From Morinoia aosen (Eukaryota > Arthropoda > Malacostraca > Amphipoda > Talitridae), in NCBI GenBank assembly GCA_030386875.1, contig CM059569.1, positions 49,019,842-49,083,841 on the forward strand: a DNA stretch of 64,000 nucleotides. Direction: 5' to 3'. Below, one piece after another: positions 1 to 64,000 of the stretch (position 1 is its first letter; every line of letters starts with the position of its first letter). The translations under genes and the position numbers were made by a program. Under the pieces are notes generated by a model, which saw only the letters and a list, made by a program, of their open reading frames with translations, was not told the origin of the DNA and made no database searches.

Positions 1-744
1 ATTTAAGCTCCATTCTTCGATGCATATCTGTCAAGGCCTTTCGTGTGCGTAGAATATCCTTTTCGTTATAAGTATAAGTGTTTTGACAAGGACTTAGTTT
101 TTATGGAACTATTCAAACTTGTATTTCAATGCCTCACCCTCACGTGCCTTGGCAATGTTGCTCGTCGTAATGAACGTTAAAAACATTCTACACATCATCG
201 TAAAACATTAGTTTTAACGAGACTGGTGAAATTATCTTATGAACTAAACTCACTCTTCCATAATGTTAAAAAATATTTACCCTTTAACGCTCAAATTTTT
301 GAACTCATATTATCGTCATGACAATTACCGGCATTAGACTGTTACTGACATCAGGTGCATGGTCACTGGTATCAGGAGGAGAATGTCGGTGGTGAAGAGG
401 AGATTGGAGGACCAATTTATGTGGAAATACGATAAATTGAGGCTATATTTCAAAAATGACTTTGGGGCGTTTTTGGGTCAATTGATCAATTTTGCATTAA
501 AACTGTGCACTCTTGATTTGAAACAGTTTTTGAATGTTTTTCACAAACAAGCTGAGTTTGCTATGAAAAGGGGATGTTTATTGCTTTTTCAGTCGCAAAT
601 GCCCTTGTACCACAGACTTGCATCGCAATTATCATGTACTTGATAGGTAAAAGTGAAAAAATAACTTAGGTGTGTGACGAGGTCCAAAAATATACTATGT
701 AATAGATATTCTTTGTGTATCGATCAGACCACGTCATATTTTAG
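1..744. other. Sequence upstream of the first visible GMC exon
   Basis: AT-rich, probably intronic. The only exon-like piece is 592-643, bounded by a good acceptor (pyrimidine run then CAG) and a GTAAAA donor. Its phase would fit the exon starting at 745, giving a D-R-G-K-V-I junction. The encoded residues do not resemble the conserved GMC segment expected there, so I do not include it in the gene. Confidence 0.35.
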
Positions 745-3700
745 GGGAAAAGTCATTGGCGGATCCAGCACCATCAACACAATGATCTTCCACCGCGGGA
801 ACTCAAAGGACTACGACCATTGGGCAGAACTCGGCAACGAGGGCTGGGACTATCAGACGGTACTCAAGTACTTCAAGAAGTTAGAAAATTACAGAGGGCC
901 CCTCACTCCGAGCGATGGTAAGACATTTGCTAATGTATTCCTTATGTGATGGAAATTAAGATACTTTTATCTGATGCAGCCTACAAGATGCGATTTTGAA
1001 ACTCGTTAAAATACACAGTGAGCGTTTACAGAGTGCAGTACTACCTTAGAAGTAAACACAATCCATTCTAAAAAAAAGTGGTCGACATCTGAACTGGTCG
1101 ACTTCCAAACGAAGTTTTTAGCGGTTCAAAGCGCAAATTAATCAAATCTACATGAAAATGAAATAACGTATGACGTATTTAAAGCCTACGGAGTAAAATA
1201 TCTTCATTCAGATTGGATATTTCAAAATGAAAGATTGAGCTCAGCATATAAATCTCAGACAAAAATAGTATAATTTTGAGGCGATTGAAGGAAGGAGCAG
1301 AAGCCACTTTTATTTTTCAAATTCAAAAGTTTTGAGTTTGTAAAATCGCGCTGAACTTATTTTTTACTGTGCCTTTCGTGGTTGCCCCGTCAGTGCCGTA
1401 CCGCGGCAGCGAGGGCCCCCTCAGCGTAGAGCGAGTGCGCTGGACGCCGCCGGTTGGCGAGCTGCTCGTCGAGGCGGGCAGGGAAGTGGGACTCCACGAA
1501 ATAGACTACAACGCTGGCAAGTCCGTTGGTGAGGGCGTTTCCATTACGTGGTAACTTCAAGCCTTGTTACTGTATAAGAATCTTTGGCAATCACTGTGGG
1601 ATTTTGAGCCTCTCCAGGAAATGGATTACAAGGCTGGCGAGTCCGTTGTTGAGTGCGGTTCCATTACGTGGTAACTTCAAGCCTTGTTACTGTATAAGAA
1701 TCATTGACAATCACTGTGGGATTTTGAGCCACTCCAGGAAATGGATTACAAGGCTGGCGAGTCCGTTGTTGAGTGCGGTTCCATTACGTGGTAACTTCAA
1801 GCCTTGTTACTGTATAAGAATCATTGACAATCACTGTGGGATTTTGAGCCACTCCAGGAAATGGATTGCAAGGCTGGCGAGTCCGTTGTTGAGTGCGGTT
1901 CCATTACGTGGTAACTTCAAGCCTTGTTACTGTATAAGAATCATTGACAATCACTGTGGGATTTTGAGCCACTCCAGGAAATGGATTACAAGGCTGGCGA
2001 GTCCGTTGTTGAGTGCGGTTCCATTACGTGGTAACTTCAAGCCTAGTAACTGTATAAGAATCATTGGCAATGACTGTGAGATTGTGAGCCACTCCAGGAA
2101 ATAGATTACAAGGCTGGCGAGTCCGTTGGTGAATGTTTTATCTTCCCTTGGAGATTCCAAATCACATACCAGGATCAAAATTATCTTATCTTATTTATTT
2201 TCACCTTATAATACTCTTGGTGTGTTTATATATTTGTTTGGTGTCCGCTTCTTTCGTCTCTCTGTCATGCTTTTAAGGATGGTTAATGACCGTATCTGTG
2301 GTGCGAGTTTTAGCATTGCGCAAGATGAGGAATATTTTTATCGCACGGACTAATTAAGATTGGATATATTTGTTTTTCATTCACATCTGGACAATTCATT
2401 CAAAGAAAATATTCAGTCCCGTTATTTTTAACTCGCCGTGTACAGTTGTTTTAAATAATCACGTCAAGACTTAGTTAAATTTAGTTAAATGATAAAATTC
2501 ATCGTAATTGTCAGTTACGAGGGGCTGCAACAACTGTAACTCCAAACTTTGATGGTTGCAAACAACAAAGGGATAATTAACTTACGTGACAACTAAGTTA
2601 GCAGAATTCAGTACACAGCAATTTCACTTGAAAAGCGTCGATATAGCATTCTCATAACGTCGATTAACATATTGTTCAAATTGAAGTTTCAGCCCTTCTA
2701 CTTAGTGAAATTTATTTTGATAAGTATGAGGAAAAGTTTGTTCGGTAGAGCGAACTTATTTTAATTAGTTGCTTTATTGATTTGACGTAGTGGTAAGTTT
2801 CTTGAGAGTAAGGCATCTACTGGTTATCATTTTTCTCCGACTTTCGGAGCTTCTATTACTAGATTGTCCGCACTCTGACCTCCAGGTAGCGCCTTTTATC
2901 AGGTGTCGATGAGAAACGGCGAAAGAGTGACGTCAGCTGACGCTTTCTTGAAGCCCAACCTACATCGTCGGAATCTTAAACTTCAAATCAATTCTCAAGT
3001 AACCGAAGTAAGATATTGTAAGCGTTGTGTTTTCACGGCAATATGGTGCTTTTTAGAAGAACCTTCCTCTCCGCTAGAAATGTATTTTAACCAAAACCAG
3101 GAGCGTTTCCACGACTCTAAAATATGATTAGTATACAAAAACAAAATTAGTGGCGAAGACGCTCATGCAGGTAGTTGCATGTCCGAAAGATACCCATGTC
3201 TCATTTGACATCACATGATCATTTGGTGAAGGATAGACGTAGGTTTACTTTATCACAAATTTAAATTGCTAAATGATAGTCTAAATTGGTTATTGCTGAA
3301 AAGCGATACTGACGGGGAGTACATTGACAAGGAAAAGCACACTCGAAATTCTCTCTCCTCACACGTTTTGTGCTTGGGAGTCTAGCCTTCCCCAGAAGTC
3401 AGAGAAGTGACATGAATGTAGATCAAGGAAGAAAGTATTAATTAAATTCTAATCGACAAATAACTACAAGCGTAGTACGTGTGTATCATAATATTCAAAA
3501 TGCTGCTCGTGTGTAGAATGGAATTAAGGAAACATTGCCTGTATAATAGAGCGTATGAGTTTAAAGACACCGGTTGAATTTAAGTTATACGACTTATGCA
3601 TTTTGTTGGGATCTGAATGAGAGTTGTTTAACTCACCAACCATCACGTTCACAGATCATCTTCAAGAACGAGAACAGAGCTATTGGCGTCAAATACTTCC

Positions 3701-6700
3701 ACAACAACAAAGTAAGTCAAAGCTTTGGATCCAGAAAAAAATGTATATGGGTTAATTACTTTTTTGCAGGCGCATGTAGAAAGCTTTTTCTAATTATATT
3801 CTTCTGAGAATTGCCTCAGTGTTTAAAAAATTACATTTTTCTGCGATTGGATCTTTGTCTTACGCAACAGTCAACCTTATTTCGACTAGAGCCTGATTCC
3901 GATATTGAATTTAAGCTGATCATGAACAGCGCGTTGACTAACTCAATGTCAACATCATTTCAAGGTTTTGAAGGATCAGACATAAAAGTTTCTACCCTCT
4001 ATTTTTCAGGTGAAACGCGCTTTCGCGCAGAAGGAGGTGATTCTAAGCACAGGAGCCGTCGACAGCCCCAAGCTCCTTATGCTTTCCGGCATCGGACCCA
4101 AGAAACACCTTGAGGAACATAAGGTAATACCTATTTTCCATCCAATTTAACTTGCTTATGGACGCTGAATTTCACAGTGATTCCCAAAATGGGAGTCTTG
4201 TTTTTGGACTAGAGGGCTGGAAAGGGGTCCATAGGTCATAGAATTTTGCGCTTTACACGCTCAACAAGTTTGAGCGCGCTGAGGCACCGAGAAGAAAGAA
4301 AATGCTCCTACCAGTGCAATTCCGTTTATGTAGCTTTTTGACATCCCACCCAACGGCGACCAGTTCGAGTCTCGGAATGTGGTGAAAATTTCTATTTAAT
4401 TTTTTTCATGGGCTTTAGCGCTAGTATTTTGTAACACCTTCCACGGGGTGGGGGTTCGCCTGCTGCAAGTAATGAAATTTTCCCAATTTTGCCCTCCAGA
4501 TTGAGGTGCGGGCGGATGTGCCCGGAGTCGGTCAGAACCTTCAGGACCACCTCATGCTTACCGGCATGTTCTGGACAATTCGTCCCGAGTTATCTTCTTT
4601 TTTCTTCTCAAGATTCGACATCGAGGCTCAGAAAGAATATTTCGAAAAAAGAAAAGGTGAGTCACGTGATACTGTAGAGGTTATTTGACTTGTTGATTTG
4701 AGTGGAAAATCTAGGAAGAATGATGGCTGTTGTAAGCCGTATACACTATAAAGGCAGGTATTCAAACAATACGTGAAATGGATCTATAGCTTAGCATTTT
4801 TACTGCATGAAACATGGAGCGAAGAATTTTAATTCATGCACTTGCTTAAACAGCAAGTTATTGAATAGCAATCTTTATCTACGAATTATGAACAAGACTG
4901 ATTTCTGTGTCATTTAATCTAACAAATAAAATACAAATTGTAAAAAACTAAATTGCTTATCATTTTGACGAGACAATTGCTTCAAGGAAATCCACAGCCG
5001 AAGGCAGCCCCAGCAACACTGTTATCATCACATGATATAAATTTCATCCTATCATTCAGAAAGGAACTTTTATGAACGGGTACAATCTTGTAAAATAAAA
5101 TAACTCATTTATTTCTGCGTTGCAGCTGCACTGGGTTACCAGCTATTTGTTTAGTTCAAAATATCATTCTATTTGTAAGCCAATGTGAGTAAACCCGCAG
5201 GAAATCGTGAAAAACGCTTTGAAACTAAACAACATGTATAAAAAATTGACCGATGATGGCGACAAAGATCTCAAACAATTATTAACTGAACAAACTGTTC
5301 ATCACTGCCAATTTACCCGAAATAAAAGAAACTTCATGTTTCCTTATTGTTCAAAAGCTCAGTCACAACACAGTAGCTTCTTCATTGGAACTAAGACTTG
5401 GAACTCAATCCCTGCGGAGATCCACGAAAGAAATTCTCATAATTCTTTCAAAATAAACCTTGAATCCTTTTTCCTATCGGAATATTAATCATATAAAATA
5501 ACCAAGTCAAATCTTTTTTCCGAAATGACTCATCCTGATAGGGCAATTTTATATGGTTAATGTCAACGATGTTCAGTCTGTTCTCAAGTCGTTTCTAGAA
5601 TATGCTTTTAACATCTACCCCATATAAACCACTTTGTAGATTAAGCATCGTATCTTCAATGAACTAATTCTTTGATCAGTCTATTGCATTACTAGGTTAA
5701 GTGAATTAAGTTAAGCATAATTGTACTCCTTAGAATAGCGTTGGTGGTAGGAGGCCCTAGAAGTCACTGAATTTATTCGGGCCCCTAGATAGCTGTACTC
5801 AAATTTGACAAATTGCACTAGATTTAAGAAATAATCTACTTCTGTATAACTTGTAGTAAATAAATTGTTTAAACATAGCAAATGGGTGAATTTTGAAAAT
5901 TGCATTTATTTTAATTAATTTTTTATATATAGTAGTCGTAAAAATAGTAACGAGACAATTGTTCTTGAGCAGCCGCCTCCGTTGGACAACTGCCTTCGTT
6001 AAACTTTTCTCCCCGGACAATTGCCCTCTAGATCGCTTCGTGTAATTAAACTAATTGAAGTTTTTTTGCCCGCTAGAAATATTTGATGCCACAACTAAAG
6101 CGAAATTTGATTCTAAAAACCTAGTACTAAACTCTTGGGGCTTCTATATGACTATATTTAAAGATTTCGTTGAAAAAAATGCAACATAAAGAAGAAAGAT
6201 TTTAAGTTCGGTTAGGTCGGGTTGCGCTGCGTCAAGTTATGTTGGGCAAGATTAACTCATGTTAGATAAGGTAAGACTAAGCAAGGTTAGGTTAAGTGAT
6301 GTTTTTTTACTTCCTGTTAATTTGGTTGTCGTATTACGTACAGATGAAACGAAAATTTATAAGCAATTGGACGGAAGCAATTGTCCGGGAGGCAATTATT
6401 GTCGCACGGAGCAATAATTATTGTCGGTAGGGGGAGGGGCAGTTGTCCTCCAAGGAGTAGTTCTAGAACCAAAAAAATATCCGCCAAAATTTGTAGTGAA
6501 AAATTTCTTAAGTAATGATTGGTCACTACTGAGCATAGTTTTTAAAGAATCAAGAATGCAATTTCCATGTCACCAAACACAAACGCGATAAAACAGGCTG
6601 ATTTTTACATTGGACTGTTAATTGTTGACTGGAGTCCTGTTTGAGATCATATTTATCTCGCAGGTCCCTTCGCTACACCCATTGGAACGTGCGCGATGTA

Positions 6701-9700
6701 TTCGATCAATACGGGGAGTTCAAACGAATCCAACATTCCCGACTTTCACATATCTTTCGCTAATTTGCCTGTTGGTTCAGATTATGGTGTCTTCACTACC
6801 ACATTATACAACGATCCTGTGAGTATCCTATGATTCAGTTTTTCAAATATTTTTTACATCGAGTAGGTTACCTTTTTTCTCTTCAAAAAACTTGAGCAGT
6901 TGGTAAGAAAATCTACTCCTTAACAAGGAAATATTTTACAAGTGACAATAGCCCGCTACAGGATATTCTTCAAACGGAATACGTGACTCTTCCAACTCGA
7001 AGGTGCATGACACTCGTAACTGCCATACTGGATAAAATAACTGCATTACTCTCACAGGTAGCTGAACTGTTCGACTGCTCCATTCTGATGGTTGGAGACG
7101 AAATGTTAATTACAGTCTTCATAAAAAACTAAGTATATCTGACACCCTTGAGTGATCAGAAGAGGGATCAGAGTTACCAATGTTTCTAGATTTGTGCGGG
7201 TTCATCAGAAAGACTCTAGGCTCGCCTTCACACTTCCACACAAGAACAGGTGCACGTTTTGAAAATTTTCTGCACTGATCTTGTCCACGGTTGAGGGGAC
7301 ACAACTAAAGACAGCAAAACAAAGGTCCAAACATTACTTACTTCCCCTTTGTGTTTCGCGTACCATGTTCACTATTGAGACGAACCAAAGCAGTTAACGG
7401 AAGCCTAATCAGTTATCTTTAATTACTAGGAAGACAACTAATGGTCACCATTTGATGCTAGAATTTACCTTAATAGTGTTAATTATGTAAACTCGACTCT
7501 CATTATACTTTAATTGACTCGCTGAGTAGATGATGAAAGAGATTAAATTTAAGCTTAAAGCTAACGTGAATTTTATAATTTTACTTCGTTTTTAAGTCAT
7601 TAAAATACTTCATGCTATTTCCCTTATTTTAACTTTTCTCAAAGACTTTTGAAAACTGGATAATCTTATTTACCAGCTCTCAGTATGCTCTATTTTCTTC
7701 CGAATGATGGTGTTGCAGCCGTGCAGTTCTCTTGTTCCTCAGGTGAAGCAAAACTTCTTCAAGCAAGCCGCCGGTAAAGACGGCTATTCATTATATCCAT
7801 CGTTAGAGAGACCAAAAAGCCGTGGATCGGTAACGCTTCGTTCGAACAATCCATTCGAAACACCGGTGATAGATCCGAACTGCCTCAGTCATCCCGACGA
7901 TGTTGAAGCCTTCGTCGAAGGTAAGCAAAATTTAACCAACTTTGGGAGATCGGATACTGCATCATCCTGCCATCAGTTTTTCATTCTTTGGTTTTTAAGG
8001 AGCAGCTCTTTGATTCATTTGAGCAGCTCTCTGTTGCGGAAAATGCGCATTTGTAATGCTTTTGCTGCCGTTGTCGATCAATATCTTAATTAGGGCCATT
8101 GATTCTTGCCCAAGCGTTTAGTTTTGTGAGCTGAATCCTCACACGTACATGACGTGTGCAACACCCCAGGTAACCTAGCCTAACGAGAACCCAAAAACCA
8201 TCCACCATTCGGTGTAATACTGGTCATCAGTAAAACAATGGAAAGTTTGTTGGAAGCCTGACTAATGAAACATACACGAACTCAAAGTCTGATTGCAGAC
8301 ACAGCGCGGATTTCAAGAAAAAACGTTTTCTGCCTCAAACATCTCTGCAACTTCTTGGGAATTATCAAACTGAACTTGAAACGGTACAAAATCTGCACTC
8401 CTCATGTGTCATAACTTTCAGAATACCTTAGATAAAGTTCCTCGCCTGAGGCTAATGGAAAGGGGAAGCCATAGTGTCGGAGGAAACTGCTCACAGTGGA
8501 GACGTAATAGACCACTAGTCGCACGCAAAACGTGGCTTTAAACGCCCAATTAATTACGTAACTGTATGAAAGTAACAACAGGAGGCGCCTAAAGAGGCGC
8601 TCTGTGCCACCTTCATGATATACTTAAACAACCTTAACTTCGAAATCAACTATTTCACGTAGGATGCTAAATTCTGCCCAGGCGTTCATCGTGTGCGACA
8701 GAGTTATTATTCAACTTGACCACAAATACTATTCACGAGTACGCTTTGATGGAAAACTTGTGCTGTTCGTCCTTTTATTTCTGTACCAACTTGATGGAGT
8801 CGACATTTTGGGTTGATGTCCTCACCTGCGTTGCAGGAGCCAAGGCTACATTCAGAATTGGAAACGCAGAGACCTTCCAAAAGAAGCTCGGAGCCAAACC
8901 CAATACAGTTGTAAGTAGACAGGGAGTAGCTTTGCTAGGCACGTTCGTGTTTGTGGGTGCAGAACGGTTCATTCTTACAGCAATGGTTAACGAAAGATTC
9001 TAGTTCTTATAAGGGACACGAAGGTTAACCCATGTGATGGTGAGTTAGTAGAATTGGGAACTTACCCATAAATAATGCTCTTAGACATAGGATACTCAAA
9101 CTTGATTTTCCTTCTGAAGACAATGAAACTTTTTTAATCACAGAATTAATACTCAGGCACATCTCACATTTTTTAGCGCCTTTACGTGTTTAAGATTGGC
9201 AAATTACCACACTTCGATTTAAGAAACATTTGTCCCACGATGTTAACATTGTTTAATTTTTTCACCAAATTCAGCCACTGCCAGGGTGCGAACACTTCGA
9301 ATACCTCTCGGACGACTACTGGAGGTGCTACGTCAGGGCAATGACGGAATCGCTGTCTCACATCTCGGGCACCTGCAAGATGGCTCCACCCTGGGATCCT
9401 AATGGGGTCGTTTCGCCGAGATTAAAGTGAGTATTTTATGTAATCAGGCACTGATACTGAGCGAGTATAGGGCAAACGGAGGTTGTATTTTCACGATTTT
9501 AACTCATTTTTGTTGCAAGGTAACACGTTGGTGAAAAATCTGGTATATAAATACGAACTCATGCGTGGACATATAAAATATATGTTTTATACAGCCTTCC
9601 CTTTCTTTCCAGGGTCCGGGGCGTGGAAACCTTACGAGTTATCGACGCTTCCATCATGCCTGTCCTCACTTCGGGTAATGCAATGCAGGACTAAAGAACA

Positions 9701-10584
9701 GGGGCTGGATTTTAAATTATATTACAGTGTTTCATCTCGGAGCATTCGGCAGTAAAAGTTCATTTACCATGTTGGTTACCCAACATGCAATTTTGCCCGC
9801 AGAATACTAAAATTTAGGTGGTTTTATCATTAGCTTAGAAAAACCAACGCAGTTAATTAGAAAAACAGCACGCAGAGCAGCGAGACCGACAGATGAACTT
9901 TTAACTGCCTGTTGTTCTGATACGAAAAGTAGAATGTCCGAAAATATAAATCCAGAGCCACATTTGCAAACATTTCTCGTCGTCGTAGAGGTAAGCACCA
10001 AAACTAAAATTCCCTGCTCGCTCTTTTACTGTAAAAATTTTCAAGTTTTAGCCTTTCTCAAGTGAAATATCAGCACTGAGTTTACCTTCTTATTTTTCAA
10101 ATTTTGCTACTGGTGCTCAGAGCAAAAATTTCATTTAAAAACCTCAAACTTGACAAATTTTGGAAGAAAGGACAGCGTGCTGGGAACTCCATTCATAGTG
10201 CTGTGACTCCAGGATGTACCGGTATGACGACGTCAAATGTATGAAAATCCGGCTCCGAGTTCTTAAAATATCTCATTTCGATGTAGCATGCAGCTGTCGG
10301 TGTAAGTTCTTTCAAGTGGACTTGGTTTATATATGTACATGCTACAGCACGTGAGTTAAATCTGTTGACGAATAAATTTGAGCTGCCAGCTGATGGTTGG
10401 AGAGGAATTTGAGTGTGGTGTAATTTAATGCAAATGATTTCACTGGAATAGAATAGCTGTTGAAAATAATATTATCGGCAGACATAATAGAAATGATTCT
10501 TTTGCAGGCAACACCAACGCTCCAAGTATTATGATCGGGGAGCGCGGAGCTGATCTCATAAAAGAAGATTACGGAAAAATTTAA
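745..10584 (+). CDS. GMC-family oxidoreductase (glucose dehydrogenase-like), last 12 exons, 5' end missing
   Basis: FAD-dependent glucose-methanol-choline oxidoreductase of the insect glucose dehydrogenase type. I placed exons at 745-917, 1394-1528, 2886-3007, 3655-3711, 4010-4123, 4500-4656, 6664-6818, 7743-7920, 8837-8910, 9275-9426, 9613-9674 and 10508-10584 (TAA). All junctions have AG/GT borders and matching phase. Family landmarks occur in the right order: [11 protein letters not shown] followed by RGN and DYD.W (exon 1), the second GMC signature [17 protein letters not shown] (exon 5), [12 protein letters not shown] (exon 6), [11 protein letters not shown] with the presumed catalytic His (exon 10), VIDASIMP (exon 11) and [17 protein letters not shown] (exon 12). 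About 480 residues are visible, where the family usually has 570-650. The N-terminal GxGxxG FAD-binding exon(s) are not found on this strand in the window, so the gene probably starts upstream. A 52-bp exon-like stretch at 592-643 has the right phase to precede exon 1 but no family similarity. AATAAA lies near 10736. Substrate unknown. Confidence 0.93.
1491..2135 (+). repeat. 120-bp tandem array spanning exon 3' end and splice donor
   Basis: Five consecutive units of exactly 120 bp (in register at about 1501, 1621, 1741, 1861 and 1981), then a partial sixth unit to about 2135. Each unit contains about 36 bp matching the 3' end of the GMC exon that ends at 1528, plus the start of its intron. 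In the exon frame the real exon reads [12 protein letters not shown] and the copies read [12 protein letters not shown]. The donor is GTGAGG in the first unit and GTGAAT in the last partial unit, while the inner copies have TTGAGT and have lost the GT. The long open frame across the array is a by-product of the unit length being a multiple of three. Confidence 0.95.
5207..5488 (+). mobile_element. LINE ORF2 C-terminal fragment in a GMC intron
   Basis: A 93-codon open stretch ending in TAA. It has the typical C-terminal tail of CR1/Jockey-like reverse-transcriptase ORFs: a basic run with FMFPYCSK, then [15 protein letters not shown] and a closing helix ending FFLSEY. The W-N-S-I-P motif followed by a short Leu/Phe-rich end is characteristic. 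No RT core is seen upstream, so this is a 5'-truncated copy. It sits in the intron between the GMC exons ending at 4656 and starting at 6664, in the same orientation as the gene. Confidence 0.6.
5945..6475. repeat. Foldback-like repeat built on GGACAATTG motifs
   Basis: The stretch 5950-6032 contains GACAATTG, GGACAACTGCC and CGGACAATTGCC. The stretch 6360-6470 contains the same words in the opposite orientation (AGCAATTGGACGG, GCAATTGTCCGGG, GGCAGTTGTCC). The arms flank a GGTTAG-rich middle (about 6205-6300). This looks like a decayed MITE or foldback element in a GMC intron. A shorter related piece occurs near 4970-5000. Exact ends could not be fixed. Confidence 0.45.
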
Positions 10585-13198
10585 GATTCATTGATGAATA
10601 TTTGAGGGTGAAGTGTATCTTCACGATACCTTATAAAGAGAGTGGAAAATGAGTCTCTGAAAATAACTTCTCCGTCACTTTTTGAGTTGCTGTATTTTCG
10701 TCAAAGTACTTTAAATATTAATAAATCGAGATATAAATAAAATATTGTTCACTTTTCGCAGTTAAGAACATTTAGTTAGGTCAGAAAAAAAAGAACTTTT
10801 GAAAAAAATAAATTCAAGAGATACCGGGATTTTGGCAATAACAGTAATAATAATTATATAAATTTTAATTAGTATTGCTCGGATTTCTAATATTTATTCT
10901 ATTGATGCTATAACGACTATAAAAGGAAATAAAATATTGCACTTATCGTAAAAATACTGTTTTACTATGAACGCTATTTTGACCAGGCACGAAGGCAAAA
11001 AGTGGTCATTATGCAATAAATGACTATAAAACCTGCACAGAATAGTAGTAGACAAAGAAGAAGATAATTTATAATAATAGAAGTTATTCGAGGTGTTAAA
11101 AATTGCCTCAATTTCTACTGCTCTTTAGCAATTTGTGTCCGACGCGCTTTCTCTTTCGTTATCTTGGCATTTGCATTCGCAAATCCGGCTTGTGAAAAAT
11201 ACTATTCGTGTTTTATAGTGCACATGAAAGAAAATCCCTGAATTGTAGCCAAAACTTGTAAAGTTTTACGTGCTATTTTTCTACAAATAAGAACTATTTT
11301 GCTTGATGTAAAAACTATTTTCTTATAATAGCTATAATATCAACTTTTTAGCGCTATTTTAACCATTTTCTTTGAGCTATTTTGGTCACTTTTTTAGAAC
11401 TAGATATCCGGGCTCTAGTAATTAGGTACCACGCTTCCACGACAGATAGAAAAATTGATGTATGGCTTCTGTTCTTCGATATGTCATACTAGAACGAATG
11501 ATATTATTCGTTATGTCATACTCTTTTTCCACTCTAACGATCGAGTACCAGTTCCCAGAATACTTAACGTAATGCATTGCTCAAACTTTCCGCACGGAGT
11601 TGGGTGGATCCGAACCCGTGGTATATATAATTTATAGATGACTTTGTAAAAAAGTTATACTGGGTAGTGTTTTAGCATTGCCTTCTATATCCCCTAGCCT
11701 GCTCCTAGACTTGAAATATCAGCGATTACGTCACACAAATGGTCGTAAAATGGCGGCAGTTACAATAGAATTCATTCAAAAGAAATACCTTGCTCAGAAT
11801 TAAGTCTGTTACAACTTTGGTGAATTTATCTGCGAGTGATCAAAAATTACATACGTGTGATGTAAAAAAAATTTTGAGTCATTATTAGCAATTTTTAGGT
11901 TCATGCAATGTGTGTTTTCTGACTTTGTACTCCTTAAAGAAGGAAATAAAAGTTGTAGTGCAGAGTGCCGCAACGCTTGGAAGAATTAGGTTGCAATTTG
12001 ACCAGACTTCGAACTGATAATGTTCAATTTCGCATGATTTTCCGTTTGTTCACTCAACTATCGCAAATTTTTCTTCTCAGTAACAAGTACAATCGCAAAA
12101 TACCTCTTAAACAGTCAGAGTCATTTACATATACCCTCAAGTACATACATCTTTGAACTGGCTCCAGCTGTCCCGGGGCATTATGCACCCTCCTTTTACC
12201 GTGGCAAGGCGGGCCCTGGCAACGTAGAGGGAATAAATCCTCGATTGTAAGAGAGGTATTGTGTACCTACTCTATCATAGCAGGCATAGTAATTAGTTAG
12301 TTGATTGCAATAGTAGTCTACACAATTCAACTTAGCCCTTCAATAGCACAGCATTTAGTCATCAAGGCAAATAGGAACATACCAATATACACCTGCGTTG
12401 ATAGTACCACTCACCTCTAAAACATCCTCCTAGCTCGATATAACTCTTCAGGCTTAGGCCAAGAAAGAGACGAGAGGAGCAGGAATTAAGGAAAGTACAG
12501 TCAGAATAGACAAAGCGAGTAAAGAAGTTAGAGATAGTAAGTACTTAACCACAACCATTACAAAGGGACACACTTGGTCACTATGAACTGTTGATGCTAC
12601 CAAGTCTGGAGAGAAACTGGCCGCGGGTTCTCAGTTTCTCACTACTCGCGTTGTTACCGAAAATGTCTCTAACTATAAATTCACAGTTTACACTATATTA
12701 CTAGAAGAAAGAGGAAAAATTAGAGATGAAAGGTCCACATAAAGAGAAAATGGAAGTTTGATGAAAATAGGAAGCTGGGAGCGCTCTTCTTACTTAGCAA
12801 ATGATACTCGTAGATCAACACGGGGTAAATAACGACTACCAAAAGATTTCACTGCTTTTTCAAATGAAAATGATTACCTGAGTAAAATTAATAGATGCCG
12901 TGCTCACAATATAGCACAACCCAATAGTAATGGCGATAGACATGACACAAAGATGAACACGGCACCACATGAAGTTAAAGGCATTTACAAATAAAATTTT
13001 AAATACGCGTTACGCTACTAGACATGTAAAAGAACGATATACGATAAAATACAAACAGTACTTGAAGATCTTGCTCTGCGTTTTTCAGCGACGACTCGTA
13101 ATGATACACAACACACTCCCTAATAAATACGTTGAAGAGTGTTTCTTCGTTTGCTTCCAATTGCTCCCTTTTTGCATCTTGGAGTTGGTCTTCGAAAG
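10585..13198. other. Non-coding stretch after the GMC gene
   Basis: Contains the GMC 3' UTR with AATAAA near 10736, then AT-rich sequence with only short chance reading frames. A small GC-richer patch lies at about 12160-12235. I see no conserved coding motif, RNA gene or clear repeat pair here. Confidence 0.5.
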
Positions 13199-13226
13199 TG
13201 GAGGGGCCAATTTGAAATCTGCCTTT

Positions 13227-14340
13227 GTGGTGCAATACTGCGTGCCTAAACAAGACAAGCCAGAGCTCACTGCAAGGTGTGGTGCAATACTGCGTGACTA
13301 GACAAGAAAAGCCAGAGCTCACTGCAAGGTGTGGTGCAATACTGCGTGACTAGACAAGACGAGCCAGAGCTCACTGCAAGGTGTGGTGCAATACTGCATG
13401 CCTAAACAAGACAAGCCAGAGCTCACTGCAGGGTGTGGTGCAATACTGCGTGACTAAACAAGACGAGCCAGAGCTCACTGCAGGGTGTGGTGCAATACTG
13501 CGTGACTAGACAAGACGAGCCAGAGCTCACTGCAAGGTGCGGTGCAATACTGCGTGACTAGACAAGACGAGCCAGATCCCACTGCAAGGTGGGGTGCAAT
13601 ACTGCGTGACTAGACAAGACGAGCCAGAGCTCACTGCAAGGTGTGGTGCAATACTGCGTGACTAGACAAGACGAGCCAGAGCCCACTGCAAGGTGGGGTG
13701 CAATACTGCGTGACTAGACAAGACGAGCCAGAGCCCACTGCAAGGTGGGGTGCAATACTGCGTGACTAGACAAGACGAGCCAGAGCCCACTGCAAGGTGG
13801 GGTGCAATACTGCGTGACTAGACAAGACGAGCCAGAGCTCACTGCAAGGTGTGGTGCAATACTGCGTGACTAGACAAGACGAGCCAGAGCTCACTGCAAG
13901 GTGTGGTGCAATACTGCGTGACTAGACAAGACGAGCCAGAGCTCACTGCAAGGTGCGGTGCAATACTGCGTGACTAGACAAGACGAGCCAGAGCCCACTG
14001 CAAGGTGGGGTGCAATACTGCGTGACTAGACAAGACGAGCCAGAGCTCACTGCAAGGTGCGGTGCAATACTGCGTGACTAGACAAGACGAGCCAGAGCCC
14101 ACTGCAAGGTGTGGTGCAATACTGCGTGACTAGACAAGACGAGCCAGAGCTCACTGCAAGGTGGGGTGCAATACTGCGTGACTAGACAAGACGAGCCAGA
14201 GCTCGCTGCAAGGTGCGGTGCAATACTGCGTGACTAGACAAGACGAGCCAGAGCTCACTGCAAGGTGTGGTGCAATACTGCGTGACTAAACAAGACAAGC
14301 CAGAGCCCACTGCATGGTGTGGTGCTCTATTGCGTGAATA
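13227..14340. repeat. 52-bp satellite array, about 21 units
   Basis: The word GGTGCAATACTG recurs every 52 bases from 13229 to 14321 (1092 bp, 21 periods). Units are nearly identical; variation is concentrated at a few positions (ctcac/cccac, gtgtgg/gtgggg/gtgcgg, gactaga/gcctaaa). The outer units at both ends share variants such as ACAAGCC in place of ACGAGCC. Reading frames over the array are open by chance. There is no unique spacer between units, so it is not CRISPR-like. Confidence 0.97.
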
Positions 14341-15670
14341 AAACAAAGAGTAAGCAGTAAAGTGGAGTAAAGAGAAATGCTAGCTCCACAACCCTGTCTA
14401 GAATGAGTTATTATTTGAGGATAGCACGTATTGCTCATCAACGATGTTACTGACATTTCAACTGTATTTTAAAAGTTGGGCCACGTAAACGGAGCTGAGG
14501 AGGACAGAACTTTCCAGAAAGCTCTGTAAAACTATTTCTGCAGAAATATTTTCATGATTTTTCCATTAAAGCCACATTGCTAAAATATTGGTATTAGAAT
14601 TTAAACCTTCTTCTAACATTTTCTAATTTATTTCACTTCGTTTCAATTTTACTATTTAAACGCTCAGCGAGGCCAAGTTCATAAAAGACGTCACTGAACA
14701 TCTACTATATTATGACCATTCGCTCACATGGGAAGCGTGCATGATGTTGAATTTAGCATGAAGACCTTAAACTAAAAATTATGAGTTCACTTCTATCTGA
14801 GAACTTAGTTATTTTTTCGAATGCTATGACCATGAAGCTTCATTTAGAGTGAAACAATAGAGAATTGTGAAGGCTGTATCAGGTTCGCTAGGCAATTTGG
14901 AGATGGGGAAGTGCTCTTGCAACGCAAAGTTAATGGAATTAAAGAGAGGAGAATTTTTCCTCCGGGTATGCAACGTAGTGCATTTTATCTGCATTTTATC
15001 ATCGATCATTGAACCTGGTAAATTTCATTTTTGCATGACTGAGCAGATCGTCAAAAATAAAGCATGATCTATTCAGTAAAGAAATATGAATAACAAAAAG
15101 AATCGTTTATTCCTATGTATACGTACTGTCATGACTACAATTGTTTGCAAACGTCGCTGCGACATTGATACTTATAATTATCTTCAAGTGGCAGCGAGAA
15201 CTACTGGCATCTTTTATTTCATAGTAATTAATTAGAATTAATTAGAAAATATAATTAGAACTTCACTGTGTTCTGTAATATCTAAAAAGAGGAATTAAGC
15301 TTGGTATAAATCAAATTAAATACATCCAAAATCGCCCACAAAGGCTTTGAGATGCACTCGGCTACAGTACTTTGGAGAAGCCCAGCAACTTCTTCTTTTG
15401 TTTTTTATTACCTTTCGTAGGGCAGTTATGATATTTCATAATACAACAGCAATATTTATTTCAAGTTATTTATTTATTCTCAAATTATTCATTTATCCAG
15501 AAGCTTTTCATTTATTCATAAGCTATTTATTTATCGACAAGTTATTTACGTCCAATTAACTGGCAGCTTATCATTCATATCTAATGAAGAGATGCAAATG
15601 CGTAGAGGTATAAATAAAAATGTCATGGCTGCTATCTTGTCAATTGATAATCACGTCACAAGCCCCTCAC
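14341..15670. other. Non-coding stretch between satellite and GMC-like exon
   Basis: AT-rich sequence with no recognisable gene. At about 15460-15545 there is a short degenerate repeat of TTATTTATT-type words. I searched by eye for the next exons of a minus-strand GMC gene (GxGSAG and RGK.IGGSS motifs) and found none. Confidence 0.4.
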
Positions 15671-15797
15671 CAACAATGAAGTCGACGATAATGTCTTCCG
15701 GCGTCACGCTCGTACGGAACACCGGCGCTGCCACCATCATTCCTCCCAGCACCGTCGCCAGCTTTTTAATGAAGTTCAAGATCGAAAAGCCTGCCAT
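15671..15797 (-). CDS. Orphan first exon of a GMC-like oxidoreductase
   Basis: On the minus strand an ATG at 15797 opens 42 codons plus one base, ending at a strong GTGAGG donor (15670-15665). The peptide starts MAGFSILNFIKKLATVLGG, is hydrophobic enough for a signal or anchor segment, and ends in EDIIVDFIV with phase 1. That matches the segment just before the FAD-binding GxGSAG motif of insect GMC enzymes (typically D-F-I-V-V-G-G-G-S-A-G). An in-frame stop lies just upstream, supporting this ATG. No downstream exon was found between here and the GMC gene ending at 10584, which is on the opposite strand. It may be an orphan exon, a broken paralogue, or the first exon of the neighbouring gene in inverted position. 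Confidence 0.42.
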
Positions 15798-15930
15798 GTT
15801 GATGCTCGTTTGATAGGCACTTTGTGAAGTGCAAATTTAAAATTAAACTATAGCTTCTCAGTATGAGGTAAATTCATCGAAGCTGAATTGTGAGAGATGG
15901 TCTTTTAAACTTTGCAGTATTCCTTATTAA

Positions 15931-17751
15931 TTAAGCTCATTTTACACCTACGGTGTGGAGCGACGGTATGGAGCGACGGTGAACTTGCTATAGCTCCTCC
16001 CACGAGAGGATTGAGCGTCAGTGCGCACCAACTTGCTTTTACATTGCCACTCAACACAACGCTCCTTCCCGAGAGACAGAAATCGTCACGCAGGGCTCCT
16101 CTCCTGGGTCTTCCACCGAGATCTTGTTTTTTTTTGCGATCCCTTATGGGTTTCTAGGTTTAATTAATTTTTGATCTATTGCTAAATATGTTTTTTTTCA
16201 AGTCAGACAGTAAATTCATCATTAACTGAAGTAAATTTAACAATGCAGTAAAAAATTATTGTTTCAACACCGTGTGCAAATGAATATCTGATTCAAAACC
16301 ACGTCTATCGGATGGGGTAGAACGTGTTCAATCTGTTTCTCGACCTTAAAAACGCGTAACGAACGAGTATCTTACGAACTTCCAAGCCTGGCCAAGCCAA
16401 GGATACTTAGGATAGCCGGCGCTTCACTTGTGTTGCTTCGATTTGCTTGGCACGTTGCAGTGAGGTAACGCGCATTGTAATCGTAAAACTGGTTGTGCAT
16501 TCTTTTAAATGAATGCCTAAAAATTAATTATTTTAAACATTCAAATTTTCATATTTTTTCCGCACTAATATTCAAAATGGCTAGCCCTCCAAAAACGATG
16601 TCCAAAAAGTGGCAAATGCAGTCTTTCAAAGAAGAATGGTTAATGGAAAGAATGAAAAACTTGTCACGGTTGGAAGCCTAAGCCAAAATTGGTACGAGAT
16701 GTCATCAACAGAGTATGTCCCCAGCGTAATGAAAAGTGCCTTGCACAACAGAAAAGTCGACTTAATATTGAAATTTGGGCTGCAGAAGAGAATTAGGAGG
16801 AAATACAGGAATAAAATCAGCATTACCATCATTGTTTCTACTGACGTATGTTAATTTTACTTTTTTCTTATAAAAAAAACTACACTTCTTCGTTTATTTT
16901 TAACGAATCTGAGTTTTTTTCATGTTCAATCTAGGTTTATCTGAACATTTTCAGTGAGAGCCCTGATCGTCAGTATTGCTCTTACAATACTGACAGAATA
17001 CTTGGCAGAACAATTTGCAGAATATTTACAGAATATTTTGCAGAAGTAAAAAGCTAATATTCTAAAAAACTTGAATACTACCCAATTACCTTCAAAAAAC
17101 ACTGAAAATAGAAAGAAAAAATAAATACAAATTACTAATTTGTAGGCGTATTTTTTTACTTCTCCTTTAATTTCAATAATCTTCTAATGACACCTGCCGA
17201 ATGTTTTTCGTCTACTTGAAGTACTTTTCCTGAGAGCAATGCACACTGTACAATTTTAATTGCTCTTTAATTAATTTTACGTTCACATACGCTGTGTATG
17301 TTTCTTTGATTTTTTGAATTGTGAGAGCTGTTTCCTTTCTTGGCCTCTCAGTGTTTGAATTTTCGTTTTAACCATTGAAATATTATAATTGGGGAAGTGA
17401 GATTCTATACTTTTGAAATCATCTTCTCTGGACACTGTTTTTATACTCTGCGAGCTTAACGTTCCATAAACATGGAAATTATTTACATTTTTCGATAGGA
17501 GTTTTAATTGCTTCCTTCCTCCATAATATGTAAGCCATGACTACACATGCTCTCTATGGTCTCAAGAGCAACTGAACGCTGTCGACTGGCAGTGCACACC
17601 GCCAATATTTAGCATGCAGAATGTTGGCGCTCCTTACCGTGAGCGTGGCAATAAGGGTCATTTTGCTCTGCTGTGGGCGGAGCTTATTTGGCTGGCGGGA
17701 TGGAGCGACGGTGTGGAGCGCGAAGACACCGTCAATGTAAAAGGGCCTTAA
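15931..17751. mobile_element. Degenerate TTAA-bounded DNA transposon with inverted ends
   Basis: Flanked by TTAA at 15931-15934 and 17748-17751. Inside, the ends are imperfect inverted repeats: left G-CTCA-TTTTACA-CCT-ACGGTGT, right (reverse complement) G-GCCC-TTTTACA-TTG-ACGGTGT. Subterminal GGAGCGACGGT words occur at both ends. An interior ATG at 16577 opens a 34-codon frame with KKWQMQSFKEEWL, like the N-terminus of BED/hAT-type transposon proteins; the following 16682-16854 is open in another frame. The coding part is therefore decayed. TTAA target plus GGCCCTTTTACA ends suggests a piggyBac- or PIF/Harbinger-like origin. Confidence 0.6.
16577..16681 (+). pseudogene. Transposon protein remnant
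   Basis: Short open frame starting MASPPKTMSKKWQMQ and continuing SFKEEWLMER to a stop at 16679-16681. The lysine/tryptophan-rich KKW..SFKEEWL segment resembles the start of transposon-encoded zinc-finger proteins. The frame shifts afterwards and no catalytic domain is visible. Lies inside the TTAA-bounded element. Confidence 0.35.
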
Positions 17752-19132
17752 AATAGACCTTGACCGAAGTACCGGTTTTCATTTTTTATCCTCACTATGC
17801 TTAACAACTTGAATCAGTCAATTACGTATGAATAAGAGAGCACAGCATCAAATTCATGAACGAATACACAGCACTTCTGAGGAACAAGCGTCGTTCATAA
17901 AAGTTTCAGTGCTATGAAAAACATCAACAAACGTATAAAGGAATTCATTCATTTGTACACGGGTGTCAAAGAATGAGAACTTCTCCAGGAAGACTCTTCC
18001 CAAAGCTTATCAGACGTAAGCCAAACACGAGTGACGCTAACTAACGCTCTACTGTGACTGAAGATTTACTTTATTGTAAACCTCACATCGCATTATCCTA
18101 CAACTTAGGCGAGGTGGGAGCGTCGGATGGAGCGATCTCACGCGGTATTACCCGCAAAATTTCCTTTGGAAGGTCCTTAGCGCACACCAGCTTCACCGAC
18201 TGCTTCAAGGTTATACAGAAGTTACTTTCATACCTCGCATACAGGTTTACATGATCACAAAATAATAGCCAGCTCTAAGATTACAGGAATACTGCACTTT
18301 TTGTTACAATAAATATCTGACTGATTACAAAAAGAATTATTTTTTAACTTTGATTAGTTTCAAATTAATTAAATGGAGAAAGACACCTAAAATGAGAATA
18401 TCTGAACAAGTAGTTGCGTAGAAGTGATAGTACCAGTTGCATGTACTCACTTTCACGTTTGAGCGCGCCATACTCAGAAATTGATCATATGCGCTTCAGT
18501 TCTAAAAGAGATCTCGACGCCGAGCAGTGATGACGCTCTACAACTAGCCTTGGATGATCGATTGGTGGTCTTGGATGATTGAGGACCTGCGTATGACCGA
18601 TTATTTTCAGAAACGTTGTAGTTGATGAACATTTTAGGCAATGCCATTACACCTACAATTCATTTTCTATTACTTTTTGGACTATTCACCGTTAACGCAA
18701 GTGTACCATTGTACTAGACTTAAGAAACATTCTACCTCTGTATCACCTGTGGTAAATAAATTTTTTAAATTGTTTAAACATCTGTATAAACGGTGGTAGA
18801 CGTGAAGTAAATTACTCTCTCGTAGGCTATACTTCACGGACATGAATTGGAGTTCGGTTATAATCTACTGTACAACGTTATTTTATTATTTTATTCTTTT
18901 AATGTTTATTAGGCCCTCCGATATAGCTGCCGCGCTGAATATAAGTTTAACCAAGAAATTACTTCACTCTTATTTCTCATTCGCACTTGGAATTACTCAT
19001 GAGGGGAAACTAAATAATTTATACATTATGCAAAATTAAGAATAAGCTTTCCTTTTCTATGTGAGAAAGGAGCGAGGCCCTTCTTTCCACACCACGTAAA
19101 GCCAAATTAAATCATTGACCTATGGATATTAT
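17752..19132. other. Intergenic stretch with one exon-like segment
   Basis: Mostly AT-rich. The segment 18098-18199 is exon-like on both strands. On the minus strand a GCAG acceptor (18203-18200) is followed by about 33 open codons rich in K, P, E and S ending in TAG at 18098. On the plus strand the same DNA is bounded by TTAG (18109) and an AAG|GTTATA donor (18209). I recognise no family in either reading. Confidence 0.3.
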
Positions 19133-19134
19133 TA

Positions 19135-20628
19135 TACAGGGTGTTTCAAAAATACACGGCATAATTTCAGGTATGTATTTCCCACATGTAGACAATCAAA
19201 ATAGTTCATTACAACATATGTCCGGAAATGCTTCATTTCCGAGTTATGGCCTTCACAACATTGAAATTCACCGGAACGTTTTTCTTTCCGCAGGTCGTTG
19301 CCATTACAGAAGATGTTCAAAATGACCACCTCCTGCTTGAATACAGACCTCACATCGATGTCTCATTGACCTGCGAACACGATCCCACACTCCAGGAATG
19401 TTGCGTATGTCCTCAGAGCGTGCCACAATTCGATTCCGAAGGGATTCCAAATCAGGCACCGGAGACGAATAAACCAATGATTTTAAATGGCCCCACAAGT
19501 AGAAATCGAGAGGGTTCAGATCAGGTGAGCGTGGAGGCCAAGCAATTGGGCCACCTCTACCTATCCATCGATCAGGAAATCTTCGATCCAAGTACCGGCG
19601 AGCCGTACGACTGAAGTGTGCAGGAGCGCCGTCATGCAAGAAGTGAGCGTGCTGACGATCGATCAGTGGAGTGTCGTCATAAACATCAGGTATGATGTTT
19701 TCCAGGAAGTTTGTGTACGCCTGCCCCGTAAGTCTGTTTACAAGTACATGGGGTCCAACTAACCGATCACCAATGATACCGGCCCACATGTTGAGGGAGA
19801 ACCGCACCTGGTGATGAGATACAACAGTTGCATTTGGGTTTTCATACGCCCATACATGCTGATTGTGGAGATTTGTTATGCCATCTCGTGTGAACTGTGC
19901 TTCATCTGTAAATAATACTAAGGCAGGAAAGTTCGGATTTGCAGCACATTGCTGCAAGAACCACTGACAGTACCTAACTCGTGCAGGGTAATCTGCTGGT
20001 GACAGCGCCTGTACACGTTGCAAATGGTAAGGATACAATTGATACTCTTTCAGCAGTCTCCAGACAGTCGTATGGGGAACATTCACTTGCAACGCTAACC
20101 TTCGTGTGCTGATAGAAGGAGTTCTGTTCACAATCTCCAGAATCTCCTCCTGTTCTTCTGGAGTTGTAGATCTTGGTCGTCCCCTTCCCAATCCAGGAGA
20201 GTCAAATTTTCCATACTCGCACAGACGCTGATGGAGACTTACAAATGTCTTCCGATCTGGACATTGTCGCTGTGGGTACCTCTCCTGGTACAAACGACGA
20301 GCCAGCGCAGCATTGCCGTCTGCCTTACCGTAGATCAAGTGCATCTCTGCCAGCTCCTGATTTGTGTACATGACACACAGTCGAACGCCAAACACAACAC
20401 TGAATTTAACCTTCGCCTAGGAATGATCTGTCAGAGTGCCCTCTTAATGTGTCCTTTGACGGCAACGACCTGCGGAAAGAAAAACGTTCCGGTGAATTTC
20501 AATGTTGTGAAGGCCATAACTCGGAAATGAAGCATTTCCGGACATATGTTGTAATGAACTATTTTGATTGTCTACATGTGGGAAATACATACCTGAAATT
20601 ATGCCGTGTATTTTTGAAACACCCTGTA
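19135..20628 (-). mobile_element. Tc1/mariner-superfamily element, apparently intact
   Basis: A 1,494-bp element bounded by TA dinucleotides (19133-19134 and 20629-20630), the usual Tc1/mariner target duplication. The terminal inverted repeats are 168 bp each (19135-19302 and 20461-20628) and, read base by base, are identical. Termini are TACAGGGTGTTTC. A single uninterrupted transposase frame lies between them on the minus strand, its stop two bases inside the left repeat. Perfect repeats and an intact frame point to a very recent insertion that may still be mobile. Confidence 0.97.
19304..20395 (-). CDS. Tc1/mariner-type transposase, DD(36)D
   Basis: 363-residue DDE/D transposase. N-terminal half: helix-turn-helix DNA-binding region (QELAEMHLIYGKADGN, then RTPSISTRRLALQ with TTVWRLLKE) around a GRGRPRS linker. 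C-terminal half: catalytic aspartates in LFTDEAQF, FLHDGAPAHF and RSPDLNPLDFYLWGHLK. I count 36 residues between the second and third Asp. C-terminus is GGGHFEHLL, as in a widespread insect transposase family. The second Met (20371, MYTNQELAEMH) is the more likely start because family members begin there. The stop lies just inside the left inverted repeat, so the gene fills the element. No stops or frameshifts. Confidence 0.95.
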   Translation of the reverse strand: MFGVRLCVMYTNQELAEMHLIYGKADGNAALARRLYQERYPQRQCPDRKTFVSLHQRLCEYGKFDSPGLGRGRPRSTTPEEQEEILEIVNRTPSISTRRLALQVNVPHTTVWRLLKEYQLYPYHLQRVQALSPADYPARVRYCQWFLQQCAANPNFPALVLFTDEAQFTRDGITNLHNQHVWAYENPNATVVSHHQVRFSLNMWAGIIGDRLVGPHVLVNRLTGQAYTNFLENIIPDVYDDTPLIDRQHAHFLHDGAPAHFSRTARRYLDRRFPDRWIGRGGPIAWPPRSPDLNPLDFYLWGHLKSLVYSSPVPDLESLRNRIVARSEDIRNIPGVWDRVRRSMRHRCEVCIQAGGGHFEHLL

Positions 20629-22034
20629 TATATATATAAAAGCATCTTCTATCACATTTTGCCCATAAGCACGTAAAATAAAAATTAAATTGAATTTAAA
20701 ACATTCCTGTCAGAATTATAATAAAACAATTTTAAATTAAACCCATGTTAACTATACCGAATATTGTTGAGCCTAATCCATGAAAGATTTTCGTTTAATA
20801 AGGTCCGAACTTTTTAGCTTTAATTTAAAAATACTTTGGAGCCTCTTCGTCCAACAGGTGAGAAATTTTACCTAAGTCAAATGGTAAAATTTCGATAGTT
20901 TGACTTAAAACAAAATAGCGTCATTTATTCCTCCTCATGAAGTAATATAATTAACATTTTCTGAGAATAATTTCTATGGAATATTTTCTGAGATTCAAAT
21001 TTATATTGACTTGAAGTACATACCTACAATAAGGTAAAAATAATAAACAGGCGGAAATTTTGGTTTGCCGCAATACGGGAGTGGTTATAATAGTGGTTCC
21101 CATTCCGTCCATAGATAAAAAAAACTGGTTTTATAAGAGCCAGAAAAATAAACAGGCGGAAATTTTAGTTTGCCGCAATACGGGAGTGGTTAAAATAGTG
21201 GTTCTCATTCCGACCATAGCTAAAAAAAATAGTTTTAAAGGGCCCGAAAAAAGTGGTTTCACATGGGTGCCGATAAACAGGGTTCTACGCGAGTCAGATA
21301 AAAAAATCTTCTGAGCTTTTAACTTGAAGTAATTGAAGACATATTCACGCAATAGGTGAGAAAAGATCCATAAGTCAAAGAGATATTTAAGGCTACAACT
21401 TCGGAATTGTGCAGTAGCTCTAAGAGGTACGACAGCGTGGGCATTATGAAGACATATACGTAATGCTTAGATTCAAAGTCTGTATTTCATGACACATGTT
21501 AGACTTTTATTCGAAGGTAAAAGAATTCTGATCCAAAGCTTAAAGTCAAGTGAAAATGTAGAGAAGTAAGATTTATGAATACTCATTCTTTTGCAAAGCT
21601 TCGATTTAAAATGTTTTAATTTAGATCGCAGTTTTTTTTTAGTTGAGCTCGATAACAAAGGGAGTCAGAGGATCGATACCTGCAGCTACGCAAATGCTCA
21701 TACTTCGTTAAAAAAAAGTGTAGTTTCATAAAAACTTGAACCAGACATTGAAGAAGAAACTGCATGTAGATGACCTTGTGGGATTTTGGTATTCGCAGCC
21801 CGATCGTTCTGTTTTGTTTTGCTTTTAGTTTCGTTAACTTTGTTGATGAATTGCGCCTGCCACTGTGTTCACCCTACTTAATTCTTGAACTATTATCACA
21901 AAAACATCTCCCTGGAATGGCACATTTTTGTTTTACGAGCCTCGGTGGACCCGCGCTTGAGCTTTTTCGCCTGGTCACTTGTTGCTTAGCACATACACGT
22001 AACATTCGCTCTGGCTACCTACCCTTTATAAAGT
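20629..22034. other. Non-coding stretch with a 105-bp duplication
   Basis: AT-rich. A direct duplication of about 85 bp with 105-bp spacing lies at about 21041-21135 and 21146-21240 (shared words AACAGGCGGAAATTTT and TTTGCCGCAATACGGGAG). Nothing coding is recognised. Confidence 0.6.
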
Positions 22035-22276
22035 GTTGGCCAGAAGTAACTAACCCTTTCAATTTGCTAGCTGAGTAAATAGGATACCGAAATAAATCAC
22101 AAAATGTTATTTCTTCAAATATAACAAGTTTCAACTTCAGTTTTCCTTTTATTAGCTAGCTGAGTAAATAGGATACCGAAATAAATCACAAAATTTTTAT
22201 TCTTTCAAATGAAACAACTCTCAGCTTCAGTTTCCCCTTTATTAGCAAATTAAAAGGGTCCGTTACTTCTGGCCCA
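22035..22276. mobile_element. Short MITE with internal tandem duplication
   Basis: Inverted ends: left 22038 onward reads GGCCAGAAGTAAC-TA-ACCCTTTC-AATTTGCTA; the right end, reversed, reads GGCCAGAAGTAAC-GG-ACCCTTTT-AATTTGCTA and stops at 22273. The interior is two tandem copies of an 89-bp unit (CTGAGTAAATAGGATACC at 22071 and 22160). There is no coding capacity. Target duplication not evident. Confidence 0.75.
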
Positions 22277-24430
22277 CCCGGCATATACAGCCATCAATTT
22301 CCTGAGCTCACCTTGTTTTACGACTGGGTTCCTCCATTCTTAGATGACCGTTAATTCATTTTAGATTGTTTCTTTTTATTGCACCAAGTGCTCTCTAGAA
22401 TTTCATAGCTTGAGATGTTCGGATTGTTAAAGCAGTTAAACTGTGCATCTCTAAATCATAGCCTGTCCGATTCATTCTGGTACATGATTCGGAAAACACG
22501 GAATTAGAGTTTATCCTTCTTTGCACATAGTTTTCAGTTCGTTTATATTTTTCGGTATCTTGTATAAACGCGAACGTTCAGCTCTCCCCGTAAATTTTTC
22601 AGTAGATTGAAGTCTGTCTACAGTTCTATTTGTTCAAAAAAGTTAAACTATGACTTATTTAACATTTCAGAATGAAAGCAAGAAAGAAAGAAAGAAAGAA
22701 AAAAGGAAAACATTTTCTCTGAAAAGTGGGTGCAAAGTTTAACATATTGTAAGGGCATGGCTTAGCGCGTGCGTCCTGTCTCCTAATAAAGTGACCCCGG
22801 AGAGAAAGCCAGTGCTTGGCCATGCTCAGTATTATAAATTCCGCCGAATACCCGATAGCCGTGTTGTTAACTCGTCACGCCATCGTGTATAGTAGGTACG
22901 TAGAATCCCGGCTGTAAGTCTTTCTTTTGTGCGTTATTCAGATATCTTGAAGCTATATTGTCAGTTGAGCTTCTGTAATATTTACGTAGATACTTATCCA
23001 TGTTTACGCCCATCAGGCTGGGGAGGATATAGCGTGTCTTCCGAAGTGTCATGCGTCCTGTCGACCGCTCACTGTGCCGTGCTATTCATCCTGTCGTGTG
23101 CCGGCTTCCTCGTATGACCCTGTTGGTCAGGAACGCCCAGGCCCCCAGACCTCCTGTGGCCTTGGAGTAGAGTTGCTGTCCGTGCTTCTCCAGTTAACTA
23201 CGTGCCCTCTTGAGGAAGGGGTTACTACTCAAGCCACCTTGTGACTGGGTGGGCTTGGCTGACGTCTAGATTTGAGACGTAGGACCTCGGTCCGGATTAT
23301 ATTTTGTATGTTGGGAATGTTTTAGGATTAAGAGGGTAGCTTAAGGATCTGCGCCAACTTCGGCTTCCGTGTTCGTTCCGAGTTGGACGCCACTTCGAAT
23401 ACTAATATATAAGTTAAGTGTTAATTTGATCCTGCCTTTCTCTGACCCTCTGGTAATCCGCTCCTCTGATAACGTTTCCGCGGGGACTCGTCTCGTGTCT
23501 CTCCCCTGGGCTGGACGAGGTTCCCCTATCTATTTACGTGGGGAGGGTACCTTACGAGGCCGGGAGCTGACCTTCAGTCCCAGGTACTCTTTGATACCAG
23601 GCGTAAGCTGCGCCGTTAGCCCACCTGGCCCATCAAACCCTCACACATATTAACTTTACAATTTCTCAACTTGAAGGTCCTCCCATCCAACTGTTGGAAA
23701 TAGAAATACCACAAATAAGCATGCTAATGTCTTTGAATGTTTGAATTATATGGGAGCGAAGCAGCAAAATGTGCTTCCTTCGTTTATTATAAGTTATAAA
23801 AGCATGAAAAGACACGAAACACCCTACTGGTTTAAGAAAACGAAAGAATATAACTTGATTTCATTTTTCAGAAGAATTGTTATATACTCATAGTTAATTA
23901 AAGCACACAGAATTCTTAGTTTGATATGTTTTAAATCCAGAATTATTATGCAACTATAATGAGCTTTCACAATGACACGTGATCTGTCGCGTTTGTATTG
24001 TATTGACCAATTAGTTGGGAGTATGATGAGTGAATGCAAATATGGTGCTTACAAAACAAAAGGTTTATTGTTGAGGGATTTTATCCTATGAACAAGGTGA
24101 GCACTAATGAGAATGAACATGCTTTTTGCATGAATAATTTTAAAATATTATTAGAAAATATTATTTCCTTAAATGATTATCAAACCCCCAAACAGAATTG
24201 GACTGTGTACTTAGTTTACCAAAGACATTGTGCAACGAGCAAGTAATAAACGATCATAAACGCAAAAATAAATTTCAATACTTGTTCTTTTTATTGTGCA
24301 TGAGAATTTGCGAGGTCAAAGGTTTATAAATCCTAACCCACAAATAACTTTTAATTCCATTCATCGATTTATATTGGGATCCAGAAATATATAACGTCCA
24401 CCATCAGTACTTAGCGTTCTGTTTCAGGTC
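22277..24430. other. Intergenic repeats, including a GC-richer block
   Basis: A (GAAA)n microsatellite lies at about 22677-22705. The block 22750-23650 is much richer in G and C than its surroundings, with no frame resembling a known protein; it may be the untranslated or decayed part of an unrecognised retroposon. From 23650 to 24430 the sequence is ordinary AT-rich DNA. Confidence 0.35.
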
Positions 24431-25200
24431 CTAGTCATGTCGCAACCACCATCTTCGTCCAAAGAGACGGTTCCCACCATCTTTCTTGGAGTTTTTCCTC
24501 GAGGAATGGAAATGATTTGCTTTAAATGGTAAAATTTTACATCATAAATCTTCCAATACGATGAAGCGCACTTACTCCAGACGGCGCAGAAATGCAACCC
24601 CATAACATAATGGTAACTCAGCGATGCTTCACTTGAAAAACGCTGTTTATCGGGAAGTCAACTACACATTTCTTTCAAACATACAGCACATCTTTGAAAT
24701 TTTTTTTTCTGAAGAAAACCTTCGAATCCGACTTAAATTCTCATAATTTACTTCCCTCGTTTTGAATTTCTCTCGTGCACATTTTATTTGCCAAAGCGAC
24801 CTCGCTCTCTCTTTCTCTCTCTCTATGTTCTCCCCGCTAATTCTGTACAACAAAGCATTGATACAAGGCGGCCGAGAAATTCTCTCCAGTACCTCAAAAT
24901 ACCATTGTACATCACTTTTCCGTTATTTTCTTCAATACAATTAAGATGTTATGCATAGTTTCACACCTTTGATCGAGCACGTATTATTTATTGGACTGAG
25001 TTTCCCCGCTGACCCCTCAAGACTGTTTCCTTAAACAATTCACTTCAGAAAAATTGTAAATATTTTCAGGCAACCAACTCTGAGCCAACAGAACATCTCC
25101 ATCTTCGTTTAATCTGGTCCCATGCGTGGCTCTATACGCTCGACTGAAGTTTACGGGGAACATGCGGATGAAGGTAACTCGTTTTGGGTCATGACTCATG
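24430..25200 (-). other. Possible unassigned minus-strand exons
   Basis: Two stretches look exon-like downstream of the lectin-domain gene. At 25199-25040 the frame contains MFPVNFSRAYRATHGT and LNEDGDVLLAQSWLPENI. At about 24520-24430 the frame contains IPRGKTPRKMVGTVSLDEDG before a stop. Composition is codon-like, but I recognise no family and cannot connect them convincingly by phase. They could belong to an unknown gene or be chance. Confidence 0.2.
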
Positions 25201-26043
25201 ACTTGAGGTACATAAAATGCAGGTGTTGGGGAACACTTGTTGGTATTAAACTTTTTCGGCGTCTACTTCAAACTTTGAGTGATAATTATAGACATTTTAT
25301 GCATATCTGATATATTTTAGGTGCGCTCCACTCAAGATATTTATATCTAATTAAAATTTCAGGAACGTCATGCTAAAACTAATGAGATACTTCTAAAAAT
25401 AACTCAGTCGTAAAATATAATTTTCAGAGATTTTTCTAACATTTTTTCCCACGAGTTCGATATTTAGGACATTAATCAGTGTCAGTTTATCTTAGGTTAG
25501 CATACTTTAGCTTAGGCTAGGTTCAGGTAGGTTAGATTACCGTAAGATGAGTAATTCGACTGAACTCCAAAACATCTACTCAAAGATATGGTTAAAGTAG
25601 CAATAAATTAATGAAACACAAACGTATGTGAAATTGTGGGGGATTAATTAATATCAAAGTTCATTCAGGTGCCAGCACAAGCATTAAGAGGACTGCGCTA
25701 TGAATTTAGTGATCCAAAACTATTTTCAATTTGAAGAAGTCTCAAGAGCAATCATTTTAAACCAAAGTGCTGCTGTTAAACAGCTCTTAATAAATTCCAC
25801 CTGTCCAGTTTCGGTTTACATCGATGTAACGCTCGCTTGATATCGCAACACATTGCGTTCTCATTCTCTACTTAGGCTCAAATCACCTCAATGCTGATCA
25901 AATGTGACATTCCAATAACCCTTTCGGACTTCGAGTGGACCAGTAAACCAATAACTAACGCCATGTAGTCATGCTAACGAACACGCTTGCGACATTACTA
26001 CTTAGTTTGATGGCCACAAGGCCCACTATAATCATCCAACTTC

Positions 26044-29000
26044 TCACCACGGCTGATCGTCATAGTTAGCCTGGCACAGATATCCATGCTCCTCGGTGTC
26101 GGGGTAGCAGTAGAACGCAGGTGTGCCTCCTCCGAAAAGCCCTGATTTACCAACTCCGACCGGCGAGCGTGTATTGTCGTTGTTCCGTGGTTCGTCTGCA
26201 GCGAGAACTCCGCTTTGAAGCAATGTTCCGTCTCCCCATACGAGGGTACCGTTAGGCAGCTTACTCAGATCTACGTAGTAGTCTACGTCTGAGAAAAAAA
26301 GGACGAAAAGTACACTAATACCTATACGAAAGTGCACGAGTGATATAATGTAACCCTTTCATGTGACACTTGAGAGTACTTAGCGTTCATTATGTTTAAC
26401 AACCCATCAATCTATCTAAGTCAGTGATATTAGTTTTCTCCTCTGCTTTTAAGACTAGGTCATTTTCCTAGGACTAGAGACTCACTCACATACTACGTGT
26501 GCGTGTCTCTACTTCCACTAAATTGTCTTCAGCGTGGCAAGCACTTGGACCATCAAAGTTTAGACAAGCTAGACATTGTTTTGATCCTATTCTTGCGTTG
26601 ACGGTATTTTTATCAAAGAAAGTGCAGCTCTTCTGGTAATCATAACAAATGAAAAAGATGGGCGGAAAAAAACGGGAAGGAATTTTTCAAATAACTGGGC
26701 TGACCCACTCTCTTTGTTCAGGTTAAAAAGTTTGGAGACCTTTTTTACGAACGATTTTTATAACGGCACAGGAAGAGAAGATGTTTACTCTTCAACCCCT
26801 AGTGTAAAAATTTCTATTATTATGATATGTCTGTACAATTAAAAAGCACATTGATGTTGTGTATCATATAATAATTCACTTTCCACCGGGAATTTTTTTC
26901 ACTCTGCATTTTGAACAGGACAGTAAATGGTTCACACCAGGGAAAAATGACAATTACTCCCAACGGTTACATTCGAATATATATTGTATCATTTACACAT
27001 GTAAGAAATAAGCACCGTGGCTTCATGAATTTTCAAAAAGCAATTTATACTCTTTTGAACATTTTTTTTCGAAATATGTGTAGAGTTTTTAGTTTTATAG
27101 CTTTTTCCAAGTTAACCAGCACTATTTTTACATTTGTAACGATTGGAAAATAGAGGCTCGTCAACTTTTCTTCGCAAGGGAAGAACACTACGAGGCTGCA
27201 AGTATGTATTCGCATTCACAACCTTACACACGGAAAGAGAGCGTTCACACCACTAGGCTGCTACGCAAGTTAATTTCCATTCTGTATAATATTTATCATT
27301 AGCGTATTTTGCTTACCTTGCCTTTTTTAATGTGTTCCAAAATGGATTAATTCTCAGTTTGTAAAATAAAAGCATAAATTTTTTGTTAACTTACGCTCGT
27401 GTATGCCCCTGAAAATGTCTGCCGTTTGCTTGGTCTTCGCTTGGGCGAGACGAAAGCCTGGTCTGGTGAGGCACTCCGCTCGGGCAGCAGTCATGGTGTA
27501 CCCTTCTTGATTGTGGTAGTAGTAGTACAGCCCGTCTTTTTCCTGAATCGTGTCCTCCGGCAGTCCTGCAAAAAGGAAGTTCAATTCAATTACAGTTCAG
27601 GTGAGGCTGTTCCGAGTGCCGTTCAGTGAATGTTTTCTCTCATTTTACGAAGCAGCACCCCAATTATTATTTTTCACGCCATTTAAAATAAAGTCTGACG
27701 GCTTATCTTTTGCTACTGTTTACTTCAATCCTCATTCTATTCATGATATTTGATATTTTAACAGTGCACGTCATACTGAGAACTGCAATATGTTTTCTGT
27801 TGGGTATAGGAGAAAAATTCCAAGCACAATACCCCACTCTACCCAGGTGTCTGAAATGGGTACCGGTTTTGACCGGGGGAAAGCGTCATGGCGTCCTGGC
27901 GTTAGTTATAAGGCATTTGAAAATCCAATGTACAAGGTGATATGTATCAGGCTTGATTGGAAATAAAGCATCCGTAGATGCCTTCATTATTATTTCCTGT
28001 TGGACTAATGTACATCATTCGGTAAACTTATGTCGCCTGGTGATTGGACCTCCGCAGAGTTTCTCCCTTCCTTCCATTTCAGGGCAGCGGCCAGGGACAG
28101 TATAGGGTCAAGGCACAGGAGCAAAAGAAGATAAAACTTTCGACTGATTAGAGATGCTAAAGGTTTTGAAATTCCCTCTCCGACGACCTGTAGACGTTTT
28201 TAAATTCTCCCTATTAATGCTCCTCATATGGTACGTTTGTCTAAGGACGTCTTATATTAAGAAATTTTTGAAAGTCAATATGCTGTCATGTATCTCGTGT
28301 GTAAATGGTTTTTATAAATGGTTTTTCCTTCTTTATTTCTTTCTCTGCTGAACTGTAGACGTTTTGAAATTCTCCCTCTGCCGACCAATCGACGTTTCGA
28401 AATTCTCTCTTACGAGATATAGAAAACATAGCCTAACGCTGCGACAATTCTGCTGTAATTTGTAAATCGTAAAACAGGTTATATTGTTTGGTTAAGAAAG
28501 TATTAAGAAAAGCAAATAGTTTGACCATACTCATCTAGGGTTGTTTCAAATACACGTAATCATTATGTGAAATGCTATTCTGACTAAAGTGGGATAGTTT
28601 TGTTATACGCTTTTCAAATATTGCGAGTTAGAATCAATGGAAATAAGTTTTTTTTAGGATTGGTTTACTTTTTCTCAATCATATTTATTATTGCAACAAA
28701 ATTACTTAATCATGAGAGCAAAGATGGCGGCAAACACCTTCGTTTCTGCAAACACTATGTGTTCGGAACGAATGATTTTTTCTAATTTCATTTCACAATT
28801 TTCCAATGGGCTCAAATTTAGATTCAACGACAATTTTAATCAGTAGAGAACATCAACATTAATGAGTGCAAGTGACGCATATTCGACGATGGTCGTTGGT
28901 TCTGATAAATTCCCACAACGATGATTGAACTCATGTTTTTTACTCTGGTGAAAAAATGGGTTTTCAGTCACGCGAATACTTACTGGACGAATGAATTTCC

Positions 29001-31424
29001 TTTTCTTGTAGTGAAAAACCTGACTTTAAGCCATGGGCGCAGTTGAGTGGGCTAAAAAGATTAAAACAAAAATTTATTGAACTATCGAAGCCTGTATGAA
29101 AATTTTACGCTGAACCTCATTCCTGCCAATGAAAAAAGTGAATGAATTTCAATTGAAGCTTTATCTACTACAACAAATTCCCAACATCGCGTAAGCCATG
29201 CCGAACGTGGGTCTCTGATTTGAAAACTTAAAAAACTCTCATTATGTTAATGAATAGGTAAAATAAGTAGTATAATCAGGAAAAACAATGTTTTTCCAAT
29301 TTTCGCATCAGTTATTAGAGTGAAAATGCATTATTCTGTGAGTGTTAATATGAGCTCCAGCAATGTCAGACGGTTGAAAAATTCTGTTTGAAACTTAATT
29401 TATTCGTCAGTAGCAATTTTGCTTTATTCACAACACCAACGTCTAAGTTCACGGAAAGAAAATGGAACCAATGTGAAAAAGATGGACTCATAATTGGTAT
29501 CTATTAGTGTCACAACGCTAACCATGATATTCTAATTTTCCATTCAGTGACATATTTTTTTAAGCGACCTAATCATTGCTCGATGTAATCACATAAATTC
29601 CATTTTTAAGTTTGAGGTAGAAGCGAAAGAGATTTTTCGAGCAAACACTCAAACTGTGTACCGGAAACTACAATGTCTGCTCAATGTTTGACTGAATTTG
29701 TTCACAACTCAAGCCAGTACAGACACCGTTTGGCTGAGTGTGCTTACCGCGCGAGACACTGCAGAATTAAGCACCGTTTGGCTGAGTGTGCTTACCACGC
29801 GAGACACTGCAGAGTTAAGTACTGTTTGGCTGAGTGTGCTTACCACGCGAGACACTGCAGAGTTCACTCACCGTTCGGCAGGTAGTAAATGTAGACGGCC
29901 CCCGACTTCGGGACCCCCAGAGAATAGCGGTAGGCCAGCCTGCATGTCTGGTCTAGGCTGTACGAGTACCCCACACACTCTCCAGGCAGCACGGCGCATT
30001 CCATGCGACATTGGCCTGCTTGGCACACCAAATGACAATGTTTCATTCATTTTTAACTGCCATTTCAGTGCAGTTTAGTAGCCCAAGCCCACAGAATTGT
30101 CGCACATAGGGAAAAGAATTTTGCTCAAAATATCATTGTGTTGTCAATTTTATAATTAAAATGTAGGGAAAGTGCTGTTGAGATTATTGCACATTTACCA
30201 AGTTAGATCACTCAACCCACACGAAAGTGTCTGTGCCATTTTCTACGACTCATTCCTCATTTCAGATGACGAAATAAGAAAACCTCGAAAGATTAATTCA
30301 AGTAACTATGTACGTTTCATACAAATTCTAACTCCTCGAGATTCGTTTAGTTTTTATCAGTTCAATCGCCTTAAAATCATCAACATTAAACCTTTCGACA
30401 AGCAGCGTTTAGTCCAGCGTTTAAATCCCTTTTTCTAGTTGATTTTATTCTTGTTTACTCTGTACAACTCTTTTCAACGTACACTTCGCCATGGTACTCG
30501 TATGATAAATTAGAAACGGCATACGCTCATCCATCACAGCCAACAATTACTATGAGAGGGATAATGTGTAATTTCTATTATTGTAATCATTCATTCTACT
30601 TTAAAATATTCATTTCACACTTACAAAGAGAGTCGTGTATACTCGCTCATATTTCATTTCCGATTGCATTGATGCATCTGCAGCTCGTCCATTTCTGTGC
30701 CGCATCGTAGTCGAGTTCCGGGTTTGAAAATGGGTTATATTTACGACCTCAGTTTCTGCATTTTTGCCTCAAAAGCTAAGAATTATGCTAATCGGATTAT
30801 CATTGAATGATCCACATAATCCTTAATATTAATAATTATCCCCAGCGTTTTAGCTTGAATGAACCTCGACTGCATGCATGCCTGTACTGTACGTTTGTCA
30901 GAGCAAGCAACTCCTTTTGTGATGTAGAACTGGAGGAAACGAGTGAAAGTAGACGTAGGGGATACCCTCCTACTCAGTAATCTTGCATTTCACTGCATTC
31001 CCTTTACTTAAGAGCTGAAGAAAGCATTGAAATTGCAAACAAATTATAATTGTAAATTAGATGAGCGAAATGAAGTTCTAAAGAAAGACAGGACCATACT
31101 TACTAGCAGCTATTTGCACTGAATTGGGTTTTGCGCTTACGACTCCACTCTGCTCTACCAACGAAATAAACTGCACACGAATCAAAAAAGTGTGTGGTTG
31201 ATCGGCGTTGGCTCAAGCAAAACTCATCCAAGCTTACAAAATCAAGCGCCTCTCATGCACTTACATTCACTTGCAGCAATGAACTCTCGATGCGCGTTTT
31301 CCGAGCTGATCTCCAGTCCAGTGTGTGAGATGGTGACTCCTGGTTTACCGGGCGTCGTAATGATGACACCGACGCAGCAGGGAACCGCAATGTACAGCAG
31401 CAGCAACATACGCAGCGACGGCAT
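26044..31424 (-). CDS. Secreted cysteine-rich/C-type-lectin-domain protein, 4 exons, complete
   Basis: Minus-strand gene with coding exons 31424-31265, 30015-29872, 27565-27395 and 26288-26044 (TGA). Phases are 1-1-1, every intron has GT-AG borders, and the total is 720 bp (239 aa). Exon 1 encodes a signal peptide (MPSLRMLLLLYIAVPCCVG). Exon 2 is a Cys-rich module resembling half of a PAN/apple-like domain (C-Q-C-R-M-E-C, then GECVGYSYSLDQTCRLAYRYS). Exons 3-4 form a C-type-lectin-like domain: LYYYYHNQEGYTMTAARAEC, FRLAQAKT, YYVDLSKL, LVWGDGTLL, an EPRN motif where EPN would bind sugar, and closing FYC/YLCQ cysteines. The domain is shorter than usual and the motif is EPR, so sugar binding is uncertain. 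An upstream in-frame ATG at 31478 is possible, but the 31424 start gives the better signal peptide. Likely an extracellular recognition protein. Confidence 0.82.
27808..27982 (+). mobile_element. SINE, 5'-truncated copy
   Basis: Matches the 3' two-thirds of the SINE family seen at 34.7-35.3 kb but in the opposite orientation: AAGCACAATACCCCACTC, GTGTCTGAAATGGGTACCGG, ATCAGGCTTGATTGGAAATAA, ending AAAGCATC...GATGCC. It lacks the tRNA-like head. It lies in the intron between the second and third exons of the lectin-domain gene, in antisense to it, and is more diverged than the other two copies. Confidence 0.85.
28155..28425. repeat. Degenerate short repeat in a lectin-gene intron
   Basis: The motif GACGTTTTGAAATTCTCCCT recurs in diverged form at about 28160, 28192, 28358 and 28390, partly with about 33-bp spacing. 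Not coding. Confidence 0.5.
29724..29880 (-). repeat. 48-bp tandem array spanning a splice donor of the lectin-domain gene
   Basis: Three full units (starts 29724, 29772, 29820) lead into the last bases of the exon that ends at 29872. On the minus strand the true junction is CCGAACG|GTGAGTGAAC and the copies read CCAAACGGTGCTTAAT or CCAAACAGTACTTAAC. Each unit also carries GTGGTAAGC, a good donor match, so the first part of the intron holds several spare donors. The array begins with exon sequence, so it arose by duplicating the exon/intron boundary. Confidence 0.9.
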
Positions 31425-32514
31425 GGTGAAGTTTTTGTGAAGGGTGTGTGTGCCATCAACTTTAAGCAAACGACCCATGTAGTGTAATTTCTACGAGCTT
31501 CTTGGAAATATCTGGGTAGCCATTTTAGAAGTTATTTTTTAAAATTAATTCTGCGTCGAAGCTCCGTAAGTAATTAAATTATAAATTTAATGATGAGTAC
31601 TGTAAATTCTTTTAACAGGGAAATCGGCCTAATTTTCACGCGATTTTACTGCTTAATTTTTCTTCATGCGTTTAACGTAACAATGCACAATACTTTTCAA
31701 ACGAACACATTGTTCACGTAATACGCGGACATCACACCTGCTATTAAATGTATTTATGTATTTTGTGTACTCGTACTATACTGAGTACGAAGTACATGTG
31801 TTTTGACGCGTATTACTTTTACATTTGACGAGTTCTGCTTGAATGATCAATACTAGGAGACCATACTGCTGCTATCAGCCAATTTCAGGCGATCACCCAA
31901 TGTTGCCATATAAGGGAAAGGCCCTTATATAAAAAGTAAGAAAAGACTAACGTCTACCTAAAACGGAAAATGTTTATTTTATTCAGTATTGCTCACACGT
32001 CACAATTGAATTTAATAAAGTTGATGACAGTATATTTTACGTGTTGATAAATCAAGCAAAAAGCTCTTATTCTCAAATTAAAAATTTTATTCCGAAGTAT
32101 AATAGCTAACTTAAAATACCTGAAAGTGGCTACAAATATAACTCAATCATTTCACAACTAAGATAAAACTAACCCTAGATATCACTGTTCAAATGGTTTC
32201 AAAAAACAAGCGCTGATTCGCTCAAATCACTCCGACTTTCCATCAACATACGATTCGTGTATGAAAATTGTTCGGAAGTACAGAAGTAAATTGTTCACAA
32301 CCTCCTCCCTTGACGCCGCCTGCGTGAAGAGACCAAAGACACGAGCCACAGCACTTTCTTCCAGGTCTTCAATAAGAACACATTAGCTTGTAGAGCAATC
32401 TTCGACCTCTGTTCAAATCGGCGAGCTAAAGTAAACGCCTGGTAATGTAGGCGGTCATCGCACGCCAGAAGCTCTAACGCGTTTTTTTTCGCTTAGAAGA
32501 ACATTAGGCTGTTC
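31425..32514. other. Upstream region of the lectin-domain gene
   Basis: Holds the promoter and 5' UTR side of the minus-strand gene. The sequence is AT-rich. I see no unambiguous TATA box at the expected distance and no repeat of note. Confidence 0.4.
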
Positions 32515-33997
32515 TTAAGGGAAGCATTTTGGGAGCTTTTTGGTCATCTGCAGTCCAAAAGTCGATTCTCCCGATTTTTTTTTTTATTGCTTTAAATGAG
32601 TTTGAGATATGTCCCCGAATGTCTGTAAAAATATCAGGAACGTATCCCAGAGCTAACGTCCCCCCCGGGGGGGAGGGCATGCCCCTTACGGACCTATTTT
32701 TTCATTTTTGAACCTAGATCAATGAAATTTGGTATACTGATAGGAAATGCAATTTAGAATCATTTATCATCAATGACAAAATGCGATTTTCTTGAAAAGA
32801 AAATGGGAAATCATAGAAAACGACATTTTGGGAGGGGTTTTCTAAATGCCTCTCCTCCTACAGTTTTTGAGCTACAGTAATGATTTTGGTATCATTGAAT
32901 GCAAAATAACGTGATAAAAAAAAAAAAAAAAAAATTCTCAAATTCTCAATTTTATTTCATTTTATTTTTTTTATATATTTCATCATTCATATTCCTCAAA
33001 GTAAGCAATCCCAATCCGAATATTTCTCTTATTATTGAATTTAGAGCAATGGAATTTGGTATACTGATAGGAAATGCAATTTAGAATCATTTATCATTTA
33101 TGACAAAATGCGATTTTCTTGAAAAGAAAATGGGAAATCATAGAAAACGACATTTTGGGGGGGGGGTTTTCTAAATGCCTCTCCTCCTACAGTTTTTGAG
33201 CTACAGTAATGATTTTGGTATCATTGGATGCAGAATAACGTGGAAATTCCAAACACTTGAATGCTTTTCCTCAAATTTCCAATATAAAAATTTAAAAAAT
33301 TAAAATAAACAAAAATCAAAATATTCTCAAGAAAATTCAAATTTATGACGTCATAACTTTAAAACAAGAATGAATTTTGTAAAACTTCTCAATACATTTT
33401 AAAGCCCTTGTTTTTCTGCATCCAATGATACCAAAATCATCACTGTAGCTCAAAAACTGTAGGAGGAGAAGCATTTTTTTTCTTAAAAATAGGTCTTCTA
33501 ACAAAACTAAGTTTTCAAGACGTTTGTCATTATTACTCCGAAGTTTACAAAGCTAGAGCAATGCGGTTTGTTGCATTTGAAAGTGAAATGATTGCTCTAT
33601 CTAATTTACTAGAAGATTTTCAAAGTTTTTTCTGTAAAGCTTTCCGTAGACTTTTTACCCTAAAAGTATAATTTTTGATCTGACCTTTACAAAAAAATTC
33701 ATATAAATTCTGAATGAAATATATCAAAAAATGCCCTAGTAAATTAGATAGAGCATAAGTTTGACTTTCAAATGCAACAAACCGCATTGCTCTAGCTTTG
33801 TAAATTTCGAAGTAATAATGAAAAATATATGTATATATAATTTTTTTTTTTTTTAATAATTAATTTTCTATGCCCCGGGGAAAAATTTTTCTTAAACAAA
33901 AGTTGTTACAAATGTGGAGATCTAGTAGTCTGCAAATTTTCATAGACGGAAGTCCAATAGAAAAAAAGTTTCAGTTTTTTGGAAATGGTTCCCTTAA
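32515..33997. mobile_element. Non-autonomous TTAA element with nested direct and inverted repeats
   Basis: Bounded by TTAA (32515 and 33994). Ends are inverted: TTAAGGGAAGCATTT on the left and, reversed, TTAAGGGAACCATTT on the right. The interior has a direct repeat of about 195 bp (about 32718-32913 and 33046-33243), a third partial copy inverted at 33418-33475, and a separate long inverted pair (33545-33612 against 33738-33805, sharing AGAGCAATGCGGTTTGTTGC). It has no coding frame, contains poly-T and C/G runs, and is a MITE-like derivative. Confidence 0.75.
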
Positions 33998-34745
33998 TCG
34001 CTTCTGAAATTGAGGTACATTCCAATGCTGCTGAGCATTGCACACAATTCACTACGTGCAGCACGCAATGTGAATCGCCCACTTAACTTACTCGTGTGAT
34101 GTGAAACTGTGTGTGAAGTCCCTTCAGTTGACGTTTTACTTTTTTTAAATAATGAGCATAGCTGTATTGACTCTGAAATCCTTTTCCCCAACGCTCGAAA
34201 TATACATCTGTGAATGACTTGATCAATCATTGATAATCATTTTCTGAAAATCGGTCTTAAAAACTTGAGATTTTATGCTTCAGTAATTTACCTGTCAAAC
34301 TTGCGCATGCCCTGCGCTATTTTGAAGATAATTGGAGAGCAGTACTTCATAATATCTCTGATCGAGAACCTAATGTGAAATACATAATTTACTGCAAGTC
34401 TAAATGGCCATTATGAAGATTTGCAATCGAGGTCATTGGATAGCAGCCATTGAACTCACTATTTACGAGTCACTTGGAGAAATACTTCCCCGATTACTCG
34501 GGACTGCATTAGCTTTCGTCGACTCGGCTCTTGGTTGCTGTAACAAATGAGACTTAAGTTGAACACCTCAGGTAGCGTTACCATGGTCCCGAAGATCTAA
34601 AGGCAATCCACCACGAACAAAGGAATAAGTTAGTTATTAAAGAACTCTCTTTTTTCATTTTAGAAATATGCAAGTAATTTTATTGTTTTGTAAGTTATCA
34701 TGGCACCTGTATGATCGAGTGTTTTTGGATTTCAAACAAACATCA
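33998..34745. other. Non-coding stretch
   Basis: Contains an open minus-strand stretch (34230-33998) with no recognisable motif. No exon or repeat could be supported. Confidence 0.35.
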
Positions 34746-35026
34746 AACATCGGCATCTTTGGGATGCTTTATTTCCAATCAAGCCTGATACATATCATCT
34801 TAAGCATTGGTTTTTCAAATGTCTTATAACTAACCCTATGTATAGGACACCATGACGGTTCTCCCGTAAAGCCGGTACCCATTTCCGACACCTGGGTTGA
34901 GTGGGGTATTGTGCTTGAGCTTTCCCTTACACCCAAAGGGGAAAATCTCCGCGCCAGCGCCAGGATACGAACCCTCGTCTCCAACATACAAGGCTGATCC
35001 CTTAACCACTGTGCCACGGAGAGCAC
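34746..35026 (-). mobile_element. tRNA-derived SINE, copy 1
   Basis: On the minus strand the head reads TGGCACAGTGGTTAAGGGAT (A-box region), followed about 30 bases on by GGTTCGTATCC (B-box-like), as in tRNA-derived pol III SINEs. A unique body follows, ending in TTGATTGGAAATAAAGCATC and CATCTTTGGG-type complement. Length about 280 bp. It is immediately followed by an A-rich spacer and a second copy in the same orientation. The body carries an open frame, but this is incidental. Confidence 0.9.
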
Positions 35027-35035
35027 AAAAAAAAA

Positions 35036-35316
35036 CAAACATCGGCATCTTTGGGATACTTTATTTCCAATCAAGCCTGATACAAATGATCTTAAGCATT
35101 AGTTTTTCAAATGTCTTATAACTAACACTATATATAGGACACCATGACGGTTCCCCCGTAAAGCCGGTACCCATTTCCGACACCTGGGTCGAGTGGGGTA
35201 TTGTGCTTGAGCTTTCCCTTATACCCAACGGGGAAAATCGCAGTGCCAGCGCCGGGATACGAACCCGCGACTCCAACATACAAGTCCGATCCCTTAACCG
35301 CCGTGCCACCGCATGC
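35036..35316 (-). mobile_element. tRNA-derived SINE, copy 2
   Basis: Same family and orientation as the copy ending at 35026, separated by about 10 bases of A-rich sequence. The two copies differ at scattered positions (for example in the head and in the TATAGGACACC region), so this is two insertions or an old tandem duplication rather than a very recent one. Confidence 0.9.
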
Positions 35317-37080
35317 CGAGCAGCCCTAGCTTAAAAAAACGTTTATTTCCAAAAAAATTGATACATGAGATGCATTACAACACATTGGATTTTGAACATT
35401 TCTTAACATGAATGTCCTTAATTTCCAGACAAACCGTACGAGGCATACTAATAGACACACTATTTTGCGGGCTAATTGGCGTGTCGGGGGGTTAGTCATG
35501 TTACTGAGAGAAACAATCATAATATCATATCTTGGGTAGCTTATACACAATCTTAAGATCTATTCCAAAAGTTAAAAACACAAATACTGAAGCTACTTAT
35601 GCAACCTAAGAAACTCTACCAATCATTTGATGTAAGTTTTACTTAGCTGACAGTCAGTGTTGCGAGAAGAATGTTTCTATTCCAAATTAGGTTAAATTTA
35701 CAAACTTAGAATAGTGAGCCAATATTATTTAATGTCAATTGAATAAAGAAAAGTTAAATCACAGGGAAATGTAATCAACGAATAATCATGAGCAATAACA
35801 CATCTATCAGATTCTAATCGAGTATGGAAGTTAGTTTATAAATTGATGCCCGTACGTTTGATGACCTCGATAACTCAACACTTCGTCGATGAAATCTATC
35901 AATTCTACGTCCGAAGCATCAGGAACAAGTATAAAAAGTACTTCTATGACATTTTTAATACCTTCATGGGTCTTGCTGTATTATTGTTTTCCACCTTACG
36001 TTCCTCGTACGTTTTGAAATTTTCAGCGGCACTTCGAGCTACTTTGTCCTCTACAAATTTTATAGCAAAAAATCTGGTACTGGTCATTTTGTCTGCATAA
36101 AAACTATAAAATAATGATTTAGAAGCATCCGTCTTGATATTTAAGGTTTTTGTTGTTCAAAAATATGTATTAGAAAGTTAAAAAACATCCGAATCTTATC
36201 ATTAAAAAGTTAAACTCACTATCTGTGAACGGGATTTGATATAATATTTTGGTCAAAGAAAAAAGATATTGTTTTCATTTCTAAAAAAGAGGATAGATAA
36301 AACGTATTTCATTTAACTGAGTTTCAAATATTCATTCCCATAAAAATCTGCAATTGATAGCAAATATAACTCTAGCGTCTGAGACAAATAAACACACATA
36401 TCAAGTGAAAAAGATTTAATGCTTTCACATATACAAAGTGTAAAAATTGCAGGGGCAAATGATTTATAAATCCTAAGCCCATACTATATTTATTCATTTT
36501 ATTGTATATGTTTTGGGATACAGAAACATTATACGTGCTCAAAGATAGTGATATTTTTTCTGAGCTCTGAGTCAATGTACTTTTTATTAAGGGAAATACC
36601 TGTTTAATTTAAGATTAATAATTTAACGCTTGATGATTGCTATGCTCGTAATGAGTGGTATTGTCATAAATTTCAGTTGGCTTTTTAGTTTGAAGATTGC
36701 AAATAGATTAGAACTAATCTGTTATTCTAGTCATATTACTGCATGTCATATTAAATATGAGGCTACCACATTTGGATTAGAGCACAGCGCTACCTTTTTC
36801 CGACTCAAAAAGACGTCTCCAGCTTACTCAGAATGCAGGGTATCAAACCAGTCACTCTCCATTTGAAAGATTATTTTTTTTACAACCATGTTACAATGAA
36901 CAGCTGATTTTATTTATAATGTCCATTTTTACTGCACATGTTTATGAGTTCGGAATCTAAATAACATTATCTTAACCTGAAAAATACTTTCAAATTTATG
37001 TCGTTCAAAAATTGAAGTTTATTCAACATATATTTTACAATAGCAACCTGTATGTCAGTGATTTTACTGATTTACGATGG
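35317..37080. other. Non-coding AT-rich stretch with a possible minus-strand ORF remnant
   Basis: The segment 36100-35830 read on the minus strand is codon-like in two overlapping frames (MTSTRFFAIKFVEDK, then KNVIEVLFILVPDASDVE), suggesting a shifted remnant of an unknown protein. The rest is AT-rich with nothing recognisable. Confidence 0.3.
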
Positions 37081-37567
37081 TGAACTTGTATTTGATTACG
37101 TACTTTTTCTGTATCGAGTTACCGGAAACGTTGTTTGGTCTGAGCGCGATGCCCAAATTTGAGTGGTGAGGTTCAAGTTTCAAGTTTTTCCGAGTTTCGT
37201 TGGTTCGTTTGTGGTGAATTAAAGTGAAGTTGCTAAAAACTGGTATAGTTTGTATATTCACGTGAGTAAAGTGTGTGACTTTGTATGGAGTGCTCGTGAG
37301 AGTAGTTTTTTTGTTGCGTGAGAGTTGAGACTGAGCATTGGACTTTGGTGTGGTGACTTGCAATTTTTGACTGAGGTGTTTTGACTGGTAGTTAAGCTTT
37401 CTTTGCATATAAAGAGTATAGTGTTTGACATTGTAGAGAGTGACTGTGAGTAGTAGGAAACGTTTTTGTTTCTTTTTTTTTTGATAACTTGATTTTCAGT
37501 AGATTTGGTGAGTGAAGACTCCTTCTGCCTGTGAAATTTGTACTGAGATAGAAGTCTGTGTCTGAGG

Positions 37568-38767
37568 ATGGCAAGAAATAGGACTGGTCGTAGGAAGGGA
37601 GGTGCAAGTGGAATGGATGAGGAGATTGAGTGCATGACTTGTAAAGAGTGGGTAGATATAGATGCATGCAAAGGTTTGAGAGAGATGAGTCGGAGGAAGT
37701 TGAATGATCTTGTGTTTACGTGCTAGAAATGTTTGAATGACGAGAGAAAGAAGTTGGAAGAGGAGGTTGAGAGATTGACAATTCTGATGGTTGCTTTAGA
37801 GGCTGATTTGAAGGATGAAAGGAAGTTGAATGAAGGAAAGAATGAGAATGGTGCAAATGCAGTGAATGAAGAGGTAAATGGTGGTGGTGCAAGGAGTACA
37901 AATGAAGTGGATGATGGTGCAAGGAGTGCAAATGAAGTGGATGATGGTGCAAGGAGTGCAAATGAAGTGGATGATGGTGCAAGGAGTGTGAATGCAATAA
38001 ATGAAGTGAATGGTGGTGCAAATGTGCCAGATGAGAGTAGAAGGATGAATGAGCATGATGAAAGAAGTATGAATGGGAAGAGAGTGAAGGAGCAACCTGT
38101 TGATATGCCACATGAGGTGCAGGCGCCTGTAGTGGAAGTGAATGTAAGGAAGATGGATGGAAAGAGTGATGTGAGTGGAAAAGTTGAACGAAAGAGTAGT
38201 ATGAAAGGGAGAGTGAGACCTACGATTAGAATATGTGGTGACAGCATGGTGAAGAATGTGGATAGGTTTGTGAGTATGACTGACCGTAGTGGATGTACGA
38301 GCATGAGAGGAAAGGGAGTGAATGAGATTTGTAGGCATGCTGAGGAAGTGATAGATGGAATGGATGAAGGGATGGTTGTACTGCAAGGAGGTGGCAATGG
38401 ATTGCTTGAATGTGGGAGAGAGCGTACGGTGAATGCAATTATGAATGTTGTTGAAAGGGCGCGAAAGAAGAATGTAAGAGTGGCTGTGACCAGTCTGCTG
38501 AGAAGGCCTGCATGTGGTGAGGAGTATGAAAGGGTGCGAAAGGAGGTGAATAGGGAAGTGCATAAAAGGATCATGAGTATGAAAGCTGAGAGTATGAGAA
38601 AGCGTGAAATGGGTTCCAGCTTCCTTGATATGGATAACCTGATCCAGAGTGGGTGTTTTCGTGGAGATGGAGTCCACCTTACTCAAGAAGGTGAGATGAA
38701 ACTCTCCAGGAGATACATCCAGTGGATTGGGTGTACTCATATTGTAATGGAAGGTGGAACTGGATGA
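37568..38767 (+). CDS. LINE ORF1: PHD-like zinc finger plus esterase domain, one in-frame TAG
   Basis: From ATG 37568 the frame encodes a basic start, then C22-x2-C25 and C34, and after a TAG codon at 37724-37726 continues with K-C (C52-stop-K-C55), completing a PHD-like cysteine pattern. A TGG-to-TAG change is the simplest explanation. Next come a coiled-coil segment (ERKKLEEEVERLTILMVALE), an acidic linker with three near-identical ten-residue repeats (GARSANEVDD, 37905-37990), and an SGNH-hydrolase/esterase domain with ICGDSMVKNVD (Ser block), VLQGGGNGL (Gly/Asn block) and GDGVHLT (Asp-x-x-His block). The frame open after the TAG starts at 37733. ORF1 ends TGA at 38765-38767, directly followed by the ORF2 ATG. 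Confidence 0.88.
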
Positions 38768-41700
38768 ATGGAAAGCTGTCAGAGCAAAAATGAAAAATGT
38801 TGTGAATTGTCCAATAGTGTTGTAAGGTTTGGATGTATAAATGTGCGTGGATGGAATGCAGGAAAGTTAAATGACCTTGTAGCAGAATTTGAGAATGGAG
38901 ATTTGGATTGTGTTGGTGTAGTAGAGACCCAAATGCGTGATAGAGTCAGTTTAAAGTGTAAGGAGAGTAAGTACTACATGATTGGAAAAGGGCGTGTAAG
39001 TTGGAAAAAAAGAGGTGGTGGAGTTGGTCTCATTGTAAAAAATGCTCTAAATTGGAAATTAGAAGAAATTCCTGTTGGAAATGAACCTGAGAGTGAAGAT
39101 CTGTTAGTAATAAAGTGTGAAAGAATGCATGCCAGAGAATGTGTTATTGTGGTTGTATGCTATATGACAACTGATGGTATTTTAGCTCATCAAGAGAATG
39201 TAAAAAAGTATGAAATATTAAGAAGAATTGTGCAAGAGCATTGCAGATGCCCTCTGATTTTAATGGGTGATATGAATGGCCATGTTGGTATACTGGGTGA
39301 GCCTGTGAATGCAAATGGACAAAAATTGATTGATTTCTGTGATGAGAATGAACTTGAGAACCTAAATGTAACAATAGGAAATGGCTTGCATACATGGCAA
39401 AGCAGGGAATGTAAAACTGCAATTGACTATATGATAGTGAATAGTAGAGCAAGAGAGTGTGTCAAAGAAATGTTTGTAGATGAAGATGATTTTGATATTG
39501 ATAGTGACCATAAAATGCTTGTACTAGAATATAATTGGGGTGGAAAGGAGCCGATGCAGAAGGCCAGCAGAGTAAGAGAAAATTGGCGTATTAAAATGGC
39601 AAACTGGGAAGAATTTAGAAATGAATTGAGTAGATGTAACTGGAACAGGTGTGGAAATGTAAATGACCTAAATAAGGAGATTGCAAGAACCTTGTATGAT
39701 GTGGCAGAGCAAAAGATCGGTAGAATGAAATGCAGGAAAAGTACAGGGAATGCTAGGTGGTTTACGAGTGAGATAAAGGAAGAACGAACGAGAAGGAAGA
39801 CTTTAAATAAAAAACAACGCAGTATGAGGAAAATGTATGAAAGACGCAGAATTACTGAGGATGAATGGCAGAGTGTATGGAATGAGTACAAGGACCAGCA
39901 GAAGAAAGTAAAGAGAATGATCAATGAGGCTAGGGTTAAAGAAGAGAGACACCAAGTTGAAAATCTAAGAAAGAAAGGTCTAGATGGAATAAAAGATTGG
40001 TATAGGTTTATACAAGGTAATGATAGAGGTAGTGAAGTTCAAGTTGATGAATTAGTAGTCAATGGTTGCAGTGTACAAGATAGGATGCAAATGGTGAAAG
40101 CAGTTGAAGAATACTGGGAGGACATTGGTGGAATGAATGAGCAGGTTACAGATGATGAACCAATAAATTTTCTGATAGATGAACATGAACTGCAAATGGA
40201 AGACGAAATCACTTGTGAAGAGATTGTAAGTTTTTTGAAGAAAGTGAAAAATGGAAAGGCATGTGGCCCTGATAAGCTACCATATGAGTTCTATAAATGT
40301 GGAGGAGAGAGTGTAGTCAGTATGTTGAAATGTTTATTTGATGAGATATGGAAGAGTGAAAGAGTACCGGATGACTGGAACAAGTGTAATGTAGTTCTGT
40401 TGCATAAGGGTGGACATAAGAGTATGAAAGAACTTAAAAATTACAGACCAATTGCACTGGGTGACACCGTATGTAAGATCTTTTGTGGTATTTTGAATGA
40501 GAGAATGAAAAATTTAGTTGAGGAATTAGGAGTCCTGGGAGAAGAACAGAATGGTTTTAGGCAAGATAGACGGGGGGAGGATAATCTGTTTGTAGTGAGT
40601 GAAATAATTGAGCGAATGAAGAAGGATAACAAGAAGGTATATTTAGCATTCCTGGATATTGAAAAGGCGTATGACAGAGTGGATCGGGTTAGGCTGTTTG
40701 AAATTTTGAGAAAAGTTGGTTTTAGCAGAAAAATAGTGAACATTGTACAGAGTCTGTATGAGAACACAAGTGCTATCTACAGGTTAGGAAATTTGGAAAC
40801 AGGGCAAGTGAGGAGTGTTAGAGGAGTGAGACAGGGCTGTACTCTGTCCCCCCTGTTGTTTGGATTGTACACAGAAGAATTAGCAGTTCGACTGAGAGGG
40901 AGTGGTTTAGGACTGAAAGTTGGTAATGAGAGACTGAGCTGTTTGTTGTATGCTGATGATGTGGTTGTGGTTAGTGAATGTGGTCATGAACTACAAAGGA
41001 TGCTTGACATTGTGAATGGATATAGTACAGATTTCAAGATGAACTTTGGTGCCGATAAAAGTAAGGTCATGGTTATAAATAGTGATGAGACTGATAGAGA
41101 CAGACTGTGGAATATTGGAGAAATCAGAATAGGTAGAACAAAAGAATACAAATATCTAGGTTGTATGATGAGTGAAGATGGATGTACTAGAACTAAAGGT
41201 GAGAAAGTGGCTAAAGCAATGCAGTGGAGTGGACGGTTAGGTAGTGTGGCCAGATACAGAGCAAACAAGTACGAATGTGTGAGAGGAATGTGGAAGTATG
41301 TTGCTGTACCTAGTGTCATGTATGGTATGAGTGCTCTTGCCTGGAATGGAAGTGATCTTGAAAAGCTGGATGTGATACAAAATAAGGTAGGACGTGTAGC
41401 ATTGGGTGCTCCGAAATGGACAGCTACAGAAGCCATTAGAGGTGACCTAGGGTGGAGCCTATTTTCAGAAAGAATGATGAAAGCTGTGCTGAATTATAAG
41501 GTGAGAATTGAAAGAATGCAGAATAGCAGGTGGGTAAGGCGAATCTTTGAATGGAATCTGAGTGTAAGCTATTGGGAGAAAGTATGTTGGGGGCATGCAA
41601 GGAAACTCAGTATGCAAAAGATTATTCATGTTAGAATTGGGAGACCTGTGGATGACTGGAGTTTAATAAATGTAGGAGGTGTAGGGCCTGAGTGGGACCG

Positions 41701-42184
41701 CAAGAGGTGGAAGAAAGAGATTGAGAGACGAACAAAAGAGTATGGATTGAATAAGTGGAAGCTTAGCATGATGCGCAAGCCTACACTTAACTGGTATATG
41801 AAAAAGAAAGCACCTAAGTTTGAGCTGTTCTATGATGGTAGTTTTGGAAGTCAACTCTTGTTTGCTGTGAGATGTAAGTCATTGAGTGTGAACAGACGTA
41901 CATGGAGATGGAATGAGAATAATAACAGATTATGTCAGCAGTGTAATAGTGGAGTAGAGGAAACAATTGAGCATTTAGTGCTGGAATGTAGTAAGTATGA
42001 GCAAGAGAGAGAGAGTTTTATGAATGTGGTGTCTGAGCAGTATGGAGAGAATGAGTGGAATGCCAGATGTGCTGAAGATGATTGCGGTATGAGCTGTCTT
42101 GCTGGATTGGATCAGGAGTGCAATTTGAGTATCATCGAAGCTATGAAATTGTTTCTTGTGCGTGCCTGGAGTAAGAGACAGTGA
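38768..42184 (+). CDS. LINE ORF2: APE endonuclease and reverse transcriptase
   Basis: 1,138 residues, no interruption. Endonuclease domain (about 20-255): INVRGWN, catalytic E53 (VVETQM), D168/N170 in LMGDMNGH, IDYMIVNS, and SDH ending at H248. Reverse transcriptase (about 480-800): GKACGPDKLPYEFYK, KNYRPIAL, D630 in AFLDIEKAYDRVDR, GVRQGCTLSPLLFGLY and the catalytic YADD at 728-731. C-terminus: C1056-x2-C1059-x9-H1069-x4-C1074 knuckle as in many insect LINEs. The start codon abuts the ORF1 stop in the same frame (TGAATG), so translation probably depends on reinitiation or stop read-through. Confidence 0.96.
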   Translation: MESCQSKNEKCCELSNSVVRFGCINVRGWNAGKLNDLVAEFENGDLDCVGVVETQMRDRVSLKCKESKYYMIGKGRVSWKKRGGGVGLIVKNALNWKLEEIPVGNEPESEDLLVIKCERMHARECVIVVVCYMTTDGILAHQENVKKYEILRRIVQEHCRCPLILMGDMNGHVGILGEPVNANGQKLIDFCDENELENLNVTIGNGLHTWQSRECKTAIDYMIVNSRARECVKEMFVDEDDFDIDSDHKMLVLEYNWGGKEPMQKASRVRENWRIKMANWEEFRNELSRCNWNRCGNVNDLNKEIARTLYDVAEQKIGRMKCRKSTGNARWFTSEIKEERTRRKTLNKKQRSMRKMYERRRITEDEWQSVWNEYKDQQKKVKRMINEARVKEERHQVENLRKKGLDGIKDWYRFIQGNDRGSEVQVDELVVNGCSVQDRMQMVKAVEEYWEDIGGMNEQVTDDEPINFLIDEHELQMEDEITCEEIVSFLKKVKNGKACGPDKLPYEFYKCGGESVVSMLKCLFDEIWKSERVPDDWNKCNVVLLHKGGHKSMKELKNYRPIALGDTVCKIFCGILNERMKNLVEELGVLGEEQNGFRQDRRGEDNLFVVSEIIERMKKDNKKVYLAFLDIEKAYDRVDRVRLFEILRKVGFSRKIVNIVQSLYENTSAIYRLGNLETGQVRSVRGVRQGCTLSPLLFGLYTEELAVRLRGSGLGLKVGNERLSCLLYADDVVVVSECGHELQRMLDIVNGYSTDFKMNFGADKSKVMVINSDETDRDRLWNIGEIRIGRTKEYKYLGCMMSEDGCTRTKGEKVAKAMQWSGRLGSVARYRANKYECVRGMWKYVAVPSVMYGMSALAWNGSDLEKLDVIQNKVGRVALGAPKWTATEAIRGDLGWSLFSERMMKAVLNYKVRIERMQNSRWVRRIFEWNLSVSYWEKVCWGHARKLSMQKIIHVRIGRPVDDWSLINVGGVGPEWDRKRWKKEIERRTKEYGLNKWKLSMMRKPTLNWYMKKKAPKFELFYDGSFGSQLLFAVRCKSLSVNRRTWRWNENNNRLCQQCNSGVEETIEHLVLECSKYEQERESFMNVVSEQYGENEWNARCAEDDCGMSCLAGLDQECNLSIIEAMKLFLVRAWSKRQ

Positions 42185-42854
42185 CTGGAATGAGCCAGTC
42201 AGGTAGAATGGTCAGTAATGACCCAATATGCCTGGGGATGGTGTTTTGACGCACTGGCTATCCCAGTGACGCCATCCAATGGCAGCTTGTGACGAGGATT
42301 GGTAAATCCTGAGTAGTTTAGTGGACAAGTCTGGTACCAGGCGCTGAACTCTTTGTGTGATAACTGTGGAGGGAATTGTAGGCCGTTACAAAGGCCCCGA
42401 CGCTGTCGGCCCTCAATTTCAAGTTCAAGTTCAAGTTCAAGATTTTGTATGAACTTTCATTATCTTGAATTCATAAATCACAGTGAATCTACTTCAATAA
42501 TCCGTATTATATTTGCAGTATTTAAATCAAGAATGAACTTGTTGTCTGAGTCATATTCTGTTAAGGGTTCAATAAGCTTATTCCTAGCATTTTACACATA
42601 TATACAAGAACTGAAAGTCTAGTGTCCCTTCTGCTCAGGTAGAATTGTTTTGTTTTGCTACTTCTCTTCATTGTTCTGTAGTGCCCTAGTTTTATTTTTT
42701 TGCAGCACTTTTTATTTTCTTTTATCTTTTTTTAAGCTCAGTGTTTTATGCGCACTGTGTGTGGACTCATTTTGTACTCTGATTTCCCATTCTTGTTTCT
42801 GTACTGAAAGGTGCCTTTTTCATGAACAAATTTTGAATTTAATAATCAAATTTT

Positions 42855-43626
42855 GGTCAATATAGAGTTTAACCCTTTCACAGTAATTCAAAATTCCATT
42901 CCAAAGAATCACTAAGGGAACACATTTAAAAACGTTTTACATGAATGACATTCTGCTTGCTGATGTGTTATTTTTGAGTTATTCAACTTTGAAATTTTCA
43001 TTCTCCATAGGAGTTTCAGTAAGTTTCACTTGAGCGGCAGCTGTTAGAGTACGTTTGGGTACTTCGTAATTTATTAGTCTACCCCGGGGAGCCTGAACCC
43101 ACTTCTAAGATGTTATAGTTAACAATGCGATAAAGGTTATTATCCAAAAATATTATATTTTAAAAATATTATGATATTAAATCTTAGGTATTCAATCCTA
43201 CGGTTTTGCTAATGTTCTAAGGGGGCCGCCATCTTGAAAGTGATGTCAACGGCATTTTGATTTAAGTCTTCACTACTCCAGTCTAGCAAATGTTTTTGGG
43301 TGAAACCTTTTTTGTGTTATTACTAAAACATCCTGGAAGTGGGCTCAGGCTCCACAGGATTGGCAAATAATAAATTATGCCATATATTGCAAAAACAATA
43401 ACTTTTGCCCTGCTCTGCGTGCTTGTGCCATTGTTGGAACACCCTCTATTTTTGCGCGCAAAAGCCATTTCATTAGCGCAGCTCCTATAACTTCAAAGTT
43501 AAATAACTAGAAAATAACGCATCAGCAAGCAGTATGTCATTCTTGTAAAACTTTTTAAATGTTTTTTTAGTGATTCTTAGAAACGGAATTTTAATTTCCG
43601 TGAAAGGATTAAACTCCATATTGACC
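42855..43626. mobile_element. MITE with about 145-bp inverted repeats, 8-bp target duplication (copy 1)
   Basis: Ends read GGTCAATAT...CTTTCAC on the left and the same, imperfectly, reversed on the right. Inverted similarity extends about 145 bp (shared AAGAATCACTAA, AATGACAT, CTGCTTGCTGATG). Flanks are CAAATTTT (42847-42854) and CAAATTTC (43627-43634), a 7/8 match for an 8-bp duplication as made by hAT-like transposases. 772 bp, no coding frame. Lies between the LINE and the nucleoporin start codon. Confidence 0.82.
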
Positions 43627-44306
43627 CAAATTTCTAATTTTGTTAATTATTGATGATTTCTTTATATGTCATATCTATGGTAGATTGAGTCACTTCAGCA
43701 TTGAAGGTATGAGAGATTTGCTGAGGTTCATTAACACTGTGAAAACTTTTCAAAGAAATTGAAGTTACTTGGGAACTGCCAGCAATAGAGAAATTAAGGT
43801 AAAATCCTCAAAATGGTGCAAAAAACCTGCAGGTTGATGTTAAGAGGTATCTAGTTAGTAGAACAAATTCTATAGTCTAGATATCAGTAAACTATTTTCA
43901 TGATTTTTAGGGCATTGAAAAATTATTTAATTTGCTATAAATTAATGTAACTTATGTTATAGGCACATAAATTATTAGTTACATAAGAATTGGGGAACAC
44001 AGATTTTGTTGAAGTTTGAAATACAATAAAAGTTTAAAATGTTGTATTCAATGGATGGATTCAAGCCTTCATTATATCATTCTCAATAGTAAAGTTGTTA
44101 TTAGGTATTATTGATACCTGTTGTGCTTTGCTACAGGATTATATAAATTTTTTATGTTACTATCAAATATTGAAGCATCTTTACAATTTACATTGTATGT
44201 AATAATTCCTATAATTTTAATTGATGAGCTTATTTCAGATCTAAATTTTTCCAGAGCATTATTACTTCATTTATTTTGAATTGCTGTAGAGTTAGCATTT
44301 GCCAAA

Positions 44307-47300
44307 ATGAATTTTGGAGCACCAGCATCTACTGCAGCCTCTTCTGCCAGCGGTGCATTGAATTTGAGTATGGGCGCAAGTACTACCCAGGGTGAGTATG
44401 GATCTGTGAATTATCTCAAGCTCCTCTCTGTTTCTATTCATTTCATTTAGCTTCAGTGATATGTGTTGATTTTTTATCTTTCATATTGGTGAAAATATCT
44501 TGCTTGCTAAAATGGAACTTCTATATCATTTTGCTCTATGGGAAATAATTCCCATACAATCTTTTTCAGCAAAGGAATAGAAAAATAGAAGTAAGTTTTA
44601 AATTAGTCAAGGTTTTTATTAGATCCACCCTAATATCGAGTGATTTAACGACATGAACGTAACGGACACAATGAACGCAAACACAACTCTTAATATTTAA
44701 TTTCAAGTACAATTTTAATTTTACGGCTAGCATTCGTTAACCAGATAATTGCCTTTTTTAAAAAATACTTTATTAAGTTGGTTATAAGTTAAGAGTTAAA
44801 AGGCCGCTTTTGCCCTAGGCATTAAAAAGTTAGCAGGCGCCGTAAATGACCACCGTCTAGGGCGCAGGCGTGGCGAGCACGAGACGCTGACGGGCTCCGG
44901 TAGTAGTGGTTGGTAGCGCTGGCTCCAATTGAAAGGCGGAATTTTAAGAACACGTAGACCCTTAGTTCCGAACAGAGGCAACACTTCAAGCAGTGGTAGG
45001 CAGAGAGCGAGTAACGCCGCGACTCAAGAAAAGGGCTGGAATAGTAGATAGAACCCCGCGTCGACACCTCTGGCACACGCTCCACCCTCAACTGCTAGGA
45101 AACAGAAATATTAGCAAAAGTCAAGGCAAAACAACGTAACTAACCAGTGAATTTCAAGTATAATGCAAATGCTACCTAATTTTTCAAGTTCTTGCTAGAT
45201 ATATACCTTAAAGCAACGGAGAGGCTAGCCTGTTAGAAAATAACTGGAACAGCTGAAACCTGGCTGCGACAACGGCAGCACCAGCAGAAGCCTCCTCCGG
45301 AGTATACTATAAAAAAACGTACAACATTAAACCCCAAATAAACCACGAAATTGATAAGTACGATATTTCACTTAAGAAGCAACATCACCAATGACAATGA
45401 AAATGACAATACAATACAAGTAAATCAACTAACCTGAGTTATTAATGCACTCAGTGATGATACGTTCAGACAGAAGGTTTAATTAAGGAAATTTAGAAAA
45501 AATCAGTAAGATATTAAGTGCTTCAAGCGGGAAGACAGTAAGAATAGTTGAGAGATTTTAGTTACTTGAGAAAGAAGTTAAAGTTAGAAGATCGCTCTGA
45601 TCCAGGCTAATTTAGCCCATCAAAAAGACGAACGACTTCAATAGTATTATTAATAGTAAGAGTAATTAACGCCACAAGGACGAGTTGGGAATTAATTCAT
45701 TGAAGTTTCAATGTTAATTTTAGTTAATTTTACTTGCTTGAAGCACCATAGGAAAATTGACACGATAGTCTACAAAATAAAAGTAATGAAATAATAGCAC
45801 AAGCACACAAAATAATAAACAGAGAAAAAGCAGTCAGGAAGAGGGTAGAGGATCTTAGCCTGAACTGAGTGCCACGGAACTAGCTGCGAACCACATCACC
45901 GAAGCGTAGGCCGACGCTGCAACACGCCTTTGTAAAGGCATAAACGGACGGATAAAAATGGCAGCTTAACCACTAAGCTAACCACTGCTTAATTTGACAT
46001 AACGTCATTAGGGAGTTGAGCTAACATCAGCTCTTAGAGGAATCATAATCAAGTCACCTATATGAAAATTCCGTACCTACGACCTCACCTGCAACCCTAC
46101 CGAAACATCTGAGCAACGACCAGCGAACGGCACCCCGACACCTACGCGGAAAGGTTGAAAGAGAAAAGCCACCTCGGAGACACCCAAACCGTTGTGGGGA
46201 AAATTTTCCCACAGCTCTACTAAAAGTTGAAGGAAATTATTGTATTTTGATGAGTAGTTTGCAATTACTATTATGTTCATTATGCTAACAGGATGACCAG
46301 CACATTGTTTAATGAATTTTTCCATAAGATTAAGACTGTTGAAATATGGTTTTTACTTTATAACTGTAGGGTCAAAAAAGTTTCATTAACACATTCACTA
46401 TGTATAGGTAAATATATATACCACTTGGTAAATTGCTCATTTATGACCCTATAACAGTGGCTACAATTTCACTGATTTCACTACCATTATTTAAATAAGG
46501 CTAGGACATACAAGTTAAAATGTTGTATAATTATATTTTTCCTGCTTGTTAGAAAGGATAAGGGTCAATATTTAATGCACTCACAGAATTTAAAAATTCT
46601 GTTCCAAAGAATCTCTAAAGGAATACATTACGGAACATTTCAGAGAAATAACATTTTGTTTGCTGATACATAGTTTTAGAGTTATAAACTTTGAAGTTAT
46701 AGGAACGTCATATATAACAGTAAAGAAACAGTAACGTAAATATGCTGTAATACAATTTTGACATGATGGTAGGTTAGATTAGGTTGGGTAACGTTAGGTT
46801 AGTTGAATAAACTAATCTAAATAAATCTAAAATAACTTAATTCGTCTATACTGACACTGATTTTTTTCCTGCCAAAATACTGCGCATGTTACAACAATGT
46901 AGATATGAGGCAGCCGACTATATAAGGTAATTCCTGAACGTAATTCATCTTATACCTGAAAAATTACACATCAGCAATCAAAATATCATTCATTTTGAAA
47001 GTTCTTAAATGTTCTTCTTTATTGATTCTTGGGAACCAAATTTTCCAATTTTGTGAGTGTATTAAAGTAAATATTGACCAGGATAAGAGTATAATCAAGC
47101 AGTAAAGAATAAAAGATGGCTTTTCAATTCTGCTTCTTCCAACTAAACTAAATTGGCCGTAGCAACCGTATAAATGTAGTGAACGTGTTGAAGAATTACA
47201 AAAACTGGTAGTTTGAAATGTGTGGGAGAAAGATTTATACTCTGAGAATGGCAGGGAAATGATATGTAGAAGTTAGGAAAGCACTTTTATTATAACCCCA

Positions 47301-50300
47301 AGAAATAGAGTCATACTCTAATTATTATGACCTCAGTAAATCTTTTGGGAATGGTTCCGATTAAGACCTGCAAAACTTACAAAAAATTCCACCAGCCAGA
47401 GCCAATGGTAACCATCACCTCAGGATCTGAACTTGGCCTTTCTCGACCCAACCTGGTTGGACTCTGCCTTGAACACCTCATGATCCGAATTTTGACCAGA
47501 CCGTGGCGTTGACCAGTCGTCGGTCCTATTTGACCATTCCACGTTTTAACCTCCAGCGCCATCTATTGAATTGGACGTGAAACTGAAACGGGCCTTAATC
47601 GGAACTGAAGCCAAAATATTTAAAATTAGGTTATGTATAAACTAAACATGTCCAACAAGATGCCCATCTGTTGCATTACAAGTGTTCAAATGCCAGTAAA
47701 ATATTGCTAGACCCAATGAGACACACTAAAAGTTGGATAAATCCTTACAGAGGCTTCAGCAGTTCTCCCAATGAGGTCTTATTTGAAGTGAACTGGTGTT
47801 TTGTAGACCTAACTCTTCAAATGACCCCAGAAGTAGATATATTGGGGTGTTATGTCAGGATATTGTAGTGGCCACATTTCAAATTTCAAAGCCTTGTAGC
47901 TCTAATGCAGAATTTTTGATGACTCAGTTGTTGAGTGAAAAGTGTTTATTTCATATGTACCAACCTTATATTGAAGTTTGTCCAACAAAGCTCTGGTCAC
48001 ACTGTATACTAGTACATCCCTCTTCATTTGAAATAAGAAAGAAGGCAAAATGAAAGAAAGGCCATAAGAAATGAATAATAAATCTCTTGATAGTTGATGA
48101 GGCTGAATGCACACAGCCCATCAAAAATGTATAATTATGTTTGACGAATCACATGACACACATTCTTATTTCCTAAGAATTCATGTGATTTAATTCCTAC
48201 TCAAATCTGATAGATTAATATGCTGGAAATTGTGGAGTTGATGAAGAGTGTATCACAGATACGCTCATCACACACTTTTGGGCTGGGTTCAGACAGACAG
48301 AGAGACAGACAGACAGACAAACGCGGCTCTTATTATAGTATAGATTAGTGTTCGCTACCTCTGTGTTTCATTTTCCTTTGTGCCCTCAAAATCTATTTGA
48401 CTATCTGTATTCTGTTTTTCGAAGAGATAAATTAAGAGAGACTGCATTGTGTGTACACAGTTTGGAAACCAGTTATAGTCTGCCACTAAGTAGTTACAAT
48501 TTTAGCCTGTGATGCTGTGAACTGTTGCACTCTCATTGGAGTGTTGATTGTAAGTTGGGGTCTGCTACAAATGCTTATGTTTGGAGATATACAGTGTTCA
48601 GTCATGAGTTAGAGCCATTTCTCAAAACACATACTTCCTGTCTCCTTCAGAGAAGTAAAATGTTGAAGCATCCAAGTGCAGATAAATGATAGGTAAAACT
48701 GTAAATTTTACTGAATGAAAATTTTGATGAAGAAGTATTTCATTTTTTCATGTTTGGTAAAACAATTTACCTGCAAGCTACCAGAGTAAACTGTGTCCTT
48801 TGTAAAAACAAGTCATTGTTTAATTTATTTATATAAGACTTTGATTCTTAAGGCAAATCCAGGTAATTACATATGGGAAAATGCTCTTCAAATTTGAAGT
48901 CTAACAACTCATTTTCTGATCTATATACTTAATAGCAGATCTCTAAATTTGTGCGAGTCCGTTTGGAAAATTGGCTGAGTCTACATGGTCGAGTGAGGTA
49001 TTAAATTGAAGCCACTGGTGTCTATATTTGCAGAAAACTATTTATTTAAATTTTTTTTAATTTTTTTTTTTTTTATTTTGATTTTTTTCTTCTTTATTTC
49101 TTTATTTTTTGATTATTTACTTTTTTTTTAATTTTTATTTATTTTTTATTTATTTATTTTTTTTCCATTTTATTTTTTATATTTTTTTTTATTTTTTTTA
49201 TTTTTTTCTATTTTTTATTTTTTTTATTTTTCTTATTTTTTATTTTTATTTTATTTTTTTAATTTTTTTATTTTTAGGCAAGTCGGACAACCCGATACTC
49301 GGGTTGAACCGGCTTAAGCTTAGCCGGTTACCGGAGGTAACCGGCTAGTACAACTATATTATCATTCTTGTTAAAGTCTCCAAATTTTTTGAACAGGCCC
49401 TAACTTTTATGATGAAGCATAATTTTATCAATTGTGTGAAGCAGATTATTAATAAATTTTTGATTTTACCACTAACAGCAATCTTTCTGTAGGGTAAAGT
49501 GGTAATGATATAGGCAGGCATGATATAAGTGTTGGTCTTAGCTATATGTTTTTGTAACTACAGCAGGTGGTCTTGGTGGAGGGTTCCAACTGGGCCAACC
49601 AGCTGCACAGACCAGCTCTTCAACTGGTTTAGGTGACTTCAGCTTTGGCAGCAGCAGCACTGCTAGCAACCCTCTTCTTGGAGGTGAGTGATCTTCTGGG
49701 TCTTCAAAGGCTGGAATTTGTTCATGGCAGGCTTACTCTTGTAATGACTCCTACACTGGGATTTTGGTTTACCCCTTATTCTGTTACTTTAACAAATCAC
49801 CCGAAAATATTAATGTGTCCACAATTTTGTGATTGTGAAACTTTCATTGAATAAGGTGTGGTGAAATAGAATAAATAAGACATATATTTGGCAAAATCAC
49901 ATCAAATTTTATTTTTGGGCTAAATTCCGTGAAGCTATAACATTTTAAAGAAGGGTAAACATTCTGCGGGGCTACAAACATTGGAATGTGTTGTGTGTGT
50001 CTTAGCGGCGATCGAGGGTCGGCTCTTTGGACAGTGTTCTCAAGTGCTTGAAACAGGATGTCATACATCAAACTGCCACACGGCGGTTGGCGCTTCGTCC
50101 AAACTTCTACGGTTCAGGCGTCTACAAAACACAAACACACAATCTTGAACACAAAACACATCTCAGGCCAACACAACACAAGACACACACACAACACACA
50201 TGCGTTGCGTGGGAACGCCCGGACGAGTCAGCTTCGAAGGGGAGCACATCCCGTCGGCCAATCAGCGATCTGTAAGGGATCAGGCCAGTGGGTGTGTCAG

Positions 50301-53300
50301 AGAACGCGCCAGTTACATTTCGGCAACCCGAAGCAGGCAAGATTTCCACCAATCCTAAGGGAAACACGTGATCTTTGCAAGGGAACAATCGCGAATAATC
50401 TGGAAAAGAAAACAAGCGAGAGTATATAAGCGGCGGACAAGTACATTCGGGAGGATTTTTCTTGAGTTATACAAGAAGGAGGTGTACGTGATCTGAGGGC
50501 ACACCCAACGGAGCATTTCGGCCGCTGCCGGAATGCTTCCAACGTGAGCGGCAAAAATTTAAATATATGAGTAAAGTGAACGTCGAAGTGTCAAGAACAA
50601 ATAGTCTCCTTGAAGGATGTTAGCATCGCGGCGATGTTCGTTAACGACCGCTCCACAACGATTCTACGGAGGGAGATTCAAGAGATGTTTCGACTCCAAC
50701 ACCTAGATCGTAATAACTCCCACATGCAAGCAATAACTGCTCAATGACGAAGTTTGCAACGATGCTACGCAGCAACGAGACCTTCAGAGTTCAATCTCCT
50801 TTGGCCCTCAAACGAGAGGTGCTCGATTTGGAGCGCTGGACGAGAGCAGCACCACTGAGGCGGCAGGCGGTACTCAATTTAGAGCGCTGGGCGGGAGTAA
50901 CAATACTGAGGCGGCAGTCCGGTGAAGATGGTCGGCATCGGATCAACTCTACGTGTATTCTTCAGGCAGTATTGGAAACATATTAGGTCATCGAAATCTA
51001 CATGCTGCAAGAAAGTGTAGCACGAAATGATTTGTTTATAGGACTCTGGAAAATTATCCATGCAGTGAATCGCCAGTCAAGTAATAAGTGAAAGCAGTGT
51101 GTTCAAATTCAACGCGCTAAATTTCGTAAATGGCCCCTTTTCTGTATTAGGTGTCGAGTTATTGTTGGGCGTGCTAATTATGGGAGTAAATTGTGTTTGC
51201 TATGATGTTGTGCACTTAGCAGGAGGATGTGTTTCGGTCACAAAGCAAGAGTTCAGATGGTACGTGATGCTAAGTGTTTACTAATTTTTGAACACCTTGT
51301 GGTAAGCAAAGTTCTTTGATTTTTATATTGCATTATTTCCGCATATTTCGTGTTCATGCTAGCCCATTCATCGACTATGTTTCCTGATTTTTGCACAGTG
51401 CGGAAAGTTATTTTGTCGTAATTCTGAAATTGTTGGGCTAGCGTTCATTGTGATAAGGAGAGCAAACTTATCGTTTTTGTGTGTGTCTCATTATGTTGCT
51501 CATGTTAACCCGCTCATTTTGTGCTCATGTTGCTATAACATTTCCCTGTGCTTTAATCATTGCATTGAAATATTATGTGTGTCCTATTCAAATCCACGTG
51601 TTTCCAAATAAATTCATGTAAATCTTAATAACTCTTTTATTCTCCATGTCTGGTATGCAGGTGTACGCAAGCATAAAGGATAATACTTTAACATGTTTGG
51701 GGGTTGAGACTCCCCCTGCGTGCGTGATTAGTAACCCTTTTCACGTATCGCGACAGGGAAAATTCTAATTATCCTGTGCAAGCGTACTGTCTGTATATCA
51801 GCTTGGAAATTTAAAGGAATTCATTTTCAGTTGTCCAAAATTTCTGTTGCTTTTAATTCAGTCAAACAGTCGCTCGATAATTAAGCAGAATTTCCTGCAA
51901 GTACAATTCACCCCGTGTCATTTTAAGTACGCTCCAATTCTTGGGGAGTAATTTCTAACTTAGAGATCTATGCCGTCGCCTGAGACCGGGCGAGCTGTTG
52001 GAAGGGTAATAAAAGACCGGAAATTTCTTGTGGCGGTGAAGCTGAGCCGCAGTCAGACTATATCTGAGCGCCTAATTTGAAGTAAGCCTGACTGAACTCT
52101 GTAAAGCTGTGTAATTCTCTGCCATTAAGTTTCTCAGGAATAATGAGAAGTTCATTTGACAGTATTGCAGGCGTAGATCAGATTTCTTTGTCATAATGTT
52201 GAAATTGATTAAGTTGAATATTGTCTTCTTGGCGAGTTTCACAACAAATTTTAAAAAATAACAGTGTTGAATCTTCTGAGAGCATTTTATTTTCTTGGCC
52301 GTGCTAATCGTTATAAAAATTGCAAGTTCTGAAGTGCAGCCGGCATTATTAAAATATTTTTGTTCATCATGGGAGACATTGTTTTTTTGGTAATCATTCA
52401 ATGCCTAAAAGATTTTGTTTGTGTTACAATCTCTCAAGGATTAGATTCAGTCGTGTAGGTGCGTGATATGCAGCAGAATTTTCGTCATGTGCTAATTTTC
52501 TGCGAGTTATTGTGGTGCCTCCCAATTTTGGTACTGATTCCGGCCAGAGCTGGTCCGCTGCTGCATGAGACTGAGTGAGTCGGCTTGTAATGGCATTTCA
52601 CTGCTTTGAGTCATAAATGCGTGAGAGGACGGAGTAATAAAATTTGAGATTCTTGCAGCTGCAGTAGAACCATTTTCTGAGCGCCTAATTTGAAGTGTAC
52701 TTGACTGAGTGTAATCCATGTCTATTAATTTCGAAATGCTACGAGAAATTTATACCTTCTGGAATCTTTGCTCATTTTTCTTTTGTGCCGCTGAGTTGAT
52801 CTAGTTAATGTTGTCTGAGTGAATATTGCACCAAATGCGTACTCTATTTTCTTGACAGTGTGTTCGATAAAAAAATTTTTTCTTGAGTGCTGAATTTTTG
52901 GTTGCATTTTCTATGATCTGCACAATTCTTAGGTTTAACTGAATTTAGGTGTGCAGCGATTGTTCTGGAAACTAACGCCGTAATTTTAGCAGACAACGCC
53001 TTATCTCAAGTGAGTCTTTGAAACAAGTTTACATTTTTCTGGGCTTTGAGACATTTAGTAATTAATCTAGTTGGAATTTTCATTTTTTAATGATACCTCG
53101 CTTATAAATGATTTGCAAAAATTTTTTGGCCTCGTGTGTGTCAAGCTTCTCCAATCAGCTTTAGCAACATAATTCATGTTTTCATTCGTTGATATTTGAG
53201 AGCTTAAAGTATTTAAATTAACATCGGCTAAGAAGCAGTAATGGGATTGTTTGAGAATCAATTTCCGTGATGTCAATGGGACAGTAAAATTTTTTTTGTG

Positions 53301-56300
53301 TTGAAAATTGTTGAATGAATTAAGTGACGGTGCTTAGGATAAAAATTAAATGTAGTGTTTTAAAGTAAGTAATAATTTTCAACGATGCTGCACTTGCAAT
53401 TCATTTCATTTTATTCTGCAGGCGGAAAATAACAGTTGAATGCCATTGTGATGAGAATATAATCAGCATGAATTGAACTAATGGAATCCGATGCCCTTGC
53501 TAAGCGAGTATTCGTGCAGAGCTTTGTCTTGAATATATATTTCATAAATTTTCAGTATGCTGTTTCCTTATTGAATGTTTCCAGGATTTATCACCTTTTA
53601 ATGCTCATTGGTATTATGTGTGGAATGATGGCCCGGATGTATTCCTATATTTTTAAGTTGAAACCGACTTACATCACTGGAAAAGTTGAATAAATTTTGC
53701 GTTTTGGTATTCAAAATATTGGATGACCGAGCAAGTTTAAATTCATTATGGCACCATGATTGAATTTAATTTGAGAGTTTCCTTGAAGTTTAATATGAAT
53801 GTAATTTTGCTCTAACAAGCTCAGGAACACAAATCATTTGAAGTGAGAGCATTTCAGGTATAATGGTCGGGATCTTCAGCCAAGTAATCACTTGAACGTT
53901 TTTTTTGACAACGAATTTTGTTCCTGGCTGTCAAATGTAGAGTGAATTAGAATTTTCATGCCGGTGTCGGATTGAAACTGAGGAAGTGATGTTGCCTAGA
54001 ACAATAAGTTTTACTTTAGTGTACTCGTTTCATCTCTGAGAATGTGTTGCATGTCATGAAAATGCTCCGCAGACAATTCTTGGATAAATTTAGCTACTTA
54101 GAGATAAAATGCCGCCACACACGTGACCAGTAAAGTAAATTACATTTGTTAAATTTCAGCATTTACAACAATTTCATGCAAGACTCCAGTGTTCAGGAGT
54201 GAGAAGTGAATATTAATTTTTTTTGAGCTGTTGCTGAATTTGATTGTTTCAAAGTAATTTGTTTTGTTATTCTTCTCAAATTCCGTGGACATAAAATCTT
54301 TATAGCGTCATACCACTATTCATATAAAGTCCGTGGAAAATATAATTTTTGTCGAGTGTGGCGGATAAATTTAGTGTACTTCAATCTCAGCGTCCATAAG
54401 TGGGATGAAACTTTATTAATAATTAAGTATACGTAGTTTTAGGAAAGGAACACGTGGAGTGCAGACACATTTCGCCTATTCAGTTCATGCCGCCAATGAA
54501 TAAATTTTCCTTTTTTGAAGTGTGCGTTAATGAAAAATTGTGTATTTTTCCTCAAGTCGTTGGTTGTCTTACTCTGAGGGAATGTTCAAGTTATACTCAT
54601 GTGAGAGGTGCAAATTGTATCTTACTGAAACTGAATTCTACTACAGCGAAGGAGATAGAGTTGTGTAGATTTTGAAGAAATACTACGCCATTTCTCGAGT
54701 GGGATTCGACCTCGAATTTTATCGCAGAGTAAAGTATTGCCTCGTGTGAGAGATGAATATTCCTTGCGTACGTCTGGGAGTATCGTCTCGCTAAACAGAG
54801 AAATTTACTTGTACTGAAAGCGAAAATGACCTAACATTCGGTATTGAATTAAATCGGTGGAACGGAAGATCCATGAGAATTCTTCAGAATAATTTTTGGA
54901 TTTTATAATGCATTCCTCGTATTTGTCTACGCATTCTCTCTCGTTCGTGCGCGGATTTTGGACAGGTTCGTTGGGGTCGGTTTTGCCTGATCAACAAAAG
55001 TAGCTCTGGCGTGCCTTCTAATGTTTGAGCGTAGGATGGGAGGAGCAGAAACATTCGACAATGCTTTGAATTTGACATGGTTTAGTTGTAACTTTAATCA
55101 AATTGTGTGGACCGTTTCGTCAGTAATTGAAATTAAATCGTCAATTGATGGCGAGAGTAGGTTTGCATAATTAGGATGGATATACCAACTTCATTGGGAT
55201 ATGTTTATTTTCTACTACGAAAATGCTCAATATTCGAGATGGAGTGTGATTTCTGTAAACAAATTGATTTATAGCGTTAAAATGGAAATGAATTACGACT
55301 GGAATGTACAAGTGAAATCTTCATCGAGGATGTATGTAAGCGAGATAGACCGCGCAGCAGAAAGCATCGGTCGGAATTTATTGCTTTATGGATAGCACAA
55401 GCAATTAAGAAATTGTGGCTGTACGTTCAAGCTGATGTGGTTAAAACTCTAGTGTGGTATTACGGAACGCAAGAACATAGGATGTTGTGAGAACATGGAA
55501 AGAATGTATATTGAATGTTATCAGTAGCCTTGAAATAAATGCGTTGAAATTGAAGGACGACGAAGGAAACGATTTCATTGAATAACAATTGTGCAATGCC
55601 TCAAGGTCTGAGACTTAGGTAATGATCATGTCATTTTTGTACATTTTTGTGTGTGTTATCAGGATGTTAGATCATCAGAACGGCTGTTCTCAGCAAAAGT
55701 ATGATGTAAAGTCTGACAGAGTAATGACACACTGTGTATTCATTTTACATTACGTGCGTTAGGGATGTCGACCAAATTGGTCCATTTCCCGATTTAGCGT
55801 ACAACATTTGTGTGAATGTTTATATAATCCTGTGGCAAGGTGGAATCATTAAAATGTGCTGCACTGAATCTTGGGGCTGAGAATCGGATGAAATTTCATG
55901 TCATGTCTATTTTTTGAATTTCTTTGTATGTCGGTGTTGTCATAATGTCTGATCGTTAGAAAAGCCTTCGCGGCAGAGTATAACGTAAAGTTAGACGCCT
56001 TGACAATACCCAATGTATATGTGTTTTTTTTATTGGTGCGTATGCGGGAATTCGACCTGCCTGGTGAATTTCCTGCTCTTTCGTACCTCATGTGTAAGAA
56101 TGTTCATATAGTCTTGTGCCAAGGTAATCGACGCCTACGATTGAAAAATGGGGCTGGTCGTAAGTTACTGGAATGAGATGTATTAGTTTCTTCGAAATAT
56201 TTAGGTGAATCGACTGATTAGTAACACCGTCGAACGAATTTCGGCTTTGTCTAGAGTTGGTTGAGGATGCCGGAAATTAACTATTTTACGTATGTATGTA

Positions 56301-59300
56301 GGAATTCTTCGCGTAGCTCACGTCCGCCTCACTCAAGGCAGATTTTGAAGGAAAGCGAGGAATAATTCTTACGTTGATCGACCATGTAATGCGCTGTCTC
56401 TCGAGTACAAATGGACCAGGTTAGACAATTAAACGCGTATTCACGGAAGGAGATCATTGGCAATTTAACGCGAAACTCAGGGGTCTAAGTCATGCTGGTC
56501 GACAAGCGGACTGAGAATCAAAACCTGAAGATCTTCGCAAATAAATGTGCTTCATTTTCTACAATTATGATGGAAGAGCTGATGAGCTCCGACGTGGGAG
56601 TCCTACGCGTATTGACGCAGTAATCTACAGGATTTGTCAGCGAAGTAACGCAACGAGGATCTACGGAATTTCCACGAGTTCACGTGACGCCAAGGATGAA
56701 TTTTTTTTTAATGGAAAAGCTTCAGAATACCTCTATTCTCAGCAGGGGGCCCTCCCCAGGAACAGTAGCAAGCCCAGGATCAGTAGCAAGCCGAAGAGGA
56801 GTAGCACGTCACAGGAACAACAACCACGAGCTGTAACTAGGTGCACAGGAGGAGCAACAGCGAGTTTTTGTTGCAAGAAAAACGTCTACTTTGAATCACA
56901 GGATGTAATGATAATTATGAGGAAGAAAACTTGAGGTTGGAAAATTACCTCCATTTGAGATTGTGTTTTTAGGTGGATTGCAACCGAGAAAGCTGAAAGG
57001 ATGTCTCTACTTGTAACAAATTCGCCGATTTTTCGATCTCTAATTTATATGTTTATCTATGTCGATGAATTTGCCGAGAGCAAGTCGAGAATAATATGTC
57101 GTGTGTGTTTTATTTTGTGCGTTCATGTTGTCCGATTTATGCGTTATCTTTGATGTGTTATTTTCTCCTTGCGTTCTATAATAATGTGTATAAGAAATGT
57201 GCGTTGCAAGTATTTAGTGTGTGTCAGGTATTAATGAATTTTTTTTAAATGCGTCAACATAGGTGTGTTGCAAGAAGGTAAATCATGAGGTGATATGTAA
57301 GGATATTTTCATGTCGGGAAAAGCGAAGGGATTGAAAATGGGGGTGAACATTTTCTAATTTTTAACGTAAGGGGTACGTCACGGTCATAATTGAAATTAA
57401 CGAGTGAAAATTTTGAAACTTAAAATGCTTTGATATTGTCATAGGAAAATTTGAACCGTGGGCTCAAATTTTGTTAAGGGCGCGGGGATGTGTGGTGAAA
57501 TAGAATAAATAAAACATATATTTGGCAAAATCACATCAAATTTTATTTTTGGGCTAAATTCCGTGAAGCTATAACATTTTAAAGAAGGGTAAACATTCTG
57601 CGGGGCTACAAACATTGGAATGTGTTGTGTGTGTCTTAGCGGCGATCGAGGGTCGGCTCTTTGGACAGTGTTCTCAAGTGCTTGAAACAGGATGTCATAC
57701 ATCAAACTGCCACACGGCGGTTGGCGCTTCGTCCAAACTTCTACGGTTCAGGCGTCTACAAAACACAAACACACAATCTTGAACACAAAACACATCTCAG
57801 GCCAACACAACACAAGACACACACACAACACACATGCGTTGCGTGGGAACGCCCGGACGAGTCAGCTTCGAAGGGGAGCACATCCCGTCGGCCAATCAGC
57901 GATCTGTAAGGGATCAGGCCAGTGGGTGTGTCAGAGAACGCGCCAGTTACATTTCGGCAACCCGAAGCAGGCAAGATTTCCACCAATCCTAAGGGAAACA
58001 CGTGATCTTTGCAAGGGAACAATCGCGAATAATCTGGAAAAGAAAACAAGCGAGAGTATATAAGCGGCGGACAAGTACATTCGGGAGGATTTTTCTTGAG
58101 TTATACAAGAAGGAGGTGTACGTGATCTGAGGGCACACCCAACGGAGCATTTCGGCCGCTGCCGGAATGCTTCCAACGTGAGCGGCAAAAATTTAAATAT
58201 ATGAGTAAAGTGAACGTCGAAGTGTCAAGAACAAATAGTCTCCTTGAAGGATGTTAGCATCGCGGCGATGTTCGTTAACGACCGCTCCACAACGATTCTA
58301 CGGAGGGAGATTCAAGAGATGTTTCGACTCCAACACCTAGATCGTAATAACTCCCACATGCAAGCAATAACTGCTCAATGACGAAGTTTGCAACGATGCT
58401 ACGCAGCAACGAGACCTTCAGAGTTCAATCTCCTTTGGCCCTCAAACGAGAGGTGCTCGATTTGGAGCGCTGGACGAGAGCAGCACCACTGAGGCGGCAG
58501 GCGGTACTCAATTTAGAGCGCTGGGCGGGAGTAACAATACTGAGGCGGCAGTCCGGTGAAGATGGTCGGCATCGGATCAACTCTACGTGTATTCTTCAGG
58601 CAGTATTGGAAACATATTAGGTCATCGAAATCTACATGCTGCAAGAAAGTGTAGCACGAAATGATTTGTTTATAGGACTCTGGAAAATTATCCATGCAGT
58701 GAATCGCCAGTCAAGTAATAAGTGAAAGCAGTGTGTTCAAATTCAACGCGCTAAATTTCGTAAATGGCCCCTTTTCTGTATTAGGTGTCGAGTTATTGTT
58801 GGGCGTGCTAATTATGGGAGTAAATTGTGTTTGCTATGATGTTGTGCACTTAGCAGGAGGATGTGTTTCGGTCACAAAGCAAGAGTTCAGATGGTACGTG
58901 ATGCTAAGTGTTTACTAATTTTTGAACACCTTGTGGTAAGCAAAGTTCTTTGATTTTTATATTGCATTATTTCCGCATATTTCGTGTTCATGCTAGCCCA
59001 TTCATCGACTATGTTTCCTGATTTTTGCACAGTGCGGAAAGTTATTTTGTCGTAATTCTGAAATTGTTGGGCTAGCGTTCATTGTGATAAGGAGAGCAAA
59101 CTTATCGTTTTTGTGTGTGTCTCATTATGTTGCTCATGTTAACCCGCTCATTTTGTGCTCATGTTGCTATAACATTTCCCTGTGCTTTAATCATTGCATT
59201 GAAATATTATGTGTGTCCTATTCAAATCCACGTGTTTCCAAATAAATTCATGTAAATCTTAATAACTCTTTTATTCTCCATGTCTGGTATGCAGGTGTAC

Positions 59301-62300
59301 GCAAGCATAAAGGATAATACTTTAACATGTTTGGGGGTTGAGACTCCCCCTGCGTGCGTGATTAGTAACCCTTTTCACGTATCGCGACAAGGAAACAGTG
59401 AAATAATTTTCTCATGTGTGTTATTATTTCATACACGTTGTTATTAAATGGTTGGGTATTATGGTATGTGTAATAATATTATTTAGATTTTAGTATCAGT
59501 AAATGTATTTTGTTTTGCTGGGTAGTGTCTTGCAGTGGAAGCTCATTTCAGAAGGTACATAGGTATGAGGATTTGTTACTAAATTTACAAGGTCTCAGGT
59601 TATGCCAAATTTATAAGTTAATTCTACATTATTCTTGAAAACTCATGTGATTTATGTGAGTAAATCTTTAAGGTCTAATTAAAAATATCAATAATTTGAT
59701 GGAATTATAGAAGTTTCCAGATTTTTTTATGCTTGCGAAGAACCTACATTTTTTTCAAAGGAAGAGTATTAAATTTTCTGCATGTGTACAGCATTTTTGA
59801 GTTGTGTCCATCAAGCACAGCTTGTCATTTGAAGGAAAGGAGTAGCGGTTTGTAAGCTAGTCAACAAAGAGAGATAAATACTTTTGCTTGCAATGCCAGA
59901 ACAACTCATTTGCTTCAACAATATTTGAAATACAAATTCATATTTAGATTTACTCTATGACATTCAAATGCTCAGAATGAGCTATATTCTGATAATTCCT
60001 TATCCTGTTCACTAACATATTTCTGAATTGCTTGTCTGCTGACTAATTTTCCTGCTACTAGGCAAGCCATCAACTGCTGTGGCACCTCTGACATCGGGTG
60101 GTCTGTTTGGCACTGGCACGTCTGGAGGTGAGGCCGCGCTGGTTGGGGCTCAACGTTGCTTGGCTTCCTTCTCATTTTGTGTGCACAAACTGGGCTTTAT
60201 TGTTGGATTGTGCAGCAAAAGTGTGTGTTGTATTTTAGATTTGTGCAAACATGAAGTGCCTTGGCAGCCTCATTTACATTATTTTGTTTCAGAGTTTAGT
60301 TGATATTTTTATTATTGAATGTGTTCAGTGTTGTTCTTTATCTCACTCATTAATTGCTCCACTGTTGCTACTTTTGTCATTACTTATCTCACTTTTGCAT
60401 GTTAAACATTTTTTTAGTGTTTGAAAAAGTGTAATCAAGATTTTTTTAAGGTTGGAATTCATTATTTTGTTTTTTTTTAACTCTGTGTGTGAACTGAGAA
60501 ATATGTCTAATCATACTACAAATACTGCAATTCAAGACTTTTTCTTTGTCTAATACAGTTAGTATCTTTACTTTGGGTGGTTTTTCATACTCTCTAAAAT
60601 GCAAGACTGTATTTATATGGGCAAAAAAAATTTAAACCAGTAGAAAATTCAAAGGTTTAGAAGCACTGAAAACTTGATGAATATATAATGGCATCATTTG
60701 GACTGGTGTCTTCCATGCCTTCTTTGTTATCTCTTCTTTGTTTTTTCTTCTTTCTTCTTAACTTGCTGGTTTCTATGTATAAGTTATATGTTTTCTGGGT
60801 TTTGTCCCCCCTCAGGGGGATACAATTATTGTATCTATGGGAATTAGCGCTCTCAGGGAGACAATGTGAGGGCCCAAGCTATAGGTTAGGTAGGCTTCCT
60901 TTTTGTTGTAATAAAATAGGTTTTTGTTTTGTTACAGACCATCTCTTTTTGGTTCACTGCTGTCCTATTTTTCAGCACCTTCCACTTCCTTCTTCAACTT
61001 TGATCTTGTTTCATAATCTTCTTTCCCAACTTACTGTTTCTATGCCTTTTCTGCGTAGATTCTGCGTTAACTCCATGCTAAATGGTGCCTTCCTCCTTTC
61101 TCTCTTTGGACCGCATTTGTTGCTGCGGGTATGGAGGCTAAAACTAACAACTAATCTAATCTGGGTTTTGCCTAACTAATATTACAATAACAATGTTTAT
61201 TGTTGAATTCTGTATCTTCATGCTAATTGTGTCATGATACTGAGCAGGAACTTCTACAGCATCCACTTCTGGAGGCCTTGGAGGCTTTCCTTTTGGCCAG
61301 ACGACAGGAGCAACGTCGACGCCAGGAGGTGGCTTTTCATTTGGCAGCCAAGCAAACACCACTGCTGCAGCTCCTGCTGGCGGCTTCTCCTTCACTTCCA
61401 CCACCACGACCACTACCACGGGCTCCAGTGGCACCGGGCTCGGGGGCTTCTCCTTGGGGGGTCAGACGACCACTGCCTCCAGTGCTCCTAGCTTGGGAGG
61501 CATCTCGTTTGGTGGTGCTACTACGTCCACAGCTGCTGCTACAACCGCCGCGTCTGCGCCCTTCAGTTTTGGAGGTAGACATACTTCCCACTGTGAACTG
61601 ATTCTTGAACTAATTGTGATCAGAGGAAATAGGTTCTTCATTTGATTAAAGCTAAGTTTAACTTTAATATTCAGAAGTTAAATTGACCCAAGATACATTG
61701 GAATCTGTTTTCGTTTGCTTAAAAATTGGTGATTACCAGTAGGTCCGTTTGTTGCTAGCGAATGATTTAAAGAAGCCACTGGTGATTTTTTGTAGGAAAC
61801 GTGTTACTATTGTTTCCGTTGAAGACTATTGTTGATACATTTTTTGTGTACAGGCTCTATTGATTTACTGAACATGATTTACTGGAGGGTTTTTTTTTTC
61901 ATGAACTTCTTCAAGAACTCCTCATTTATGTTGACTGACACGTTTTAGAGACAAATTAACAATCTTATGTTAACTTGTTAGTTATGCTTTTTTATATTCA
62001 TTCGAGTGTTATCAGATTTTTTGAAGAGTTTAATGTCTATTTGCCTACACTCAATCTGTAAACGTACCGGAATAATGACCCCAAAGACGCTAATCTTTCA
62101 AACATGCATGAAAGCTGGACAGTGCGTCATTATGGAAACAATTTTTGTGATTTTTGGTGCAAAATAGTTGCTAGCCATTTGGGGATGTTCCTGATTTAGC
62201 AGTACCCAAAAATTTTATTAGAATTTCAGAACTCGTCTTGATAGTAGAGGTATATTTGCAATGCGTATTTTAGTTTTTGACTTTTGGATGCCATATGACA

Positions 62301-63518
62301 TGAGCCACAAGCCTTAACCACACTACCTGTGATAGTTTTTGTGGGTTTCACCTTTGAAGTTGGTAGGTTTTTATTTTTGGGGTTTCACCGTTGTAGTAGG
62401 TGGGTATTTATTTTCTAGGTTTCAAATGTGTAGTAGGTAGGTTTTTATTTTCTGGGTTTCACCTTTGTAGTAGGTAGGTTTTTAGTTTTTGGGTTTCACC
62501 TTTGTAGTAGGTAGGTAAATTAGTTTCTAGGTTTATATTTTTACATAGGTAGACTAATTCTTTATGAGTTTAAGTGTTAAAGTAGGTTAGCTTTTTATTT
62601 GTTGGCTAAATTGTAATTCCAGGTGACTCGTGGTTTAATGTAGGTGTTTCAAGTTGTGTATTCTTAAACTTGTGTACTTGATGCCATGTAGTCATGGTTC
62701 AACAAATTTGAATTTTCTGAACAATGTGTGGCCCAATTTTTCATTATTATGATGAAATAGTTGGTCCTTAGTTTGATAAAATGGTAGCTGAGTCTTGCTA
62801 TAAAATAGAGGAAAGAGAGTTTTTTAATTCAGTGAAATAGTGCAACTTAGTCTCACAGTATCATAGTAAAATACCAAGTCCTAAGTTAGGCGAAATAGCT
62901 GTTTAGTCTAACCATATTATAATGAAAAAGTTTTCAGTTTGGTAAACAAGCAGCTCATTTTCTTGGTATTATAGTGAAATATCAAGTTCTCACTTTGATG
63001 AAGTAGCAGCTTAGTCTCTGAGTATGAAATAGTAATAGGTTTTTTAGTTTGATTTGAGAGCAGCTCATTTTCCAAGCATTAAAATGAAATAACACTAGTT
63101 GTATAGTGCTCTAAAACAGCTTCTAAAAAACAACATTGATCATTGGAAATAACAACGTCATGACTAAAAATTTTGGGAAATTGACGTGTCTATACTGTCA
63201 AATTCTCCATTTCATTCTACCTATTTTGGTAAAAACGTCATGACTCTACCTCCAAAATTGACCGAGAGGAAGGATACCTTCTTTTGATCAACACTAATTC
63301 TGTAAAGAAGTTTGCAAAATTAAAATCATCTCTCCTGAAAAATCAAGAATTTTGACTGAGTGACGTTCCTCCCAATGAACAACATGATCAATACCAACAC
63401 ACCGCAGGTCTGGGGGGAGCAGCAGCGGCAACAACAACCTCATCAGGGACAACCTTGGGGCTGGGTGGCGCGACTCCTGCCGGGCTTGGTGGCTTCCAGC
63501 CGCCGCCTGCCTCCACTG
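44307..63518 (+). CDS. FG-repeat nucleoporin, N-terminal exons (Nup58/Nup62 type), 3' end beyond window
   Basis: Component of the central channel of the nuclear pore. Coding exons: 44307-44391 (ATG, context CCAAAATGA), 49567-49683 (or from 49564), 60062-60127, 61248-61574 and 63408-63518; all introns are phase 1 with GT-AG borders. The roughly 236 visible residues are Gly/Ser/Thr/Ala-rich with FG-type repeats: MNFGAP, FQLGQ, FSFGSSS, GGLFGTG, FPFGQ, FSFGSQ, FSLGGQ, ISFGG, FSFGG, LGLGG and a Pro-rich end (FQPPPASTG). There are no charged coiled-coil segments yet; the C-terminal anchoring region must lie downstream. GLxLGG/GLGG motifs favour Nup58 over Nup62, but FG regions evolve fast and I give no symbol. 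The last donor (CTG|GTGGGT) is the least certain. Exons are GC-rich against AT-rich introns. Confidence 0.85.
44600..46160. other. Unclassified GC-richer block in the first intron
   Basis: Segments 44800-45110 and 45860-46160 are clearly richer in G and C than the rest of the intron. Short open minus-strand stretches exist (45091-44822) but match nothing I know. No terminal repeats were found. It could be an old retroposon or LTR-type fragment. Confidence 0.3.
46563..47079. mobile_element. MITE with perfect 8-bp target duplication (copy 2)
   Basis: Same family as the element at 42855-43626: GGTCAATATT ends, shared CACTCACA, CCAAAGAATC and GCTGATAC words, and inverted right end. Flanked on both sides by AGGATAAG (46555-46562 and 47080-47087), a perfect 8-bp target duplication. 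517 bp, AT-rich, contains a GGTTAG-rich patch at 46765-46805. The length differs from copy 1 mainly in the middle. Confidence 0.9.
47353..47606. mobile_element. Short inverted-repeat element
   Basis: About 254 bp with inverted ends GTTCCGATTAAG-A-CC (left) and GTTCCGATTAAG-G-CC (right, reversed). The interior is GC-richer than the surrounding intron, with no coding frame of note. Probable MITE; target duplication not resolved. Confidence 0.55.
48285..48350. repeat. (GACA)n microsatellite with retroposon-like tail
   Basis: GACAGACAGAGAGACAGACA-type run followed by a GCGGCTCTTATTATAGTATA sequence. In insects such runs followed by a TATAGTATAGAT-like end are typical of RTE-like LINE 3' ends. 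Assignment is by resemblance only. Confidence 0.5.
49040..49345. repeat. T-rich tract followed by a GC-rich palindrome cluster
   Basis: About 230 bp of almost pure T/A (49045-49275), then three overlapping inverted repeats: CCCGA-TAC-TCGGG, AACCGGCT-TAAGCTT-AGCCGGTT, and AGCCGGTTACC-GGA-GGTAACCGGCT (perfect 11-bp arms). They end in CTAGT. Lies in the first nucleoporin intron about 220 bp before the next exon. Confidence 0.85.
49561..49566 (+). promoter_or_regulatory. Tandem NAGNAG splice acceptor
   Basis: The acceptor of the second nucleoporin exon reads CAGCAG. Using the first CAG adds one in-frame Ala codon relative to the second (A-G-G-L-G or G-G-L-G). Both keep the frame, so one-residue alternative splicing is likely. 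Confidence 0.7.
49857..51755 (+). repeat. 5' LTR
   Basis: 1,899 bp. Promoter-like TATATAAG at about 50418-50425 and AATAAA-type signal near 51607, giving plausible U3, R and U5 parts. A 50-bp internal duplication lies at about 50818-50925 (GGAGCGCTGG...ACTGAGGCGGCAG twice). Open frames within it are identical in the other LTR and show no known domain. Confidence 0.93.
57491..59389 (+). repeat. 3' LTR
   Basis: Same sequence as 49857-51755; I noticed one substitution in the parts compared. Conceptual frames in both LTRs are otherwise identical, showing very little divergence since insertion. Confidence 0.93.
62335..62545. repeat. 37-bp tandem repeat, about 5 units
   Basis: GGGTTTCACCTTTGTAGTAG recurs with 37-bp spacing (GTTTCA at 62345, 62382, 62419, 62456, 62493), interleaved with GTAGGTTTTTATTTT. 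Intronic. Confidence 0.85.
62740..63100. repeat. Degenerate tandem repeat of about 60 bp
   Basis: Roughly five to six diverged units built from AGTTTGATGAAATAGCAGCT, CTTAGTCT and a (T)AGTGAAATA piece. Much older than the neighbouring 37-bp array. Intronic. Confidence 0.65.
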
Positions 63519-63565
63519 GTGGGTGTACTTCTGGTGTGCTGCCTCCTGGGGGGGCCTTAATCCCA

Positions 63566-64000
63566 GAGTCTCGTGTGTTGTGTGGTGCACTGGTGTTGTG
63601 CGGCTCTGTTGTGTGGTGCACTGGTGTTGTGTTGTGCACTGGTGTTGTGTGGTGCACTGTTGTGTTGTGTGGTGCACTGTTGTGTTGTGTGGTGCACTGT
63701 TGTGTTGTGTGGTGCGGTGCACTGTTGTGTTGTGTGGTGCACTGTTGTGTTGTGTGGTGCACTGTTGTGTTGTGTGGTGCACTGTTGTGTTGTGTGGTGC
63801 ACTGTTGTGTTGTGTGGTGCACTGTTGTGTTGTGTGGTGCACTGTTGTGTTGTGTGGTGCACTGTTGTGTTTTGTAGTGCACTGTTGTGTTGGTGCACTG
63901 TTGTGTTGTGTGGTGCACTGTTGTGTTGTGTGGTGTGCTGTTGTGTTGTGTGGTGTGCTGTTGTGTTGTGTGGTGCTCTGGTGTGCCACACGATGCTGGT
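63566..64000. repeat. 20-bp minisatellite running off the window
   Basis: The unit GTGGTGCACTGTTGTGTTGT repeats about 20 times to the end of the window, with a few irregular units at the start (GCACTGGTGTTGTG) and near 63870-63900. It begins about 50 bp after the last visible nucleoporin donor. Long Thr/Gln/His frames on the minus strand are products of the repeat. Confidence 0.96.

Follow-up and report, generated by a model that had tools for sequence, protein, structure and literature searches.

A probable mirage in a GMC oxidoreductase gene of Morinoia aosen: a 120-bp minisatellite across the exon 4 donor junction

The window considered here, by which we mean the whole analysed stretch of 64,000 nucleotides (C14:49019842-49083841), opens within a GMC oxidoreductase gene of Morinoia aosen. 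Exons 3-10 of this gene were located by peptide matching at 746-7922 on the forward strand, exons 1 and 2 lying upstream of the window start in the adjoining sequence L043, and the Pfam entry PF00732 matches exons 3 and 7 (C14:49020557-49020760 and C14:49023854-49023949). The 1.99-Gb genome (29 contigs) contains 74 matches to PF00732, and vertebrates and Caenorhabditis elegans are described in PMC1891103 as having few GMC genes. Exon 4 (1394-1528, +) is in phase 1 at both ends and was defined by a peptide match to seven paralogs with an identical exon end, and exon 5 (2886-3007, +) by exon-by-exon peptide matching, which would place intron 4 at 1529-2885 (+). A duplicate of the gene (L003) lies 0.9 Mb away. 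No stop is found in either copy in the nine exons compared (exon 1 is not among them), and over these exons pN is 0.016 and pS 0.0375 (16 and 11 changes), for which reasons both copies are probably working genes.

The remainder of the window contains several repeats and open reading frames. There is an open 363-aa ORF at 19304-20395 (-), which we take to resemble a mariner-type transposase, and an open 1138-aa ORF at 38768-42184 (+), presumably akin to a LINE endonuclease/reverse transcriptase. Related copies of a further repeat, which we assume to be tRNA-derived and SINE-like from its appearance, occur at 27793-27994, 34752-34973 and 35044-35265 and again at L043:670-903. Identical 123-aa ORFs at 50058-50429 and 57692-58063, 7.6 kb apart and each with the same 51-bp tandem repeat behind it, are by their sequence a recent local duplication.

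The end of exon 4 is the start of a tandem array (TRF: 1491-2132, period 120, 5.3 copies, 95% matches, score 1144) in which the 120-bp unit is made up of 38 exon bases, containing the last 12 codons of the exon, and 82 intron bases. A 24-bp piece of the unit occurs six times in the window at three or fewer mismatches, against a maximum of zero in 100 shuffles. Reading the array unit by unit bears out the preliminary description of this DNA, which had reported an array of exon-end codons and intron start in a GMC gene, with GT donors in the first and last units and TT in those between. Unit 1 (1491-1610) carries the authentic junction GTTG/GTGAGG (the slash marks the splice junction), with the exon end at 1528 and the GT at 1529-1530, and keeps the paralog states GAC and AAC. 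The four inner units all read GTTG/TTGAGT and comprise unit 2 (1611-1730), unit 3 (1731-1850), unit 4 (1851-1970), in which the peptide has C for Y relative to units 2, 3 and 5, and unit 5 (1971-2090), in which the spacer is more diverged. The last, partial unit (2091-2135; all units are on the + strand) has its exon-like end at 2128, reads GTTG/GTGAAT with the GT at 2129-2130, and then passes into diverged original intron.

Units 2-4 are homogenised, with 1-2 mutual differences in 120 bases. The distance to them is 10-11 bases for unit 1 and 6-7 for unit 5 (10 and 6 when unit 3 is the reference), and the exception to this exclusion of the edge units is the exon part of the last unit, which is 1-2 of 37 bases from units 2-5 (36/37 identical to unit 3). 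In the duplicate gene there are 2.3 units, ordered GT-TT-GT, so that unit number varies between duplicate genes (5.3 vs 2.3) within one assembly, and the presence of a TT unit between GT units in both copies means that this state either predates their split or was shared by later conversion. Changes between units had also been described as falling mostly at third codon positions. This is true of 4 of the 5 codon-position differences between units 1 and 3, a thin basis of five differences only, and the first-position change (K/E) is private to the window locus. In the cleaner comparison offered by the duplicate locus, its units 1 and 2 differ at third positions only, four in all, but three of the four alter the amino acid (H/Q, I/M and N/K); there is thus no sign of coding selection on the copies, and the idea that third-position changes reflect such selection was rejected.

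A whole-array search of the 1.99-Gb genome found two places among its best-scoring candidates, the window gene and its duplicate, and a search with the spacer only gave seven matches among the best-scoring candidates, all of them inside the two arrays; very common words were skipped in both searches. Dispersed satellite sequence, which the preliminary description had named as the finding that would undo its reading, was accordingly rejected, neither the whole array nor the spacer being found dispersed among these candidates. Seven GMC paralogs at C14:38.1-38.26 Mb have an exon 4 of identical end and phase, reading GA(T/A)GAA(A/G)TCGAC(T/C)ACAACGC, and the 120-bp junction array is absent from all seven. 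Unit 1 has the GAC and AAC of the paralogs whereas the later units have GAT and AAG, which identifies unit 1 as the conserved exon and the later units as derived.

The intron part of the unit was compared with the paralog intron-4 starts in register, over bases 7-40 from the last exon base and in five of the seven paralogs, L044 (in which the intron start is rearranged and contains a 24-bp array) and L046 (in which there is a small insertion) being omitted. Identities were 20-21/34 for unit 1, 20-22/34 for unit 3, 19-21/34 for the flank of the last unit (2134-2167) and 17-18/34 for the corresponding flank of the duplicate gene. No more than 6 of 5000 shuffles reached these values. None of 329 slid registers reached them, save for the last flank of the duplicate gene (0-3 registers), where 1-3 of the 329 equal or exceed the in-register value in four of the five paralogs. 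When spacers and flanks were instead aligned freely, by local alignment, with the paralog introns, 1 of 28 comparisons was better than its 60 shuffles, and with the unit-1 spacer the best alignment starts exactly at the donor in 12 of 14 cases. The in-register matches indicate that the ancestral intron start is present at each end of the array, which is what would be expected had the junction been duplicated in tandem. The proposal that the junction was duplicated in tandem and that a donor-dead unit then spread is therefore supported, by paralogs that lack the array and match both unit 1 and the last flank, by the near-identity of units 2-4, and by the finding that in the duplicate gene, too, a TT unit is flanked by GT units. 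The omitted L044 array is a different one, of 24 bp x 6.5, about 40 bases into intron 4 (L044:5409-5563).

The sequence ACTC at 2213-2216, two bases off the expected unit boundary, resembles ACTCC at 1491, a weak match that may represent the microhomology involved in the initial duplication. The history was more complex than one simple duplication, since the last exon-like copy is like the inner copies but its flank is identical to the unit-1 spacer at only 16/34 bases. That copy was either converted by inner units or joined to its flank by exchange between diverged gene copies. The second idea is strengthened by a step in divergence at the array. In a changepoint test with both arrays left out, divergence between the window gene and its duplicate was 4.1% to the left and 11.2% to the right of position 2141 (2-log-likelihood interval 1478-2162; LLR 49.8, where 200 permutations gave 8.0 at most), and at 4434 it shifts once more, to 0.5%. 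Window positions 1-8260 are thus a mosaic of blocks at about 4%, 11% and 0.5%, with one switch falling at the array, suggesting repeated gene conversion between the two copies, and the position of that divergence step indicates that the array has probably been used as a switch point in recombination between them.

Two candidate donors had been proposed for exon 4. The distal GT at 2129 does exist, but it is not an alternative donor for the full-length protein, as the unspliced frame meets its first stop at 1552 and there are 12 in-frame stops between donors 1529 and 2129. Only donor 1529 yields the enzyme for this reason, and units 2 to last would be part of intron 4. On a matrix for which 51 exons were tried and 38 supplied a donor, the score of the authentic site is 6.4, against a paralog median of 9.9 and scores of 9.0 and 9.5 for cryptic GTs at 2076 and 2793, so that the spliceosome would be passing over both the distal GT and higher-scoring cryptic sites. 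The intact frames of the nine exons suggest that normal splicing of the window gene may be undisturbed. Use of the copies as in-frame alternative or mutually exclusive exons was considered and rejected, because each is an exon end only and in-frame stops are present in each of the five full units; were the CAG before a copy to serve as an acceptor, the copy would be entered in phase 0 and left in phase 1, a frame mismatch.

The same gene contains an acceptor array of 52 bp x 18.4 at the end of intron 1 (L043:6170-7126, on C14 shortly before the window begins). Each unit is a copy of the acceptor plus the start of exon 2 (CCTTGCAG/TGGGCTCTGG), and the copies run up to the real exon. The decoy AG is intact at 17 of the 18 decoy positions in the array; when the frame is followed through exon 2, 17 of the 18 run into a stop, and the nearest one causes a frameshift. 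The duplicate gene has 3.0 units of this array (L003:1058-1212), and one decoy there would add 37 residues in frame. Within the window, an inverted 52-bp array related to the 18.4-unit one, again of acceptor plus exon-2 start, occurs in a GMC gene fragment (13226-14346, -) that also has an exon-1 copy with a 95% identical peptide (15669-15797, -). Of 38 genome matches to the 52-bp unit, 33 are in four arrays of the two loci and five cover only paralog exon 2. Compared in register with paralog intron-1 ends, most of 35 pairs were not unusual, and the lowest shuffle count was 24/2000, at 16/39 bases; as this is not convincing, the origin proposed for the 52-bp array is drawn from its exon-start match and its position only.

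Altogether six separate junction duplications were found among 14 GMC gene copies, the two arrays of the window gene included. The others are an acceptor duplication at exon 3 of L044 (69 bp x 2, 44/69 identical, in frame and able to add 23 residues), a donor duplication at exon 2 of L053 (107 bp x 2, 34/36 in the best stretch), and, in the C9 gene L056, a donor array at exon 3 (74 bp x 3, with GT kept in the copies) and an acceptor duplication at exon 8 (116 bp x 2, 51/80, with the decoy AG lost). A 31-bp x 49.2 array also occurs in a GMC intron at L052:2648-4169, about 15 bases after the apparent exon-3 donor.

Whether exon edges are special was addressed by an automatic survey of the 14 gene copies, which are a non-random sample of one family, with several close relatives and several partial copies among them. 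Local duplications were present at 7/180 exon edges vs 263/2800 random intron points, with exon cores the least duplicated (78/7215 bases), and four of the seven edges come from the window gene and its duplicate, each contributing its two arrays. A count in nine copies gave 6/140 edges and 13/366 intron points, and five further copies gave 1/40 edges. One of the 6/140 is exon 1 of L050; it reflects a second, diverged copy of the exon-1 end with its donor, located within intron 1 about 1.2 kb beyond the exon, and not a junction array. Because the ends of peptide matches serve as edges, the counts failed to pick up the exon-3 donor array of L056, which was included on visual inspection. A junction-specific mechanism is thus not supported, edges being duplicated no more often than introns, and the simplest reading is of a brisk turnover of intronic minisatellites that occasionally takes in an exon edge, such a duplication being tolerated because the outermost copy keeps working.

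We interpret the 120-bp array, with a probability of roughly 0.87, as a mirage, that is, a minisatellite born by tandem duplication across the 5' splice junction of exon 4. A segment spanning that junction, of 38 exon and 82 intron bases, would have been duplicated in tandem, with splicing staying at the first, exon-attached donor (1529). Every later copy would then be intron and, for that reason, free to change. In one of them the donor would have passed from GT to TT, before the gene duplication or before a later conversion between the copies, and this donor-dead unit would have been multiplied by unequal exchange or slippage, giving four here vs one in the duplicate, with the edge units staying apart, as the unit states show. 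The array would then have become a switch point for recombination between the gene copies. On this sequence evidence the units look like harmless, fast-changing DNA inside an intron.

Other explanations have to be weighed against this one. The uniform TT of the inner units (4/4 here and 1/1 in the duplicate) might mean that expansion was permitted only to a donor-dead unit, intact decoy donors being selected against and the change from GT to TT a precondition. We think this unlikely, since one founding unit suffices to produce the same pattern without selection, and since decoy sites persist in other arrays of the family, as the 17/18 intact AGs of the acceptor array of the same gene and the GTs of the 74-bp donor array of the C9 gene demonstrate. 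A splicing switch, in which the distal or cryptic donors were used in some tissues to give a truncated or decaying transcript and so control the enzyme in the manner of a poison exon, could draw on the last-unit GT kept in both gene copies and on the cryptic sites that outscore a weak authentic donor; it is nevertheless improbable to a high degree, given that unit number differs between the copies (5.3 vs 2.3), that the inner donors are dead, and that seven paralogs do without the 120-bp array.

For two further candidates no supporting evidence was found. For a dispersed satellite or transposon that had inserted at the exon edge, its likeness to the exon only apparent, the unit and spacer would have to be elsewhere than in two duplicate genes (the result for the best-scoring candidates, with very common words skipped), and its exon and intron parts would not be expected to match the paralog exon end and, in register, the paralog junction; we regard it as scarcely credible. 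Equally negligible is a role of the unit copies as a structured RNA element, a candidate we rejected because a single unit is not predicted to fold any better than its shuffled versions (z 0.41, with 129/200 shuffles at least as stable). The mirage reading, by contrast with these, may also form part of a wider pattern, in which junction-spanning duplication recurs across the gene family at both types of splice site, the arrays act as exchange points, and selection on decoy sites decides which unit multiplies. This extension is unlikely; if true, mirages would generally, and still today, give rise to changes in splice sites and introns beyond the lancelets.

Exon-edge repeats of this kind are already known as the mirages of lancelets, whose genomes are of about 0.5 Gb and in which they were reportedly first described by Canestro in 2002, and the phenomenon is found here in an arthropod genome. 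In two papers on the lancelet genes Adh3, the globins BflGb6 and BflGb9, and TnC, mirages are minisatellite-like tandem copies across exon-intron boundaries, either 5' or 3', with units of about 10-160 bp that vary in number between haplotypes or assemblies, inner units that are homogenised and cluster edges that stand apart, and regular splicing seems undisturbed according to the authors (PMC3087553, PMC3902484). Similar repeats of 60 and 108 bp are described there for PGBD5 (PMC3902484), and mirages are suggested to be possibly a general phenomenon in cephalochordates (PMC3087553). The window array agrees with these in its units of exon end plus intron, its varying unit number and its homogenised inner units. 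It differs in its host genome, of 1.99 Gb with 74 PF00732 matches, and in that unit number here varies between duplicate genes rather than haplotypes. Among the matches listed in a search of open-licence papers (titles and abstract starts), none was a report of mirages in an arthropod. With six separate junction duplications among the 14 GMC copies surveyed in one genome, mirages would become a more widespread outcome of the turnover of minisatellites at exon edges. A natural test is also provided by the paired loci, both of how the spliceosome chooses among near-identical sites, one intron having 17 intact decoy acceptors, and of whether duplicate genes exchange sequence more readily where such arrays are present.

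Three other systems invite comparison. Variable minisatellites likewise occur where exons meet introns in recently duplicated human genes, within segmental duplications, and are reported, with transcript support, to create novel introns or to stay in exons (PMC2812944), whereas at the 120-bp array stops exclude in-frame inclusion. Intron gain by junction duplication shares with the window array a tandem duplication across an intron-exon boundary (PMC4974935), but no new intron is predicted here, the copies instead lengthening an existing one. Duplicated coding pieces within a GMC gene are also seen in GMCbeta4 of Anopheles gambiae, where alternative tandem exons, whole C-terminal ones, are predicted to join in frame (PMC1891103); in the window gene, by contrast, the repeated piece is the end of an exon only, and it carries stops.
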